From contig CANMZA010000002.1 of the NCBI GenBank assembly GCA_947502305.1, forward strand, positions 897,041 through 961,040: DNA of 64,000 nt, read 5' to 3'. Source of the stretch: an uncultured Erythrobacter sp. Lineage in GTDB: Bacteria > Pseudomonadota > Alphaproteobacteria > Sphingomonadales > Sphingomonadaceae. A program made the translations under genes and the position numbers. Shown here one piece after another: positions 1 through 64,000 of the stretch; within the stretch, counting starts at the first letter, position 1, and the number at the start of each line of letters is the position of its first letter. The notes under the pieces were generated by a model, which saw nothing but the letters and a program-made list of their open reading frames with translations, did not search any database and was not told the DNA's origin.

Positions 1-2
1 TT

Positions 3-431
3 TCGGGTGCCTTACGGGATCCGCGCGGCTGGTCGGCGAGCGTTGCTTACTTCTCGCTTTCACCGATTGCGGCGCTCGAAAAGGCTTTGGAGAAAGACGG
101 CCTTGAATTGGTCCCGGTCGAGGCGGCAGAGGGCATGCCGTTCGATCACGATCAAATTCTCCGCGCTGCTTTGGAACGTTTGCGCGGGAAGGGGGGGTAT
201 TCCGATCTTCCGGCGCGGCTTTTGCCGGGCGAATTTTCGCTCGCCCAGCTGCATCAGGTCTATCAAATTGCCTTGGGTGAGTTGATCAATATTGATGCCT
301 TCCGCCGCAAAGCGCTTGAGCGCGATTTTCTACAAGCAACCGGCGAAAAGAGGCGCGAGGCTGGCGCCAATCGCCCTTCTGCGTTGTACCGGTTGAAAGA
401 GGGTTATTCCGTCTTCGACCGGAGCCTATAG
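3..431 (+). CDS. NUDIX hydrolase / NrtR-like regulator, 3' part
   Basis: The open frame runs in from the window edge, so the N-terminal Nudix box is not visible. The first visible residues read like the middle of a Nudix domain (RDPRGWSASVAYFSL). The C-terminal half (from about position 230) looks like the winged-helix tail found in Nudix-related regulators such as NrtR: FSLAQLHQVYQIALGELIN followed by FRRKALERDFLQ. Proteins of this kind either hydrolyse nucleoside-diphosphate derivatives or sense ADP-ribose and control NAD metabolism. Which of these applies cannot be decided without the 5' end. The assignment to the Nudix/NrtR group is fairly secure; the function is inferred. Confidence 0.75.
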   Translation, partial: SGALRDPRGWSASVAYFSLSPIAALEKALEKDGLELVPVEAAEGMPFDHDQILRAALERLRGKGGYSDLPARLLPGEFSLAQLHQVYQIALGELINIDAFRRKALERDFLQATGEKRREAGANRPSALYRLKEGYSVFDRSL

Positions 432-609
432 CGCCGCGCTCATTCGTGATGACGACCGGCGGGCCAAACCGGCGCTTTGGTGATAGGTGGCTGGTTCGGC
501 GCAATTCGTAAAATCTGCCGGAGCGGCGCGATTTGTTCGAAGTTGAGACGTTTCAGTTCGCCATATTGATTAGGCCGGTGTTCAAATTTCGGGAAAATAG
601 CGGGCGACA

Positions 610-1746
610 ATGGACGGCTTTGAACACTTGATTTTGGGCTGGCGGACGGCGCTGTTGGGGTTGATTATCCTGTGCTCAGCCGCCGCTCTTTTCACGCTTT
701 TGCGCCGCGGAATTGAACAGCGCGCGGCGCTTTGGTTTGCTGTGTTTGTGCTTTCGGGATGCGTCTCGACCATTCCGCTCGTGATCGGCTTTGCTGGCGC
801 TTACGATATTTGGCCGGGGCTCACATTCCTCCCGACGCAAATGGCGCTTTTCTATGGCCCTGCTTTGGTACTGCACGCGCGCGAATTGATCTTGGGCCGC
901 CAGAAAAGAGCGATCCTTTGGCTGTTCGCGCCCGGCATTGCCTATTGGCTTTATCAATTATGGGCCTTCACTTTGCTTGGCGATTACCGCTCGAAATGGG
1001 CGTTCAACGATGCAGTGCACGAACCCTATATTTTCCCGCTTGCGATGGTCCTTGCACTGATCCTCGCGATTGCCGGTTTGGTGCATGTCTGGCGTTTGAA
1101 GCAGCACTACACTGACTGGTTGAAACATCACCATTCTGATGATGAACAATTCAGCCCTAATTGGATCACGCATCTCACGCTGCTCTCTGCGCTAGTCGCG
1201 CTATTTTGGACATGTGAGTTCACGCTTTCACGGTGGTTTGGCTATTCCTATTTCGATCTGTTCCTGTGGAACTTCCTTGCTCTGTTCGCGCTGTTTGTCG
1301 TCACGCTAGAGGCTATCGCTGGCATTGATCGGCCCTTTCCCAAAATGCTCCCCGCTGCCAATGAGGTGACTGGCGGAGCGGAAGAAACATCTGAAAAGCG
1401 CGAGCGTGATTGGTGCGCCGAAGGGGAGCGATTAAGAGCAGAGGTATTGGCCCAGGAATGGCACCTTGATCCCGGCCTGTCTTTGCAATCGTTATCGCGC
1501 CGTTTTGGTATGAACCAGACCTATCTTTCGCGCGCTATAAATCAGGGGTTAGGCCAGAATTTCAGCACTTTCATAAATGGCCTGAGGGTCGATCATGCCA
1601 AAGAGCTGATCACGCGGTCGGACATGTCGATGCTCGAAATTGCGATGGCGACCGGGTTCGGATCAAAGGCAAGTTTTAACCGCGCATTCAAAAACCATGC
1701 AGGGATCAATCCGAGCGAATTTCAACAGCAAACTGACGCGAAATGA
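610..1746 (+). CDS. AraC-family regulator with membrane N-terminus
   Basis: A 378-residue protein. Residues 1-230 hold about seven hydrophobic segments (for example LLGLIILCSAAALFTLL and the stretch FDLFLWNFLALFALFVV). Residues about 275-375 form a typical AraC double helix-turn-helix (SLQSLSRRFGMNQTYLSRAIN, then LEIAMATGFGSKASFNRAFK, ending GINPSEFQQQ). Membrane-embedded AraC proteins of this architecture are common in sphingomonads and bacteroidetes, and are thought to sense an envelope or extracellular signal and bind DNA directly. The ribosome-binding site upstream of the ATG is weak. It lies 92 bp ahead of the S41 peptidase gene on the same strand, which may be a target. The signal is unknown. 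Confidence 0.85.
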   Translation: MDGFEHLILGWRTALLGLIILCSAAALFTLLRRGIEQRAALWFAVFVLSGCVSTIPLVIGFAGAYDIWPGLTFLPTQMALFYGPALVLHARELILGRQKRAILWLFAPGIAYWLYQLWAFTLLGDYRSKWAFNDAVHEPYIFPLAMVLALILAIAGLVHVWRLKQHYTDWLKHHHSDDEQFSPNWITHLTLLSALVALFWTCEFTLSRWFGYSYFDLFLWNFLALFALFVVTLEAIAGIDRPFPKMLPAANEVTGGAEETSEKRERDWCAEGERLRAEVLAQEWHLDPGLSLQSLSRRFGMNQTYLSRAINQGLGQNFSTFINGLRVDHAKELITRSDMSMLEIAMATGFGSKASFNRAFKNHAGINPSEFQQQTDAK

Positions 1747-1838
1747 GGCGTCTCAATTCATAAAAACCGGATGAATTTGGCGGATTGCGGCGCTTCTCTG
1801 GCGGCCAGCCTTAGGAAAGCCATCAAAGGAGATGATGG

Positions 1839-3788
1839 ATGAAATTTGCCGCCGCTGCTCTTCGCGCTATTCGCGCTGTCTGCGTGATGGGTGTCGCTCT
1901 CGCTACGCCGCTAAACGCACAGGATAACGCCCCGGATCGGTGGCTGAGCGCCGAGCAGGTGCAAAGCGATATTGCCCTTGCCGAGGAAGCCTATTCCCGC
2001 ATCCATCCCGGCTACACCCGCTATGCGAGCGAGCAGGAGATGCAGGCCGTATGGGCGAATATTGCCGAGCGCGCCGCAGCGGATGGCGGGATGCGGATCG
2101 GTGATCTCTATCTCGCTGTGCAATTGGCGCTCACGCAGATACGCTGCGACCATACAAAGGCGGAATTGCCGGCGAGCTTGCGCGATGCGCGCCTTGGTCA
2201 GCCGCTCTATTTGCCCTTTCGCTGGAAAATGGTGGAAGGGCGCGGCCTGATCGAATTTGCAGACCCGAGGGCGGGGCTTTCACGCGGAGATGAAATTGTT
2301 GAAATAGATGGCCGGCCGCTCGCTCAAATGGCCTCCGAGGTTGCTCCTTATATCCCCGTCGATGGATATACCGAATGGGCGCGCAATGGCGGCATTTCGC
2401 AATCGCTTGAATTTATGGGCGGCGCGCTGGATCATTTCGGAATGCTGCTTTGGCCGGTCGCTAGCACTGCGGACATCGTGGTCCGCAATTCAGGGGGGCA
2501 GGAGCGCCGGGTCGCGGCACCGCGCATTTCTTTCTCAGAATGGTCAGCTTTGGGTGCAGACAGCGGGGCGGCGTCCAATTTTGCAGATGCCGTTCACTTT
2601 GAATGGCTCGGCGCAAGCACGGCCTATTTGAAGATCGACACTTTCGTGAATTACCGAGAGCCGGTCGAGCCGCACACTTTGTTAGAGCCTGTTTTTGAAG
2701 CCTTGGCGCAGAAGGGGCCAAGCACGCTGATCCTTGATCTTCGCGAAAATGGCGGCGGATCGACCGATGCTTCTCAGGCCTTGGCAAGCTACCTTCTTCA
2801 AGCATCACAGCCTTTGAAGCTTTCCATGCAAGTGGCGACCTTGGATCTGTCGGGCGTGCGAGAGCATTTAACAACATGGGACGCGCGCGCGCTCAACCCT
2901 GATCCGCGCGGCTTTATCGCCAATGCCGATGGCACCTATATTGTGCGTGACGGAGTGCTTGAGGACACCGCCGTGATCGAACCAGCGGATGCGGCATTTG
3001 CGGGGCGCTTGATCATCTTGACCAGCAACAACAATTCATCCGGCAGCACCAATTTGCTTGCCGTATTGGCGGAGCAAGACCGCACGACCTTGGTCGGGGA
3101 ACGCACCGGGGGCAGCGCCGAGGGGCCGACGGCTGGATTGTTGTTCACTCTAACTCTGCCCGAAAGCGGCATACGCACGCGGATCCCGCTGTTCCGTTAT
3201 CGCAACAATGTGCAGGATTTTGATCCCGGGCTTGGCGTCACGCCTGATATCGCCGCGCCTATGACCGTTGCTGCCTTTAGGGCGGCCGAGGATCCCGCTA
3301 TCGAAGCCGCATTGGTGATCGCTCAAAGCCCCCTGCCAAACGAGCAAGCTGATGACGCATCGCCCAATGCGAACATCGAAGATTTCGCTGCGCTCGAAGG
3401 CGATGATTGGTCGGGAGAGCTGGAATACTTGAACTACAACAGCGACGAACGTTCGGCCATTCCCACACGTTTGACGGTTCAAGCGCCGCGCGGTTCTTCA
3501 ATCCGATACGGCGTCATTTATCCCGGTGAAGAGGATGCCAATGCGCGCGACCGGTTGCGCGTATCGCGGGACGGGACCCAGATTAACGGCTTTGCCATTG
3601 TCCGGCGGTTTCAGGATGCAGAACGCGGATTGGTTTTGGTAACGGAGGGCAGCGGGCGTGATAACAATCGCTCTGCTGACATTCGCCTGACCTATGAAAT
3701 CGCGGCCGACCGGTTTGTTATGCGCAAAGATGTGCGATTTGACGGCGGTGATTGGATCCATCGCAATTCCTACAGGTTGGGAAGGTGA
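1839..3788 (+). CDS. S41-family peptidase, secreted
   Basis: A 649-residue protein with a clear signal peptide (residues 1 to about 28, ending TPLNAQ). The S41 core lies at roughly residues 250-450, with LDLRENGGGSTDAS, then NNNSSGSTNLLA at 397-408 and LVGERTGGSAEG. The nucleophile should be one of Ser400, Ser401 or Ser403. At the place where CtpA/Tsp-type enzymes carry FGK, this protein reads GGS. The classical catalytic lysine is therefore absent there, and the protein resembles the tricorn/IRBP-like branch. A C-terminal extension of about 150 residues is not recognised. The start is supported by an AGGAG Shine-Dalgarno sequence about 8 bases upstream. Likely role: periplasmic or extracellular peptide degradation. 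Confidence 0.88.
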   Translation: MKFAAAALRAIRAVCVMGVALATPLNAQDNAPDRWLSAEQVQSDIALAEEAYSRIHPGYTRYASEQEMQAVWANIAERAAADGGMRIGDLYLAVQLALTQIRCDHTKAELPASLRDARLGQPLYLPFRWKMVEGRGLIEFADPRAGLSRGDEIVEIDGRPLAQMASEVAPYIPVDGYTEWARNGGISQSLEFMGGALDHFGMLLWPVASTADIVVRNSGGQERRVAAPRISFSEWSALGADSGAASNFADAVHFEWLGASTAYLKIDTFVNYREPVEPHTLLEPVFEALAQKGPSTLILDLRENGGGSTDASQALASYLLQASQPLKLSMQVATLDLSGVREHLTTWDARALNPDPRGFIANADGTYIVRDGVLEDTAVIEPADAAFAGRLIILTSNNNSSGSTNLLAVLAEQDRTTLVGERTGGSAEGPTAGLLFTLTLPESGIRTRIPLFRYRNNVQDFDPGLGVTPDIAAPMTVAAFRAAEDPAIEAALVIAQSPLPNEQADDASPNANIEDFAALEGDDWSGELEYLNYNSDERSAIPTRLTVQAPRGSSIRYGVIYPGEEDANARDRLRVSRDGTQINGFAIVRRFQDAERGLVLVTEGSGRDNNRSADIRLTYEIAADRFVMRKDVRFDGGDWIHRNSYRLGR

Positions 3789-3894
3789 GCATGTGGCGGT
3801 GCGCCGCGCTGAATTCTTGGGCCTTACTGACATTAATGCGGCTGGAAAATTGCATCTGAGTTAGCCACAAACGATTGCCCAGCCGCAGTCAAAA

Positions 3895-5058
3895 GTGCAG
3901 TCCGCTCAGATGTTTCAATTCCCCCGTCTTGAATTTGGCGCAGACGCTGATGCTTTGCGCGAAGAAGTGCGCGCTTTTTTGGCGGCAGAGCGGGCTTCTG
4001 GCGGGTTTGTCCCAGCTGCCGATTGCTGGGTTTCTGCCGCTGATCCAGAATTCAGCCGCAAGATGGGCGCGCGGGGCTGGTTGGGGATGGTTTGGCCAAA
4101 ACAATATGGCGGGCATAACCGGCCCGTCGCGCACCGTTTCGTGGTGACAGAAGAGATGCTTGCCGCGGGCGCGCCGGTTGCCGCGCATTGGATCGCGGAC
4201 CGCCAAACCGGCAGCCATATCTTGCATTATGGGACGCAGGAACAACGCCGCACAATCTTGCCCCGCATTGCTGCTGGCGAATGTTTTACCGCTATCGGGA
4301 TGAGCGAGCCGCAAGCCGGTTCTGACCTCGCGGCGATCCAAACTGCCGCCACGCGCACCGATACAGGCTGGACATTGTCAGGGCGGAAAATCTGGTCCAC
4401 CGGCGCGCATTATTCGCATTACATGATCGTGCTGGCGCGAACCTCGCCAGCAGAGGGACGCAATCGTCAGGTTGGTCTGTCGCAATTCCTCGTCGATCTT
4501 TCGCTGCCGGGGATCGACATTTCTGGCATCGAGGATCTGGGCGGGACACCGCATTTCAACGAGACGTTGTTCGACAATGTTAAGCTGCCGCCTGAGGCTT
4601 TGCTTGGCGTTGAGGGTGATGGCTGGGCGCAGTGCATGGGCGAGCTGGCGCTGGAGCGTTCCGGGCCTGAACGGTTTTTGACGTCGCTGGTTGCGCTTGA
4701 GAAAGCCTTGCCACTGATCGCGCGCCATGCGGATGAGCGGCGTGCAGGCGAAGTGGGTTCGATCCTCGCCAATTTGCGCGTGCTGCGGCGCATGTCACTG
4801 GGCGTGGCCCAGATGCTGGAACAAGGGGAAAGCCCGGCGACATCGGCGGCGGTGGTGAAAGAAATGGGCAACCGGCTGGAAAACGATATCGTTCTAAAAT
4901 TGCGGGCAATGTTGGCCGGTATTCCCAAAGGCGAATGGCCAGAGGGATTGGACAGTTTGCTGAGAGAGGCGGTGCTGCATTTGCCGTCCAACACTTTGCG
5001 CGGCGGTACGACAGAGATTTTGCGCGGTATTATCGCCCGTGAAATGGGGATGCGGTGA
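3895..5058 (+). CDS. Acyl-CoA dehydrogenase, large-subunit type
   Basis: A 387-residue FAD-dependent acyl-CoA dehydrogenase. It introduces the alpha,beta double bond in acyl-CoA. Visible family features are the flavin-binding region around AIGMSEPQAGSDLAAIQT, the motif FNETLFDNVKLP, the ELALERSGPERF segment near the usual catalytic-base helix, and the C-terminal LRGGTTEILRGIIAREMG. The pairing with a shorter dehydrogenase immediately downstream recalls the alpha2beta2 FadE/ChsE enzymes that act on steroid side chains or branched acyl-CoAs; this is an inference from architecture. The listed start is GTG; an ATG at 3910 (MFQFPRLEF) is equally plausible, and neither has a good ribosome-binding site. 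Confidence 0.9.
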   Translation: MQSAQMFQFPRLEFGADADALREEVRAFLAAERASGGFVPAADCWVSAADPEFSRKMGARGWLGMVWPKQYGGHNRPVAHRFVVTEEMLAAGAPVAAHWIADRQTGSHILHYGTQEQRRTILPRIAAGECFTAIGMSEPQAGSDLAAIQTAATRTDTGWTLSGRKIWSTGAHYSHYMIVLARTSPAEGRNRQVGLSQFLVDLSLPGIDISGIEDLGGTPHFNETLFDNVKLPPEALLGVEGDGWAQCMGELALERSGPERFLTSLVALEKALPLIARHADERRAGEVGSILANLRVLRRMSLGVAQMLEQGESPATSAAVVKEMGNRLENDIVLKLRAMLAGIPKGEWPEGLDSLLREAVLHLPSNTLRGGTTEILRGIIAREMGMR

Positions 5059-6071
5059 TGGAACGCGGCACCCTCACTCTGGTCACCGAAGGGTTAGAGC
5101 GGATCCTGACAGATGCGCCGCTGGAGGCGATTGATGAGCACGCGGGGATCGGCAGAGATGCTGAACTGCTTTGGGCGTCGCTGGCAGAAAATGGCTATCC
5201 GCGCCTGTGCGTTTCGGAAGAGAATGGCGGTTTTGGCGGCGCGCTTGGCGATGGTGTGGAGGCCGCCTCTCTCACTGCGCGGCATGCTGCATCGGTTCCG
5301 CTGGTGGATACTGTCCTGGCCGCAGGATTGCTGTCTGCTGCGGGATGCGAGGCACCCGAAATGCGCCTTGGTATTGCCGATCCAATCGATACAGGTGCCG
5401 CGCTGCCGCATGCATCTCAATTGGACGGGGTTTTGATCTTAACGGGCGGCCGGTTGCAATGCGCGAAATTGCAGCGCGCACATATTACCCTGATCGACAA
5501 AGCAGAGGACGGAGCAGGGCGATTGACCGCCGCGCCATCCGAAATCCTGATCGAGGCGGAGGCGCCCGAATGGCTGACGCCGCAGGCTTTGCGCGCGATC
5601 GCTGCCTTGGGCCGCGCCGCGCAGATGGCCGCCGCCATGCAATCGGTGCTGAACTTGACGCTGACCTATACGCAAGAACGAGAACAGTTTGGCCGCCCGT
5701 TGGCCAAGTTTCAGGCGATTCAGCATCACCTCTCCGATATTGCTTGCGAAACCGCAGCGTCGATTGCTGCGGTTGAGTTGGCCGGTGATGCCCTGCGCGC
5801 TGATCCCACGATGGGCGGCGGCGCACTGGAAGAGATCGCGATTGCCAAAACGCGCTGCGGGGAGGCCGCATCGAAGGTCAGCGCTGCTGCGCATCAGGCG
5901 CATGGCGCGATGGGCTTTACCCGTGAATATGCGCTGGGCCGTTTCACACGCCGCCTGTGGCAATGGCAGGATGAATTTGGGTCAGAAACCGAATGGGCGG
6001 CATATTTAGGGCGCAGCGTGCTGAGCGAAGCGGCCCCCAGTCTTTGGCCCCGTATCAGTCAACCAATTTAG
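5058..6071 (+). CDS. Acyl-CoA dehydrogenase, small-subunit type
   Basis: A 337-residue acyl-CoA dehydrogenase homologue, shorter and more divergent than its upstream partner. It retains the C-terminal helical domain (YTQEREQFGRPLAKFQAIQHHLSDIA and HQAHGAMGFTREYALGRFTRRLWQW). The start ATG overlaps the upstream stop by one base (TGATG), with GGGGA about 7 bases before it, so the two proteins are translationally coupled. That favours a heteromeric enzyme. In known alpha2beta2 pairs one partner supplies the catalytic base and the other part of the FAD site; which does what here was not determined. A GTG at 5055 is an alternative start. Confidence 0.88.
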   Translation: MERGTLTLVTEGLERILTDAPLEAIDEHAGIGRDAELLWASLAENGYPRLCVSEENGGFGGALGDGVEAASLTARHAASVPLVDTVLAAGLLSAAGCEAPEMRLGIADPIDTGAALPHASQLDGVLILTGGRLQCAKLQRAHITLIDKAEDGAGRLTAAPSEILIEAEAPEWLTPQALRAIAALGRAAQMAAAMQSVLNLTLTYTQEREQFGRPLAKFQAIQHHLSDIACETAASIAAVELAGDALRADPTMGGGALEEIAIAKTRCGEAASKVSAAAHQAHGAMGFTREYALGRFTRRLWQWQDEFGSETEWAAYLGRSVLSEAAPSLWPRISQPI

Positions 6072-6080
6072 GAAACATAC

Positions 6081-6878
6081 ATGTCCGATCCCGTCCTCTA
6101 TTCACGCGACGATGCTGTGGCGACTGTCACGCTCAACCGCGACGAAACGCGCAATTCGCTGACTGATGAGGTCATTGATGGCTTGCTTGACGCGATGGCC
6201 ATGGCGGAAGGGGATACTTCGATCAGCTGCGTGATTCTGACGGGTGCAGGCAAAGCGTTCTCCTCCGGCGGAAATCTGCGCGATATTGGCGCGATGACGG
6301 CGGAGCAGGCGATGAGCCCGCTGGATATTGAGGATTGGTACAAAACCGGCATTCAGCGGATGCCGCTGATGATGGAGAAGCTGACGGTGCCGGTCATCGC
6401 TGCGGTGAATGGCCCGGCCATTGGCGCTGGCAATGATTTGGCGACCATGTGCGATATGCGCATCGCATCGACCAAAGCGCGGTTTGCAGAGAGCTTTCTG
6501 AAAGTTGGCATCATACCCGGTGATGGCGGGGCGTGGTTCTTGCCGCGCATTGTCGGTTATGCCCGCGCGGCGGAGATGCTCTATACCGCAGAGGCGATTG
6601 ATGCGGAAAAGGCGCTGGCTTGGGGGCTCGTTAGCCAAGTGGCTGAACCAGACGGCCTGATGGATGCGGCGCGCGCATTGGCGGCGAAAGTGGTTTCCAA
6701 TCCGCCTTTCGCCCTGCGCAAAGGCAAAGAAATTATGATCGCGGCGCAGCGCATGGGGCTGGAGGATAGCCTTGCCAAAGCGGCCACCACGCAAGGTGTG
6801 TTACAGCAGATGGAAGACCACCAAGAGGCGGTCAACGCGATCCTTGAGAAGCGCAAGCCTGAGTTTAAGGGGCGCTAA
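6081..6878 (+). CDS. Enoyl-CoA hydratase/isomerase (crotonase)
   Basis: A 265-residue crotonase-fold protein. Oxyanion-hole segments are visible: GAGKAFSSGGNLRDIGAM near residues 55-70 and VNGPAIGAGNDLATMCDMRIAS near 110-132. The position after PGDGGAWFLPR corresponds to the variable catalytic region, where classical hydratases have Glu. It would hydrate the enoyl-CoA made by the two dehydrogenases upstream, from which it is separated by only 9 bp with an AGGAAA ribosome-binding site. It is the last gene of this operon before the strand switch into the polysaccharide genes. Confidence 0.9.
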   Translation: MSDPVLYSRDDAVATVTLNRDETRNSLTDEVIDGLLDAMAMAEGDTSISCVILTGAGKAFSSGGNLRDIGAMTAEQAMSPLDIEDWYKTGIQRMPLMMEKLTVPVIAAVNGPAIGAGNDLATMCDMRIASTKARFAESFLKVGIIPGDGGAWFLPRIVGYARAAEMLYTAEAIDAEKALAWGLVSQVAEPDGLMDAARALAAKVVSNPPFALRKGKEIMIAAQRMGLEDSLAKAATTQGVLQQMEDHQEAVNAILEKRKPEFKGR

Positions 6879-6884
6879 AACCGC

Positions 6885-7604
6885 CTAACACTGGCCGTCA
6901 ATCACAGCCATGAGCGTGTCCGCTGCCGCTTCATCGCGGGAACGAACCGGGCGTTCCACACGCTTGAGCAGCTGACAATCATAGTGTGTACCGCTTGCTG
7001 TTGTCGCGGTAACGATCTCTGCGAAAGCATCCGGCGGCATGATGCGCGCACCGCGATTCAAGAATTGGCCGTGCCAACGTTCGCCGCCGCCGACGATCGT
7101 GATGAGTGTTTGCCGCCCTTCGCCGCCCGGTTCGGCCAGCACAGCGGGGCCCAATTCCTCCAGCAAAGCATCCGCCGTATCGCGCCGCAAGAACAGCGCT
7201 GCATAGCGCCGCGCAGCCTCGTCTGCGTCGCCCGCGTCAATGGCGAGCCTGAGCATGGATTCTTGCGCCAGCGGATCACGCCACCCGCGCTGCGCTGCGA
7301 TTTGGATCGAAAGTGCGCTTTGTTCTATCTGACCTGCGCCAAATTGCGCCTGAGCCAAAACCCGCAAATGTTCGGCGGGAAGCGGACGGCGCGCTACCAA
7401 ACGCTGCGCCTCTGCCAAAGCGAAAGCGGGATCATCCCCGGCCAAGGCCCGCGCGGCGACCGGCAATTGCGCCGCCGACCTGAACAATTCCGGCACATTT
7501 TCGGCAATCACCGGGGTTCGCCGTGTTTGGCGATCAAATTGCAAACCGAATGTGACCAGCGCGGCAATGACGAGAGCGGTGCGCCAAATGGTTCCAGCGA
7601 TCAT
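6885..7604 (-). CDS. TPR-like membrane-anchored protein, EPS-associated
   Basis: A 239-residue protein with one N-terminal hydrophobic helix (IWRTALVIAALVTFGLQF), then an alanine-rich helical region of TPR/Sel1 character (LAEAQRLVARRPLPAEHLRVLAQAQFGAGQIEQSALSIQIAAQRGW). Its ATG overlaps the stop of the O-antigen-ligase-like gene by four bases (ATGA), so the two are co-translated. Small TPR proteins next to Wzy/ligase genes are common in sphingomonad EPS loci and probably scaffold the polymerase; that role is inferred. The C-terminal 70 residues (from ITIVGGGERWHGQFLNRGARI) resemble no family I recognise. Confidence 0.6.
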   Translation of the reverse strand: MIAGTIWRTALVIAALVTFGLQFDRQTRRTPVIAENVPELFRSAAQLPVAARALAGDDPAFALAEAQRLVARRPLPAEHLRVLAQAQFGAGQIEQSALSIQIAAQRGWRDPLAQESMLRLAIDAGDADEAARRYAALFLRRDTADALLEELGPAVLAEPGGEGRQTLITIVGGGERWHGQFLNRGARIMPPDAFAEIVTATTASGTHYDCQLLKRVERPVRSRDEAAADTLMAVIDGQC

Positions 7605-9061
7605 GGGAGCACCTCCTGATCAGGGGTCTGCGAAGCGGGCGTCCCCAAGCGGACTAGGATCAGCAGCGCGAAACTGCCCAAAGCGAGCATCGTCATATTG
7701 CGGAGCGGGTAATCGGTGATCGATTGTAGCGCGATTGCCAGCAGAATGACTGCGCCGCTCCACGCGATCCATCGATCATGTGAGCCGCGCGCCCGCCAGC
7801 TGAGCCAGATAAGCAGCAGCAACCAGCCCGCGATCAAAATGAGGCCGGGCAAGCCAGCTTCAATCGCGACCTCAAGATAATCATTGTGCGCACGGCCCGC
7901 GCGGCGAAGCGTCATGTTCTCCAGCGATTCGTCGATCTGAAAAACATCATCAAATGTGCCCATTCCTGAGCCGGCAGGCCAATATCGGTCAGCGGAATAT
8001 TGCGCATCTTCCCAGATATAAGCCCGCGCATCATCAGTGCCATCGAACCGTTCAATCACATCATTGACGCGGCCGGGCGCAGCAAATGCCGCGGCGGCGA
8101 CAATGCCCGCGATGAGCGCCACACCCATAAGAGCGATCCAGCCGCCACGTTTGCCCGCGGCTGAACCGGATGAACCGCCGGAACGCAGCGCAAAGACAGC
8201 GCGAAGAGCGGAAAGGCCGATAGGGATGAACGCCAAGACCAAAGCGCTTCGCGATTGCGTCAGGACAATCCCAACAAACAGCAGCACGCAAACGCCAATG
8301 CGCACGCCAATCGCAGTCTTACCGAGGCGAGTTGGTGCGGGAAGCAAAGCCGCCAGAGCAAGCGCACCAACCATGAACAGGCCGGTGGAATTGCGGTTTG
8401 CGAAAGTGCCAAACAAAACGCCGGGCATGGGATTTTCTGGGTAAAATACGCCGGTTTCGCTGTTGGAGAGGACTTGCGGGATGCCGATCAGGAAATTCAA
8501 CAGCCCCAAACCGGCAATGATCCAACCCAGCGCGATCAGATGCTGACGCTGCGCGCTCCATCCAATTGTGAGCAGCGCGATGGGCACGATTAACGCGGAT
8601 AGCGCAAGCAGCGTGCGAAGCGGATCAACGCTGGCCATTGCCCAGCCGGCCCCGCCAATTAGATCGAAAGATTGCGCCATCAATTCGCGGCCCGGCAATG
8701 CTGTCCAGACACTCGCGGGCAGAGGCACAAGGTGGATGATGGGGAGCAGCAATGACAGGGCGATCAACCCGGTCACCGCGAGCGGCGCCATTTTCCAGAA
8801 GTCAAAAAATGCACGGCGATGGAATGACAGCGCGATGAGTGCAGCAAGTTGCACGATCAAATTGGCGAGACCGTATTTGGACCCGCCTCCACCAAAGGCC
8901 ACCGCAAACACCATTATCGCCGCAATAGCCCAGAATGCCCCAGCGGCTTTGGCAAGAAATTCCCCTTCGCCGAAGCTCGCGCCAAAATTGCCTGTGTCAA
9001 AGCGGTGCGCATCGGAATGCTGGGGGCGGCGATATGTAGGCACGGACTTAGCCAAGAACAT
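7601..9061 (-). CDS. O-antigen ligase/Wzy-like membrane protein
   Basis: A 486-residue polytopic membrane protein with ten or more hydrophobic segments. Its large periplasmic loop carries the Wzy_C/WaaL-type sequence GSGMGTFDDVFQIDE and RAGRAHNDYLEVAIEAGLPG. The His in AHNDYLE followed by an EAGLPGL segment is the usual ligase/polymerase signature. It either polymerises repeat units or transfers the polymer to an acceptor. A second protein of this type is encoded at 29998-31383, so the region has two. A terminator-like hairpin (9093-9119) separates it from the small secreted-protein gene upstream. Confidence 0.85.
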   Translation of the reverse strand: MFLAKSVPTYRRPQHSDAHRFDTGNFGASFGEGEFLAKAAGAFWAIAAIMVFAVAFGGGGSKYGLANLIVQLAALIALSFHRRAFFDFWKMAPLAVTGLIALSLLLPIIHLVPLPASVWTALPGRELMAQSFDLIGGAGWAMASVDPLRTLLALSALIVPIALLTIGWSAQRQHLIALGWIIAGLGLLNFLIGIPQVLSNSETGVFYPENPMPGVLFGTFANRNSTGLFMVGALALAALLPAPTRLGKTAIGVRIGVCVLLFVGIVLTQSRSALVLAFIPIGLSALRAVFALRSGGSSGSAAGKRGGWIALMGVALIAGIVAAAAFAAPGRVNDVIERFDGTDDARAYIWEDAQYSADRYWPAGSGMGTFDDVFQIDESLENMTLRRAGRAHNDYLEVAIEAGLPGLILIAGWLLLLIWLSWRARGSHDRWIAWSGAVILLAIALQSITDYPLRNMTMLALGSFALLILVRLGTPASQTPDQEVLP

Positions 9062-9092
9062 TTCCGATCGAATAGCTATGCTGCGGACAAAG

Positions 9093-9119
9093 AAAAAGCG
9101 CCCGGCAGAACCGCGCGCT
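9093..9119 (-). terminator. Rho-independent terminator of the small secreted-protein gene
   Basis: Read on the minus strand, AGCGCGCGG pairs with CCGGGCGCT (one mismatch) across a short loop and is followed by a run of five T. It lies about 45 bp after the stop of the gene at 9164-9436. It would make that gene monocistronic and separate it from the O-antigen-ligase-like gene. Confidence 0.6.
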
Positions 9120-9163
9120 TATTCTTTTCAAACCAACATGATGTTGGAAAGTTTCACCTCGGC

Positions 9164-9436
9164 TTAGGTGCCTGGTGATTGACCGTCGTCGTCACCGCTG
9201 CTCACAGCAATGATACCGGCAACCGCAGCAGCAGCTGCGAGAAGCGCGATGAGGATGCCGGGAGTGCCGCGCAGCTCTTCGCCTTCAGCCGAACGAGCCA
9301 TGCCAGGCTGTGAAGCCGTGCTGGTGTAGACTGGTGTGTTGTCGCTCGCGCGGGTGTTAGCCTGAGCAGCGATTGGCGCGAAGGCCATGCTGGCCGCAGC
9401 GGCGGTCACCATCAAACGAGACATTTTGTTGATCAT
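9164..9436 (-). CDS. Small exported protein, unknown function
   Basis: About 90 residues. An N-terminal signal peptide (MINKMSRLMVTAAAASMAFAPIAAQA) is followed by a short polar stretch (NTRASDNTPVYTSTASQPGMARSAEGEELRG). A strongly hydrophobic segment (ILIALLAAAAAVAGIIAVSSG) and an acidic tail (DDDGQSPGT) complete it. Small proteins of this layout occur in sphingomonads, but I know of no function. The start at 9436 is preferred over the upstream ATG at 9472 because it gives a canonical signal peptide and has AAGG upstream. A terminator follows, so it is probably transcribed alone. It sits between the EPS and lasso genes, but no link is evident. Confidence 0.6.
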   Translation of the reverse strand: MINKMSRLMVTAAAASMAFAPIAAQANTRASDNTPVYTSTASQPGMARSAEGEELRGTPGILIALLAAAAAVAGIIAVSSGDDDGQSPGT

Positions 9437-9576
9437 CGAATTAACCTTTTTTTGCACCGTATTACGGGACAACCCCTAGTGCAGTGCAGCATGCTTGACA
9501 ACCATCGGTTACGAAAAAAGGGTAAATGAACCCTGATTACGGGCTGTTTTTTGTAAATTCTCGTCACCTAACGCGG

Positions 9577-10098
9577 TTAGTTGGTCTTGCCGCGCTCATT
9601 CTTGGGCTGCGAATCGCGGTCAAGGCGCGAATCGGAGAGAATCAGGTGGTAGCGATCAATATCTCCGCCAGTGATGATATGCTCGCCGCCATCGCGGGTC
9701 TTCAGCAAGAGCCATGCATGCGCGCCGAAGTCGCCATCTTTTGGGTGTTCGACGCCGATCTGAATCTCGCTGGCATGACCAAGCGCCGATAGCCAGTTCT
9801 GACCCGCCACCGCCTGAACCATACAATCGCTGCGCCACGGCAAGCGATCAGACAGGCGCGGTAGTATATAAGTCATCCGTGCGAGTTCTGCAGGCGAAGG
9901 GGTGCTTTGCGGATCAGTTTCATCCTTGGCGCTGCGGTTGCGATCTGGGATCGTCTTCGCCTCAAGCTGAGCGAAAATGATTCGCGCCCGCACCAATTCC
10001 CAAAATCCGCGCGCGCAATAGTGCGCCAGCCACGGCAGATCCTTCAAGCCCGGCTTCTGCCCCGGCGGCGGAATGTGAAGAGATTGCGCGGAAGTCAT
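9577..10098 (-). CDS. Lasso peptide leader protease B2 (transglutaminase-like)
   Basis: About 173 residues. The C-terminal half is the lasso B2 (transglutaminase-like Cys protease) domain. The catalytic triad can be read as Cys92 (RSDCMVQA), His127 (FGAHAWLLL) and Asp146 (TGGDIDRY). The enzyme cleaves the leader from the precursor so that the cyclase can act. The N-terminal 60 residues (LPWLAHYCARGFWELVRARIIF) are also typical of this family. It is a stand-alone B2; the B1/RRE domain is a separate gene at 13677. It is transcribed divergently from the cyclase gene across a 127-bp intergenic region. A GTG at 10131 in frame is an alternative start; the ATG at 10098 has AGG seven bases upstream. 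Confidence 0.88.
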   Translation of the reverse strand: MTSAQSLHIPPPGQKPGLKDLPWLAHYCARGFWELVRARIIFAQLEAKTIPDRNRSAKDETDPQSTPSPAELARMTYILPRLSDRLPWRSDCMVQAVAGQNWLSALGHASEIQIGVEHPKDGDFGAHAWLLLKTRDGGEHIITGGDIDRYHLILSDSRLDRDSQPKNERGKTN

Positions 10099-10225
10099 TG
10101 TGTGCCTAGTTGCTTGGCGTCTCGTTGGCACATCATTGGCACAGGCGCAGCATGTGTGCCAAGCGCCGCATCGAAGCCTTGCGGCAAAGAGGCCGGCTAA
10201 GGATTACAGGATAGGACTGACTTAG

Positions 10226-12139
10226 GTGTCTGCAATAGGAGCCATTTTTGCGGTTGGCGGCGTCGGCGCGGGGGAACTCGGCGCGATGGAGCGAACGCTT
10301 GGCCAGGTCCGGCATGATGCATCGGACACATGGATGTCAGGCCGGATCGGTTTGGCGGCCTGCACATTGCACACCAATGGCGAATCGCGGGAACGCGCCC
10401 AGCCCGATGTCAGCGATGATGGCCAAATCGCGGCGGTCTTCGATGGGCATCTGCTCAATCCGATTGAGATCGCCAAAGACCTTGAGGCCAAAGGCGTACG
10501 CCTGCGCAGCCGAGCCGATGTTGAGATTGTGCGCCGCGCCTATGAAACATGGGGCGCGGCCTGCGCCGACCGGTTTCAGGGCGAATTTTCTCTCATCATA
10601 GCCGATTGCCGCAAAGGGCATGTTTGGGCCGCGCGCGATCACATGGGGTTTTTGCCGCTCTATTATAAGGAAGAACAAGGACGCCTGATAATAGCATCCG
10701 ATTTCCGCACTATCGCCGCCCTGAGCAAGACCCCGCTTGAGCCGGATCATCATTATCTGGCGCAGGTCATCACGAAACGCTGGTTCCTGCGCGATACAAC
10801 CCCGTGGAAAGGGGTGAAGCGGATAATCCGAGCGCACACGCTGGCCTATGACGGGCAGACAATCAAAACGCGCAAATATTGGAATCCGCCAACCGAAATC
10901 ACGATCCGCTACAAATCAGAGGCCGAATATGCCGAGCATTACCGCGAAGTGCTGTTCGATAGTGTGCGGCGCTCCTCACGCTGCGATACACCGATCGGCA
11001 TCGCGGTTAGCGGCGGCCTCGATTCTTCCGCGCTTTATTGTGTGGCGGACAGGTTGGAGGAAGCGGGGCAGCTGCTCGCACCGGGCTTTACCGGCTATTC
11101 ACTAGCGGCATCAGAAGACGGCAATGCTTATGAGCTGCCATATGCGCGCGCTGTTGCTGATCATATTGGGCGCGAATTGACCGAAGTGCCTTTGTTCGAT
11201 CCTGAGATTGATTGGTACACGCAGGACGCCGTTTGGCATCGCGGCATCCCTATCGCGTCGAACGGGGCGATGATGTTGGGGATGGAAAAACGCGCGGTCG
11301 ATGACGGATCACGGGTTATGATTGGCGGAATTGGCGGCGATGAATGGTTGCAAGGCAGCAGCCTATATTACCGCGAATTTATCGCTGAGCGGGACGCCCG
11401 CGGATATTTTCGCGCATTGCGGCGCGATGGCGCGGCCTTGGGCTGGCCATCGACATTGAAACAGGCGCTGCGCCACACCAGCGCCGAATTCACCCCCGGC
11501 CCGATTCGCCGCAAGATCAGCCAGTTTCTGCGCGGGCGGCGGCGGCGCGGTGATCCGCCGCTGAGTTGGTTAACGCCGGAATTGCGGCGCGCCATGATTG
11601 AGGCGGAGGAGGCGTATCTTGAGGCTCTGCCAGAGGATGCGGTTGCTTGGTCAAAGCATAATATCGTCACGTCCCCGTTTAGTGACTTGTCTCATTCACT
11701 GATGCGCCGCCAGCGCGCGGCGATTGGATTCGAGGCGCGCCATCCCATGCTCAGCCGCGCTTTCATCGAATTTTCGATGCGCACCCCTGCTGAAACCAAG
11801 CGGAAGGGTGATGTATCGAAAGCCCTGCACCGCAAGGCGATGGACGGCATCCTGCCGCCGGTTATTCTGGACCGGAAAAGTAAGGCTAACTTCACTAACA
11901 CCAAGATCGATGCGCAATTTGCCGATTATGTCCGCAAGAATGCGGCGCAGCAGCTTCCCGAATTGTGCGATGTTAAGGCGCTGGAGCCAATTCTGGACAT
12001 CGATTTTACCGCCCCAGAAGGCGATTATTGGGCATGGGAAATTTGGGGTCTTTACGCATCCGCAGCATTTTTGTATCAGGATAACTGCGTAACTGAGATT
12101 AACCCTGCCACTGGGGTGCAACAGGACAGGATCCAATAA
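10226..12139 (+). CDS. Lasso peptide cyclase (asparagine synthetase-like, LasC)
   Basis: A 637-residue protein with an N-terminal glutamine-amidotransferase-like region and a C-terminal asparagine-synthetase domain. The ATP-pyrophosphatase loop is present at residues 262-268 (SGGLDSS). The protein begins MSAIGAIFAVGG and has no Cys2, so it cannot use glutamine as ammonia donor, as is normal for lasso cyclases. The expected reaction is adenylation of the Asp side chain of the precursor and attack by the freed N-terminal Gly, closing the macrolactam. The start is GTG with AGGA upstream. The stop codon overlaps the precursor start (TAATG), which ties the enzyme to its substrate. Confidence 0.9.
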   Translation: MSAIGAIFAVGGVGAGELGAMERTLGQVRHDASDTWMSGRIGLAACTLHTNGESRERAQPDVSDDGQIAAVFDGHLLNPIEIAKDLEAKGVRLRSRADVEIVRRAYETWGAACADRFQGEFSLIIADCRKGHVWAARDHMGFLPLYYKEEQGRLIIASDFRTIAALSKTPLEPDHHYLAQVITKRWFLRDTTPWKGVKRIIRAHTLAYDGQTIKTRKYWNPPTEITIRYKSEAEYAEHYREVLFDSVRRSSRCDTPIGIAVSGGLDSSALYCVADRLEEAGQLLAPGFTGYSLAASEDGNAYELPYARAVADHIGRELTEVPLFDPEIDWYTQDAVWHRGIPIASNGAMMLGMEKRAVDDGSRVMIGGIGGDEWLQGSSLYYREFIAERDARGYFRALRRDGAALGWPSTLKQALRHTSAEFTPGPIRRKISQFLRGRRRRGDPPLSWLTPELRRAMIEAEEAYLEALPEDAVAWSKHNIVTSPFSDLSHSLMRRQRAAIGFEARHPMLSRAFIEFSMRTPAETKRKGDVSKALHRKAMDGILPPVILDRKSKANFTNTKIDAQFADYVRKNAAQQLPELCDVKALEPILDIDFTAPEGDYWAWEIWGLYASAAFLYQDNCVTEINPATGVQQDRIQ

Positions 12140-12267
12140 TGACTAAGACTATTGAAAAAGCGAAATACGAAGCTCCAAAGCTCACAGTTTTTGGTTCTGT
12201 TCGTAACCTGACCGGCGGTAGCGGTACACGTTTCCGTGACGGCACCGTGGCTGATTCGCGCTTCTAA
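12139..12267 (+). CDS. Lasso peptide precursor (42 residues)
   Basis: A 42-residue peptide overlapping the end of the cyclase gene (TAATG). The leader contains the RRE-recognition motif YxxPxLxxxGxxxxxT exactly: Tyr10, Pro13, Leu15, Gly19, Thr25. Thr25 is at position -2 of the predicted cleavage site after Gly26, as in characterised lasso precursors. The predicted core is GSGTRFRDGTVADSRF (16 residues), with Gly1 and Asp8 forming an eight-membered ring and an eight-residue tail. Cleavage one residue earlier would give a nine-membered ring but would put Thr at -1. Possible phosphorylation sites for the downstream kinase are Ser2, Thr4, Thr10 and Ser14 of the core. Topology and bioactivity are unknown. 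Confidence 0.9.
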   Translation: MTKTIEKAKYEAPKLTVFGSVRNLTGGSGTRFRDGTVADSRF

Positions 12268-12318
12268 TTTGCGGCCCTCCGCTGCCTCTGATTGAGGCGC
12301 GTAGGATGCAAAACATAA

Positions 12319-12350
12319 GGCACCCCGTTTTGGGGTGCCTTTTTGTTTTT
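12319..12350 (+). terminator. Rho-independent terminator after the lasso precursor
   Basis: A perfect eight-base-pair stem (GGCACCCC / GGGGTGCC, 12319-12326 and 12332-12339) with a five-base loop is followed by five T, G and five more T. It lies 51 bp after the precursor stop and would end the cyclase-precursor transcript before the kinase and B1 genes. It may act as a partial terminator that raises precursor transcript stability. Confidence 0.85.
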
Positions 12351-12780
12351 GGGCGTAAGCCTTTTAAAATATTCAAGTTTTCGTTATGTGCCGCGCTCGC
12401 TCTGCCCAGCAGAATTGGGCGGTGTGCGAAATCTCTTCGCTGCGAATCGCCCGGCCTCTACGCCTCCAGCCGCGCCGAATGCCGCTTCGCTGGACCAGGC
12501 GTGGGATGCGTAGCCGGGGCGAGAGATCAATCGAACTCGGCCGGGTCTGCAATTGCGAAAGCCGCAGCCCAGCAGCACGCAAAATGATCACTACGAATCG
12601 GTTCGATTCGCGGCGAATGCGATCATCTCCGAATCGCTGCCGGATATGCTTAATCGCTGCGCCAAATCCGTGAATTCGCGATATCGGGATGTTGATACTT
12701 GTTTTTACAGGGTTCTTTTCGCCGGCGCGGCAAACTGTCTGTTGGCGGTTCGCGGCGTAAGGGGCTAGGGGATCGGCGCG
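12351..12780. other. 430-bp region with no confident gene, lasso locus
   Basis: This stretch between the terminator and the kinase gene holds no gene I can support. In the plus frame from 12514 to 12771 there is an 86-codon open stretch with a protein-like composition (for example NDHYESVRFAANAIISESLPDML and FYRVLFAGAANCLLAVRG). It has no ATG near its beginning, only a TTG at 12553. It could be a decayed gene, or chance. The region must hold the promoter for the kinase-B1 pair if the upstream terminator is efficient. Confidence 0.4.
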
Positions 12781-13680
12781 ATGCAATTGAACCTTGAAAC
12801 GCCCCGCTCACAAGAGCCTTTGCCGACACAGCCTTATGATCGCTGGGTCTCCCCAGAAGGGCATTGTCAGGCTGAGTTCCACAAACCGGGCGCGGGCTTT
12901 CTCATCCGTTTTCCCGGCCAAGCGGACTTTCTGATTGCCGAACCACAAGGCGGGTCTGATTACCGCGTGATCGGCTGGCCCTTGCCCGAATGCGATGAAG
13001 CGGCAATCATCAACCTGTTCCACAACGCTATCCAACCGATCTTGGGCAATCACACGGGCGGATTGTTCCTCCACGGCAGCGCTGTCATCGCGCAGGGCGA
13101 GCGGGGCGAGCAGGCCGAGCAGGGCAAGCAAGACGGCGAAGCGTCCGGAGCAATCGCGTTTCTGGGCCTCTCACGTGGGGGCAAGACCACATTGGCTGGT
13201 TCCTTCGCCAAAGCGGGGCGGCCGTTCCTGACCGAAGATGTCATCGATTTGCAGGTTTCGGGCGGGCAATATTTGCTTCAACCCAAACGTTCCAAATTGC
13301 GATTGTTTGCCGACAGTGCGCGGCATCTTCTGGGCGAGGATACGCAGATCAAAGACGCAGATATGAAGCAGGACGTTGAAGCAGGCAGCGCATTGCCGTT
13401 TGCAGATCACGCCGTGCCTTTGCGCCAAGTCTATGTCTTGGGCACAGATCACCGCGCCCCTTTGGCGATACAGCGTTTTTCTATGCAAGAGGCGCTCAGC
13501 GCTTTGATGCCGCATGCCTTTATTCTGGATGTAGAGGACAAGCCGCGCCTCAAAGGGCATTTTGCGCGGATGGCTGACCTGTCTCAGGACATCGCTTGCT
13601 ATGCTCTTGACTTTACCCGTGAGTATGCGGAATTGCCGCGTGTTCGAGAAGCAATTCTGGACAATTTGCGGGGCAATTGA
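12781..13680 (+). CDS. HprK-like kinase of the lasso locus
   Basis: A 299-residue protein related to HPr serine kinase/phosphorylase. The P-loop GLSRGGKTTL lies near residues 128-137, and LTEDVIDLQ near 152-160 corresponds to the second HprK nucleotide-binding region. Related kinases in paeninodin-type clusters (PadeK, ThcoK, SyanK) phosphorylate Ser at the end of the lasso precursor. Here the precursor ends in Ser-Arg-Phe, so the acceptor is uncertain. The gene has AGGGGA upstream of its ATG and overlaps the B1 gene by four bases (ATGA). Membership of the family is secure; the modified residue is inferred. Confidence 0.85.
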   Translation: MQLNLETPRSQEPLPTQPYDRWVSPEGHCQAEFHKPGAGFLIRFPGQADFLIAEPQGGSDYRVIGWPLPECDEAAIINLFHNAIQPILGNHTGGLFLHGSAVIAQGERGEQAEQGKQDGEASGAIAFLGLSRGGKTTLAGSFAKAGRPFLTEDVIDLQVSGGQYLLQPKRSKLRLFADSARHLLGEDTQIKDADMKQDVEAGSALPFADHAVPLRQVYVLGTDHRAPLAIQRFSMQEALSALMPHAFILDVEDKPRLKGHFARMADLSQDIACYALDFTREYAELPRVREAILDNLRGN

Positions 13681-13994
13681 TGCCCTGCGACCTTGGGGAA
13701 AGACCGGAACTGCGCATGCAATTAAGCGATCGTTTCACTTGTTCTGATGATGTTGTCGCCCGCGAAGTGGGCGGCGAAACGGTCTTGCTCGATTTGTCGA
13801 GCGGGCAGTATTTTGGACTGGACATTATCGGCGGCAGAGTTTGGGAATTGCTGTCAGAGCGCAGCCAGGATCTCAAAGAATTGTGCGATCAGATAGAAGC
13901 CGAATTCGACGCACCGCGCGATCGTATTGAGGCCGATTTGATCGCGCTGGCCAAGCAATTGCAAGATCAGGAATTGATTGCGCAGGCTGCTTGA
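13677..13994 (+). CDS. Lasso B1 / PqqD-like RiPP recognition element
   Basis: A 105-residue PqqD-family protein: an N-terminal strand-rich segment (SDRFTCSDDVVAREVGGETVLLDLSSGQYF), the motif LDIIGGRVWELL, and C-terminal helices. B1 proteins bind the YxxPxL leader motif of the precursor and deliver it to the B2 protease and cyclase. The gene overlaps the kinase gene by four bases, so kinase and B1 are co-translated. It ends 3 bp before the convergent ABC exporter gene. Confidence 0.9.
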   Translation: MMPCDLGERPELRMQLSDRFTCSDDVVAREVGGETVLLDLSSGQYFGLDIIGGRVWELLSERSQDLKELCDQIEAEFDAPRDRIEADLIALAKQLQDQELIAQAA

Positions 13995-13997
13995 TCG

Positions 13998-15674
13998 TCA
14001 GACTTCGCTTGAACTTTCGGTAAACACCCCATTCGGGCCAAGTTTGATCACTCTGTTCGCCAGCGCCAAGCTGGCGGGCCGGTGGGTGATGATAATGACT
14101 GTGCGGCCTTTCAGGGACTCGACGCAGCTTTCAACAAAGGCCGCTTCGCCTTCCAGATCATACATGCTGGTGGCTTCATCCAAGATATAGATTGGCGGAT
14201 CACGATACAGCGCGCGCGCCAGTGCGATCCGCTGCCTTTGTCCGCCTGATAGACGGACGCCGTGATCGCCGATTTCGGTGTCGATCCCGTTTGGCAGGGC
14301 GACAATGAATTCTTCTGCCTGAGCCAATTTCGCAGCGTTTCGGATGGCGGCCTCGCGCCCCTCAGAAGGCTGCCCGAAGGCGATATTGTCGGCAATGCTG
14401 CCATTAAACAGCAAGGCGCGTTGCGGCACATAGCCAAATTGCCGGCGCAAATCCTGCACCTGAAAATCGGCGATATCTGTCCCGTCCAGCGTAATTGTGC
14501 CCGCGCTGGGCAGGTAAAAGCGCAACAGCAACCGAACCAGCGTCGATTTGCCCACGCCGTTTTCCCCGGTCAGTGCAATGATTTCTCCTGGTGCAATGGT
14601 AAGGTTTAGGTCGGTGAAAACGGGGGATCGTTCTTGATAGCCAAATTGCACCTGTTCGAACCCAATTGCGCCGCGCGCACGTTCCAGCCGGATGCCGCCA
14701 GAATGTCCCGGTTCAGGCTCTAATGCGAGCACATCTTCTAGCCGCGCCAATGTGCCGCGCGCCATTTGGTAAGAGCCATACATATTGGCGAGCGCGCCAG
14801 CTGGCCGCGTCAGCAGCGCAGCGTAAAGCAGGAAGGCAAACAGTTCGCTTGGCGTGTTTTGCCCTTGGGAAAGTTGTTCGCTGCCGACAATCAGAACCGC
14901 GATCGCCGCGAGCGCCGCCAACAGCGCCATCACCGGGCCAATCGCCGCATTCAATTGCGCTTGATTAACGGCCAGCATGCGTGAATTTTCTGCCGCTTCG
15001 GCAAATTCGCGGCGGTGGTGCGCTTCGCTGGCAAAGGCTTTGATCGCGGGCAACATTTCCAAATCGCGCTCCGCGATTGCGATCAGTTCCACCTCTGCCG
15101 CGCGCACTTTGCTGGAAACGGTCCTCAGCCGCCGCCCCGCCAGTTTCATCATCAAGATAAATACCGGTATGAGCAACGGAACGATCACCGCCATCGCAGG
15201 ATCAATCCAGAACAATACGGCGGTTGCGCCCGCTGCTGTCAAAATCATCGCCGGGGCATTGGCGATCGTATTGGCGAGAAAATCGCTAAGATTGCCGACT
15301 TCGTATGAGGTCAGCGCAAGGACATCGCCGCGCCGTGCGGAATCGTGAAAATCCAGCTGCATCATCTGGACATGGTTGTAGATCCGCTTGCGCAGTTCGG
15401 TGAGGATCGTGGTGGAGGCGCGCTCAGACAAAATAGCCGCCAGAATGTTTAGCGCGGTGAGAGCAACCAAGGCGATCACCAGCAAGGTCAGGGTCTGAGT
15501 AAATTCAAGGGGCGCTGCGCCAGCGCTCTGCGGTGCAGCCACGCCGCCAAGGATTTGCGCCGCCAACCAAGGGACCACCAAAGTCGCCGCTGAACTCAAA
15601 ATAGTAAGCGCGCTGATGAGCCCTAGTTGCCAGCGGAAACGGCGCGCCCATTCAAGCCAAAACCCTACGCTCAT
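13998..15674 (-). CDS. ABC exporter (fused permease-ATPase) of the lasso locus
   Basis: A 558-residue half-transporter. Residues 1-300 hold the six-helix membrane domain and residues about 325-558 the ATPase: Walker A GENGVGKST, the Q-loop segment FGYVPQ, signature LSGGQRQRIALARAL and Walker B IYILDEATSMYD. The ATPase is intact, so the protein is probably functional as a homodimer. It is the expected LasD exporter that removes the mature lasso peptide and gives self-immunity. Transcription is convergent with the kinase-B1 genes, and the gene follows the nucleotidyltransferase gene by 18 bp. A lipid A or peptide exporter is an alternative, but the context favours lasso export. Confidence 0.88.
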   Translation of the reverse strand: MSVGFWLEWARRFRWQLGLISALTILSSAATLVVPWLAAQILGGVAAPQSAGAAPLEFTQTLTLLVIALVALTALNILAAILSERASTTILTELRKRIYNHVQMMQLDFHDSARRGDVLALTSYEVGNLSDFLANTIANAPAMILTAAGATAVLFWIDPAMAVIVPLLIPVFILMMKLAGRRLRTVSSKVRAAEVELIAIAERDLEMLPAIKAFASEAHHRREFAEAAENSRMLAVNQAQLNAAIGPVMALLAALAAIAVLIVGSEQLSQGQNTPSELFAFLLYAALLTRPAGALANMYGSYQMARGTLARLEDVLALEPEPGHSGGIRLERARGAIGFEQVQFGYQERSPVFTDLNLTIAPGEIIALTGENGVGKSTLVRLLLRFYLPSAGTITLDGTDIADFQVQDLRRQFGYVPQRALLFNGSIADNIAFGQPSEGREAAIRNAAKLAQAEEFIVALPNGIDTEIGDHGVRLSGGQRQRIALARALYRDPPIYILDEATSMYDLEGEAAFVESCVESLKGRTVIIITHRPASLALANRVIKLGPNGVFTESSSEV

Positions 15675-15692
15675 GATTTCGCTTTCATGATT

Positions 15693-16871
15693 TTATCTGC
15701 CCCCATGCCCGGAGCGCCCCTGCGCTACCCGCGCAATCGCGCGTCCAGCCGTTTCAATGACCAATCGGCCTTGCAGCAAAAATGTGGGCCAACCGCTTGC
15801 GGCCGGGTATTTCTTTATGAGGTGATCTCGCGGTGCCAATCCGCGGGTCATCAACAGCTGCGCCTTATTGGACAAACCTCTGGTTCGGCGCAGATTGAGC
15901 CAAAATTGCGTTAAGCTGTCCCTACTGGTGAAATAGGTATGCAGATCAGGATTTAACTGGCCTTGCTCCAATTTCGCGAGAGGCTGTGCAGGCAGGTGAG
16001 TGCCAAGGTCTTGCTGTGCACCGCGCAGTGCCTCCGCCACGAGCGGGCCCGCGCCTTCACGCGCGCAATGCGACGTAAGCTGATCCCAATCTTCATCTTG
16101 CATATTCGCAACCATTAGGTCGAAATCGACAGACCAAATCAATCGTTTGGCGCTGCTAAGGCGGCCATTCTCGGCCTGATAGCCGTGCTGCGCGTGCCAT
16201 TTTTGATTGGTGACGGCATGCATGATCATGGTCGCTATGCTGGGGCGAAAGGCGCCCTCTCCAAAGCGCGGGATCGGCTTTCTTTGCGAGAAGAATTCGC
16301 CAATTGGCAGGACGCTATGCAGCACGGCGCGATCCGATGGCTCCCAATGCAAATCGATGGAATGAACAAAAAATCCCGCCGTATCGAGCAGCCAGCTTTC
16401 TTGAAAATAAAGCCCGTGCGGCCCTTTCTCGCGGTACCAGCCGAGCTTTTCAAAAATCTCTCTAGTGCGCGCAGCATTTTCAGGTCTGACCAACAAATCG
16501 GTATCGCCGCGCCTGCGCGCCGCCGGTTTGTCGTGGAACGAATAGGCGAGCGCGGTGCCTTTCATCAGGACCGATTCAATGCCAGCCGCGTTCAAAGCCT
16601 CCAGAATATTTGCAACAGCATCGCGGTGAGTGCTTTCCCACAGCACGATCAGGCGCGCTTCCTCTGCGATCCGATCGAGCAAGGGCAGCGGCCACGTGTT
16701 CAGCCGATCCGCATATTCGTGGAGGATCAAAGGAATGCCGTGAAATTCAATTCGTGACCACACAGTCTGCCAATCGGAGGCGAAATCTGTGCGCCACGCA
16801 AATGGTTTTCCCGCGCGCAGATCGCGTAGAGCCTCCGCCAAAAATCCATCAACTGATGACGTATCCATCAT
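15693..16871 (-). CDS. Nucleotidyltransferase-family protein of the lasso locus
   Basis: A 392-residue protein of the uncharacterised nucleotidyltransferase family (NTP_transf_5-like). The catalytic metal site reads RRRGDTDLLV, with Asp123 and Asp125. It follows VLMKGTALAYSFHDKP, which matches the usual KG-x(n)-DxD layout. Such genes recur in paeninodin-type lasso clusters, where they have been suggested to modify the peptide further; no function is established that I know of. It is the first gene of a minus-strand pair with the exporter. An ATG at 16871 is chosen over a TTG at 16898. Assignment to the lasso system rests on position and known co-occurrence. Confidence 0.8.
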   Translation of the reverse strand: MMDTSSVDGFLAEALRDLRAGKPFAWRTDFASDWQTVWSRIEFHGIPLILHEYADRLNTWPLPLLDRIAEEARLIVLWESTHRDAVANILEALNAAGIESVLMKGTALAYSFHDKPAARRRGDTDLLVRPENAARTREIFEKLGWYREKGPHGLYFQESWLLDTAGFFVHSIDLHWEPSDRAVLHSVLPIGEFFSQRKPIPRFGEGAFRPSIATMIMHAVTNQKWHAQHGYQAENGRLSSAKRLIWSVDFDLMVANMQDEDWDQLTSHCAREGAGPLVAEALRGAQQDLGTHLPAQPLAKLEQGQLNPDLHTYFTSRDSLTQFWLNLRRTRGLSNKAQLLMTRGLAPRDHLIKKYPAASGWPTFLLQGRLVIETAGRAIARVAQGRSGHGGR

Positions 16872-17024
16872 GTGCTTTGCTGTGATCGATCCGGACAAGG
16901 TTGATGGTGAGAGGCTGCGTGGATGCGCTGACTGATAGCATAATGCGCCAATTGCGCCATTTTGGCCAGAGCCTAGGCTCTTGCTTCGCTGCGAGTGACG
17001 GGCTTTGCGGCGGGGTTGCAGCGG

Positions 17025-17072
17025 CGCTTTACTGGCGCTTTACCGCCGCTTTACCGCCGCTTTACCGCCGCT
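17025..17072. repeat. 11-bp tandem repeat upstream of rmlA
   Basis: Three exact copies of CGCTTTACCGC (17036-17068), preceded by one diverged copy (17025-17035) and followed by four bases of a fifth. The surrounding 327 bp (16872-17198) contain no gene I can support, and must hold the promoters for the lasso nucleotidyltransferase (minus) and the rml operon (plus). An open frame through it (16901-17116) has no homologue I recognise. The repeat unit is not a multiple of three, which argues against coding. Confidence 0.9.
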
Positions 17073-17198
17073 GGGCCGTGCGGACGCAGGGTGGATTAGG
17101 TGTTGACCACCAATAGTCCTGCTGCAATGCGAAATGCTCTGCCGCCTGCTGATGCTTGAGCGCATGGCCGGGGCATTGTTTTTTAAGGGCGGGTAACA

Positions 17199-18089
17199 GT
17201 GACTAAACCACGCAAAGGCATCATTCTTGCGGGTGGATCAGGCACCCGGCTCTACCCCCTGACCAAGGGTGTGTCGAAGCAGCTTATGCCGATCTTCGAT
17301 AAGCCGATGATTTATTACCCGCTCAGCACGCTGATGCTGGCGGGCATCAGAGACATTCTGATCATCACCACCCCAGAAGACGCCGAGCAGTTTCAGCGCG
17401 TTTTGGGCGATGGATCGGATTTCGGGGTCAATCTTAGCTATGCGCAGCAGCCAAAGCCTGAAGGCTTGGCGCAAGCGTTTCACATCGGTGCGGATTTTGT
17501 CGCTGGCGGGCCAAGCGCCCTGATCCTTGGCGATAATATCTTTTATGGGCACGGCCTGCCGGACCTACTCAAAAGCGCCAATGAGCGTGAGAGCGGCTCC
17601 ACCGTTTTTGCCTACCGCGTCAACGATCCGCAGGCCTTTGGCGTGGTGGAATTTGACGAAAGCGGCAAAGCGGTTTCCATCGAAGAGAAACCAGCAGTGC
17701 CGAAATCGAATTATGCGGTCACGGGTCTGTATTTCTACGACGAAACCGTTGCTGATCGCGCCCGCGATCTGGCCCCCTCTGTTCGCGGAGAGCTTGAGAT
17801 CACCGACCTCAATCGGCTTTATCTCGACGAAGGCGCGATGTCGGTTGAGATTATGGGGCGCGGATTTGCGTGGCTGGACACGGGCACGCATGCCTCCTTG
17901 CTGGATGCTGCCACCTATGTTCGGATTACGGAAGAACGTCAGGGGCTGAAAATCGCCTGCCCAGAGGAAATCGCCTGGCATCAGGGGTTCATCAATGATG
18001 AGCAACTTGCGCAAATTGCTGAGCCGCTGCGCAAATCGGGATATGGCGAATATTTGTTGAGCTTGCTTGACCGGCCGGTGCTGCCGTGA
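17199..18089 (+). CDS. rmlA: Glucose-1-phosphate thymidylyltransferase
   Basis: A 296-residue RmlA/RfbA enzyme making dTDP-glucose from dTTP and glucose-1-phosphate, the first step of dTDP-L-rhamnose synthesis. Diagnostic segments are [20 protein letters not shown] at residues 5-24, [26 protein letters not shown] and [16 protein letters not shown]. Length matches the family. The start is GTG with AAGGGCGGG upstream. It opens an operon in the order rmlA-rmlC-rmlD-rmlB, in which each gene overlaps the next. Confidence 0.97.
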
Positions 18090-18631
18090 ACATCATTGAT
18101 ACCGACATTCCCGGTCCGAAAATCATCGAACCGCGCGTGTTCGGAGATGCGCGCGGATTTTTTATGGAGACATGGAGCGAGGCCGCCTTTCGCGAGGCCG
18201 GACTGGATCTGAATTGGGTTCAGGACAATCACAGCCATTCGCAAAAGGGTGTGCTGCGCGGGCTGCATTTTCAAAATCCCGGTGCGCAGGGTAAATTGGT
18301 GCGCGTGGCGCGCGGGGCGGTGTTTGATGTGGCGGTGGATTTGCGCAAATCATCGCCGCATTTTGGCAAATGGACCGGCGTAGAATTGTCGGCAGATAAC
18401 CGGCGCATGTTCTGGGTGCCAGAAGGGTTCGCGCACGGCTTCCTGACGCTCAGCGACGATACCGATTTCCTCTATAAGTGCACCGCGCCTTATGCCCCTC
18501 AATCTGAGCATACTTTGGCGTGGGATGATCCGGCTATTGGGATTGAATGGCCAGTGAAGGGGCTTGATCCGATCATTTCTGACAAAGACGCAGTGGGCCT
18601 CGCGCTTGCTGATGTGCAGGCGTTTTCATGA
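18086..18631 (+). CDS. rmlC: dTDP-4-dehydrorhamnose 3,5-epimerase
   Basis: A 181-residue cupin-fold epimerase. The segments [34 protein letters not shown] (containing the active-site His) and [19 protein letters not shown] are characteristic. It converts dTDP-4-keto-6-deoxyglucose into the L-rhamno-configured ketone. The GTG start overlaps the rmlA stop (GTGA). Confidence 0.97.
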
Positions 18632-19485
18632 AGGTCCTGATCACAGGCGCAGGCGGACAGCTTGGCGGCGCGTTGCAGCGTCACGCGCCAGCCTTTGCCG
18701 ATATCAATGCGATTGATGTCGAAGATCTTGATTTGACCGATGCCACCATGCTGCGCGCGCGGCTGGCGGTCGAGGCGCCAGAGGTGATCATCAACGCGGC
18801 GGCATACACTGCGGTAGACAAGGCTGAGAGCGAAGAAGAATTGGCGCGGGCGATCAATTCTGACGCGGTCAAGATGATGGCAGAGGCGATGGAGGAACAG
18901 GGCGGAAAACTCGTCCATGTTTCGACCGATTTCGTTTTTGATGGGCAATCCGAAACACCTTACCGCCCGGATGATACACGCGCCCCGATCAGCGTTTACG
19001 GCCGGACCAAGGCTGAGGGTGAAGACCATTTGCGGCCCACCGATTTGCTCGTGCGAACGGCGTGGGTTTATGAAGCGGGCGGGGCCAACTTTGTCCGCAC
19101 CATGATCCAGTTGATGAAAGAGCGCGATGAAATCGGCGTTGTCGCTGATCAAATCGGCTCTCCGACTTGGGCGAGCGGGCTGGCGAAGGTCATTTGGGGC
19201 CTGATCGAGAAAGACGCCTCTGGCACATTCCATCACAGCGATGCAGGCCGGGCGAGCTGGCACGATTTCGCCGTTGCTATCGCCGAAGAAGCGTATGAAA
19301 TCGGCTTGCTAGCGGCCATACCGGCGATCAACGCCATCACAACGCAGCAATATCCAACCCCAGCGGCCCGACCTGCATTTTCGCTGCTCGACAGCAGCGC
19401 GACGCGCGCTTTGCTGGGCGATGAGGCGGCTGCCTGGCGCGAAAATCTGCGCGCAATGCTTAAAGAGGAAGCGGCACTTGGCTAA
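18628..19485 (+). CDS. rmlD: dTDP-4-dehydrorhamnose reductase
   Basis: A 285-residue short-chain reductase completing dTDP-L-rhamnose synthesis. The NAD(P)-binding motif is GAGGQLGGAL at residues 7-16. Other landmarks are VSTDFVFDG, YGRTKAEGE (catalytic Tyr-x3-Lys) and VADQIGSPTW. The ATG overlaps the rmlC stop (ATGA). Confidence 0.97.
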   Translation: MKVLITGAGGQLGGALQRHAPAFADINAIDVEDLDLTDATMLRARLAVEAPEVIINAAAYTAVDKAESEEELARAINSDAVKMMAEAMEEQGGKLVHVSTDFVFDGQSETPYRPDDTRAPISVYGRTKAEGEDHLRPTDLLVRTAWVYEAGGANFVRTMIQLMKERDEIGVVADQIGSPTWASGLAKVIWGLIEKDASGTFHHSDAGRASWHDFAVAIAEEAYEIGLLAAIPAINAITTQQYPTPAARPAFSLLDSSATRALLGDEAAAWRENLRAMLKEEAALG

Positions 19486-20530
19486 TCTACTCGTCACCGG
19501 AGGCGCTGGCTTTATTGGCGGCAATTTCGTGCATTACTGGAATGAACATCATTCCGGCGATCATCTCATTGTCCTCGATGCGCTGACCTATGCGGGCAAC
19601 CGTTCGACGATTGCGGGCGCGCCGCATGCTGAACTGATCGAAGGAGACATTCGGGATCAGGATTTGGTCGAAAACCTGCTGCGCGATCATGGCATTGGCA
19701 CGATCATCCATTTCGCCGCGGAAAGTCACGTTGATCGATCAATCACGGGCCCCGACGCATTTATCGACACGAATATTTTGGGCACCAACACTCTGCTGAA
19801 GGCTGCGCGGGCGGTTTGGCTTGACGGAGACGGCACCGACCACCGGTTCCATCATATCTCCACCGATGAGGTTTACGGATCACTAGGCGACGATGATCCT
19901 GCATTTAGCGAGACGACCGCCTATGCGCCCAATTCGCCTTATTCTGCGTCAAAAGCCGCGTCTGACCATTTGGTCCGCGCCTATCACCACACATACGGTT
20001 TGAATGTCACGACCAGCAATTGTTCGAACAATTATGGCCCTTACCAATATCCTGAAAAACTGATCCCGCTATTCCTTCTCAATGCGCTTTCTGGGCGCAA
20101 TTTGCCGATTTATGGCGACGGTATGAATGTGCGCGATTGGTTGCATGTTGAGGACCATTGCCGCGGGATTGAGGCATGTTTGGAACGCGGCCAGCCGGGC
20201 GAAACTTATAATATTGGCGGCGGCGCAGAATTGCCGAATATGGAAGTGATCGATGCCATTTGCCGCGAGGTCGATTTGGCCTTTGAAGAGGTGGACGGAC
20301 TAGCGGATCGTTACCCTGATGCGCCCGCAGCAAAGGGTGTAAAAAGCGTCACTTTGAAAACATTGGTCACCGATAGGGCCGGCCATGATCGGCGCTATGC
20401 GATTGACGAGACCAAGGCGCGCGCCGAGCTTGGCTATGCTGCGCAGCGCACCTTTGAAGAAGGTTTGCGGCAAACTTTGCGCTGGTATCTTGATCAAGAA
20501 AGCTGGTGGAAGCCTCTGGCGGAGCGCTGA
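19478..20530 (+). CDS. rmlB: dTDP-glucose 4,6-dehydratase
   Basis: A 350-residue extended short-chain dehydrogenase: NLLVTGGAGFIGGNF at the N-terminus, HFAAESHVDRSI, ISTDEVYGSLG, and YSASKAASDH with the catalytic Tyr-x3-Lys. It oxidises and dehydrates dTDP-glucose to dTDP-4-keto-6-deoxyglucose. The start chosen is TTG at 19478, preceded by AGAGGAA at a spacing of eight and giving a normal N-terminus; it overlaps rmlD by eight bases. The frame stays open upstream to an ATG at 19421, but that would add 19 residues with no counterpart in the family. Confidence 0.95.
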   Translation: MANLLVTGGAGFIGGNFVHYWNEHHSGDHLIVLDALTYAGNRSTIAGAPHAELIEGDIRDQDLVENLLRDHGIGTIIHFAAESHVDRSITGPDAFIDTNILGTNTLLKAARAVWLDGDGTDHRFHHISTDEVYGSLGDDDPAFSETTAYAPNSPYSASKAASDHLVRAYHHTYGLNVTTSNCSNNYGPYQYPEKLIPLFLLNALSGRNLPIYGDGMNVRDWLHVEDHCRGIEACLERGQPGETYNIGGGAELPNMEVIDAICREVDLAFEEVDGLADRYPDAPAAKGVKSVTLKTLVTDRAGHDRRYAIDETKARAELGYAAQRTFEEGLRQTLRWYLDQESWWKPLAER

Positions 20531-20543
20531 TTGCGCGCCGGTA

Positions 20544-21299
20544 CTATGGGTTGCCGGGGCAAATTTGCTCCGCAAGCCATTGGCCAAGGCATTGGTGACC
20601 AGCCGCATTCATATGCAGCGCGTCATAGGTCAAGACAGGTTGCTCGGCAGGACAGGATGCGAAAGCATCCGCTGGATCTAGCACGCCGGCACCGCGTTCC
20701 TGCCCGACTTGCGCAGCGGCCTCTCGGTAAGGGGATAGGCGCTGCATTATAGCGGCGCTGCCGCCGGGCGGTGGTGGGATGATGATGACTGGCCGCCCGC
20801 GCGCCTGCCACTTTGATATTTGACGGCTTAGCGACGCTTTATAGTCATCAATCGGCACCGGAGTTCTCTCCCGCAGCCAGCCGCGCGGCGCGGCGTCATT
20901 CGTTCCATAGGCGATGATGACAAGTTCCGCGCCGCTTTCACTATCACTCCAGCGTCTCTCGCCTTGCGCCGCTGTCTCTCCGCCGACCCCAAATAGGGAG
21001 ACAGTTATGCGATTGCCGAGCGCCTGCTCCAGCGCTGTTCCAAATGGAACGCCTGCGCGTCCATCGACTTCCCCAAGGTTTCGTCCTGCGACGTGGCTGT
21101 CACCGAAAATCGCAATATTCGCCCCTGCCGCAGGACAATCATCAATCGGTTCTGAATGGGTGAAAGAGGGCGCGGCGATGCTCTTAGTGCCGCCCATCCG
21201 CCAATGCGGGATTTCCGTCCAAAGCACAGCCACAAGCGCAAGCGCCAATACCAGCGCCAAGCCCGCCCCTGCCAATATGATGGCCTTTGCTCGTTTCAT
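20544..21299 (-). CDS. SGNH/GDSL-family hydrolase, membrane-anchored
   Basis: A 251-residue protein with an N-terminal hydrophobic helix (AIILAGAGLALVLALALVAVLW). SGNH blocks are present: FGDSHVAGRN (block I, Ser), VIIAYGTNDAAPRG (block III, Asn), and DALHMNAAGH (block V, Asp/His). Such esterases in EPS loci usually remove or transfer acetyl groups on the polymer. It is oriented against the rml operon. The frame can be extended to 21587, but that would overlap the start of the acyltransferase gene, so ATG 21299 is used. Confidence 0.85.
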   Translation of the reverse strand: MKRAKAIILAGAGLALVLALALVAVLWTEIPHWRMGGTKSIAAPSFTHSEPIDDCPAAGANIAIFGDSHVAGRNLGEVDGRAGVPFGTALEQALGNRITVSLFGVGGETAAQGERRWSDSESGAELVIIAYGTNDAAPRGWLRERTPVPIDDYKASLSRQISKWQARGRPVIIIPPPPGGSAAIMQRLSPYREAAAQVGQERGAGVLDPADAFASCPAEQPVLTYDALHMNAAGHQCLGQWLAEQICPGNP

Positions 21300-21441
21300 G
21301 GGTTTATTCCCCGAAATTCCTGGCCATCTTTCTGGCTCAATATGCGCCCGATAGGATTGCGCTAACGGGCAAATTCGGTCAAGCCGGCAAGCCGATGGGA
21401 TGCAATCCCTTAGGGCGTGACCCCAGATACGGAGCAATGAT

Positions 21442-21936
21442 GTGAGCCTAAGCAGGCTGTCTTTCCTGCGCAAAATTTTAACCGGTTCGCGGCTGCGGTT
21501 TTTTCGCGGCGTGATGAAGATGGATATCCATCCAACGGTTGAAATGTCGCTAAGCGCGAAGCCGGATATGACCTTCCCCAAGGGCATTCATATCGGTGAG
21601 CTCACCTATGTCGCATTCAATGCGCGGATCCTGACTCATGACCGCACACGCGGCATGTATTTGCACACACATATTGGCCGCAACTGCTTCATCGGCGGTG
21701 AAAGCATCATCTTGCCCGGCATCACAATCGGCGACAATTGCGTCATCGCAGCGGGCGCCGTGGTCACCAAAGATGTAGCGCCGCGTTCAATCGTCGCGGG
21801 TAATCCCGGCAAAGTGATCCGCGAAAATATCGAAGTCGAGGCTTACGGACGATTTCTCGATGCGGACGATACCGAACGGCGGATCAGAGCATCCGACCCT
21901 TCTGCGAAAGATTTGCCAAACCGCATGTCGGAATAA
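21442..21936 (+). CDS. Hexapeptide-repeat acyltransferase
   Basis: A 164-residue left-handed beta-helix protein. Hexapeptide turns are visible (IGELTYVAFNARI, IGRNCFIGGESIILPGITIGDNCVIAAGAVVTKDV), ending with the typical SIVAGNPGKVI. These enzymes transfer acetyl or other acyl groups to sugars. The start is GTG with GGAG upstream. Located between the SGNH hydrolase and the pyruvyltransferase gene, it probably decorates the EPS repeat unit. Confidence 0.88.
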   Translation: MSLSRLSFLRKILTGSRLRFFRGVMKMDIHPTVEMSLSAKPDMTFPKGIHIGELTYVAFNARILTHDRTRGMYLHTHIGRNCFIGGESIILPGITIGDNCVIAAGAVVTKDVAPRSIVAGNPGKVIRENIEVEAYGRFLDADDTERRIRASDPSAKDLPNRMSE

Positions 21937-22011
21937 CCGGCGCGACAACAATCGGCACCCGTACCCCTAGATGGTGGCTGGCTGACGAAACTGAAACACA
22001 AGGAAGAATGC

Positions 22012-23244
22012 ATGTCAGTCTCTGGCCAAATTGATGGCAGCAAAGACGCGCCCACTCTCAAAATCGGCCTGTTGTGGCACACGTTTTTTTCAGAGAATCT
22101 CGGCGTTGGCGCTTTGACGATCGCCAATTCATCGCTGATTGCTGAGGCTGTGATTAAGGCGGGCTATCGCCCGATTTTCCATCTCTTCGGCTCACGCGGA
22201 GAACTGGAATATAGCAGCGAGTGCGGCCACGAAAATCACTTTAGCAATGTTGGCTACAAAGCGCTCGCCAACCCTTTCTCCTCGCTCCACCGCGAGATGC
22301 GCGGCTGCGACATTGTCTTTGATATTGGCGCTGGCGACAGTTTTTCGGACATCTATCCGTGGAAGCGTTTCAACCTCATTCTCGCATCCAAAGCCGCCGC
22401 GCGCATGGCGGGTGTTCCGCTTGTCTTTAGCCCGCAAACAATCGGCCCCTTCTTTTCTGGCCGCGCCAAGATCGCTGGCAAGGGGGTGATGAATATGGCG
22501 GACCATATTTTTGCCCGTGACGAGGCGTCTTACGCGGTGCTCAAAGAAATGGGGATGGAGGAGACGTCTTCGCTGACAACGGATGTTGCCTTTGCGCTGC
22601 CGTTTGACGCGCCAGCCGATAAGGAAAGCCGCGACCTTGGCACCGGACCGATCAAAGCAGGCATCAACGTTTCGGCCTATCTGTACCGGCATGCCGATGC
22701 GCCGACAGACAATGTTCGACTGACAGTGAATTACCGCGATTTGGTTGAGACCATTCTTACAAGACTGACCGGCGATGAAAGATATGAGGTGCATCTCGTG
22801 CCGCATGTTTTGAAGCGCTCTCAACCTTATGAGGATGATCACAGCGTTGCCGAAGAACTGCATCAAAAGTTCCCCAGCACCATCCTCCCGGCTCGTTTCC
22901 ATGGCCCATCAGAGGCGAAGAGCTATGTCGCGAACCTCGATTTTCTAGCGGGTAGCCGGATGCATGCGACGATTGCTGCAATCTCTTCAAATACGGCGGT
23001 TTTGCCGCTAGGTTACAGTCGCAAATTCAATGGTTTGTACGATTCAATTGGCTATCGCCGGAACGCCGATTTGACGGCGGAAAACAATGATCAAGTGATT
23101 GCCAAATTTGATGCAGCATTGGCCGATCTTCCGGGTTTGCGCGCAGAAGCGGTCGCCGCCAATGCGGAAGCTCAACGCCGGCTTAACCTATACCGAACCT
23201 CGCTGGAGGAGCGGATTGCGAGATTGGTGAAGGCCCGTGCTTGA
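22012..23244 (+). CDS. Polysaccharide pyruvyl transferase family protein
   Basis: A 410-residue protein of the CsaB/PssM-like family. It begins IGLLWHTFFSENLGVGALTIANSSLI and contains DIVFDIGAGDSFSDIY, VFSPQTIGPFF and the C-terminal GSRMHATIAAISSNTAVLPLGYSRKF. Members transfer pyruvate from phosphoenolpyruvate onto sugar hydroxyls as ketals, adding negative charge to the polymer. A good ribosome-binding site (AAGGAAG) precedes the ATG. The last eight bases overlap the FrhB-like gene, so the two are probably co-translated. Confidence 0.88.
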   Translation: MSVSGQIDGSKDAPTLKIGLLWHTFFSENLGVGALTIANSSLIAEAVIKAGYRPIFHLFGSRGELEYSSECGHENHFSNVGYKALANPFSSLHREMRGCDIVFDIGAGDSFSDIYPWKRFNLILASKAAARMAGVPLVFSPQTIGPFFSGRAKIAGKGVMNMADHIFARDEASYAVLKEMGMEETSSLTTDVAFALPFDAPADKESRDLGTGPIKAGINVSAYLYRHADAPTDNVRLTVNYRDLVETILTRLTGDERYEVHLVPHVLKRSQPYEDDHSVAEELHQKFPSTILPARFHGPSEAKSYVANLDFLAGSRMHATIAAISSNTAVLPLGYSRKFNGLYDSIGYRRNADLTAENNDQVIAKFDAALADLPGLRAEAVAANAEAQRRLNLYRTSLEERIARLVKARA

Positions 23245-24466
23245 TATTGAAACGATCAAGGCAAATGGCCTGTGCGCCGGTTGCGGTTTGTGCGCCGGGA
23301 TAGGCGATCAAAGCGAGCCTGCGATTGTGATGCAGGATTCGCCAGAAGGGTATCGGCGTCCCGTCAGGCAGCGCGAGAGCAGCCCGCAAGAAGCGCGCGT
23401 CATCAGTGACGTTTGCCCCGGCGCGCGCATTGAGCACGACCCCAGTTCGTTTGACGCAGAGTACCACCCGATTTGGGGGCCATTGGTAAAGGTCAGGCTG
23501 GGATGGAGCACAGACCCCGCTTTGCGTCAGAACGCATCGTCAGGCGGCGGATTGTCTGCAATTCTTGGCTATTTGCTCGAAACGGGCCAGATTGATTATG
23601 TGGTTCAGACCTCGGTTTCCGAGACTTCGCCGATCCGCAATGCACTCACCATCAGCACCGGCCAAGACGGCGTATTTCACGCGGCTGGTTCACGCTATGC
23701 GCCGTCATCGCCTTTAGAGGATATTGGCGCGCGGCTTGATGCGCCGGGCCGCTTCGCTTTTGTTGGAAAACCCTGCGATGTTGCGGGCCTGCGGCAGCTG
23801 TCGCGGCATGATCCCCGCGTGGATGAAAAAGTGCCGTTCATGTTGGCGTTTATGTGCGCAGGCGTCCCCAGCTATCGCGGAACCTCCGCCTTGCTGGAAG
23901 CGATGGGCGTCGAAGATGAAAGCGCCGTCACCGCCTTTCGATATCGCGGCGATGGCTGGCCCGGATTTGCGACGGCAGAATTATCCGATGGCCGCAAGCA
24001 GACGATGGATTACGATACAAGCTGGGGCAATATCCTGAACAAGCATTTGCAGTTCCGCTGCAAAATTTGCCCCGATGGGATCGGCGAATTTGCGGATATC
24101 GTTTGCGCAGATGGGTGGCATTTTGACGAACAAGGCTCCGCCAGCTTTGAAGAGCGCGAAGGGCGCAGTTTAATTCTGACGAGAACGATCAAAGGCGAGG
24201 ATTTGCTGACCAAGATGATCGGCAGTCACGCGATCATGACAGAGCCAACAACGACCGAAGCGATGATCGGGATGCAGCCTTATCAAGCGCATCGCAAAGG
24301 CTTTGTCTGGTCCCGGCTGACCGCCATGGCGGCGTTGGGCAAAAAATTGCCGAAATTCCGCCACCTCAAATTGGGGCGCAATTCCAGAAGTTTTGGGTTG
24401 GTAAGAAACGTGAAAAGTTTTGGCGGCATGTTGCTGCGCCTGATCAAGAGAAATGAACTGGTCTAA
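23237..24466 (+). CDS. FrhB-like Fe-S flavoprotein (F420 hydrogenase beta-subunit family)
   Basis: A 409-residue protein. The N-terminus has a [4Fe-4S] ferredoxin-type motif: Cys13, Cys16, Cys19 (LCAGCGLCAG), with a further CP pair at VCPGARI near residue 60. The body matches the coenzyme F420 hydrogenase/dehydrogenase beta-subunit fold (RQNASSGGGLSAILGYLLETG, FVGKPCDVAGLRQL, HLQFRCKICPDGIGEFADIVCADGW). FrhB-like proteins occur next to pyruvyltransferases in many bacterial polysaccharide clusters, where their reaction is unknown. The start is GTG, overlapping the pyruvyltransferase gene. It ends 16 bp before the convergent sulfotransferase gene. Confidence 0.88.
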   Translation: MLDIETIKANGLCAGCGLCAGIGDQSEPAIVMQDSPEGYRRPVRQRESSPQEARVISDVCPGARIEHDPSSFDAEYHPIWGPLVKVRLGWSTDPALRQNASSGGGLSAILGYLLETGQIDYVVQTSVSETSPIRNALTISTGQDGVFHAAGSRYAPSSPLEDIGARLDAPGRFAFVGKPCDVAGLRQLSRHDPRVDEKVPFMLAFMCAGVPSYRGTSALLEAMGVEDESAVTAFRYRGDGWPGFATAELSDGRKQTMDYDTSWGNILNKHLQFRCKICPDGIGEFADIVCADGWHFDEQGSASFEEREGRSLILTRTIKGEDLLTKMIGSHAIMTEPTTTEAMIGMQPYQAHRKGFVWSRLTAMAALGKKLPKFRHLKLGRNSRSFGLVRNVKSFGGMLLRLIKRNELV

Positions 24467-24482
24467 AACAGCCTCGCCGCAC

Positions 24483-25391
24483 TCAGACCGCTATTTCATA
24501 GCCAAGCGCGGCCAGATCAACCGGTGCATATTGCTGGAGCCTCGCGTTCGATGCGCCGAAATGCCCGGTCAGTTTTGCTGCGACCGCATCGTTCATGCGC
24601 GCATCGGCACGCGCTTTGCCCCAAGTCCAGCGATAGGCGGCGCGCTCAAGCAGATTTCCCAAAGGATCAAGAATACCGGAAGAACGCGGATTGAATGGAC
24701 CCGGCCGCATCGGGCTCGACATCCGCAAAAGCGCGACCCCGCTTGCCGGAGGACTAACGCCGCTAGCAGAAACCGCGCCGAGCTCTAACTCCGCCTCGCT
24801 TTGCTCAAGACCAACATGCGCGCAAAGCAGGCGCAGATAGTGCGCACGGTCCCGTGCCAACAATTCCTGCGGCAGGACTAGGACATTTTCCGACCCGAAC
24901 AGATCCGCATACAATTGCGCCAGCCGATCAAATTCCAATGTGCGAAGATCAAACCAGAAATATCCCGGCTCCGGCTCAAAATTGAGATATTCCTCGATCG
25001 AAAGCTGCCCGCCGCGTTTGATATATTGCAAATAAATCGACTTCATAATCGGGCGCTGCGCACGCACCGTCAGCAGCACTTTCGCACCCGGGCAGGACGC
25101 CGCCAATCTGCCAGCTAAGGCCGCACTGTCCCGCGATCCCAAGAGAATATTGCCCGACAAGATCTCTGACGAAACAACATCGACAATCCCGGATTTGCCA
25201 TCCGCTCTCAGCGCGGCAATCCGCGATTTTGCGGCCTCTGCATCGAAATTGAATTCATGCGGCCGGACGAGCAAATCATCAATTTCGCCGTGATCCAGCA
25301 ATGAGCTAAACAGACGGCTTTCGGCAAAGACTGTGCTTTGCAACCAGCTTGTCGCGGTTTTGTGAAAGCCGGGATGGACCAGCAAAGTCAT
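24483..25391 (-). CDS. Sulfotransferase-family protein
   Basis: A 302-residue protein. The N-terminal HPGFHKTATSWLQ resembles the PAPS-binding loop (GxHKTGTT) of sulfotransferases, and VLLTVRAQRPIMKSIYLQYIKRGG resembles the 3'-phosphate-binding strand-helix. It probably transfers sulfate from PAPS to the EPS. The start at 25391 gives an ATGA overlap with the flippase gene, which strongly supports translational coupling. No PAPS-synthesis gene is seen in this window. Confidence 0.78.
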   Translation of the reverse strand: MTLLVHPGFHKTATSWLQSTVFAESRLFSSLLDHGEIDDLLVRPHEFNFDAEAAKSRIAALRADGKSGIVDVVSSEILSGNILLGSRDSAALAGRLAASCPGAKVLLTVRAQRPIMKSIYLQYIKRGGQLSIEEYLNFEPEPGYFWFDLRTLEFDRLAQLYADLFGSENVLVLPQELLARDRAHYLRLLCAHVGLEQSEAELELGAVSASGVSPPASGVALLRMSSPMRPGPFNPRSSGILDPLGNLLERAAYRWTWGKARADARMNDAVAAKLTGHFGASNARLQQYAPVDLAALGYEIAV

Positions 25392-26770
25392 GGAGCCGTA
25401 TTTCCTTCGATCGGGCGCGCTGTGCCTGTCCAAATGCCAATGCCCAGCTTACGCTGTACCACCCCGTAGGCGATGACATTGCGCAAGAGCAAGATTGTAG
25501 AGATGCAGGCCGCGATCCCTTTCAGCCCGCCCATCTGTGCGGCGATAGGCACACAAATCAGCAGCAGTGCGGTTCCGCCTACAGTGATCGCCAAATTGAT
25601 CCGTTCATGGCCGGACATTGCCAAAACCAACCCGCAGGGGCCGGTTAAAGTGAAAGCAAGCTGTCCAACAATCAGGATGTAAACGAGAGGCAGAGCGGCG
25701 CGAAATTCTTCGCCAATTTGGTCGAGTATGAAACCGCTGGCCGCCAAAAGCACCAGAGCCATCGGGACCGCTGCCGCGGTACTCAAGCGAACGGCGGAAC
25801 GCGCGAGCAGAGCGACTTGGTTCCGGTCGTCGGCGTGAAAGGCGGTGCTGATTTTGGCGGAATAGACTGAAAAAAGCCCGATTGAGATGATCTGTAATGT
25901 CATCGCAATCTGCACCGCGACCCTGTACAATCCGGCCTCTGCGGCCCCTAAGGTCGAAGCGGCAACGGCGAGGCCGTACCAATCGCCAATGCTGTTGGCG
26001 ATCCCTACACCCCAGAGCGGGACCGAAGAAATCATGACGGAGCGAAGCGGGATTGCGACGGCGTCTGGGCCTCGTGCAACATGCCGCCGCATGCCAAGGG
26101 CCCCAGCGGCGATGGATAACAGGGCAGCGATTGCGGCCGCCCACAAAGCCTCTTCCACCGAGCGAGCAAACCCTGTTGCAAGTGCCAATGCAGTGGTCAG
26201 CGGGATCGTCACAGCCGCAATGATTTGCCCGAATTCAAAGCGGTGTTGAGATCGCAAGAGGCCGCCAAACAAAAGCGCCCCGCCGCGGCCCACCAGCAAA
26301 ACGCACAGGACCAGCAAAAATTCTCGCGGGACTTCAGCGCCGAATGCAAAATCCCACACAAACGCCCCGCCGAACCAGAGCAAAAGCGCAATCGTTCCTA
26401 GCAAACCTGCTGCCAAAGCCGCGACCCTCAAGACAGAGCCCAGCGTCAGCTTTGCCTGCGTCGCAGCGGTTTTGGCAAAGTGGCGCACCACGCCAACCTC
26501 AAGGCCCATCAAGCCAATCACAGCGAGAAAAATTGCCGATTGGCTGATGAGCGCGAATTGCCCATTGGCCGCCGCGCCCATCCTGCTCGCGATGAGGAAT
26601 GTGACGACAAAACCGGACAAGACAGCCACGCCCCGGATGATCAGCGCCGCAATCGCCGTGCGGTGCTGATCAACCTTGCGAGCCGTGGTCCTAAAAAGGC
26701 GTTTCGCCCCGCTGATCAAACTGCTCCTGTCGCCGCAAATTCTTTCCAAAAGCTGCGGTGTCAGAGCCAT
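25388..26770 (-). CDS. Wzx-type oligosaccharide flippase
   Basis: A 460-residue polytopic membrane protein with 12-14 hydrophobic helices, of the MATE/oligosaccharide-flippase type (FVVTFLIASRMGAAANGQFALISQSAIFLAVIGLMGLEVGVVRHFA and the later LPLVYILIVGQLAFTLTGPCGLVLAMSGHERINL). It would flip lipid-linked EPS repeat units to the periplasm. It is co-translated with the sulfotransferase. An ATG at 26770 is preferred to the TTG at 26779. The 120 bp upstream, up to the spike gene stop, hold no recognisable terminator. Confidence 0.88.
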   Translation of the reverse strand: MALTPQLLERICGDRSSLISGAKRLFRTTARKVDQHRTAIAALIIRGVAVLSGFVVTFLIASRMGAAANGQFALISQSAIFLAVIGLMGLEVGVVRHFAKTAATQAKLTLGSVLRVAALAAGLLGTIALLLWFGGAFVWDFAFGAEVPREFLLVLCVLLVGRGGALLFGGLLRSQHRFEFGQIIAAVTIPLTTALALATGFARSVEEALWAAAIAALLSIAAGALGMRRHVARGPDAVAIPLRSVMISSVPLWGVGIANSIGDWYGLAVAASTLGAAEAGLYRVAVQIAMTLQIISIGLFSVYSAKISTAFHADDRNQVALLARSAVRLSTAAAVPMALVLLAASGFILDQIGEEFRAALPLVYILIVGQLAFTLTGPCGLVLAMSGHERINLAITVGGTALLLICVPIAAQMGGLKGIAACISTILLLRNVIAYGVVQRKLGIGIWTGTARPIEGNTAP

Positions 26771-26893
26771 TTTGGGCAAGCGGTTTAGTTGTCACGCGCA
26801 GCAGCTAGGCCCGAATGTCGCGTGCCGATCTGATTGTCCAGCTTTGTATGCGGCACGGACCTAGCTCTGCTCATGCTCTGAGAAACTTCGCAG

Positions 26894-29401
26894 TCATGGC
26901 GAACCATCGAAATTGCCGCCTTGATGCCAAGCATCGACATTCGCCGCAGCCGGATCATTGGAGATCGACTTATGCGGAACGCCGTTCAAATCGACCGACA
27001 AATCAGCGAATTGCGTGGTGGCAGGCAGGGGTGTGTTGCCCGTCGTTCCGGCGATGAATGAAATTGCCCTGTTCGATTGGAACGTGCCGTTGCTCGCCGC
27101 GCCAAAAGCGGTGTCAAAGATCTCTCCATCCACCGTCACAGTCACGGCATTGGCGTTCTGATGCACATCGAACACAATCTCGTGCCAAGTATCAGGGGCC
27201 AAAGTTCCCGGCGGCACCACTTCGAGATTGGTGGCCATCTTCGCGCCTGAGCCATCCTCAATGGTCGCGTTCATAGACCCGTCGGCTTGCAAGATCAGGT
27301 CGCAGCCAGTGCTCGATTGCGTAAACGGTTTCACATTGTTTGGAACAGTCCCGGGGAAATTGAATTTCCCGCGGAAAGTAATGCGAGCCGTGCCGCCAGG
27401 TATGTTCGCCGTGTCAACGAAGCGGCCTGCAATGCCGTTTTGGATCAGGAACTGCGTTGGGACATTGGCTGTCAGAATGGTGACTGATTGTTCAAAACCA
27501 TTGATTGTGACGGCCGCAGTAATTGTTGCTCCGCCAGTCGCCGCGCTGATGCTGCGAATTTGAATGAACTGACCCGGCTCAATGGACCCATTTGCACTGG
27601 TCCATCCTTGCACTTGTGTGGAGCGATCGGTTCCTACGCTGCGCCATTCAGTACCGATGCCGACACTGACCGTCTGCGATGGACGCTGATTCAAGATCTT
27701 ACGCAGTGGCAGAGTAATGAGCGTATCGGGCGATTGATTGACCGCCTCGTTCCAATGCGCGCCGCTGGGCAGATTTTCCCAGCGGATCACATTGGTGTGA
27801 TCGGCCGTTGTCCAATCCACGGCATCACCGGTCGCCACTGCGCCTAGGCCAGCGCCTTCAGCGGCGGAAACCAAAGCCGTTTCGATTTCGCTGCGATTGC
27901 TTGCTGATGCGAACGCCCCCAAATTTGGGAAAACTGCGCTGCGCACGGCTGCATCTGACAAGTTCAGGAGATCATCACGCTGCCATTCGGCATCGCTTTG
28001 GCGGTGATCGGCGGCGATGCTCTTGCCGACATAGACCGTGCCATCATTGTCATGATCAATCAGGACAAATGGCAAATCGGAATCGTAATCATGGGCGTTA
28101 AAGATGGTGGTGCCATACACAAACGCATCGCGAATTTTGAAGCTGGTACTTTCTTCACCCAAGGACAGCGCCCGCGCTGCGCCGCCAATTTGCATGGTGG
28201 AAATGAAATAAAGCTCTGTGAAGCTAGGGTCGAAATCATTGTCAGAAACAAAGATCCCTTGGCTTTGAATACCCAGCCGCCGCGGTGTCATCCGCACCCG
28301 GTTACCGGCATAATAGACCGGCCCGACCGTGCCGCCGGGGACATTGTTAAACATCTGAAATTGATCGCCATGCGGATCGCGGGCATCGCCATTCAGGTCT
28401 TCGGCAATGCCGGACCGAGCGAATGGCAAACATTCCAGGTTGCGGAAGATGTGGAGCGACGCGCCCGGCGGCGGGGATAGGGCGATAATATCCTGATAGA
28501 TACGGTCAAAATCGCAATCCATGACGATGCCGCTGACGGTGGGGCGCAGCCCCTTGATGCCATTGCTGAGATCGCGGAACAGGCACCCGCGAATTTCGAA
28601 ATCTTCCAACAACGCCCCGCCGGTTTGCCGGAAAGGAGAGGCGAGATATTCGCTGAGACCAACCTCGGTTCGGGCATTCACTTCGCTGGTGCCAGACGCC
28701 GAGAGGACGGCGAAATGTGTGTCGACATCGGGGTCAAGCGGACTGATGCGTTGCCGAGTTCCCGCAGCAACTTGCGTGCTGGCTGGAGTGGCGGTGACCA
28801 ATGGGCCGCCAAATTCAACAAACACGGTTTCTGGCCCGCGGTTGAAAAATTCGATCCAGCCAGAGGGTGCGGCTGGATCGAGCCACGATAGGGTGTGCGA
28901 GGTGCTGCTCGTGGTCGCGGTGCGGACATTGTCGACACGCTCATATTCAGACAGCTCAGCGCTGGTGTCAAAATCGGTCAAAGCTGGGCCATATCCATGC
29001 CGGAACGTTGTCCCGTTCACGAAGCGCAGCTTTCCAAACGTCCCAGTGCCTAGCGTAATGCAGGCGCTGTGATCATATGGCCACGATGTCATTTGGAAAT
29101 TGAGCGCGGAAAAATCGATCCCGCGTACCGTGCCGTTCAGGCTGATGGCGGGCAGCGATGCATTGGCGTCGGCGCTCCGGATGGTTAGGGGTGCGCCGGC
29201 GGCATTCATATCGCGGTCGGCGATGTTTCGCTGCGTGAAATTGCTGCCGTCGATCTCCACGACCTTGCCCGCAAGCTCTGCCGCAGGATTGGCGAAAACC
29301 GCGTCCCATTCCGCGTCGTTGGTAACGGTAAAGTCAGCGCCTGCTGGCGGCGAACTGCCGCCGAGCAATGGCTGACCCCCGACAATCATGGGGCCCAACA
29401 T
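26894..29401 (-). CDS. Spike fibre-like beta-helix protein (GTA GhsB / phage spike type)
   Basis: An 835-residue protein without a signal peptide. Its short glycine-rich N-terminus (MLGPMIVGGQPLLGG) is of the kind found on phage tail or spike proteins that plug into a base. The middle (about 50-480) looks like a right-handed beta-helix, with repeated short strands and turns (GCLFRDLSNGIKGLRPTVSGIVMDCDFDRIYQD). The C-terminal 200 residues (TARITFRGKFNFPGT, TWHEIVFDVHQNANAVTVTVDGEIFD) resemble a LamG/concanavalin-like module. It starts one base before the end of the spike-base gene (TGATG). Homology to RcGTA spike GhsB is inferred from the partner gene; a capsule depolymerase is the main alternative. 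Confidence 0.6.
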   Translation of the reverse strand: MLGPMIVGGQPLLGGSSPPAGADFTVTNDAEWDAVFANPAAELAGKVVEIDGSNFTQRNIADRDMNAAGAPLTIRSADANASLPAISLNGTVRGIDFSALNFQMTSWPYDHSACITLGTGTFGKLRFVNGTTFRHGYGPALTDFDTSAELSEYERVDNVRTATTSSTSHTLSWLDPAAPSGWIEFFNRGPETVFVEFGGPLVTATPASTQVAAGTRQRISPLDPDVDTHFAVLSASGTSEVNARTEVGLSEYLASPFRQTGGALLEDFEIRGCLFRDLSNGIKGLRPTVSGIVMDCDFDRIYQDIIALSPPPGASLHIFRNLECLPFARSGIAEDLNGDARDPHGDQFQMFNNVPGGTVGPVYYAGNRVRMTPRRLGIQSQGIFVSDNDFDPSFTELYFISTMQIGGAARALSLGEESTSFKIRDAFVYGTTIFNAHDYDSDLPFVLIDHDNDGTVYVGKSIAADHRQSDAEWQRDDLLNLSDAAVRSAVFPNLGAFASASNRSEIETALVSAAEGAGLGAVATGDAVDWTTADHTNVIRWENLPSGAHWNEAVNQSPDTLITLPLRKILNQRPSQTVSVGIGTEWRSVGTDRSTQVQGWTSANGSIEPGQFIQIRSISAATGGATITAAVTINGFEQSVTILTANVPTQFLIQNGIAGRFVDTANIPGGTARITFRGKFNFPGTVPNNVKPFTQSSTGCDLILQADGSMNATIEDGSGAKMATNLEVVPPGTLAPDTWHEIVFDVHQNANAVTVTVDGEIFDTAFGAASNGTFQSNRAISFIAGTTGNTPLPATTQFADLSVDLNGVPHKSISNDPAAANVDAWHQGGNFDGSP

Positions 29402-29667
29402 CAAGCGCAGGCCACGATGTCAGTTGCGGTCGTGCCAGAGGCGCGAACATGGCTGGCCCGGACATAAATGTAACCGCCAGCAGGAACGTTTTCGAACGTC
29501 ACATCAGCCTCCCCGTCCTTTGTGCGCAGCGTCACACGGCCTGCACCGCCGACATAAAGGTATTTTGAAACGCCCGGCAATGCATCGCTGTCATTGGGGG
29601 AAACAGCAAAGGCGTTCTCGCTTGGCGCCAGGATTGATTTGGCGGAATTTTGGAATTCGTCAGACAT
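29401..29667 (-). CDS. Spike base protein, RcGTA GhsA (Rcc01079)-like
   Basis: An 88-residue protein resembling the spike base family of Rhodobacter gene transfer agent and related phages. The recognisable segments are ENAFAVSPNDSDALPGVSKYLYVGG, then VTFENVPAGGYIYVRASHVRASGTTATDIVA. In R. capsulatus the homologue GhsA and its partner GhsB form capsid head spikes that bind the cell capsule. Here it is directly coupled to the large beta-helix protein, and no capsid, portal or tail gene is nearby. A ribosome-binding site (GGAAAGG) precedes the ATG at 29667. The name rests on remembered family sequence; a profile search would settle it. Confidence 0.78.
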   Translation of the reverse strand: MSDEFQNSAKSILAPSENAFAVSPNDSDALPGVSKYLYVGGAGRVTLRTKDGEADVTFENVPAGGYIYVRASHVRASGTTATDIVACA

Positions 29668-29902
29668 AAAAATAACCTTTCCGTGCAGATACAATCATCA
29701 ATATAACCAAATAGGTTAATTGTAGGAAAGCTCTTTCTTTGCCCAATTATGATTCTCCAAAAAGGAGCGGGGCGGGGTGTCCAATTGTGAGAAAATTGCT
29801 GGCGATGTTAGTGTAGAAAGGTTCAGCGAAAAGTGGTAGTTCGCCCCGGCTAACGATGGGACGGCTTGGTGGAGGCCATCTTGTCCTCAAGGCCATTTCG
29901 CC

Positions 29903-29948
29903 CTCATTGCTGTGGCCGGATCGATCTACATCCGGCCACAGCAATGAG
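29903..29948. repeat. Perfect 19-bp inverted repeat with 8-bp loop
   Basis: The left arm CTCATTGCTGTGGCCGGAT (29903-29921) is exactly complementary to the right arm (29930-29948), separated by CGATCTAC. There is no T-run on either strand, so it is not a standard intrinsic terminator. It lies in the 330-bp gap between the spike-base gene (minus) and the Wzy-like gene (plus), 49 bp upstream of the latter's start, and would form a strong hairpin in its 5' leader. Nothing else in this gap was recognised. Confidence 0.97.
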
Positions 29949-29997
29949 TAGGCGACAAAAAATGCCGGGAAACCGGGGCCGCCAACTGAGAGTTTGT

Positions 29998-31383
29998 ATG
30001 AATAGTATCGACGCCACATACCGCCCAATGCGGCCCATGCCCAAACAACGCGTTGTGGCGCGGCCTGATCAAAGCAGCAAGCTGCGTGTCGGCTTGGCGG
30101 TTGCGCTGTTGTATCTGTTGTTGGTCCCGCAACAGTTTAACCCAACCATTAGCGGGTTCTACCTGTCGCCTTACCGGATCTATCTGATCGGTGCGACTTT
30201 GTATCTGCTCTCCAGTGCGTTCAGCAGAACTCTGAGGTTCGCTTGGCCTGATCTTATGATTGTCTTGGCGATCGCATGGATCACCCTTGCATCTTACGTA
30301 ACCAGCGGCACCGTCGAAACGGCGATGGTGCAGGGCGGGTCACATTTTGTCGACATCGGCCTCGCCTATTTTCTTGCAAGAGCGGCGATCCAGACTCCCA
30401 CTGATTTACGCCGATTCCTCATTCTTGTCGCGCCCGGCGTGGCCTTTACCGGGGTGATTGTGTTTGCAGAGGCGGTCAGTCACAGGCTGATTGTACAGGC
30501 CTTCGCATCGGCAGTGACCGGCAATCCTGGCCCGCCACGCACCGACGTCCGGCTTGGTTTCATGCGCGGCATGTCGTCATTCCCGCACCCCATCCTTTGC
30601 GGAATTTTCTTGGCCAGCTTTCTCCCGATTTATTTCCTGTCAGGCCTGCGAGGATGGCCGCGGATCGTGAGTATTGTCGGCTCCATTCTGGGCGCCTTCA
30701 CGATGAGCTCAGCCGCCATGCTTGGTCTGGTCGTGGGCTTCTTACTCTTCGCTTATGATTGGCTCAGTGAACGGATTCACAACTTCACGTGGAAACTGTT
30801 CCTTGGATTTTCGGCGGCATTTTATGTCATTATCGAGAGCTCCAGTAATACCGGCTTTTATGGCCTGAGTAATACCGGCTTTTATGGCCTGCTGGTTCGA
30901 TATGCGTCGCTCAATTCAACATCCGCTTATAACCGCGTGCTGATTTGGAAATACGGGACGCAAAATATCATCGAGAATCCGTGGTTTGGAATTGGCTATG
31001 GCGATTGGGATCGGCCGGAATGGCTGCACTCAGATTCCTTCGACTGGTTCTGGCTGATCTTGGGTTTGCGTTTTGGCATTCCGGCTGCCGTTCTGATCCT
31101 CGGGGCTACTCTGCTTGCAATCGCGATGTTGGCGATCAAATCCCAATCATTCCCGCCCAGTGAAAGCCGGCTTTTACGCGGTGTTGCGATTTCGCTCGCC
31201 GTGTTTTCGCTCGGCCTGAACTCGGTATCATTGTGGATGTCGAGCTTGGCATGGTTCTTTATGCTGCTGGGTCTGACGGTGACATTGGCAACGCAGCCAA
31301 GTCAGCCGATCCGGCCAAAAATGCGGCGTGTTTGGGTTCCAAACTCGCAATCAAAGGCTGAGAATAAACCGGCAATGTCGTAA
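29998..31383 (+). CDS. Wzy-like EPS polymerase (O-antigen ligase family)
   Basis: A 461-residue polytopic membrane protein with about ten helices (VGLAVALLYLLLVPQQF, LIGATLYLLSSAF, ILCGIFLASFLPIYFL). The periplasmic loop NTGFYGLLVRYASLNSTSAYNRVLIWKYGTQNIIENPWFGIGYGDWD fits the Wzy_C family. It is the likely polymerase joining flipped repeat units. An exact 24-bp tandem duplication (30844-30891) doubles the octapeptide SNTGFYGL. The start at 29998 (MNSIDATYRPM) has GAGAG upstream and gives a short cytoplasmic N-terminus; the frame stays open to 29866, but that would cover the inverted repeat. Confidence 0.82.
   Translation: MNSIDATYRPMRPMPKQRVVARPDQSSKLRVGLAVALLYLLLVPQQFNPTISGFYLSPYRIYLIGATLYLLSSAFSRTLRFAWPDLMIVLAIAWITLASYVTSGTVETAMVQGGSHFVDIGLAYFLARAAIQTPTDLRRFLILVAPGVAFTGVIVFAEAVSHRLIVQAFASAVTGNPGPPRTDVRLGFMRGMSSFPHPILCGIFLASFLPIYFLSGLRGWPRIVSIVGSILGAFTMSSAAMLGLVVGFLLFAYDWLSERIHNFTWKLFLGFSAAFYVIIESSSNTGFYGLSNTGFYGLLVRYASLNSTSAYNRVLIWKYGTQNIIENPWFGIGYGDWDRPEWLHSDSFDWFWLILGLRFGIPAAVLILGATLLAIAMLAIKSQSFPPSESRLLRGVAISLAVFSLGLNSVSLWMSSLAWFFMLLGLTVTLATQPSQPIRPKMRRVWVPNSQSKAENKPAMS
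30844..30891 (+). repeat. Exact 24-bp tandem duplication within the polymerase gene
   Basis: Two identical 24-bp units (30844-30867 and 30868-30891) encode two consecutive copies of SNTGFYGL. The phase is preserved, so the protein gains eight residues. It has the appearance of a recent slippage event. Confidence 0.97.
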
Positions 31384-31407
31384 TCGGCTTTGCGGCAAGA
31401 ATGCTGC

Positions 31408-32397
31408 TTATTCGCGCCGCATTCTTGCCAGCAAGCCGCGCCGCTCATCGTAGCCGAAGCGCCAATGTTTTGGTCGCAGGGCAATATCGCGGTGACAATC
31501 GCCGACATTCTTTAGGTGCTTTGACCAGTGGCCAAGCAGTTTGCCCGCCACGAAACGCTGCCACGCCCCGAGCCATAGAAATAGGAAAGCGAGTGCCTGT
31601 CTAAGGCCATTCCAATGCAGCCGTGCAAATTGCATCGTCCCGGCCGCCCGGTACAGCATCCGCGTTGGCGATAGGGCTTCGCCATGGCCAATATCATGAA
31701 AGCCGCGCGCGGCGCTCACCCGCCAAAAACTGTGTCCCTTTTTAGCCAAGCGGTAAAACAGATCAATTTCCTCGCAATAGAGGAAGTAACGCGCGTCGAG
31801 GCCGCCTACTTCATCCCAAGCGGTTCGGCGAAACATCACCAAACTGCCGCTCAGGGCTTCTACCTTTGCATCCCCGGCAAGTTGAACAAGCGGGTCGGCT
31901 CTGGCGCTGGACCGACCTAGCACGCGGCTGGCCATTTCCCTCAGTGAGGGCACATGGACCGTATTGCCCAGATCAGGGCGTCCGTCACGATCCAGCGTAA
32001 CACCGCCAAAAGCCGCCGCGGCTGGATAGGTTGATGCGGCATCAAGCAAGATGTCGAGCGCATCCTTTTTCAACTCAACATCAGGGTTGAGGAGAAGCAG
32101 GTGCTCTCCTTGTGCCTGCGCTGCGAGAATGTTGTTTGCTGCGGCAAAGCCGACATTGCCCTGGCTTGGGACGATCTGAACGGAGGGAAACTCTTTGGCG
32201 ACGAGCGTTTCCGTTGAACCATCGCCGTTGTCGATCAGAAGCACTTCATAGCGATACCGCGTGCAAGCCTCGGGGATTGAGGCAAGGCAATCGGCAATGA
32301 TGGCGGCCGAATTATACGCAACGACTAGGACACTGACGACGGGCGCAGCAGTGCCATCAGCGAGCCCAGCTAAACGAGCGGAAGAGGGCGCAGTCAT
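31408..32397 (-). CDS. Glycosyltransferase family 2, rhamnosyltransferase-like
   Basis: A 329-residue GT-A fold enzyme. The N-terminal VVSVLVVAYNSAAIIADCLASI, NVGFAAANNILAAQAQGEHLLLLNPDVEL (the NPD motif of WbbL/rhamnosyltransferase-like members) and the later FLYCEEIDLFYRLAKKGHSFW are characteristic. It probably adds rhamnose or a similar dTDP-sugar to the lipid-linked repeat unit; the substrate is inferred from the rml genes. It is 16 bp downstream of another GT2 gene. Confidence 0.88.
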   Translation of the reverse strand: MTAPSSARLAGLADGTAAPVVSVLVVAYNSAAIIADCLASIPEACTRYRYEVLLIDNGDGSTETLVAKEFPSVQIVPSQGNVGFAAANNILAAQAQGEHLLLLNPDVELKKDALDILLDAASTYPAAAAFGGVTLDRDGRPDLGNTVHVPSLREMASRVLGRSSARADPLVQLAGDAKVEALSGSLVMFRRTAWDEVGGLDARYFLYCEEIDLFYRLAKKGHSFWRVSAARGFHDIGHGEALSPTRMLYRAAGTMQFARLHWNGLRQALAFLFLWLGAWQRFVAGKLLGHWSKHLKNVGDCHRDIALRPKHWRFGYDERRGLLARMRRE

Positions 32398-32413
32398 GCT
32401 TTATTCTCGACTG

Positions 32414-33292
32414 TCATTGTGCTTGTCTGGTGGACATATCGCGCGTCCACGTTGTCCCCTTGCTGTGGCTGCGATTCCAGCGGGAGAGGGCGCGCGATAG
32501 AAATTTAACGCCAAAAAAGACGATGAGATCGAAGGGCGCCGTTCCGCTCTTGAGGGCCGCCTTTAATCCGCCACCATTTCTGGCACCAGCGAAATACGGG
32601 CTGGGATAAAGCTCGCGGACTTCGGCATTGCCAAACTGCCGGCGGGCCTCAACCTTCACCTGTTCGGTCGCTGTGCGCGGCGGATAGACAGTGGAGATGA
32701 CCGCATCGCCTTTGTGGTCGTGTGTGATGTAACGCTTTTGCTCATCGGGGAAACGCGTGTGGATCCAAATATCGTCGCCTATAATCGGCGGAAACTCACC
32801 AACAGTTTTTAGCGCCTCAGCGGTTAGGCCATAACAGCCGGCACCGCCTTTACCCGCTTTGGCATAGGGTTGGCGTGACCAAGCGCGGTAATAGGCTTTC
32901 ATGATCATATTGCAGCGCGAAGTATCCAAGTGAATGGATGGAGCCGCAGTCATCACGCTCGGCTCGTTAAGCGCCGCGGCAATGGCAGCCAAGGAATGAA
33001 ACTCGCATTCGATATCGGCGTCGAGGTAAATCCGAACAGGATGCGCAGCTTTGGCGTTGGCAGCGTTGATCGCGGCTGTCTTCGACCCTTCAGCTAGGTC
33101 CAATATCAACGCATCGGGCGCGGCAGAGCGGGCGGTTTCAACCGTGCCGTCGCTGCACCCATTTGCCGCAACGATAATCTGCATTGAGTCTGGATTGGGC
33201 GCATCTTTGAGCGCCGTGCCGAGGCACCGAGCAATCACTGTTTCTTCGTTGTGAGCAGGAATGATCAGCGTAAACGGTTGTGGCAGAGGCAC
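32414..33292 (-). CDS. Glycosyltransferase family 2
   Basis: A 292-residue GT-A fold enzyme: FTLIIPAHNEETVIARCLGTAL, NGCSDGTVETARS, RIYLDADIECEFHSLAAIAAAL (the DxD metal site), and GGAGCYGLTAEALKTVGEFPPIIGDDIW. Acceptor and donor are unknown. The start is GTG with AAGGGAAAA upstream. It lies between the tyrosine autokinase and the second GT2, all on the minus strand. Confidence 0.88.
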   Translation of the reverse strand: MPLPQPFTLIIPAHNEETVIARCLGTALKDAPNPDSMQIIVAANGCSDGTVETARSAAPDALILDLAEGSKTAAINAANAKAAHPVRIYLDADIECEFHSLAAIAAALNEPSVMTAAPSIHLDTSRCNMIMKAYYRAWSRQPYAKAGKGGAGCYGLTAEALKTVGEFPPIIGDDIWIHTRFPDEQKRYITHDHKGDAVISTVYPPRTATEQVKVEARRQFGNAEVRELYPSPYFAGARNGGGLKAALKSGTAPFDLIVFFGVKFLSRALSRWNRSHSKGTTWTRDMSTRQAQ

Positions 33293-33353
33293 TTGGAAAT
33301 TTTCCCTTTTGAATACGGGGAATGCATCTCAGCCAGCATTCGATGCCGGGAAA

Positions 33354-35561
33354 TTACTTCCGGTCAGAACCGTACTCGTAATAGCTATATTGATAGCCAT
33401 AACTTTGACCCGCTTCCAACGCCCGATATTTCGTCAGGATCAAGCCCAAGACGTTGCCGCCGGAGCTTCTGAGGCGTTTTACCGCGCTGCGTGCCTGCGC
33501 AAATGGGACCTTATTCGCTTCGAGAACGAAGATTGTGCCATCCATCAGACGAGCGAGCAACGGAGCATCAGCCAGGCCGAGGACCGGGCAGGAATCAAAG
33601 ATGATCAGCGAGTATTCGTCGCGATATTTCGCGATAAATTGCGCCAGCTCATCACCAGCCAAAATCTCGGTCGGGTTGGGCGGGATTGCGCCGATCGGCA
33701 AGACTTCGAGATTATCGTGTACGCCTTTGACGACGACATCTTCGAGCTTAGCATGGCCTAAAAGAACTTCGATCAGGCCGCTCTTAGGACGCTCCAATTC
33801 GAGCAAGCGCGCCACCGAAGGACGACGCAAATCGGCGTCAATCAAGAGCGTCTTGCGGCCAGAACGCGCAAACAGCTCCGCCAGCACAACTGCGGTGGTC
33901 GATTTACCTTCTGACTCATGCGTACTCGTCAGCTGCAGGACGTTACGGCTGCGCGGAAGCGAAAACTCAATCGCAGCCTTGATCGAGGCATAGGCCTCCA
34001 TCAGCGACGTAAAGTTGTTCGAGCTTTCGACATCGATGTCTTTTTCGCTCACATGCGGCGTGTGACCGATCAACGGCAGATCAATTTTCTGCTCGACTTC
34101 ATCCAAGGACCGGACGCGGTCATCAAACATTTCGCGAAGCACGGCGAGGCCGCCAGCAAGACCGATGCCCAAGACCAATGCGAGCCCCAAATTCTGAAGC
34201 AGGCTGGGCGCGTATGGCGATCCCGGCACCAAAGCGCCTTCGATCTTCGTCATCGTGCCGCTTTCAACATTCGCCGCACTGCTGATCTGGTTAAACCGTT
34301 CGAGCAAAGAGCGCAGCTGCTGCCGCAGCGCCTCTGCCTGTCGCTCAAGCACGGTTAGCTGAACCATATCGTCTTGCTCTGCCAGCGATTCGTTCGACAA
34401 CGAGCCAAGCTCGTCTTGCAGGGCTTGTTCTTGGTTGCGGGCCACCACAAATTCGTTGCGCACGGTCGCCTTGATATCGGCACTGCTGCGTTCGATCTGC
34501 GTGTCTAGAATTTCGATCTGCGCCAAAATGTTGGCGATCTGCGGAAATTCATCGCTGTAACGCTGACGAAGTTCGGCCAATTCGGCGAGTTTCCCGGTGC
34601 GATCAGAAACCAAACGTTGCAGCACAGGGTTGTTCTGAACTTCGGGCAATTGCGCGGCTGGCAAGTTTTGGATCGAGCGCCATTTTTGCTCTGCAGCGAT
34701 GCGTGCGGCACGGGCATCAGCGAAACGTTGGTTGATGCCTGCGAGGTTCGAACTGGTCAAAGTCCGTCCCGCGCCGCCTTCTTCGCCAGCGGATGGCTGA
34801 ACGATGATTCCGCTATTGCGGGCATAGGTGTTGGTGGCACGTTCCGCTTCTTCTAAGCGGCCCCGCACGACTTCGATTTGTTCACGCAGATATTCGATTG
34901 CGTATTCGTTGCCTTCAACCGAATCGCGCGAATCTGAGGAGATAAACGCGTCAGCATAGGCATTGGCCATTTCGGCGGCCAAGGCAGGGTCATCGCTGCG
35001 GAAGCCAATTGGAATGACCCAGCTGATGTCCGGTACATCAGCGGTGACGCCGCGAACCAAGATTGACGCTGCGATGGTGTTTTTCGTCTCAAGCCATTGC
35101 TCATCAGACATGTCCGGCGAGCGACGCTCGTCAATATCCTGCCCAAGCAAGTCATACCGTTCGCCAAGCTGCCGATCAGCGACGACGACTTCAGCCAGGC
35201 TGCGGCTTTCGATCAATTCGACTTGCGTTGCCAGATAATCGCCAACTTGGTTACTGGCGATGCCTTGTTGAACGTCTTGCCCTTCAAGGATGAACGCGCC
35301 GTATGGCTCCACGCTGACTTTGGCGGTCGCCTGATACATCGGCGTCGCCAGCAATGTGATGATCAAACCAATCGTCAACGCTGCAACGATGACCCCGGCA
35401 AACAACCAACGTTGCCGGAACAGCACGCCGCGCACAGCCGCAAGGCTGATGAATTGGCCCGCCTGATTCGGATGGGCCAGTTCATTGTGCGGCATATAGG
35501 TTTCAAGCCAAGTGCCATTGCCGTCCGGTTCGGACGGGTCGATAATTGAGCGTTCGTTCAT
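33354..35561 (-). CDS. Wzc/ExoP-type co-polymerase and tyrosine autokinase
   Basis: A 735-residue BY-kinase. It has an N-terminal Wzz domain with a membrane helix (FAGVIVAALTIGLIITLLATPMYQATAKV) and a long coiled coil (about residues 220-460). After the second helix (ALVLGIGLAGGLAVL) comes the kinase domain with Walker A THESEGKSTT, Walker A' LLIDADLRRP and Walker B LIIFDSCPVLGLAD. A tyrosine-rich tail (YGYQYSYYEYGSDRK) is the autophosphorylation cluster. It controls polymer length and export with the outer-membrane channel. The gene is 11 bp downstream of the Wza-type gene, in the usual wza-wzc order. Confidence 0.93.
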   Translation of the reverse strand: MNERSIIDPSEPDGNGTWLETYMPHNELAHPNQAGQFISLAAVRGVLFRQRWLFAGVIVAALTIGLIITLLATPMYQATAKVSVEPYGAFILEGQDVQQGIASNQVGDYLATQVELIESRSLAEVVVADRQLGERYDLLGQDIDERRSPDMSDEQWLETKNTIAASILVRGVTADVPDISWVIPIGFRSDDPALAAEMANAYADAFISSDSRDSVEGNEYAIEYLREQIEVVRGRLEEAERATNTYARNSGIIVQPSAGEEGGAGRTLTSSNLAGINQRFADARAARIAAEQKWRSIQNLPAAQLPEVQNNPVLQRLVSDRTGKLAELAELRQRYSDEFPQIANILAQIEILDTQIERSSADIKATVRNEFVVARNQEQALQDELGSLSNESLAEQDDMVQLTVLERQAEALRQQLRSLLERFNQISSAANVESGTMTKIEGALVPGSPYAPSLLQNLGLALVLGIGLAGGLAVLREMFDDRVRSLDEVEQKIDLPLIGHTPHVSEKDIDVESSNNFTSLMEAYASIKAAIEFSLPRSRNVLQLTSTHESEGKSTTAVVLAELFARSGRKTLLIDADLRRPSVARLLELERPKSGLIEVLLGHAKLEDVVVKGVHDNLEVLPIGAIPPNPTEILAGDELAQFIAKYRDEYSLIIFDSCPVLGLADAPLLARLMDGTIFVLEANKVPFAQARSAVKRLRSSGGNVLGLILTKYRALEAGQSYGYQYSYYEYGSDRK

Positions 35562-35572
35562 TGGTTTATATT

Positions 35573-36304
35573 TTAATTACTGTTGATCGCAGCGACGCCA
35601 AAGACGCCGAATGCAGGCAACGCCTGAAGAAGGTTTTGATAAAACACTGACAGACCATCTGTGCCCATCACGAGTCGGTCACCCGGTTGCAATACGGGAT
35701 CAAGCATTGTTCCTTGGCTAATCTGACCATAGTCAAACTTCGCAATCAGAACGCCTTGTGGGCTTTCGCGGAACACCGCGATTTGTTCTTGATTGGCCAC
35801 ATTGGTTGGGCCGTCAGCCATTGCGATTGCCGCAGACAGGCGCGAACCCGGTTGGAAGGCATAGACGCCTGGATCTTCGACTGCGCCTTCGACCGTTACA
35901 AGGTGAGAAGCATATTCGGAGATATTCACGCTAACCATGGGTGTACGAAGACCAGCTGCGAGCAGACGCCGTGCGACATCTTGCTCAAACTGCATGGTGG
36001 TCATGCCAGCGGCTGGAATGGAACCCAGCATCGGCAAGGACACCGCACCATCGACGCCAAGACGGACGTTTTCAACCGACAATTCCGGCTCACGAAAGAC
36101 GTTGACGGTCACTTTATCCGAAGGGCGCAGCGCATATGTCGTCGCTGGGACGTGGCTATAATTTGCCTGACCCAGATCCATGCGCGGCTGCGTCGCCGCA
36201 GCGCCAATTACAGGTTCAGGTGTCGATGCGCATCCGGCAAGAGCGACGGCCGCCGACATGCTAACCATTCCAAGACGTTTGCTGATAGAGAATTTAAAGG
36301 CCAC
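35573..36304 (-). CDS. Wza/GumB-type polysaccharide export lipoprotein
   Basis: A 243-residue outer-membrane export protein. The signal peptide ends in the lipobox VALAGC. The Poly_export domain follows (YALRPSDKVTVNVFREPELSVENVRLGVDGAVSLPMLGSIPAAG), then a SLBB domain (VSVNISEYASHLVTVEGAVEDPGVYAFQPGSRLSAAIAMADG). The start chosen is GTG at 36304, directly after AAGGGGGA. The frame runs seven codons further to an ATG at 36325, which lies upstream of that ribosome-binding site and is less likely. It exports the EPS together with the adjacent autokinase. Confidence 0.92.
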   Translation of the reverse strand: MAFKFSISKRLGMVSMSAAVALAGCASTPEPVIGAAATQPRMDLGQANYSHVPATTYALRPSDKVTVNVFREPELSVENVRLGVDGAVSLPMLGSIPAAGMTTMQFEQDVARRLLAAGLRTPMVSVNISEYASHLVTVEGAVEDPGVYAFQPGSRLSAAIAMADGPTNVANQEQIAVFRESPQGVLIAKFDYGQISQGTMLDPVLQPGDRLVMGTDGLSVFYQNLLQALPAFGVFGVAAINSN

Positions 36305-36584
36305 GTGGTCCCCCTTATTTTGCACGCCTCCTTAAACTGCGGTTCTGCGTTGTGCAACCGCATTCCGGGTGCGCCAATGGCACATCTTGTAAGGTTTTGT
36401 TTCGAATCGAGACAGCCGATCCCCCTCGGCAAATCAGCATGGCGCCGCAGATCATGCGCAAAATGGTGCGGCGCGGTGTGCGCAAATGCAGCATGGCGAC
36501 TTGCGTCATGCTTGCTAGGCTCTATCGAGTGCGGGCCGCCAAGTTGCGGAGGATTGCGCGCAATGATTGAGGAATGCACTTGGG

Positions 36585-37145
36585 ATGGCAGAGGCACCAT
36601 CAGTTTTAAGCTTAATGGCTGCGGGCTTTTATGCCCTCGTCGTGATGTCGTGCCTCGGGGCGGCCAATGTCGCGCGAACTTATCGGCAACAGCATTGGCA
36701 TTTTAAGGTTTGGATTGCCGCTGCAGTTTTGTTCGCGGTGTTTATCTTTTCGCGGATTTTTGGTTTTGAAGAGGTGTTGCGCGCCGATTTGCGCGGCTGG
36801 CTGCGATCCGAAGACATGGTGGAAGACCGCCGCGTGGTGCAAGGCGCCTTCATCGCCAGTGCGCTTGGGGTCTTCGCATTGGCAGGCTTGTACGGCGTAT
36901 ATTGGGTGTCGCGCAGAATTCATGGACGGCGCAATATTGCCGTTGCGATCGCCGGGGGGAGCTGCGTCGTCATGCTTGGTTTGATCGCGCTGCGCACGAT
37001 TTCTCTGCATGCGATGGACCGGTTGCTTTACGGCCCGCTAAAGCTGAATTGGGTCGGAGACCTCGGCGCGAGCGCGGCGATTATTGCGGCGGCGGCCTAT
37101 TATATCTGGCTGATTCGCCAGCCTAAACCTACCAAGCGGCGCTGA
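36585..37145 (+). CDS. Small polytopic membrane protein, unknown
   Basis: About 186 residues with four or five hydrophobic helices (SVLSLMAAGFYALVVMSCLGAANVA, VWIAAAVLFAVFIFSRIFGF, GAFIASALGVFALAGLYGVYWV, IAVAIAGGSCVVMLGLIALRTISL, LGASAAIIAAAAYYIWLI) and a basic tail. I do not recognise a family. It is transcribed away from the wza gene across about 280 bp with no recognisable feature, and ends 4 bp before the convergent wecB. The listed start is the ATG with GAGG upstream; a TTG at 36567 is in frame. Confidence 0.6.
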   Translation: MAEAPSVLSLMAAGFYALVVMSCLGAANVARTYRQQHWHFKVWIAAAVLFAVFIFSRIFGFEEVLRADLRGWLRSEDMVEDRRVVQGAFIASALGVFALAGLYGVYWVSRRIHGRRNIAVAIAGGSCVVMLGLIALRTISLHAMDRLLYGPLKLNWVGDLGASAAIIAAAAYYIWLIRQPKPTKRR

Positions 37146-37149
37146 ACGG

Positions 37150-38304
37150 TTATTTGCCTGATTGCTGCGCATGAGCGGCGGCTATGATCTGCGCTATCCG
37201 CTGGCTTGATGTGCCATCGCCATAGGGGTTGTGAGCCTGCGCCATCGCGCGATAGGCCGCTTTATCGTCAAGCAATTGCGCGGTCTCACGAAGGATGTTT
37301 TCTGTATTCGCCCCGACCAGACGCGATGTTCCTGCCGCCACACCTTCTGGTCGCTCAGTGGTATCACGCATGACCAATACCGGTTTGCCAAGGCTTGGTG
37401 CTTCTTCTTGGATACCGCCAGAATCGGTCAAGACGATCTCGGATGCCTCCATCATAGCCACGAAATTGAGGTAATCCAGCGGCTCAATCAGGGCGACATT
37501 GGCCAGAACTGATAGGGCAGGGCGCATCACCTCCACGACATTGGGATTAGGGTGCATCGGATAGATTATTGCGACATCATCGCGCTGCGCCAATTCGGTC
37601 AGGGCGGCTGCGATCTGGTGCATTCCGCTACCAAAATTCTCTCGCCGATGTGCGGTCACGCAAATGATACGCCGCCCGGCGAACTTTTCCTTTAATTCGG
37701 TAACGATGGGGCTCAATTCAGGGTTCGCCGCGATCTTTTCGCGGGTTTCGAGCAATGCGTCGATTACCGTGTTGCCGGTCACATGAATGGCGCTTTGCGG
37801 AATATTCTCGTTCAACAAAGCCGCCGCAGCGCCGTCCGTTGGCGCAAAATGCAAATCCGCGACAGCGCCGGTGACTTTGCGATTCACTTCCTCTGGCCAA
37901 GGGGCATAGATATCGCCGCTGCGCAGGCCGGCCTCCACATGTCCAACCGGAATACGCCGGAAATAACAGGCCAGCGTCGCCATCATTGTAGTGAGCGTGT
38001 CGCCATGCACCAAAACGCGATCAGGTTTCTCAACGTCAAGGGCTTCGCCAAACCGGATTACAATGCGGGCAGCAAGCGCATCGAGGCTCTGTCCGGATTG
38101 CATCAGGTCGAGATCAATATCGGGTTCAATCCCAGCAAGCTCTAACACCTGATCGAGCATCTCACGGTGCTGCGCTGTTACCGCGACCCGCACGTCGAAT
38201 TGCTCGCTGTCACGCAAAGCTGCGACGACTGGAAACATTTTGATCGCTTCGGGCCGCGTGCCGAATGTCACAAGGATGCGCGGGCGGGCGCGATCGCCGG
38301 TCAT
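37150..38304 (-). CDS. wecB: UDP-GlcNAc 2-epimerase (non-hydrolysing)
   Basis: A 384-residue WecB-type epimerase interconverting UDP-GlcNAc and UDP-ManNAc. Landmarks: GTRPEAIKMFPVVAAL at the N-terminus, VHGDTLTTMMATLACYF, ICVTAHRRENFGSGM, and LTDSGGIQEEAPSLGKPVLVMRDTTERPEGV. The ATG overlaps the wecC stop by four bases, so the two enzymes are co-translated and together make UDP-ManNAcA. Confidence 0.96.
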   Translation of the reverse strand: MTGDRARPRILVTFGTRPEAIKMFPVVAALRDSEQFDVRVAVTAQHREMLDQVLELAGIEPDIDLDLMQSGQSLDALAARIVIRFGEALDVEKPDRVLVHGDTLTTMMATLACYFRRIPVGHVEAGLRSGDIYAPWPEEVNRKVTGAVADLHFAPTDGAAAALLNENIPQSAIHVTGNTVIDALLETREKIAANPELSPIVTELKEKFAGRRIICVTAHRRENFGSGMHQIAAALTELAQRDDVAIIYPMHPNPNVVEVMRPALSVLANVALIEPLDYLNFVAMMEASEIVLTDSGGIQEEAPSLGKPVLVMRDTTERPEGVAAGTSRLVGANTENILRETAQLLDDKAAYRAMAQAHNPYGDGTSSQRIAQIIAAAHAQQSGK

Positions 38305-39605
38305 TTTTTCAGCATGCCGCGTGTGTCGAACACCAGCTTACCCGCCAGATCGGCTGGGGTTAGATGTTTGAATGCGGAATGGTCGACCAACACAACAACA
38401 ATCTCCGCCTCCGATAGCGCAGCGTCAAGCCCAGTTAAAACCGCGCCGGTCCCCTCAAGACCCTTGGGCAGTTTTTCGGTGAAAGGCTCCACCGCCAGCA
38501 CACGCTCACCCAGATCGGCGCAGAGGTTTTCTGCGATTTCAAGGGCGGGACTTTCGCGGAAATCATCAATGTCCGGCTTAAAGGCGAGGCCGAGCAGAGC
38601 AACTTTTGCGTCCGGCGCGGCACTGATTAGCGCGCGAATGCGCCTTTCTGTATGGACCGCTTTGTGGTCATTCACTTCGCGGGCTGTGCGCACGATCCGC
38701 GCCGATTTGGGTGCGCCCGCGACGAGGAACCACGGATCAACCGCGATGCAATGTCCGCCGACACCGGGGCCGGGTTGCAAAATATTGACCCGCGGATGCC
38801 GGTTGGCCAAGCGGATGACATCCCAAACATCAACGCCAATCTCATCAGCGATCATCGACAATTCGTTGGCAAATGCGATGTTCACATCACGAAAGCTGTT
38901 TTCGACCAGTTTGACAGTTTCAGCGACACGCGAATTGGTGACGAGGCAGTCGCCTTTTACGAAGCTTTTATAGAGGGCCGCCGCACTCTCAGCGCAATCT
39001 GGCGTCATGCCGCCAACCACCCGGTCATTGTTGACGAGCTCTTGCACGATCTTGCCGGGCAAAACGCGTTCCGGGCAATAGGCGATTGCAATGTCACCGC
39101 CGGTTTCTGCGCCGAATTTGGGCATGTTGAGATCAGGACGGATATCCGCGATGATCTGGGCGACCCGTTCTGTTGTGCCGACCGGAGAGGTGCTTTCAAC
39201 GATAATGCATGCGCCGGGCAGAATATTGGGCGCAATCGAGCGAGCAGCGGCCTCGACGTAAGAAATGTCTGGGGCATTGTCCGGGCCCAGCGGGGTCGGG
39301 ACCGCGATCATGTAATAATGCGCGGCAGGGACAAGTGTAGAGGCCACGAGCCGCTGAGAGCTGATCGCTTCGCCAACCAATCGGTCCAGATCGCGCTCTT
39401 CAATATGGACGCCGCCCGCATTCACGGTTTCGACCACATGATTCGAAACATCCACACCGCACACGTCCCAGCCATAGCTGGCCAGCACCGCTGCGGTTGG
39501 CAGGCCGATATAGCCCAGTCCGATAACAGCGATCTGATGATCAGGCGCAGGTTGAATCGCTGCGTCCGGCCCAAAAGCGGTGGTTGCATCGAAAGGGGCG
39601 TTCAT
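38301..39605 (-). CDS. wecC: UDP-N-acetyl-D-mannosamine dehydrogenase
   Basis: A 434-residue UDP-sugar dehydrogenase: NAD-binding IAVIGLGYIGLPTAAVLASYGW near residues 24-45, VESTSPVGTTERV, and the active-site segment ILQPGPGVGGHCIAVDPWFL with the catalytic Cys. The GHCIAVDPWFL sequence favours UDP-ManNAc dehydrogenase over UDP-glucose dehydrogenase. It makes the uronic acid UDP-ManNAcA. Coupled to wecB. Confidence 0.93.
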   Translation of the reverse strand: MNAPFDATTAFGPDAAIQPAPDHQIAVIGLGYIGLPTAAVLASYGWDVCGVDVSNHVVETVNAGGVHIEERDLDRLVGEAISSQRLVASTLVPAAHYYMIAVPTPLGPDNAPDISYVEAAARSIAPNILPGACIIVESTSPVGTTERVAQIIADIRPDLNMPKFGAETGGDIAIAYCPERVLPGKIVQELVNNDRVVGGMTPDCAESAAALYKSFVKGDCLVTNSRVAETVKLVENSFRDVNIAFANELSMIADEIGVDVWDVIRLANRHPRVNILQPGPGVGGHCIAVDPWFLVAGAPKSARIVRTAREVNDHKAVHTERRIRALISAAPDAKVALLGLAFKPDIDDFRESPALEIAENLCADLGERVLAVEPFTEKLPKGLEGTGAVLTGLDAALSEAEIVVVLVDHSAFKHLTPADLAGKLVFDTRGMLKK

Positions 39606-39726
39606 TGTCTCAAAGTCCTCGCACAGATATTACGAGCGACCTTGAGCAGCGATGGGTAAATATCGCGTTAGGGTAAGCTGTTTTCTTTGTTTTTGCGCTG
39701 GGTTTTGTCTTCCGGGTTTGGCGAAA

Positions 39727-40209
39727 TCAAATTTTGCCTGTCTCGATAAATGTCCCGATTGCCTCTCGCAGCTGGCGGGCCGTTGGTGAGAGGGGCGCTT
39801 CGGCATTTCCCATCGCCAGCCCTTCGGTAATCTTGCCGGGCAAATCACCTTCATCCATTGCGATCAGAATGCCGCTGCGGCCTTCCAAATTCTTGGCGGT
39901 CGCCGCCTGATGGTCATTGCGGTGTTCGCCGCGTGCAAAACGCCTTGGGAACAGGATGATCGGTGTTTCAAAACGCTGCGCGGTGAGGACAGTACCGATC
40001 CCCGCATGGGCGACAATTAACCGGCTTTTCTGCGTCAATTCTTCGAATTCAGACGGCCCAATTTTCTCGCGTGCCGTCATATTTTTCGGCTGATAAGTGC
40101 CGTGCCCAGTTTGAGCAATGACGTCCATTTCAAGGCTCGGGGCGATGCGGTCCATCGCCTCGATCAGCCGATCAAAGCCCAATTGCATGCCGACGGTAAC
40201 AAGGATCAC
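39727..40209 (-). CDS. PssE/Alg13-like glycosyltransferase catalytic subunit
   Basis: A 160-residue protein corresponding to the C-terminal half of a GT28 enzyme. The visible segments are ILVTVGMQLGFDRLIEAMDRIA and LIVAHAGIGTVLTAQRFETPIILFPRRFARGEHRNDHQ. It pairs with the PssD/Alg14-like protein, whose stop it overlaps (GTGA). In PssD-PssE and Alg13-Alg14 systems the small soluble subunit is recruited to the membrane by its partner to transfer a sugar to a lipid-linked acceptor. Confidence 0.85.
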   Translation of the reverse strand: MILVTVGMQLGFDRLIEAMDRIAPSLEMDVIAQTGHGTYQPKNMTAREKIGPSEFEELTQKSRLIVAHAGIGTVLTAQRFETPIILFPRRFARGEHRNDHQAATAKNLEGRSGILIAMDEGDLPGKITEGLAMGNAEAPLSPTARQLREAIGTFIETGKI

Positions 40210-40664
40210 AGCACCGCTCCGCGATATTTGACGCGCGGTTCATCGGCGACATCGGGCCACTGCGTCAGGCATTGATGCGCAAACCGCTTTGATAATTTGC
40301 CGCACATGGACAGTTGTTCGCCATTGGCGACGCTGTCGATCCACAAAGTCCGTGCACCGATCAATCGCCCAGCCATCAGGCAAAAGAAGCCCGGCGCAGC
40401 CCCGGTGGAAAGCACAATATGCGGGCGGTGTTTCAGGACGATCCACAAGGCGACAAAGCCGCAAAGGGCCGATTTAAAGGGCTTATCTTGATTGCAGTCC
40501 GGCAAAGTGTCGGCATTTGCTATGCCGCGCTGCTGGGCAATATCCCGGTCTGTGGTGGCAAAGCGAACATCATATTCTTCGAGCTTAGGCCGCAGCAACA
40601 TCAACTGCTCCCAATGCCCACCGCCCGATGCGACCGCTAGAACTTTGCGGCTGGATTTCGTCAT
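40206..40664 (-). CDS. PssD/Alg14-like glycosyltransferase membrane subunit
   Basis: A 152-residue protein of the Alg14/PssD family: KVLAVASGGGHWEQLMLLRPKLEEYDVRFATTD at the N-terminus, HRPHIVLSTGAAPGFFCLMAGRLIGARTLWIDSVAN, and a hydrophobic segment (FVALWIVLK). It forms the acceptor-binding, membrane-associated half of a split glycosyltransferase with the downstream gene. It is the outermost EPS gene on this side and is divergent from the CoA-transferase gene across about 150 bp. Confidence 0.85.
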   Translation of the reverse strand: MTKSSRKVLAVASGGGHWEQLMLLRPKLEEYDVRFATTDRDIAQQRGIANADTLPDCNQDKPFKSALCGFVALWIVLKHRPHIVLSTGAAPGFFCLMAGRLIGARTLWIDSVANGEQLSMCGKLSKRFAHQCLTQWPDVADEPRVKYRGAVL

Positions 40665-40816
40665 TGCGGATCGCCGCCCCTTTGGTGCTGACAGTGAGAA
40701 TATTCGTTTCGCTCCCCTATTGCTGAGTGTCGCAAAGTGTCAATCGGGCTTGCCCTTGCTGCGGCCTGTCGGCACAATTGATCGCAAGAATGCGTGCGCA
40801 TGAGGGAGCGACAAAT

Positions 40817-41896
40817 ATGAGCGATAAATCGGGGCCACTGACTGGGCTAAAAGTGATCGAATTTGCTGGCATTGGGCCCGGGCCTCATGCGGCAATGCTG
40901 CTCGCTGATTTGGGCGCAGATGTGGTGCGGATTGATCGCCCAGGCAGCAGAGTGTCCAATCCCGTGGTTGAGCGTGCTCGTCACCGGGCCAGCGTCGATC
41001 TGAAAACCGATGAGGGCAAGGCCTTTTGCCTTGATGCAGCCGCCAAGGCCGACGTTTTGATCGAGGGGTTTCGCCCCGGTGTGATGGAGCGCTTGGGGCT
41101 CGGGCCGGATGAATTGCTCGCGATCAATCCGGGGCTTGTCTATGCGCGGATGACCGGTTGGGGCCAAACCGGTCCGCTGGCGCAGGCTGCTGGTCACGAT
41201 ATCAATTATATCGCCATCACCGGCGCACTCTCAGCAGTTGGCAAAGCGGGCGAAACCGCCACCCCGCCGCAGAATTTGGTCGGCGATTTTGGCGGCGGTT
41301 CAATGTATTGCGCCTTTGGCATTATGGCGGCGCTTTATGAGCGCGCGCAATCGGGCAAAGGGCAAGTCGTCGACGCAGCCATTGTTGATGGGGCAACAAG
41401 TCTGATGAGTTTCTTCTTTGGCGCACGGCATGTGCCGTATCTGACTACAGATCGCGGCAAAGGGATGCTGGGCGGCGCGGCCCATTTCTATCGCTGCTTT
41501 GAATGCAGCGATGGTGAGGAGATATCCCTTGGCTCCATCGAACCGCAATTTTACGCAGAATTGCTCGCCAAATCAGGCGCCCCTGCTGAGCTTGCGGAGG
41601 CGCAAATGAACCCGGCCAATTGGGACGATTATGCTGAGAAACTGGCGGCGCTGTTTAAGACCAAAACGCGCGCGGAATGGACGGCGCTGCTCGAAGGGTC
41701 GGATGCGTGTTTCGCGCCAGTGCTGGGCATAGTGGAGGCGCGCGATCATCCGCATATGAAAGAACGCGGCGCCTATGTTGAACATGACGGGGAATGGCAC
41801 ACCGCACCGGCCCCGCGCTTTGGCCGCACACCTGGCGCCGTTCGTTCCAGCAGTGATGATGGCGCAGAAGTCGTCAACGCTTGGGCCAAAGGATAA
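40817..41896 (+). CDS. Alpha-methylacyl-CoA racemase-type CoA transferase (CaiB/BaiF family)
   Basis: A 359-residue class III CoA-transferase-fold protein. His127 (AAGHDINYIAITG) and Asp157 (NLVGDFGGGSMY) match the catalytic pair of alpha-methylacyl-CoA racemases (His126/Asp156 in the mycobacterial enzyme). It probably interconverts 2R- and 2S-methylacyl-CoA. The start at 40817 is preceded by GAGGGAG at spacing eight; the frame extends upstream to 40727 without support. It is followed after 6 bp by a MaoC dehydratase. Function fits with the acyl-CoA dehydrogenase pair at the other edge of the EPS block. Confidence 0.87.
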   Translation: MSDKSGPLTGLKVIEFAGIGPGPHAAMLLADLGADVVRIDRPGSRVSNPVVERARHRASVDLKTDEGKAFCLDAAAKADVLIEGFRPGVMERLGLGPDELLAINPGLVYARMTGWGQTGPLAQAAGHDINYIAITGALSAVGKAGETATPPQNLVGDFGGGSMYCAFGIMAALYERAQSGKGQVVDAAIVDGATSLMSFFFGARHVPYLTTDRGKGMLGGAAHFYRCFECSDGEEISLGSIEPQFYAELLAKSGAPAELAEAQMNPANWDDYAEKLAALFKTKTRAEWTALLEGSDACFAPVLGIVEARDHPHMKERGAYVEHDGEWHTAPAPRFGRTPGAVRSSSDDGAEVVNAWAKG

Positions 41897-41902
41897 AGCG
41901 CG

Positions 41903-42355
41903 ATGGCAGGCAAATTCTTCGATCAATGGCAAGTGGGCGAGCAATTGGACCACGATATTCGCCGCACAGTGACCGAGACGGATAATCTTCTGTTCTCGAC
42001 CATGACCCATAATCCTCAGCCGCTGCATCTTGATATTGAGGCCGCAAAGGAAAGCGGTTTTGGCCAGATTTTGGTCAATTCTACTTTCACATTTGCCTTG
42101 CTGGTTGGTCTGTCGGTTGGTGACACAACTTTGGGGACGTTGGTCGCCAATCTGGGATTTGATAAGGTCGTGACGCCAAAACCGGTGTTTATCGGCGACA
42201 CGCTTCGCGCGCGCAGCGAGGTCAAGGAATTGCGGGAGAGTAAATCACGCCCCAAGGCCGGGATCGTCACTTTCACGCACGAATTGCTGAACCAACGTGA
42301 TGAAATTGTGTGCCGGTGTGAACGCTCGGCTTTGCTCAGCAAGGCGGCAGCTTAA
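41903..42355 (+). CDS. MaoC-family (hot-dog) dehydratase
   Basis: A 150-residue single hot-dog-fold protein. The R-hydratase-type catalytic segment is visible as [32 protein letters not shown] (Asn/His instead of the more usual Asp/His). The nearest described type is mesaconyl/enoyl-CoA hydratase. It has an AAAGGA ribosome-binding site and is in an operon with the racemase-type gene. The substrate is probably a branched enoyl-CoA, by association. Confidence 0.85.
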
Positions 42356-42422
42356 CCGCTAACTTGACGACCGGTAAGCAATCGGCGCAAGAACGAGAAT
42401 AAGAGAGAAAAGGGAGAGGGTC

Positions 42423-44354
42423 ATGCGCAAGCTGAAAACCGCATTGGGATTGAAAATTGCCGGAACGTCGATTGCCGCGCTCGCCTTGGCAGCATGCAGC
42501 AGCGATCCAGATCTGGACGCATCGCAGACCGGCGATGGCACTGACACGATTGAGCTGTCCGAATTTCCCGATCGTCCTTATTGGGGCGACACCCATCTCC
42601 ACACTGATAATTCTGTCGATGCCTTTGGCTTTGGCGTGCGGCTTGGGCCAGAGGAAGCCTTGCGCTTTGCCAGCGGCGAAGAAGTGACCGCGACCACCGG
42701 CGCGCAGGCAAAGCTCGCCCGGCCGCTCGATTTTCTCGTCATCGCCGATCACTCCGATGCGCTGGGCGCGACCCGCCGCCTGTATGATGCGCCGCGCTGG
42801 TATGTGAATTGGGTTATCGGCGATGAAACCGTGCTGCGCTGGTATGATATGATGCATGAAAGCCCGGAGCAATCGCAGCTCGCCATTGCGGAATTAATCA
42901 CGGCGGCATCCAATGGAACCGTGCCGGAAGCTCTTGCCGATCCAGAAACAGCGGCGGAAAACACCAAGGATATTTGGAACACCCATCTGGGCATGCTGGA
43001 CCGCTATAATCAGCCGGGCACGTTCACTGCGATTGCTGGTTATGAATGGACGCGGATGCCGGGCGGCAACAATCTGCACCGCGTCGTAATGTTCCGCGAT
43101 GGCAGTGACCGCACGCGTCAGACCATTCCGTTTCCCGGCCTCAGCACAACCGCAGAACAGCTGTGGGATTACATGGCCGCATATGAGGCGGAAACCGGCG
43201 GCAGAGTTCTGGCGATCCCGCATAACAGCAACGTATCCAACGGCTTGATGTTTGAAACCACAATGCCCGATGGCTCGCCAATGACGGCAGAATATGCCGC
43301 AAAACGCGCCGCAGCAGAGCCGGTGGTGGAAGTTACGCAAATCAAAGGCGACAGCGAAACGCATCCTTTCTTGTCCCCCAATGACGAAATGGCGGGCTTC
43401 GGTGTGGGCGGCTGGGATCGTGGTAATCTGTCGCTCACGCAGGAGAGTACACCGGATATGTATGCCGGGTCATATGCGCGCTCGGCGCTGCTGCGCGGGT
43501 TGTCCCTCGAACAGCAGATGGGCGTTAATCCTTATGCTTTTGGGATGATAGGCTCGACTGACAGTCACACATCACTCGCGACCGGTGATGAAGACAATTT
43601 TTACGGCAAGCACACCGGGACAGAACCGGCGAGTGAGGATCGCGCCATTGTCCCGCAAAATCTGGGCACCCGGATTGGGCGTTTCGGCTGGCATTATCTT
43701 GCGGGCGGCTATGCGGCGGCATGGGCGCGCGGCAACACACGCGCCGAGATTTTCGACGCTTTCGCCCGGCGCGAAGTTTACGCCACGACCGGGCCGCGCA
43801 TGAGTGTGCGTATTTTTGGCGGGTTTGATTTTACCGCTGATGATTGGAACGGTGATTGGGTCCGCGCCGGATATACGCGCGGCGTTCCAATGGGCGGCGA
43901 ACTGACCGACACTGGCAGTGCGCCGACGTTTCTGATCAGCGCGCTCAAAGACCCAGACGGCGCAAATCTGGACCGAGTGCAGATCGTCAAAGGTTGGGTG
44001 AGTGCATCGGGAGAGACGCAGGAGCGAGTCTTTGACGTCGTGTGGAGCGATATGGACACGCGCGCGCGCAGTGGCGGGCGAGTGCCGGCCGTTGGCGACA
44101 CAGTGAACCGAGAAGATGCGACCTACACCAATTCCATCGGTGCGGCCGAATTGCGCACCACGTGGAGCGATCCAGAATACACGGCCGGGCAAAGTGCGTT
44201 TTATTATGTCCGCGTGCTGGAAATCCCCACGCCGCGTTGGCCGCTATTCGATGCGGTGCGGTTCGGATTTGAACTGCCCGAGGACGCCATGGCGGAGGCG
44301 GTCGCGCAGGAACGCGCCTACACCTCGCCAATTTGGCTCAAACCCGCGGAGTGA
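42423..44354 (+). CDS. DUF3604 lipoprotein, PHP-like metallo-domain
   Basis: A 643-residue protein with a lipoprotein signal (AALALAACSS). DUF3604 proteins have a PHP-like metal site; visible metal-binding candidates are YWGDTHLHTDNSVDAF near residue 55, FLVIADHSDALGATRR near 103, IPHNSNVSNG near 266, and GSTDSHTSLATGDEDNF near 378. The enzymatic function of DUF3604 is not established. It is preceded by a strong ribosome-binding site (AGGGAGAGGG) and begins an operon with a parvulin-type protein and a HupE/UreJ-like protein. Confidence 0.85.
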   Translation: MRKLKTALGLKIAGTSIAALALAACSSDPDLDASQTGDGTDTIELSEFPDRPYWGDTHLHTDNSVDAFGFGVRLGPEEALRFASGEEVTATTGAQAKLARPLDFLVIADHSDALGATRRLYDAPRWYVNWVIGDETVLRWYDMMHESPEQSQLAIAELITAASNGTVPEALADPETAAENTKDIWNTHLGMLDRYNQPGTFTAIAGYEWTRMPGGNNLHRVVMFRDGSDRTRQTIPFPGLSTTAEQLWDYMAAYEAETGGRVLAIPHNSNVSNGLMFETTMPDGSPMTAEYAAKRAAAEPVVEVTQIKGDSETHPFLSPNDEMAGFGVGGWDRGNLSLTQESTPDMYAGSYARSALLRGLSLEQQMGVNPYAFGMIGSTDSHTSLATGDEDNFYGKHTGTEPASEDRAIVPQNLGTRIGRFGWHYLAGGYAAAWARGNTRAEIFDAFARREVYATTGPRMSVRIFGGFDFTADDWNGDWVRAGYTRGVPMGGELTDTGSAPTFLISALKDPDGANLDRVQIVKGWVSASGETQERVFDVVWSDMDTRARSGGRVPAVGDTVNREDATYTNSIGAAELRTTWSDPEYTAGQSAFYYVRVLEIPTPRWPLFDAVRFGFELPEDAMAEAVAQERAYTSPIWLKPAE

Positions 44355-44358
44355 CGCT

Positions 44359-45147
44359 GTGACCTTGCCGGCTTGGGCGCGCGAGCCATTGGTCCATTTT
44401 TTGGCGCTTGGCGCGGTGCTTTATGTTGCGCTGACTTGGAATGCGGATCCGGTCGATCCGGCGTCGCGATCCATTGCAGTAACCGCCGAGGATCAGGCGC
44501 AACTTTCGCTCGCATTTGAGCGTCTGATGCGGCGCGCGCCTACCGATGCAGAATTGGATGTGCGAATCTCCCAATTTGTGCGGGATGAGGTGCTGTACCG
44601 CGAAGCTTTAAGGCTGGGGTTGGATCAAGGCGATGCCGTGGTGCGTCAACGCATGGTGGCAAAGATGGATATGTCTGCAAGCGCAGCGGCGGAGGTGGCA
44701 AAGCCAGATGATGCTCAATTGCGCGCCTATTACGACGAAAATGCCGCGAGATATGCAGGCGACGTGCTGGTTTCATTTGAGCAGGCCTATTTTACGGCTG
44801 AGAGCGGCGCGATTGCAGCATTGCGCAATCCGGACGCGGCGGGCGAAGCGATCAGCTTGCCTGCTTCGCTGGAGGCTGCGTCTTTGCGCGATGTCCAAAG
44901 CCAATTTGGGGAAGAATTCACCCGCGCTCTCGCCGAACTGGAGCCCGAGGCGGCGTGGCAAGGCCCGGTTCGTTCTGGATTTGGCTGGCACTTGGTCCGT
45001 TTGAGCGAACGGAGCGCGCAAACAGCTTCCTTTGATTCGGTGCGAGAGCGGGTCGAGAACGATTGGCGCAGCGCCGAAATTGCGTCGCGCAAAGAGGCCG
45101 CTTTTGAGGTCTTGCTCAGCGCATATCAGGTAGAGATAGACCGGTGA
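44359..45147 (+). CDS. Parvulin-type peptidyl-prolyl isomerase, membrane-anchored
   Basis: A 262-residue protein with one N-terminal membrane helix (LVHFLALGAVLYVALTW), a SurA/PpiD-like helical segment (residues 45-130, VRDEVLYREALRLGLDQGDAVVRQRMVAKMD), and a degenerate rotamase-like domain (EEFTRALAELEPEAAWQGPVRSGFGWHLVRLSER). It probably helps fold or secrete neighbouring envelope proteins. The GTG start lies 4 bp after the DUF3604 stop. The frame extends further upstream, but only inside the previous gene. Confidence 0.78.
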   Translation: MTLPAWAREPLVHFLALGAVLYVALTWNADPVDPASRSIAVTAEDQAQLSLAFERLMRRAPTDAELDVRISQFVRDEVLYREALRLGLDQGDAVVRQRMVAKMDMSASAAAEVAKPDDAQLRAYYDENAARYAGDVLVSFEQAYFTAESGAIAALRNPDAAGEAISLPASLEAASLRDVQSQFGEEFTRALAELEPEAAWQGPVRSGFGWHLVRLSERSAQTASFDSVRERVENDWRSAEIASRKEAAFEVLLSAYQVEIDR

Positions 45148-46154
45148 CACGGCTGCTGCGCGCCCTGAGCGCCCTGTGCGCCGCATTTCTGGCGCTGCTT
45201 GCGATCCCGGCGCATGCTGATGAATTGCGCCCGGCGGTGATCGAACTGACGGAACGTGAAATCGGCAGCTGGGTTCTGGAATGGAAATTACCGGTGGCCG
45301 CGGCGCGCGGGCAAAGCGCAGCACCGACCGCACGGCCAGTCATTCCCAAAGCATGCGAGATGGCGGCGGAACCTGTGCAGCGGGCGGCGTCCTTGGCTTT
45401 GTTGGGGCGCGCCGAATTGCGATGTGACGGGGCAATGGCTGGTGACACATTCGGCCTGTCGGGATTGATCGGCAATTCCGATGCCATCGCGCGTCTGGTC
45501 CCAATCGGACGGCCTGTTCAAAGCTTTCGCCTGACCGCTGATACGCCGACTGCGACCATTCTTGCGGAGCCGGATACGGCGCAGGTTTTGCGCGATTATT
45601 TTGTGATTGGCGCTGAACATATCCTGTTTGGCTGGGATCATTTGCTCTTCGTTATCGCTCTGGTTTTGTTGGTGCGCAAAGCGTGGCCCGTGGTGAAGGC
45701 GGCAACGGCTTTCACCATCGCCCATTCGATAACACTGGTGGCGACCACTTTGGGATATGCTGGATTGCCCAGCAGGCCAGTCGAGGCCTTGATCGCACTA
45801 TCTATTGTGTTTCTCGCAGTTGAAGTGGCGCTGGTTTTGCGTGATCCTGATCGGCAGACCTTCACGCGCCGGTTTCCTTGGCTGGTCGCGTTTGGCTTTG
45901 GCTTGTTTCATGGCTTTGGGTTTGCGGGCGCTTTGTCCGATATCGGATTGCCGCAGGGCGAGATTGCCACTGCCTTGCTGGCCTTCAATTTGGGCGTGGA
46001 GGCGGGGCAATTGCTGGTGATCGGCGGGCTGGCCATTGTGCTCGCGCTGCTCACGCGCGGATTGCCAAAGGCGCAAGGCCCGGTGATCCGGGCGGCGACT
46101 TATGGGATTGGCGCGGTTGGCAGTTTTTGGCTGATTGAGCGGGTGATCGGTTGA
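45144..46154 (+). CDS. HupE/UreJ-like membrane protein
   Basis: A 336-residue protein with a signal peptide (FLALLAIPAHA), a periplasmic domain of about 130 residues, and a C-terminal six- or seven-helix region. The hallmark VIGAEHILFGWDHLLFVIALVLLV is followed by AFTIAHSITLVATTLGYAGL and FGFGLFHGFGFAGAL. HupE/UreJ proteins are secondary nickel or metal transporters; the conserved His/Asp motifs HxxxGxDH and FHGFG are intact. The GTG start overlaps the parvulin stop (GTGA). The long N-terminal domain separates it from classical short HupE. Confidence 0.82.
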   Translation: MTRLLRALSALCAAFLALLAIPAHADELRPAVIELTEREIGSWVLEWKLPVAAARGQSAAPTARPVIPKACEMAAEPVQRAASLALLGRAELRCDGAMAGDTFGLSGLIGNSDAIARLVPIGRPVQSFRLTADTPTATILAEPDTAQVLRDYFVIGAEHILFGWDHLLFVIALVLLVRKAWPVVKAATAFTIAHSITLVATTLGYAGLPSRPVEALIALSIVFLAVEVALVLRDPDRQTFTRRFPWLVAFGFGLFHGFGFAGALSDIGLPQGEIATALLAFNLGVEAGQLLVIGGLAIVLALLTRGLPKAQGPVIRAATYGIGAVGSFWLIERVIG

Positions 46155-46315
46155 ATTGCGCCTCGTACTGGCTGGCTTCCCCATGCTGCTAAACCCCGCT
46201 TTGCATCAATTTCCATCACAGAGATCGAAAATTAGCGATACGCGCACAGCGACGCATTATCTTGCCATTCACGTCTCCGATCCTACATTGTCATGTGAAA
46301 TAAGGAATCTGGCGC

Positions 46316-48277
46316 ATGAGCGAAGAAAACGACCCCAACGAACAGCCCCCTGAAGGGCAAAACCCCTGGGTCAAACAATTGATGATCTGGGGCGGCGTCT
46401 TTTTGGCGCTGCTTTTGGTGGTTTCCATGTTTGGCGGCGCAAGCCAGCCAGCGGGTGAGGCGATCAATTATTCTGAATTCCGCGACAAAGTCGCCGCTGG
46501 TTCGGTTAAAGAAGTGGCGCTGGGTGAAGACATGATCACCGGCACCCTGAGCGACAACACCGCTTTCAGCACCGTTCCCGTGCCGAGCGACACACAGCTG
46601 ACGGCATTGCTACAAGAAAACAACGTCACCTTCACCGGCAAAGAGCGTGAGCAGCCCAATATGCTGCTTTATCTGCTGATCCAATCGCTGCCCTTCATTC
46701 TGATCCTAGGCATCGCGTTTTTTGCCCTGCGCCAAATGCAAAAAGGCGGCGGCGGCGGGGCCATGGGATTTGGCAAATCCAAGGCCAAAATGCTGACAGA
46801 ACGGCAAGGCCGAGTGACTTTCGAAGACGTCGCCGGGATCGACGAAGCGCGCGAGGAACTGGAAGAGATCGTCGAATTTTTGAAAGATCCGCAGCGTTTC
46901 TCAAAGCTCGGTGGCCAAATTCCCAAGGGCGCATTGCTCGTCGGTTCGCCCGGTACAGGTAAAACGCTTCTGGCTCGCGCCATCGCGGGCGAGGCCGGTG
47001 TGCCTTTCTTCACGATTTCGGGTTCGGACTTTGTCGAAATGTTCGTCGGCGTCGGCGCAAGCCGCGTGCGGGACATGTTTGAACAAGCCAAGAAAAACAG
47101 TCCGTGCATCGTCTTCATTGACGAGATTGACGCGGTTGGCCGTTCGCGCGGCCATGGCCTCGGCAATTCCAATGATGAGCGTGAGCAAACATTGAACCAA
47201 TTGCTGGTCGAGATGGATGGTTTTGAGGCCAATGAAGGCATCATCATCATCGCTGCGACCAACCGTCCTGACGTTCTCGACCCTGCTTTGCTGCGTCCGG
47301 GCCGCTTTGACCGCCAAGTCGTGGTTCCGATCCCTGACATTGAAGGGCGCGAGAAAATCCTTGGCGTGCACATGAAAAAAGTGCCGCTGGCTCCGGATGT
47401 AAATCCGCGCACGATTGCGCGCGGCACGCCGGGCTTCTCAGGCGCTGACCTTGCGAACCTCGTCAACGAAGCCGCTCTGCTCGCCGCGCGCCGTAACAAG
47501 CGATTGGTCGCGATGCGTGAATTTGAGGATGCCAAGGACAAGGTCATGATGGGTGCAGAGCGCCGATCAATGGTCATGACCGAAGACGAGAAGAAGATGA
47601 CAGCCTATCATGAGGCGGGCCACGCTTTGGTCAGCATCAATGAACCGGCGTCAGATCCGATCCACAAGGCAACGATCATCCCGCGCGGCCGCGCATTGGG
47701 TATGGTGATGCGCCTGCCGGAGCGGGACAGTTATTCGTATCACCGCGATAAAATGCACGCCAACCTTGCGGTGGCGATGGGCGGACGCGTGGCTGAAGAT
47801 ATCATCTTTGGGCATGATAAAGTGTCCAGCGGTGCGTCTGGCGACATTCAATATGCGACCGACCTGGCCAATAACATGGTCACCAAATGGGGCATGTCGG
47901 AAAAGCTCGGCCCGCTTCAATATGAACAGAGCCAAGAAGGTTATCTGGGCATGGGCCAATCCGCACGCACGATGGGCGGCGCGGAAACGAACAAGCTGAT
48001 CGATAAAGAGATCAGGGATCTGGTTGAAGGCGGCCTGAAACGGGCCACTGATATTCTGACGGAGCAAGAGGATAAACTCCATTTGCTGGCGCAGGCATTG
48101 CTTGAATATGAAACCTTGTCCGGCGATGAGATCGACCAATTGATGAAAGATGGGACGATTGACCGGCCCGATGAACCACGCGGGCCGACCCCGGTTAAGC
48201 CAGCGCAAGGCTCCGCCATCCCTAAGGCGGGCAAACGGTTCGGCGGAAAAGGCGGGGAAGCACCGCAAGGCGCTTAA
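46316..48277 (+). CDS. ftsH: ATP-dependent zinc metalloprotease FtsH
   Basis: A 653-residue membrane AAA protease. It has two N-terminal helices ([34 protein letters not shown]), Walker A GSPGTGKT, Walker [12 protein letters not shown], and the second region of homology ([20 protein letters not shown]). The zinc site is [11 protein letters not shown]. It degrades misassembled membrane proteins and regulatory proteins. The ribosome-binding site is AAGGAA before the ATG. A strong terminator follows. Confidence 0.98.
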
Positions 48278-48302
48278 ACTCTCGCTATCGATGAAAATAG
48301 AT

Positions 48303-48340
48303 CGGGCGTTTCGGTTCAGGCCGAAACGCCCGTTTTGTTT
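48303..48340 (+). terminator. Rho-independent terminator of ftsH
   Basis: A perfect twelve-base-pair stem (CGGGCGTTTCGG with CCGAAACGCCCG) and six-base loop, followed by TTTTGTTT, 26 bp after the ftsH stop. It also lies just beyond the end of the convergent DUF3667 gene. Confidence 0.92.
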
Positions 48341-48346
48341 GGCGGA

Positions 48347-49396
48347 TCAAAACGCACCCAGCAGCAGCAGCACCTGAAGAAACAGCATCAGTGTGAACAC
48401 GATGCTAAACAAGAGGCCGGGGAAGCGCCACAGGACCGAGAAGCGCGACAGGTTATAAGCATATTTGAGATGCTTATAGATATGCAGCGGCGCGGCGACG
48501 GCGAATATGGCGAACACCCAGCCTGCCGCCAGACCAGCCTTGTTCGCCAGCGATAGTGCAATGAACAAGAGTGACATAAAGCTGAGCGAATAGGTCACGA
48601 AAACGGCGTGATCATAGGCCTTGAATTGCCGCCGCCAGATGAACAGCAACCAGAGCGTTGGCAGGGAAAGCGGTATCAGCAGCCAGCTAAATTTGTATCC
48701 ATTCGCCTGCAATTTATAGAGCATGAGAGTGGGGTTTTCACGCCACTTGGCAGCGATGCCGTCGTCGAGCCAAGCAATCCCGGTTGGCTCCATTGTGAAG
48801 TTCAGATCATTCCCTTCTCCCAGCGCATCGCTGGCGGCGATGCTCTCTAAGAGTTCAAGATCAATCTGCCGCTGCTCGCGTTCCGGATCACTTGCGGGCA
48901 TCGCCTCCAATTCCGCGCGCAATCGAGCGATTTCTGCATTGCCTTCCTCGCGGACCAATTGCGCCGTTTCATCCAGATTGAGGCTCGTCGGCGTGCTGAG
49001 CCCGACCATTTGGAAGACGGCGAACATGGCAAAGACGCTGAAGAGGAACATCGCCATTGGGCTGACAAATTTGGCGCGTTCTCCCTCAACATAACGGCGC
49101 GTCAGCCTGCCGGGTTTGAACACCAGCAATGGCAGGGTCAGCCAGAACTTGCCGTCCAAATGCAAAACGCCGTGGATGAGGTCGTGAAAAATCGCCGATA
49201 ATGTGCGGTGGACATGCAGCTTTTGGCCGCAATCGGGGCAATAGGTGCCGGCAACGACCGCGCCGCAATTTGAGCATTCCGCGCCGCCATGCTGATCGCC
49301 GTCTTTGCCCTTGGTCTCGCCGCGGTCCGGCTCCACAGCGCGTCCCGTCAGCGCGCCTTCGACCATTCCGCCGATACCTTCCGCAATATCGCTCAT
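48347..49396 (-). CDS. DUF3667 membrane protein with zinc ribbon
   Basis: A 349-residue protein. A zinc-ribbon-like motif (CSNCGAVVAGTYCPDCGQKL) lies near residues 41-60, followed by HRTLSAIFHDLIHGVLHLDGKFWLTLPLLVFKPGRLTRRYVEGERAKFVSP, the core of the DUF3667 family, and then four or five membrane helices. A helical cytoplasmic or periplasmic insert (LNLDETAQLVREEGNAEIARLRAELEAM) separates the first and second helices. Function is unknown. ATG at 49396 is chosen over an upstream in-frame start at 49429. Confidence 0.82.
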   Translation of the reverse strand: MSDIAEGIGGMVEGALTGRAVEPDRGETKGKDGDQHGGAECSNCGAVVAGTYCPDCGQKLHVHRTLSAIFHDLIHGVLHLDGKFWLTLPLLVFKPGRLTRRYVEGERAKFVSPMAMFLFSVFAMFAVFQMVGLSTPTSLNLDETAQLVREEGNAEIARLRAELEAMPASDPEREQRQIDLELLESIAASDALGEGNDLNFTMEPTGIAWLDDGIAAKWRENPTLMLYKLQANGYKFSWLLIPLSLPTLWLLFIWRRQFKAYDHAVFVTYSLSFMSLLFIALSLANKAGLAAGWVFAIFAVAAPLHIYKHLKYAYNLSRFSVLWRFPGLLFSIVFTLMLFLQVLLLLGAF

Positions 49397-49465
49397 CGCA
49401 AGCCGTCCCCAATCCGTGCCGCGCCGCATTATAGAAGGGCGCGCCAGATTACCAACGAAACACGG

Positions 49466-50197
49466 CTAACCCTTGGCCAGCTTACGCTCAATCGCGGTCC
49501 ACAATTGCGCAAAGGCGCGCGCAGCCGGTGAACGCGGCGCAAATGCCCCGACCGGGCGGCGCATCACGGCGCATTGCTCAATCGCGCTGGCGAGCGGTAT
49601 TGCGGGCCAATCGGGATGGGCCTCGCGCGCTTCGCGGTGCAGGTTGCGGCGCATGTCGATCATGGACATCACCGGCAGGATTGGCGGATGGCCTTTCCCG
49701 CTCCCGCGCACTTCCTCGACCACTTGATCCAAAGCGCGCGCGGAAAGTGGGGAGGGCGGCAGTGGGACAATCACCAGGTCAGCCGCCCGCATCACTTGCG
49801 TGCTCAATTCATTGAGGACCGGCGGGCAATCGAACACAATACGATCATAATGTTTACCCAAATCCCGTGTCAGCTTGGCCAGCCGGTTCTTCTTGCCAAG
49901 TTTGCCAAACTGCCGATCGAGCGTCCGGATGCTTTCATCCGCCGGCAACAGATGCAGCCCGGTAAATTCGGTTTTCTGGATCAGTTTTGACGGATCGCGG
50001 TCGCGGCTAAAGACGCTTTGCGCGGCGCGCTTCTTTTTCGCATCCACACCCAGCAAAAACCCCGAACCATTGGCCGGATCCAGATCCCAAAGCAGCGTTT
50101 CACGCCGCGAAATCGCCGCCGCGCACCACGCAAGATTGACTGAGAAAGTCGTCTTTCCCACCCCGCCTTTGACACTGTAGATCGCGATCGAAGCCAT
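49466..50197 (-). CDS. ParA-family ATPase
   Basis: A 243-residue deviant-Walker ATPase. The Walker A motif KGGVGKTT lies at residues 10-17, LLWDLDPANGSGFLLGVD follows, and RIVFDCPPVLNELS is Walker B. The usual partner ParB and parS are not nearby, so this is an orphan ParA that may position a cellular structure or regulate another process; this is inferred. It lies downstream of rpoZ, with a terminator between them. Confidence 0.85.
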   Translation of the reverse strand: MASIAIYSVKGGVGKTTFSVNLAWCAAAISRRETLLWDLDPANGSGFLLGVDAKKKRAAQSVFSRDRDPSKLIQKTEFTGLHLLPADESIRTLDRQFGKLGKKNRLAKLTRDLGKHYDRIVFDCPPVLNELSTQVMRAADLVIVPLPPSPLSARALDQVVEEVRGSGKGHPPILPVMSMIDMRRNLHREAREAHPDWPAIPLASAIEQCAVMRRPVGAFAPRSPAARAFAQLWTAIERKLAKG

Positions 50198-50243
50198 ATT
50201 GCTGTGCTATTCTCCTGGGACGAGCATACCACGCTCCCAACGA

Positions 50244-50270
50244 AAAAGGCCGCCAATCTGGCGGCCTTTT
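50244..50270 (-). terminator. Rho-independent terminator of rpoZ
   Basis: Perfect eleven-base arms (AAAAGGCCGCC, 50244-50254, and its complement at 50260-50270) around a five-base loop. On the minus strand the stem ends in a T-run. It lies 40 bp after the rpoZ stop. The sequence is symmetrical and could act in both directions. Confidence 0.9.
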
Positions 50271-50309
50271 CATTTCGGGACAGGTTGCGTCCCGCGCGTT
50301 TGAGGGTGA

Positions 50310-50654
50310 TTACCCCTCGTAATCCGCGCCAATTGATGTCGAACGTGTCGGCGCGCTTGCGGTGATCCGCAGAGCTTCGGCCGATTGGCTCAGCGAACCA
50401 ATTTCATCGGCATCATCTTCATCATCAGGCAGAATTTTCTGAAGGCCGGTAACCAGCGATTCTTTCAATTCTTTTGGTTTGACCGTTTGCTCAGCGATCT
50501 CGCGAAGCGCCACAACCGGGTTTTTGTCCCGGTCCTTATCGATGGTCAATTCCGCGCCGCCAGAGATTTCGCGCGCACGCTGTGCAGCAAGCAGGACGAG
50601 GTCGAAACGGTTAGGGATCTTGTCGACGCAATCTTCAACGGTAACGCGTGCCAT
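50310..50654 (-). CDS. rpoZ: RNA polymerase omega subunit
   Basis: A 114-residue omega subunit: [37 protein letters not shown], then [15 protein letters not shown], followed by an acidic linker and a variable tail. It promotes assembly of the core enzyme. The start at 50654 is fixed by family comparison; the frame is open 50 codons further upstream, but that extension is not family-like and overlaps the divergent phospholipase D gene promoter. Confidence 0.95.
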
Positions 50655-50763
50655 CAGGGGCCTCATACAAATAGAATGTCGGGAACGAGCGCCGCACCTA
50701 AGTACCCTCGGCGCGAGAGTCAAGAAAATGCAACTTTCTCGCCGCTGATGCATTGCCCAGAGA

Positions 50764-51996
50764 GTGAACATCAACAACGCGCCAGAACCGTCACAGACAC
50801 CCACCAGCGATTACCGGGACAGCGCGAGCTTTCAGGTAAAGGCCTGCGCCCATGCGTTCACTTTCTATCCATCGGGATCGGATCGATTAGAAGCGCTGCT
50901 CGATCACATCGAGCATGCCGAGCGTTCGCTCGAGATTTTCTACTACATGTTCCAAGACGACCGTTCCGGCACTCAGGTCCGCGATGCGTTGGTCGCCGCG
51001 GCGCAGCGCAATGTGGCTGTGCATTTGATCATTGACGATTTTGGCAGCGACGCGCCGAGCGAATTTTTTGAACCACTGATCAAAGCAGGCGGGCGGTTTG
51101 CCATATTCTCTGCCGATTGGAATGTGCGTTATTTGATCCGCAACCACCAAAAATTCGCCATCGCCGATAATTCCCGTGTGATGACCGGCGGATCGAACGT
51201 GTCCGACCAATATTACAACCCGCCCGAACAAAACGGTTGGTGCGATTTAGGGGTCGCGATTGAGGGGCCGGTCGCGGAACGCTTCACCGAATGGTTTGGC
51301 TTAGTGCGCGAATGGACCGAAGGGGACGGATCGCAGCTTCGCAAAGTTCGCAAGATGATCAAGAATTGGGATGCGGGCGAGGGGCCGGTGCAATTGCTGC
51401 TTTCTGGCCCGCTCATCCGCCGCAGCCATTGGGCCTATCAGTTTAAAAAGGATTTGGGCCAAGCCCAGCGCGCGGACTTGATCACGGCGTATTTTGGCCC
51501 GCCGCTCAGCATCAGGCGCCTAATCGCTAGGGTCGCGCGGCGCGGCCAGGTTCGGATGATCACCGCCGGGAAATCTGACCTTCCCGCAACGATTGATGTC
51601 GCCCGCTTGTTTTACAAACGGCTGATGCGGGCCGGGACGCGGATTTTTGAATTTCAGCCGTGTAAGCTGCATATGAAATTGCTGATCATCGATGGCATCA
51701 GCTATTTTGGCAGCGCCAATTTGGATCGGCGATCGGTGCGCGTGAATATTGAGCTGATGCTGCGGGTTGAAGACCCTGAATTGGCGCAAAGATTGCGCGA
51801 ATTTGCGGACAATCTGCAAGGGTCAAGCACCCTTGCCGACCAAGAATGGTACCGCCAACATCAAGGGTTTTTCAAGCGGTTGCGCTGGCGTTTCTATGAC
51901 CTGCTCAGCCTAGCGGATTATCGCCTCGCCCGCCGCGTGACCAAAAGAGCGCGGGTGAATGCGCCCGATCACTCCCCCTCGTCCCAGCTCGAATAA
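50764..51996 (+). CDS. Phospholipase D-like / cardiolipin synthase family protein
   Basis: A 410-residue protein with two HxK(x)4D-type motifs: [20 protein letters not shown] near residue 130 and [28 protein letters not shown] near 302. Both copies are intact, so it should be an active phosphatidyltransferase or phospholipase, with no obvious membrane helices. The likely role is cardiolipin synthesis. The GTG start is not supported by a clear ribosome-binding site. Its last 28 bases overlap the end of dnaB on the other strand. Confidence 0.87.
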
Positions 51997-53486
51997 TCGC
52001 GCATATTGGGGGAGGTAAATTTGGTAATCTCGCTTTGGAAATGCAGTGGGACATTGCCGGTTGAACCGTGGCGCTGCTTGGAAACGATCAAGGTCGCGCG
52101 GTTCTTTTTCTCCAAATAGGTCTGTTCCCACTGGCTGTATTTATCCTGCACTTCGGGCGAACTTGACCCGTCGGGATTGGGCATGTCGGGGCGCACTGCC
52201 TCAAGATAATAATCCTCGCGGTAAATGAACCAGACCATGTCGGCATCCTGCTCAATCGAACCGGATTCGCGCAAATCGGACAGCATTGGCCGTTTATCCT
52301 CGCGCTGCTCCACCGCTCGGCTCAACTGCGACAGCGCAATCACCGGACAGCTCAGCTCTTTCGCCAGTGTCTTAAGACCGCGGCTAATTTCCGAGATTTC
52401 ATTGACCCGGTTGTCATTGGCGCGCCCTGATCCCTGAAGCAATTGCAGGTAATCGACCACGATCAATCCAATATCGTGCCGCCGTTTCAGCCGCCTTGCG
52501 CGCGTGCGCAGCGCCCCAATGGTGAGCGCCGGCGTATCATCAATAAACAGCGGCAATTCAGCCAGACGCTGGCTGGCAAAGCTGAGTTTTTGGAAATCTT
52601 CACGCGTCAATGTACCGCTGCGCAGCGCTTCGGATGACACTTCGGACTGTTCCGCAAGGATCCGCGTCGCCAGCTGATCCGCGCTCATCTCCAAGCTAAA
52701 GAACGCCGTAGGCGCGCCATATTGATGCTCGCCGCCATCCTGCTGCCATTTGAGGTGTTCTTCGGCGCAGTTGAAGGCGATATTCGTCGCCAGCGAGGTT
52801 TTGCCCATGCCTGGACGCCCGGCCAGAATAATAAGATCAGAATCGTGCAGGCCGGCGGTTTTCTGGTCAATGGATTCCAAACCCGTCGTCTTACCCGACA
52901 GGCCGCCGCCCGAATTCATCGCGGCTTCAACCATCTTAATCGCCGTGAGCGAGGCGTCGCGGAAGCTGGAGGCGTCGCTGCCGGTGGAGGCCCCTTCTGC
53001 GACTTTATAGAGGTCCGCCTCGGCCTGAGAAATCCGGTCCATCGGATCGGTCTCTTCGGACGTGTCCATCGCCCCTTCGACCAAACCGCGCCCGACGCTC
53101 ACCAATTCGCGCAAAAGGGCGAGGTCATAAATTTGCTGCGCCAATTCGCGCGGGGCCAGCAAACCTGCGCCGTTTGCGGTCAATTGCGCGAGATATTTTG
53201 GCCCGCCCAATTCCTTCAATGCCTCATCCGCCTCAAAATGCGGGCGCAAGGTTACGGGGGATGCGGTCGCGTTGCGTTCAATCAGCGCAAGGATCCGCGT
53301 GTAAATCCGCTCATGCAGGGGCTCAAAGAAATGATGCGGCTGGATCGGGGTCTGCAATTCCTCAATCACGCGGTTGTCGATCAGAACCGCGCCAAGAAAC
53401 GCCGCCTCCGCCTCTAAATTGGCGGGGAGCTTGCGCGCAGTGTCATTCGCGTCTGAAACGAGCGTGAGTTTTTCCGGTTCGGCCAT
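51969..53486 (-). CDS. dnaB: Replicative DNA helicase DnaB
   Basis: A 505-residue DnaB. It has an N-terminal helicase-loader domain (LPANLEAEAAFLGAVLIDNRVIEEL), the linker, and the RecA-like motor: Walker A LAGRPGMGKTSLA near residue 221, Walker B LIVVDYLQLLQGS, and the C-terminal NRATLIVSKQRHGSTGNVPLHF. It unwinds DNA at the replication fork. No intein is seen. Confidence 0.97.
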   Translation of the reverse strand: MAEPEKLTLVSDANDTARKLPANLEAEAAFLGAVLIDNRVIEELQTPIQPHHFFEPLHERIYTRILALIERNATASPVTLRPHFEADEALKELGGPKYLAQLTANGAGLLAPRELAQQIYDLALLRELVSVGRGLVEGAMDTSEETDPMDRISQAEADLYKVAEGASTGSDASSFRDASLTAIKMVEAAMNSGGGLSGKTTGLESIDQKTAGLHDSDLIILAGRPGMGKTSLATNIAFNCAEEHLKWQQDGGEHQYGAPTAFFSLEMSADQLATRILAEQSEVSSEALRSGTLTREDFQKLSFASQRLAELPLFIDDTPALTIGALRTRARRLKRRHDIGLIVVDYLQLLQGSGRANDNRVNEISEISRGLKTLAKELSCPVIALSQLSRAVEQREDKRPMLSDLRESGSIEQDADMVWFIYREDYYLEAVRPDMPNPDGSSSPEVQDKYSQWEQTYLEKKNRATLIVSKQRHGSTGNVPLHFQSEITKFTSPNMRDYSSWDEGE

Positions 53487-53647
53487 CCGCGCTCAATGGC
53501 GAATTGGCCCCGCCTCTTGCAAGCCCAATTGCGGGCGATATATTTTTTCAAACGCCCATCACGCTGTGGATAGCGGGGATTGCGTAGGGCGGATTGTGCC
53601 TAAGCGCTTGAAGTGTGCCCCTGCAATCTGCGAAAGCGGCGTTGATC

Positions 53648-54166
53648 ATGGCCAGCCTCCCCCCCGATTCCGCGCATTTGCCGCCTAGCTCTCAGCGTAT
53701 CGCCCATATCGATCTCGATGAAGAGACGATTCTGTGGCGCAATGCCGATGTGGAGCAAGAGCGCCGAGTCGCGATTTTCGATCTTATCGAAGAAAACACC
53801 TTCAAACCGGTCCGAAGCTCCGAGCGCGGGGCGAAGGGGCCGTATCGGTTGAAGCTGGCGGTGCGCGATGGACGATTGGCGATGGATATTGCCGATGCTG
53901 ATGAGACGCAGCTGGAAAGTTTGCTGATCGGGATGGCGCGTTTCCGCCGTCCCATCCGCGATTATTTCGCGATCTGTGACAGTTATTATCAGGCGATCCG
54001 CAAGGCCACCCCGGCAGAGATTGAGACGATCGATATGGCGCGGCGCGGTATTCACAACAGCGCAGCGGAATTGCTGGTCGAACGTTTGGAAGGCAAGGTG
54101 GAAACCGATTTTGCAACCGCGCGGCGGCTCTTCACGCTGATCTGCGTGCTGCACATTAAGGGTTGA
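53648..54166 (+). CDS. UPF0262 family protein
   Basis: A 172-residue protein of the alphaproteobacterial UPF0262 family (RIAHIDLDEETILWRNADVEQERRVAIFDLIEENTF, FRRPIRDYFAICDSYYQAIRKATPAEIETIDMARRGIHNSAAELL). Function is unknown. It shows no signal peptide or membrane helix. ATG 53648 is used; GTG 53615 is also in frame. The next gene begins 8 bp after its stop. Confidence 0.88.
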   Translation: MASLPPDSAHLPPSSQRIAHIDLDEETILWRNADVEQERRVAIFDLIEENTFKPVRSSERGAKGPYRLKLAVRDGRLAMDIADADETQLESLLIGMARFRRPIRDYFAICDSYYQAIRKATPAEIETIDMARRGIHNSAAELLVERLEGKVETDFATARRLFTLICVLHIKG

Positions 54167-54174
54167 GGCGAGCA

Positions 54175-54906
54175 ATGGCGCGTTCCAGCCGCTCCACTCG
54201 GGGCAAGCGAAAGAAGGGCGGTTTGCGCCGCTGGGTCTTTCGCGCGGTGGCCTTGATCCTCTTGATCGCGATTGGATTTGCGGCATGGCTGTGGTGGGAC
54301 ATGCGCAGTTGGCGGCCCGATGCCGCACTGTATCCCGAACAAGGCGCCGTCATTGCCAGCGGCGCGTCTGGCACCCGGTTTGAAACTTTGGGCGCGATTG
54401 GGGCGGATTTTGTCTATCTCGAACTGGCGAGCGCCGGGGCGGCCCCTGATCCGGGTTTTGCGACACGGTTATCGGCCGCTCTTGATGCTGGGATGAAGGT
54501 TGGGATTGTCCAACCATTTGACCCGTGCCTGCGCGCCGATCAGCAATCCGCGCGCTTCACCCGCATGGTGCCGCGCAATGCCGAATTGCTGCGGCCGGCG
54601 ATTGCATTGCGGCGCACGGCGGTTGGCTGCGACCCGGCGGTTAGCGATGCGGCGGTGGAGAGTGAATTGATGACTTTGGTCAATCAAATCGAGATGCACG
54701 CGCAAAAACCTGTCATCCTGCAATTGGGCGGCGATTTTGAAGCGCGGCACCGCACCGCGCGCAGCACTGCGCGGGATCTGTGGTTGGTGCGTGACAGGGC
54801 AAAACCCGATTATGCTGGGCGGCCTTGGCTGTTGTGGAGCGCGAACAGCCAGTTGATAAGCGAAGCCTCTGAGGAGCCGATCGAATGGGTGGTGGTGCAA
54901 AGATGA
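54175..54906 (+). CDS. GH25-fold protein, probably catalytically inactive
   Basis: A 243-residue protein with one N-terminal membrane helix (WVFRAVALILLIAIGFAAWLWW). The rest follows the layout of short GH25 lysozymes (GADFVYLELASAG, MKVGIVQPFDPCLRADQQSARFTRMVP, SELMTLVNQIEMHAQKPVILQLGGDF). The usual catalytic GIDVS segment reads GAVIAS here, and the xDLE motif reads IALR, so both acids seem to be lost. It may act as a peptidoglycan-binding pseudoenzyme. The start has GAGG upstream. The stop overlaps the cdd start (ATGA). Confidence 0.65.
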   Translation: MARSSRSTRGKRKKGGLRRWVFRAVALILLIAIGFAAWLWWDMRSWRPDAALYPEQGAVIASGASGTRFETLGAIGADFVYLELASAGAAPDPGFATRLSAALDAGMKVGIVQPFDPCLRADQQSARFTRMVPRNAELLRPAIALRRTAVGCDPAVSDAAVESELMTLVNQIEMHAQKPVILQLGGDFEARHRTARSTARDLWLVRDRAKPDYAGRPWLLWSANSQLISEASEEPIEWVVVQR

Positions 54907-55334
54907 ATATTTCGGCGGACATTGAAACGGCGTTGATCGACGCGGCAAAGGAAGCGGGCCGGCATGCCTATGCGCCGTATTCCGATTATCATGTTGGCGC
55001 GGCCTTGTTGTTTGAGGATGGCGCGGTGATCACCGGCAGCAATGTCGAAAACGCCAGTTACGGCCTCGCGCTTTGCGCAGAAACGGTCGCGGTGTCGCGG
55101 GCATTTGGCGAGGGGCGTAGAGGCGGCTTGAAAGCAGTCGCCGTGACCGGCCCCACTGACAAAGGCGATGGTTCACCAATCACCCCATGCGGGCGATGCC
55201 GCCAAGTGCTGAATGAGATTGCGCAATTGGGCGGCACAGATCCGCTTGTGCTGTGTGTCGGCAGCGACGAAATTCGCCGTGTGACTTTGTCCGAATTGCT
55301 GCCGCACGCATTTGGTCCAGCGCATTTAAGCTAA
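54903..55334 (+). CDS. cdd: Cytidine deaminase
   Basis: A 143-residue zinc deaminase. The catalytic HAE/CAE motif reads CAETVAVS (residues 60-67 region) and the second zinc pair reads PCGRCRQV. The N-terminal APYSDYHVGAALLFEDG and NVENASYGLALC are typical. It deaminates cytidine and deoxycytidine to uridine. The start at 54903 overlaps the previous stop. Confidence 0.95.
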   Translation: MNISADIETALIDAAKEAGRHAYAPYSDYHVGAALLFEDGAVITGSNVENASYGLALCAETVAVSRAFGEGRRGGLKAVAVTGPTDKGDGSPITPCGRCRQVLNEIAQLGGTDPLVLCVGSDEIRRVTLSELLPHAFGPAHLS

Positions 55335-55381
55335 AGCTCTTTTTCGCAAGACAGAGCGCCAATGGCGAAGAGGCTTAGGCC

Positions 55382-56119
55382 TCAATTGCCGAGCAAATCA
55401 CCCAGCGCATTGCCCAGATTGCCAACCGGATTGCTGCGGAATGTCCGCTCTTCATTGCCGATATAGGCGAAAATGCCATCCAGCCCTTGATCGGTGACGG
55501 AGCGATTGATGCTTTCGCGGTTGAGCCCAGCATTGCGAATAAAGCTGTGCTGCTCTGCCAAACCGTCAAATTGGCGATAGACGCCCGCTTTCTCTAGCGC
55601 GCTATCCACGAGCGGCTCCAGCCGTGAATGCAGCCGGTCATTGGCCGAATCGCGCAAATATTGCGTGCCGCCATCCTCTTCGCGGATAATGCCGGGCGCG
55701 TCATTGAATGACAGATCGTCAATCGCATCGCGGAAAATCGGCTTTGCTTCGCCGGCGGCCACCCCGGTTGCATCATTGATCGACCGGGTCAGCCCGCCGA
55801 GCACACCCAAGCGGTTGCCTGCGCTCATCAAGGAGCCGAACAAGCCGCCGCTGCGCCCGCCAAGATTGCCGACAATCGGCAGGCCGATGCGAATATCTTC
55901 ATCATCGTAAAACGTGCCCGGCACCGCCAATTTATCCAGCGCATTGTCGCTGGCGCGGCCAAGGATGGAACTGAGCCCCAAGCCGCCGCCGCTTCCGCCG
56001 CCCAAACCGCGCGGCAGGCTTTGCGCGTGCGCCGCAGCGGGTAGCAAAGCGAAAGCAGCGCCCGCGCCAATCCCCGATAGCAATGTTCTGCGGCCAATGA
56101 TGCGGCGTGAAATGGTCAT
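55382..56119 (-). CDS. DUF4197 exported protein
   Basis: A 245-residue protein with a Tat-like signal (SRRIIGRRTLLSGIGAGAAFALLPAAAHAQ). The mature part begins with a glycine-rich stretch (LGGGSGGGLGLSS) and continues as DUF4197 (DKLAVPGTFYDDEDIRIGLP, GGLTRSINDATGVAAGEAKPIFRDAIDDLSFNDAPGIIREEDGGTQYLRD, LDGIFAYIGNEERTFRSNPVGNLGNALGDLL). Function is unknown. The start at 56119 is chosen because it gives a standard signal; the ORF continues to 56152. Confidence 0.85.
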   Translation of the reverse strand: MTISRRIIGRRTLLSGIGAGAAFALLPAAAHAQSLPRGLGGGSGGGLGLSSILGRASDNALDKLAVPGTFYDDEDIRIGLPIVGNLGGRSGGLFGSLMSAGNRLGVLGGLTRSINDATGVAAGEAKPIFRDAIDDLSFNDAPGIIREEDGGTQYLRDSANDRLHSRLEPLVDSALEKAGVYRQFDGLAEQHSFIRNAGLNRESINRSVTDQGLDGIFAYIGNEERTFRSNPVGNLGNALGDLLGN

Positions 56120-56239
56120 GCGTCTTCTCCCTCTTGCACGCAAAGATAGCACATTTTGAAGGAGGGCGCTGGTAATTTGATGTAACGCCGCCTGTCCGCA
56201 CAGCGGGTGCAGGGCCGGTGCAGTCAGGTGCAGGCGGCG

Positions 56240-57382
56240 CTAGCTTGCGTCCGCCGTCTCCAACCATTCAACCAGTGCAGCCAAACACTCCCGCGCCAGC
56301 AATTTGCAACGCTCTGGCGACCAGCCTTGCTCCGGCTCTGGGAAATCAGCCAGGTCTTTATACGGCATCTCCAGCGTCATCGCGCAGGCGCCGAACCGCT
56401 CTGCCACTTGATTGGTGCTGATGCCAAGATTGGCGCGGCCAGCCGGTGTTTTGGGATAACCCAGCTTTGTTTGGAAATCGGGTGTGCGGCGGTCAAGGAT
56501 GCGCTGATAGCGGTAAAATTCTTCGCCAAACGCATCGCTCCAGCTCGGAATGCCTTCATACCCAGCCAAGAACACCGCGGGGATCGCTTCGTCACCGTGG
56601 ACATCCATTGCGTAATCGACGCCGGTTTCATCCATCTTTGCGCGGATCGCGAGCACTTCGGGGGATTTTTCCGCACTTGGGTTTGCCCATTCACGGTTGA
56701 GGTTGGTGCCGACCCCATTGGTCCGCAAATGCCCACGCTGCGATCCATCTGGGTTGCAATTGGGAACGACGTGCAAACGGCAATGTTTGCGCAAGGCCCG
56801 GGCCACGGGATCGGTGGGGTCGGTCAGGCATTCCAATGCCCCTTCCATCCACCATTCTGCTTGCGTTTCGCCGGGGTGCTGGCGGGCATAGAGCCAGACT
56901 TGTTTTTCGCCTTCGCCCATTTGCAACATGTCGAGCGGTTGTCCGTCGAGCGTGGTAGTTAGCCGCACCAGATCAACGCCTTCGCTTGCCGCTGCCTCGG
57001 ATACCAGATCGTGATGCCGTTCCATCGAGTAAGGCGCGAAATAGGCGAACCAACTGATATTCGATGTCGGCGCATAACGTATGGTGAGCGTGCCGCCTTC
57101 TTCATCGGCGTCATAGGTGCTGGCCGCGCGCGCCCAATATTCGCGGTCTTCTGACACGCAGGCGTCGTAATTTGGCCAGCCGCCGGGAAAGGCGCTTTCG
57201 CTCAGGCCGGTGATTTTCAGCTCGATCTCTTCGCCGATCGCGCCGGAGACGCGGAAATGAAACCACTGCGCAAATTCCGCCATGTGGTCTTTGACTATCG
57301 CCAAGCGGGCGCTGCGCCCATCGATGGAAAGGACTTCGATATTCCCGCTGTCAAAAGCAGCGTCGATTGCGATTTGGGTCAT
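56240..57382 (-). CDS. M14-family cytosolic-type carboxypeptidase
   Basis: A 380-residue protein. After an N-terminal beta domain (about 120 residues), the M14 zinc site reads [16 protein letters not shown] (His and Glu ligands), with [19 protein letters not shown] and the third ligand in [12 protein letters not shown]. The N-terminal domain and these motifs match the cytosolic carboxypeptidase (Nna1/AGBL-like) branch rather than secreted digestive enzymes. No signal peptide. It starts one base after the lipoprotein stop, so the genes form an operon. Confidence 0.88.
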
Positions 57383-57383
57383 A

Positions 57384-58037
57384 TTATTCCTGAAGGTCGT
57401 CCACATCCACTGTCACGGTGTCGCCATTGCCACCGGGGAAGCCTTCAAACAAGGCAGCAGCCAAAATCCGCGCGCTCGCATCCACATCGGAATAAGGGGA
57501 ATTGATCGAAACAGGCTGCTGCGCGCGCCCTTCCCATTGGCTGGTGCCGTCCGGCCCGCTGATGCGGACGGATAATTCGGACAGGACATTGGGCCCGCTG
57601 CTGCCGCCGCCCAGATTGATGCCGATCCCAACACCGCCCCCGCCGCCAAACCCGCCGCGACCACCGCCAAGCCCGCCGCCAACGCCGACGCTAACCGGCC
57701 CGCGAGAGCTGGCCGGAGCGATGGGATTGCGGCTGGTGCGGATCGTGGCGAGGTTCGCCGCCTGCGCGGACCCATCGAGAATTACGGTGTAGCCCAGTTC
57801 GGCCAGTTCATCCGCCACCGCCGCAGCAAAGGCATTGCGCGCGGTTTGATTGTCCATCTCTTCGGGGAAATCGATTGTGATCGTCCCTTGCCCAAGGGGC
57901 GCCGCAGAAGGGGTAGGTGGCTCTGCCACGAACCGGGTCACTTCGATCGGGCCAGTGTAAGAACCAGCGCAAGCGGGCAAAGCCAGCGCCGCAATCACAA
58001 TCACAGCAGGGCGTAACAAGCGGGGGGAAATCGGCAT
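57384..58037 (-). CDS. DUF4136-type lipoprotein
   Basis: A 217-residue protein with a lipobox (ALALPACAG). The mature part shows the DUF4136 pattern ([87 protein letters not shown]), interrupted by a long glycine-rich insert ([20 protein letters not shown]). It would be anchored in the outer membrane. Function is unknown. Confidence 0.82.
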
Positions 58038-58167
58038 GAGAAAATCCTCTTTGTTGCGGCCCGTATAGGCCCGTCACGCGCCATCGCAAAACGTGGCCGT
58101 GCAAAACACCAGTTGCAACGGCCACGCGTTCACGATTTTGCAGGTGAATGATGGTAAGCGCAGCGAT

Positions 58168-59181
58168 ATGTCTGAGACGTTAAAACCCATCGTTCTGGTA
58201 ACTGGCGGCGCCGGTTATATCGGCAGCCACGCTGTTCTGGCTCTAAAGGATGCCGGCTGGCACCCTGTGGTCGTTGATAATCTGTCCACCGGCTTTCGCT
58301 TTGCAGTGCCGGATGACGTGCCTTTTTATGAGGGCGATATTGAAGATGGCGCTTTGCTGGCGCGGGTTTTCGCCAAAGAGGGGATCGGCGCGATCATGCA
58401 TTTCGCCGGGTCGATTATCGTGCCCGAAAGCGTGAGCGACCCGCTCAAATATTATCACAACAACACCGCCAAGAGCCGCGCCCTCATCGAAGCGGCTGTG
58501 ACCGCTGGCGTGCCGCATTTCATCTTTTCTTCGACGGCCGCGACTTACGGCATGCCCGAAGAATCGCCCGTTCGTGAGGATACGCCGCGTGTGCCGATCA
58601 ATCCGTATGGTTGGTCGAAATTGATGACCGAACAAATGCTGGCCGACACGGCTTTGGCGCATTCGCTCAATTACTGTGTGCTGCGCTATTTCAACGTTGC
58701 CGGGGCCGATCCGCAGGGGCGAACGGGCCAATCAACCGCCGGCGCAACGCATCTGATCAAAGTCGCTTTGGAGGCGGCGCTCGGCAAGCGTCCATACGTC
58801 AGTGTGTTCGGCACCGATTACGATACGCCTGACGGGACAGGGGTGCGTGATTACATCCATGTCAGCGATCTTGCATCCGCGCATGTGTTGGCACTGGCCG
58901 CGCTGATTGAGCAGCCTCAGCGCTCGCTCACGATGAATTGCGGTTACGGCAAAGGATTTTCCGTTTTGGAAGTTTTGGATGCGGTGGACCGGGTAACCAA
59001 CCTCAAAATTGATCGGCAAATGGAACCGCGCCGCGCCGGTGATCCGGGCGCGCTGATCTCTGACCCGTCGCGTATTCGTTCGGCCATTCCGTGGCGGCCT
59101 CAGCATGATGATCTCGACACGATCATTGCGCATGCGCTCGCTTGGGAGCGAAAGCTGGCGGATATGCGGGGAAATGGTTGA
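58168..59181 (+). CDS. galE: UDP-glucose 4-epimerase
   Basis: A 337-residue extended SDR: VLVTGGAGYIGSHAVLALKDAGW at the N-terminus, FSSTAATYGMPEESPVREDTP, and NPYGWSKLMTEQML with the Tyr-x3-Lys pair. It interconverts UDP-glucose and UDP-galactose and could feed galactose to the EPS, although it lies 17 kb from that cluster. The start at 58168 fits the family; the frame is open to 58093. Confidence 0.94.
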   Translation: MSETLKPIVLVTGGAGYIGSHAVLALKDAGWHPVVVDNLSTGFRFAVPDDVPFYEGDIEDGALLARVFAKEGIGAIMHFAGSIIVPESVSDPLKYYHNNTAKSRALIEAAVTAGVPHFIFSSTAATYGMPEESPVREDTPRVPINPYGWSKLMTEQMLADTALAHSLNYCVLRYFNVAGADPQGRTGQSTAGATHLIKVALEAALGKRPYVSVFGTDYDTPDGTGVRDYIHVSDLASAHVLALAALIEQPQRSLTMNCGYGKGFSVLEVLDAVDRVTNLKIDRQMEPRRAGDPGALISDPSRIRSAIPWRPQHDDLDTIIAHALAWERKLADMRGNG

Positions 59182-59269
59182 CGCGCACCGATTCGCCGCT
59201 TAGGTGCGCGGCTTGAAATTTGAGGGCTGCGCAAAGACTGCGGCGCCTGTTTATTCCCGGGAAGAAATC

Positions 59270-59395
59270 ATGAAAGTCCGTAACAGCCTTAAGTCGCTGA
59301 AGAACCGTCACCGCGATTGCCGCGTGATTCGCCGCCGCGGGCGGACCTATGTCATCAACAAGACCAACCGCCGCTTTAAAGCCCGTCAGGGCTAA
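59270..59395 (+). CDS. rpmJ: 50S ribosomal protein L36
   Basis: A 41-residue bL36: [20 protein letters not shown], then [21 protein letters not shown]. Of the zinc-binding residues only a single Cys remains, so it belongs to the zinc-free form seen in many alphaproteobacteria. GAAGAAA precedes the ATG. Confidence 0.96.
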
Positions 59396-59441
59396 GCGAG
59401 CGAATTGACCGGTTGCCTAATTGGGCGACCGAGGAAAAGCA

Positions 59442-59473
59442 GCGGCCCGCCTCCATCGTGGAGAGCGGGCCGC
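59442..59473. terminator. GC-rich hairpin downstream of rpmJ
   Basis: The arms GCGGCCCGC and GCGGGCCGC enclose a second short stem (CTCC/GGAG) and a small loop. It follows rpmJ by about 46 bp and precedes the HAD gene by 23 bp. There is no T-run, so termination is not certain. Confidence 0.45.
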
Positions 59474-59495
59474 AGCTGTTTGAGGAGCGGGTGAA

Positions 59496-60110
59496 GTGAG
59501 TAAGCCAGTCACCAAAGCAGTCGTCTTCGATATCGGGCGCGTCCTGTTCCATTGGCAATTGCGGGCCTTGTTTCAAAAAATCATCGAGGATGAAGCGGAG
59601 CTCGATTGGTTTTTGGCGAATGTCGTGACCGAAGAATGGCATTTTCAGCATGATCGCGGCGTGACCTTGGGTGAAATGCTTCCGGCGCGGATCGCGCAAT
59701 TTCCCGATCAGGCGCTAAGGATCGCGGCCTATGCGGCGCGCTTCAATGAAACGGCGGCGGAGCCGGTCGAGGGGGTGCATGATCTTGTGCGCCGTCTGCA
59801 CAGCGCCGGTGTTCCGCTGTTTTGCCTCACCAATTTTGGCGATGAATTGTTCGCGCAATTCCGCGCTCAGCATGCGATTTTTGACCTGTTTGAGGATATC
59901 ATCGTGTCCGGCACGGAGAAAATCGCAAAGCCGGATGCGCGCATCTATGAATTGGTCGAAGCCCGCAGCGACAGGCCGGGGGATGCCTTGTTCTTCACCG
60001 ACGACAATCCCGACAATGTTGCCGCTGCGAAAGCGCGCGGCTGGGATGCGCATTTGTTCACCGATGCAGACGCTCTAGAAACGCAGCTAAAGGCTGCCGG
60101 GCACCTTTAA
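59496..60110 (+). CDS. HAD-family phosphatase
   Basis: A 204-residue HAD hydrolase of the subfamily IA variant 3 type. Motif I reads AVVFDIGRVLFHWQ, motif II LFCLTNFG, motif III KIAKPDARIYEL and motif IV FFTDDNPDNVAAAKARGW. Substrate not predictable. Confidence 0.87.
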   Translation: MSKPVTKAVVFDIGRVLFHWQLRALFQKIIEDEAELDWFLANVVTEEWHFQHDRGVTLGEMLPARIAQFPDQALRIAAYAARFNETAAEPVEGVHDLVRRLHSAGVPLFCLTNFGDELFAQFRAQHAIFDLFEDIIVSGTEKIAKPDARIYELVEARSDRPGDALFFTDDNPDNVAAAKARGWDAHLFTDADALETQLKAAGHL

Positions 60111-60157
60111 CTGAACGCCAGCCTTTGACTAAGCCTCAGTTTGCGTGTGCGCGGCGC

Positions 60158-60204
60158 AAAAAAATCCCCCGGAGCAGCATCTGGGGAACGCGCTGCGCCG
60201 GGGG
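60158..60204 (-). terminator. Rho-independent terminator of the CC_3452 gene
   Basis: Arms of thirteen bases (60166-60178 and 60192-60204) pair with a single mismatch. On the minus strand the hairpin is followed within one base by seven T. It lies about 50 bp after the stop of the CC_3452-family gene. Confidence 0.85.
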
Positions 60205-60255
60205 CTCTTAGGGGCCCGTCCGCATGGAGAGTGCCGGACGGGGTTGGAAAGGGGA

Positions 60256-60597
60256 TTAGTTGCCGTTGCAGCGCGCCAGCTTGTCTTCGGCCAAGGCTTC
60301 ACCATTGGCGACGAAGTTTGTGATTTCGCCGAATTCACGGGCGAGACCTCGGCACACACGCGATGCGCGCGACGTGCCCTTATTGGCGACGCAGGTTGTG
60401 CCAGCACAATTCCAAGCGACGCCGCCAGCAACCGCGCGGTTATCGTCCGCAGGTTGGGCCAGTGTGGCGGTGTAGTAAGCGCCGCTTTGCGCCGCGAGAG
60501 GCGCTGACGAGGTGGCAACACCGAAACTGAGACCGGTGTAAGCCAGTGCAAGTGCGAAAACGGTGAAGCGGCCAGCGCGGGGGAGGGAGAGGGTCAT
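60256..60597 (-). CDS. CC_3452-family secreted protein
   Basis: A 113-residue protein with a signal peptide (ALALAYTGLSFGVATSSAPLAAQ). The mature part reads GAYYTATLAQPADDNRAVAGGVAWNCAGTTCVANKGTSRASRVCRGLAREFGEI, which matches the CC_3452 family of sphingomonads and caulobacters, with four Cys likely paired. Function is unknown. ATG at 60597 has AAAGGA upstream with spacing eight; a GTG lies directly before it. It is divergent from the HxlR regulator. Confidence 0.85.
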   Translation of the reverse strand: MTLSLPRAGRFTVFALALAYTGLSFGVATSSAPLAAQSGAYYTATLAQPADDNRAVAGGVAWNCAGTTCVANKGTSRASRVCRGLAREFGEITNFVANGEALAEDKLARCNGN

Positions 60598-60669
60598 CAC
60601 GTTAGTCCTTTGTGTTGTAGGTTCGGGGGCAATTACAGTTCAAAAAGTTTCAGATCGAAACCAGTTGCG

Positions 60670-60688
60670 AATCACTACCTATGTGATT
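60670..60688. promoter_or_regulatory. Possible HxlR-type operator
   Basis: The inverted repeat AATCAC-7-GTGATT lies between the divergent CC_3452 and HxlR genes, about 100 bp before the HxlR start. Winged-helix regulators commonly bind such repeats near their own promoters. The assignment is by position and symmetry only. Confidence 0.4.
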
Positions 60689-60784
60689 AGGTTTCAGGTT
60701 GCAACTAGAAACTTAAATTATTTTTCGTGCTGATTTTGAGATTGGCGGCGAAAGCGCTAACTAGGTTGCAGCGAAAGGACTGAT

Positions 60785-61339
60785 ATGGGCGATGTTAGAG
60801 AACCACTGCGCGAGCTGATTGAGTGCGGATTGCCGCAAGCTCTTGAAGTTATGGGTGAACGTTGGTCATTTATGATTCTGCGCGCCAGTTTTAACGGGCT
60901 CAAACACTTCGAAGAATTTTTGAGTGAGCTCGGAATCGCGCGCAATATCCTCTCCAATCGCCTTGCCAAATTGGTCGATCACGGGATTTTGAAGCGTGAA
61001 CCATGCGCCGATGATCGTCGTAAGATCGAATATCGCCTGACGAACAAGGGCTTCGATCTGTTGCCTGCGATGATTGCGCTGCGCCAATGGGGCCAGAAAT
61101 ATGGCGCAGAATTTGTCGATGAAGACCCCGTTTTGGTCGATCAGCATGACCGTCTGCCAATCGGCCCTGTTTCGATTTTAGCCCATGATGGGCGCGTGCT
61201 CAGCCACGAGGATCTGTGGATGGTGCGCAAGGATGACCTTGGCAAGCGCGCCGATGGCTCTGTAGCGACCACAGGGACGGGCACGAACACCGGCGACGTT
61301 GTCGATATCGAAGCCGCCCGCAAAGCCGCCGCCGTATAG
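60785..61339 (+). CDS. HxlR-family winged-helix regulator
   Basis: A 184-residue protein. The HxlR winged helix covers about residues 10-105 (IECGLPQALEVMGERWSFMILRASFNGLKHFEEFLSELGIARNILSNRLAKLVDHGILKR, with KIEYRLTNKGFDLLP forming the wing). A C-terminal 75-residue extension ends in DIEAARKAAAV and is not recognised. Effector unknown. A short repeat upstream could be its operator. recQ follows on the same strand after 60 bp. Confidence 0.9.
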   Translation: MGDVREPLRELIECGLPQALEVMGERWSFMILRASFNGLKHFEEFLSELGIARNILSNRLAKLVDHGILKREPCADDRRKIEYRLTNKGFDLLPAMIALRQWGQKYGAEFVDEDPVLVDQHDRLPIGPVSILAHDGRVLSHEDLWMVRKDDLGKRADGSVATTGTGTNTGDVVDIEAARKAAAV

Positions 61340-61399
61340 ACAACCTTTCCATTGGCCGCCCAAACGGGCCGGGCCTCGCAACGCAGGATTTGCTTACTC

Positions 61400-63208
61400 A
61401 TGAGCGTTGCCGCTGGCACTGACCTGCTTGAAATATTGCGCTCGACCTTCGGGTTTTCCGGATTTCGCGGACAGCAAGAGGCAGTGATCACGCGCATTTT
61501 GTCGGGTGAAAACACTCTGGCATTGATGCCGACGGGCGCGGGCAAATCACTGTGTTATCAGCTTCCCGCTTTGGCGCGGCCTGGCACGGCGATCGTTATT
61601 TCGCCTCTGATCGCATTGATGCATGATCAAATCCGCGCCGCCAAAGCTGTCGGCATACGCGCCGCCTCCATGACATCGGCGGATATGGACAAGGCAGAAA
61701 CCGCCGACCGTTTGCTTTCGGGCGAACTTGATCTGCTTTATGTGGCGCCCGAACGCGCGACGACGCCGGGCTTTCAATCGCTGCTTGCTGAGGCTGATAT
61801 CTCCCTGTTCGCCATTGATGAGGCGCATTGTGTTTCGGAATGGGGGCATGATTTTCGGCCCGATTATCGCGGTTTGCGGCCGATGCTCGATCATTTCGAA
61901 TATGTCCCGCGGCTCGCGCTGACAGCGACAGCGGATGAAACCACGCGCGCCGATATTTTGCGCCAATTGGGCATCCCGGACCAAGGCTTGATCAAGGCCG
62001 GCTTTGACCGTCCCAATATCCGTTACACCATTTCCGCCCGCGACAATGTCGGGCGGCAAATCACCGAATTTATCCAAAACACGCCGGGCGCCGGGATTGT
62101 CTATGCACAAAGCCGCAAAGCGACCGAAGACCTCGCCGCCAAACTCGCCGCGACCGGGCGGCCCGTGGGCGCGTATCACGCAGGCTTACCGCCTGAACAA
62201 CGCGCCGCGACGCAGGCCGAGTTCGTAAAATCCGAAGACATGGTGATGGTCGCGACCATCGCATTCGGCATGGGTATCGACAAACCGGATGTGCGATTTG
62301 TCCTCCATGCAGGCCTGCCCAAATCGACCGAGGCCTATTATCAGGAAACAGGCCGTGCGGGCCGCGACGGCGATCCCTCAGTGGCGCAGATGTTCTGGAG
62401 CGCGAATGATTTCGCCAAGGCCCGCCAATGGCTGAGCGATGTCGAGGAAAGCCGCTTGGCCAGCGAACGAGAGCGGCTGAACGCCTTGGCGGCTTTGGTC
62501 GAAAGCGCTGGTTGCCGCCGCGCCATTTTGCTGCGGCATTTCGGCGAAGACCCGCCCCAGACCTGCGGCAATTGTGACAATTGTATCGATCCGCCCAGAG
62601 TTTTGGATGTGACCGAAATCGCGCAAAAACTACTCAGCGCGGTGTACCGCACCGGCCAGAGTTTCGGCATTGGTCATATCGAAAAGGTTCTGCTGGGCCG
62701 GGATGATGCACGCGTGCGGCAACGGGGCCATGACAGCCTGTCGGTGTTTGGCATTATCGGCGGCGAGGATGCGGCTTTGCTGCGCCCGGTCATGCGCAGT
62801 TTGATGGCGAATGCGATGTTGGTGACGACAGAGCATGGCGGCTTGGCGTTAAGCGGGGATGCGGCAGAGGTGCTGCGCGGGAACAAGGCCATTGCGATTG
62901 CAGAGCCGCCCAAGAAGCGCGGGCGCCGTGACCGGGGAAATGGCAGCGCAAATAGCAGGGCCGGCGCGGTCCCCAATCCCATTGGCGACCCGCTGTTCGA
63001 TGCGCTGCGCGAGCGGCGCAAATCACTTGCCAGCGAACACAGCGTCCCGGCTTATATTATTTTTCACGACAGCGTCCTGCGCGCCATGGCGAGCGAGCGG
63101 CCTGGCAGCCTGTCTGAATTGGGCGAAATACAGGGTGTTGGCGCAAAGAAGCTCGACACGTGGGGTCAGGAATTTTTGAACGTCATCCGCGAATTTGAGG
63201 GCGGTTAA
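61400..63208 (+). CDS. recQ: ATP-dependent DNA helicase RecQ
   Basis: A 602-residue RecQ: Walker A MPTGAGKSLCYQLPAL near residue 50, DEAH box AIDEAHCVSEWGHDFRPDY, SF2 motif VI ETGRAGRDGDPS, the zinc-binding Cys set of the RQC domain (CRRAILLRHF, then TCGNCDNC), and a C-terminal HRDC domain (FHDSVLRAMASERPGSLSELGEIQGVGAKKL). It acts in recombinational repair and fork restart. ATG at 61400 is used; an in-frame ATG at 61352 would add 16 residues. The end overlaps the convergent Popeye-like gene by four bases. Confidence 0.96.
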   Translation: MSVAAGTDLLEILRSTFGFSGFRGQQEAVITRILSGENTLALMPTGAGKSLCYQLPALARPGTAIVISPLIALMHDQIRAAKAVGIRAASMTSADMDKAETADRLLSGELDLLYVAPERATTPGFQSLLAEADISLFAIDEAHCVSEWGHDFRPDYRGLRPMLDHFEYVPRLALTATADETTRADILRQLGIPDQGLIKAGFDRPNIRYTISARDNVGRQITEFIQNTPGAGIVYAQSRKATEDLAAKLAATGRPVGAYHAGLPPEQRAATQAEFVKSEDMVMVATIAFGMGIDKPDVRFVLHAGLPKSTEAYYQETGRAGRDGDPSVAQMFWSANDFAKARQWLSDVEESRLASERERLNALAALVESAGCRRAILLRHFGEDPPQTCGNCDNCIDPPRVLDVTEIAQKLLSAVYRTGQSFGIGHIEKVLLGRDDARVRQRGHDSLSVFGIIGGEDAALLRPVMRSLMANAMLVTTEHGGLALSGDAAEVLRGNKAIAIAEPPKKRGRRDRGNGSANSRAGAVPNPIGDPLFDALRERRKSLASEHSVPAYIIFHDSVLRAMASERPGSLSELGEIQGVGAKKLDTWGQEFLNVIREFEGG

Positions 63209-63885
63209 TCCGCTGGAAGAGCATCGTCCGGACGATAGCTCTCGGTCAGTTTGCGCGCCAAATCGCGGGTCAGCAAAGCGTTGAGGGCATTGCCCAGCGC
63301 CGGATATTTCTCGCCCAGCTCTCGCAATGCCTCCGCATCCCATAAAACATAGCGTACACCGGCGGGCGCTAGGGTTGTTGCGGTTGCTTGTCCGTCCAAA
63401 ACAAATGCGACCTCTCCGACGAAATTTTGCGCGGGCAGGCCGAATTTATGTTCGCCCTTCTCAACCGCCACGGTGCCGCTGACGATATAATAGAGCCGCG
63501 AGGTTTGTTCCCCCTCGCGCGTTAGAATGATGCTGTGCGCCTTGGCTGCTTTGCGCCATTCGGCGATCTTTAAAATCCGCCGAAATTGCCCCGGCGTCAG
63601 CGTTTCGAAAGCATCGAACAGGCGTTTTTCGTCGTCAGACATGCGGAAAGTTGTGCGTTCAAGCAGCACTTGGGCGAGCACATAGATATTGACCGCGATC
63701 AGCAAAAAGCCGGTCATGACCGCATCCCACAAGGGCGGCGATGGCACGAGCCAATAGTAGAAATTGAACACGATGCTGGAGACGATAATCATCACGCGCA
63801 ATTTCAATTCGTCGCGGATGAAATATCCGATGAGCAGAATTGCGGTGGCAATATGGATCAGCCATGCGGGATCAAAGAAGGTCAT
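63205..63885 (-). CDS. Popeye-like cyclic-nucleotide-binding-fold membrane protein
   Basis: A 226-residue protein with three N-terminal helices (LIHIATAILLIGYFI, MIIVSSIVFNFYYWL, AVMTGFLLIAVNIYVLAQVLL) followed by a CAP_ED/Popeye-like beta-roll (SIILTREGEQTSRLYYIVSGTVAVEKGEHKFGLPAQNFVGEVAFVLDGQATATTLAPAGVRYVLWD). The layout is that of Popeye-domain proteins, which bind cAMP in animals. No HTH is present. The ATG overlaps the stop of the comM-like gene (ATGA), suggesting an operon. Confidence 0.8.
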   Translation of the reverse strand: MTFFDPAWLIHIATAILLIGYFIRDELKLRVMIIVSSIVFNFYYWLVPSPPLWDAVMTGFLLIAVNIYVLAQVLLERTTFRMSDDEKRLFDAFETLTPGQFRRILKIAEWRKAAKAHSIILTREGEQTSRLYYIVSGTVAVEKGEHKFGLPAQNFVGEVAFVLDGQATATTLAPAGVRYVLWDAEALRELGEKYPALGNALNALLTRDLARKLTESYRPDDALPAD

Positions 63886-64000
63886 TTGCGTCCAATCGTC
63901 TGACGGTATGAAAGCGCCTCGGCGATATGGATGCGGCCCACTTCGGCTTTGCCAGATAGGTCCGCAATCGTCCGCGCCACGCGCAGCATTCTGGTATAAG
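63882..64000 (-). CDS. ComM/YifB-family AAA ATPase, C-terminal end
   Basis: Only the last 39 codons are in the window. They read TRMLRVARTIADLSGKAE then VGRIHIAEALSYRQTIGRK, matching the C-terminus of magnesium-chelatase-like ComM/YifB proteins. ComM is a helicase that promotes branch migration during natural transformation; the ATPase domain is outside the window. Confidence 0.8.
   Translation of the reverse strand, partial: YTRMLRVARTIADLSGKAEVGRIHIAEALSYRQTIGRK

Follow-up and report, generated by a model that had tools for sequence, protein, structure and literature searches.

The window, a 64,000-nucleotide contig segment from an uncultured marine Erythrobacter, contains a complete and conserved gene set for a predicted 16-residue lasso peptide. 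Its features, numbered from the first nucleotide of the window, are as follows.

9577..10131, minus strand: B2, leader peptidase, a transglutaminase-like Cys protease (C103, H138; Asp/Glu in TGG[DE]); NF033537, PF13471
10226..12139, plus strand: C, lasso macrolactam synthetase with an asparagine-synthetase fold and SGGLDS loop, lacking Cys2; Asn_synthase, lass_lactam_cya
12139..12216, plus strand: A, leader part, MTKTIEKAKYEAPKLTVFGSVRNLTG, with Thr at −2; NF033521, pN/pS 0.13
12217..12264, plus strand: A, core, GSGTRFRDGTVADSRF, with a predicted Gly1-Asp8 ring and invariant Ser2; pN/pS 0.27, conservation
12317..12350, plus strand: terminator-like hairpin between A and K (hairpin 12317-12341), an 11-pair stem followed by a T-rich tail
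12351..12780, plus strand: gap at which many relatives have a PRMT-like methyltransferase (MT) gene, absent here; tblastn
12781..13680, plus strand: K, HprK/PEPCK-fold kinase (H98, P-loop GLSRGGKTT, E152-D153); Hpr_kinase_C in aligned members, structure model
13680..13994, plus strand: B1, PqqD-like leader-binding protein (RRE); PqqD 6.6e-18, lasso_PqqD 4.5e-14 (below cut-off)
13998..15674, minus strand: D, ABC exporter with fused membrane and ATPase domains, MsbA/HlyB-like; PF00664, PF00005
15693..16898, minus strand: N, nucleotidyltransferase with KGTA and RRGDTD motifs; PF14907, 7.3e-30

Every gene named in the initial annotation (B2 protease, cyclase, precursor, HprK-like kinase, B1/RRE, ABC exporter and nucleotidyltransferase) was recovered at its place, the kinase by alignment and modeling and the others by profile searches. 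The three proteins required of a lasso locus are present: B1 as an RRE, B2 as a Cys protease, and C as an asparagine-synthetase-like enzyme without the glutaminase Cys2. B2 matched NF033537 (lasso_biosyn_B2) at 5e-13, above the cut-off, and PF13471 at 2e-16; a single-sequence search against PDB gave no match. Its C103 and H138 are invariant across 23 loci, and the aligned loci keep the acid of TGG[DE]. C matched Asn_synthase at 1e-40 and lass_lactam_cya at 5e-70, a value that falls short of the narrow cut-off of that profile. Across 23 loci, the SGGLDS loop of C and the KGTA and RRGDTD motifs of N are also invariant. Residue 2 of C is Ser, Thr or Ala in the relatives. For K, single-sequence searches against Pfam, NCBIfam and PDB returned no family match. 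Hpr_kinase_C was matched by 11 of 20 aligned K members, however, and a structure model (pLDDT 92.8) matches PEPCK and HprK/P structures; the identity of K as an HprK/PEPCK-fold kinase is placed only by this alignment and model. H98, K135 and D153 are invariant, and the first catalytic acid is Glu (E152) in nearly the whole clade.

The precursor A (12139-12267, plus strand, 42 aa) starts within the stop of C (TAATG overlap) and matches the NF033521 lasso leader at 3.9e-6, above the cut-off. Its motif YEAPKLTVFGSVRNLT fits YxxPxLxxxGxxxxxT exactly, as had been claimed from the sequence. The core begins with a small residue (Gly1) and has Asp at position 8. No exception to Gly1, Ser2 and Asp8/9 occurs among more than 50 distinct precursors of relatives, and the predicted ring closure between Gly1 and Asp8 is supported. 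Among 14 orthologues of A, differences fall mostly at silent sites (pN/pS 0.13 in the leader and 0.27 in the core). Syntenic orthologues, purifying selection and the invariant Gly1-Ser2 and Asp8/9 together indicate that the core does not arise by chance. The predicted dehydrated peptide of the window has a computed mass of 1709.82 Da; its [M+2H]2+ would be 855.919 unmodified and 895.902 with one phosphate.

The locus was found again in 38 database loci of Erythrobacteraceae/Sphingomonadaceae and is therefore a family rather than a one-off. The order Wzy-orf102-B2 / C-A-K-B1 / D-N-rmlA is kept in most sampled relatives. The locus is flanked by an O-antigen ligase-like gene with a small ORF and by an rml operon. 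The core itself had been put forward as apparently new; it falls in a family with no fewer than 14 close orthologues, found in sequenced Erythrobacter, NAP1 and E. longus among them, and in closely related bacteria. RODEO-type surveys apart, we found no paper describing it. The hairpin stretch is conserved in RF-type relatives and may uncouple K and B1 from A.

Alphaproteobacteria are known for lasso loci of the isopeptidase/TonB type, such as those of sphingopyxin, caulonodin and astexin. These share the bacterial class and the B, C and precursor genes with the Erythrobacter locus, which has an ABC exporter, K and N in place of the isopeptidase and TonB receptor. Neither an isopeptidase gene nor a TonB-receptor gene was found beside the locus, in agreement with the initial annotation. 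Taken alone, such gene content is not new for the class, since SyanK/SyanA of Sphingobium yanoikuyae is a kinase-bearing lasso locus in a sphingomonad (PMC9266682). Paeninodin (PadeK), pseudomycoidin (PsmK/PsmN) and SyanA/SyanK likewise have A, B1, B2, C, D, K and a leader Thr(−2), and pseudomycoidin also has N. In the Erythrobacter locus, by contrast, C lies directly upstream of and overlaps A, B2 is divergent, D-N is convergent, a second precursor is unlinked, and the core lacks a C-terminal Ser acceptor. PadeK-type kinases require the C-terminal Ser of the core (PMC9266682, PMC8498205), so the likeness to paeninodin-type loci that had been noted holds for gene content (kinase and nucleotidyltransferase) and not for the core.

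Which residue K would modify is suggested by the bsf cluster of Bradymonas sediminis. It also combines a kinase with N, and its precursor BsfA does not end in Ser; there, the HprK-like BsfK has been proven to act on ring Ser3, near the N-terminus (PMC10368454). The Erythrobacter locus differs in having Thr rather than Ile (or Val) at −2, Ser2 rather than Ser3, and Glu-Asp in the kinase rather than the Asp-Asp pair of characterised lasso kinases (PMC10368454). Ser2 is the sole hydroxyl residue invariant across the cores; with the BsfA precedent, this points to ring phosphorylation, and by analogy Ser2 is most likely the target of K. Because Ser2 sits within an invariant LTGGS stretch, it could instead be retained for recognition by B2 or C.

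Based on these findings, we propose, as the probable reading, a functional class II-type lasso pathway. B1 would bind the YxxPxL leader, as we presume from its family, and K would phosphorylate the precursor, most likely on Ser2. B2 would then cleave after Gly(−1), C would join Gly1 to Asp8 in a lactam that encircles the tail, and the peptide would be exported by D. By analogy with PsmN of pseudomycoidin, N may act by decorating the phosphate. The same enzymes would also mature, in trans, an unlinked precursor with the core GSGSVGRDGAIANSRNTPGGR, for whose product an [M+2H]2+ of 984.491 is computed.

A plain phospholasso of the paeninodin/SyanA type, with K acting at or near the C-terminus, for example on Ser14, would account for the same gene complement, and the sphingomonad SyanK does modify a C-terminal Ser (PMC9266682). 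We regard this as quite improbable: the window core ends in Phe, only 2 of more than 50 distinct cores of relatives end in Ser, and orthologues whose kinase is intact have Ser, Thr or Val at position 14. It is somewhat easier to imagine, though still unlikely, that K and N serve another substrate, such as the neighboring polysaccharide, and that the product is an unmodified lasso peptide. In relatives the locus lies between the O-antigen ligase-like gene and rml genes, K has Glu in place of a catalytic Asp, and the hairpin separates A from K. Against this, the stop of K overlaps the start of B1 (TGATG), making joint translation probable; BsfB1 stimulates BsfK (PMC10368454); and the relatives found, albeit with K as bait, again combine K, B1 and N with C and A.

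The part of the proposed pathway that extends beyond the locus concerns precursors elsewhere in the genome. The initial annotation, in calling the locus complete, missed a second precursor on contig C1 at about 8108. No second lasso cyclase was found in this genome; its two other cyclase homologues begin with MCGI and, having Cys2, look like ordinary amidotransferases. Of the 35 genomes that have the kinase, 16 contain unlinked precursors, against 1 of the 79 that lack it (Fisher 4e-9, not corrected for kinship), which suggests that one enzyme set acts on precursors encoded outside the locus as well. That these are relics or unprocessed peptides rather than substrates of this locus is an unlikely alternative by our estimate, although the genes are short, about half of the machinery-bearing genomes lack one, and G537 has one without any machinery. 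The unlinked precursors are under purifying selection (pN/pS 0.22-0.38), and in 12 genomes they share a single conserved position, with an SSS symporter gene on one side and a TauD gene on the other. Moreover, G489 has the machinery locus without a local precursor, and the chemistry of the unlinked cores tracks the methyltransferase state of the genome.

This methyltransferase, PRMT-like, is encoded in L035-L038, L082 and L109-L117 among other relatives and co-occurs with Met in the core in 5 of 5 independent contrasts; L113 is one locus that pairs a Met-rich precursor with an MT. In the window, tblastn with two MT proteins as queries detected no trace of it in the locus, including the 12351-12780 gap. 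A further variation is seen in 12 precursors of relatives (L038, L072-L076, L123, L124, L132, L134, L170 and L171), in which a lasso core of about 16-30 residues is followed by Peptidase_S74, the auto-processing intramolecular chaperone known from phage tail spikes and MYRF, with a Ser...Lys dyad (SDxRxK). L123 and L134 come from Aurantiacibacter. Among 385 sampled genomes from the class, leader-S74 fusions turned up in this family only. The domain is absent from the window precursor, whose ADSRF tail bears nothing beyond a faint likeness to a truncated S74 start. One S74-fused precursor, modeled with AlphaFold as a monomer from 4 sequences (pLDDT 62.8), resembled none of the solved structures, but a monomer may not represent a domain that functions as a trimer. 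We discarded the idea that S74 leaves a C-terminal Ser for the kinase to use: in the related MyRF the cut falls ahead of the catalytic Ser (between P586 and S587; PMC8326128), so cores released in this way would have Met, Gly or Gln as their last residue. We found no open-access paper linking lasso peptides with endosialidase and, judging mostly by title, none of the open-access lasso papers that name tail fiber or arginine methyltransferase treats such precursors.

Taken jointly, these observations allow a more tentative picture, which we hold as possible but short of probable. One machinery per Erythrobacter genome would mature several scattered precursors, some of them fused to Peptidase_S74, a self-cleaving chaperone of phage type, which would fix where the core ends. 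A PRMT-like methyltransferase, evolving together with the cores, would modify those rich in Met, perhaps yielding a cationic sulfonium; lineages lacking the enzyme, such as that of the window, would use Arg-rich, Met-free cores.

With no C-terminal Ser as a target, the kinase would allow ring phosphorylation to be tested cleanly. The pairing of Met with the methyltransferase hints at a modification that we did not find described for lasso peptides. The fusion of a tail-spike autoprotease to a lasso precursor would, as far as we found, define the end of a RiPP core in a manner not reported before. The discovery of lasso peptides normally relies on a precursor that lies beside its enzymes. If precursors also lie far away and are served in trans, the enzymes must recognise the leader alone, and cluster-based surveys would under-count lasso peptides in this bacterial family.

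All seven lasso genes that the initial annotation had reported were found where it had placed them, namely those for the leader peptidase B2, the lasso cyclase C, the precursor A, the HprK/PEPCK-fold kinase K, the PqqD-like leader-binding protein B1, an ABC exporter and the nucleotidyltransferase N. B2, the leader of A, B1 (PqqD), the exporter and N (PF14907) were assigned by NCBIfam and Pfam, and C matched the lasso cyclase model at 5e-70, yet under the model's narrow cut-off. In a single-sequence search, K alone had no NCBIfam or Pfam match; Hpr_kinase_C is hit by half of the relatives aligned with it, and the structure predicted for K (pLDDT 92.8) has PEPCK and HprK/P as structural matches. 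C103 and H138 are kept in B2, as is SGGLDS in C, where the glutaminase Cys2 is absent. The C and A genes overlap by one base (TAATG), the K and B1 genes also overlap (TGATG), and a terminator-like hairpin lies 50 bases 3' of A. Judged from its sequence, the window locus is a real, functional-looking lasso pathway. A small ORF (window 9164-9472, minus strand, 102 aa) with a signal-like N-terminus and a hydrophobic stretch is conserved next to B2 in most relatives and matches no known family. Polysaccharide genes are found at window 22012-31383:

22012-23244, pyruvyl transferase
25388-26779, flippase-like protein
26894-29404, 836-aa protein with no Pfam match
29866-31383, second O-antigen ligase-like protein

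The locus recurs in many relatives, mostly with identical gene order and flanks (an O-antigen ligase-like gene and the rml operon). Named carriers include Erythrobacter sp. NAP1, E. longus, E. dokdonensis, Aurantiacibacter and Alteraurantiacibacter, and the core GSGTRFRDGAVADSRF occurs in a relative of the same genus. The Gly1-Asp8 ring predicted earlier is supported by the Gly-Ser start of the core and Asp at position 8 (9 in a few) in more than 50 distinct precursors. Among 14 orthologues ending in R-F/L, pN/pS comes to 0.13 for the leader and 0.27 for the core, indicating that the core itself is constrained. In L176 (genome G534), a stop (TAG) takes the place of the conserved leader Tyr codon in the main-locus precursor, with the remaining locus genes present. 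L121, from a MAG of Erythrobacter sp. Ww135, has two tandem precursors (at 1036 and 1232) that differ from the rest of the family in their LTCGS junction and several core Cys. A second kinase-bearing lasso type of the family, distant and differently ordered in its genes, is represented by L040 and L178; its cores include GGTGSLVEGMMMTALMRRA.

The reviewed lasso kinases PadeK, ThcoK, SyanK and PsmK target a C-terminal Ser (PMC9266682, PMC8498205). The window core ends in Phe, a C-terminal Ser occurs in only 2 of more than 50 distinct cores, and orthologues carry Thr or Val in place of Ser14; Ser2 is the one hydroxyl residue common to every core. In Bradymonas, BsfK phosphorylates core Ser3, aided by B1, on a precursor that likewise ends without Ser (PMC10368454), the acceptor being Ser3 there and the candidate Ser2 here. 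By this analogy, the best inference is that K would phosphorylate the ring at Ser2. Replacement of the first catalytic Asp of K by Glu in nearly the whole clade is a caution on this assignment, and since Ser2 lies within the invariant LTGGS stretch, its conservation may have other reasons than phosphorylation.

Precursor searches of the window's own genome detected one further precursor, with core GSGSVGRDGAIANSRNTPGGR, at contig C1:8108-8227; the gene encodes 45 aa and spans about 8108-8245 (L080). No lasso enzymes were found in its surroundings. Both other cyclase homologues of the genome start with MCGI, like glutamine-dependent amidotransferases, so the window's C is the sole candidate to mature this precursor. 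An SSS symporter gene lies on one side and a convergent TauD-like gene on the other; the TauD-like enzyme may hydroxylate the peptide as a tailoring step, or may be a mere neighbour. Gfo/Idh and GH42 genes adjoin the site. A precursor occupies the SSS-TauD site in 12 genomes, under purifying selection, and fused and unfused forms alternate there from species to species.

In several relatives, the precursor is a fusion that does not end with its core but runs on into a Peptidase_S74 domain (3.9e-8, above cut-off), the self-cleaving chaperone domain of phage tail spikes and MYRF:

Main locus: L038 (7928-8287), L072-L074, L123, L124, L132 and L134 (L072 and L134 being one genome)
SSS-TauD site: L075, L076, L170 and L171

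The Ser...Lys catalytic dyad appears as SDxRxK in 12 of 12 listed fused sequences, a listing selected by SDxRxK itself, so that sequences having lost the motif, L135 with its S74 match being one, would escape it. The S74 domain is under purifying selection (pN/pS about 0.2). MyRF-type S74/ICA domains self-cleave immediately before Ser (P586|S587, PMC8326128). A hypothetical cut before the Ser of SDxRxK yields cores of exactly 16 residues in five loci, and this is the commonest length among unfused cores. By analogy, we infer that S74-fused lasso precursors may self-cleave.

Across the genus, K of the window-type locus, scored at E below 1e-100, is present in 35 of 114 genomes. Of these 35, 16 have unlinked precursors, versus 1 of the 79 without K (Fisher 4e-9, kinship ignored; counts read by hand from two tables). 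Genome G537 (L172), without this kinase, has a precursor with core GSNGPHGDGGGSKRAGTGPK. In genome G489, the stretch from C to the methyltransferase holds no precursor; an S74-fused one lies at the SSS-TauD site, and an additional one adjoins a second cyclase-like gene. Of the natural hints at maturation in trans, this genome gives the strongest, though its second cyclase weakens it to some degree. L173 (G556) and L174 (G489) hold a separate lasso-like set, its cyclase 34-35% to the window's C and adjoining precursors with Cys-containing cores (GSCAFLADSF..., GSSFTMLDQFCGG...).

On the topic of METHYLTRANSFERASE and methionine, many relatives carry a PRMT-like methyltransferase gene between A and K, where the window and its nearest relatives have none. 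In L036, L037, L087, L091 and others, it lies there or beside an unlinked precursor. Among 42 tabulated loci, the core contains Met in 26/26 with the methyltransferase and lacks it in 15/16 without, a pattern first spotted in the same data used for counting; at least two Arg/Lys occur in 15/16 cores without the methyltransferase versus 1/26 with it. The tree built on C, K and B1 provides five independent pairs, each of which fits the pattern (sign test 0.0625, with five pairs the lowest attainable p). The more distant L040-type locus has a methyltransferase-like gene and a core without Met. Met S-methylation would be one candidate activity, its positive charge being replaceable by Arg; C-terminal or Asp O-methylation fits too.

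The window locus is a new representative of a family distributed across Erythrobacteraceae, a variant of the kinase-bearing kind. Its own core is unremarkable among orthologues. The family around that core, with its unlinked precursors, S74 fusions and methyltransferase-Met pairing, for which no description was found in the open-access literature searched (most subscription journals and survey supplements lie outside it), is more unusual.
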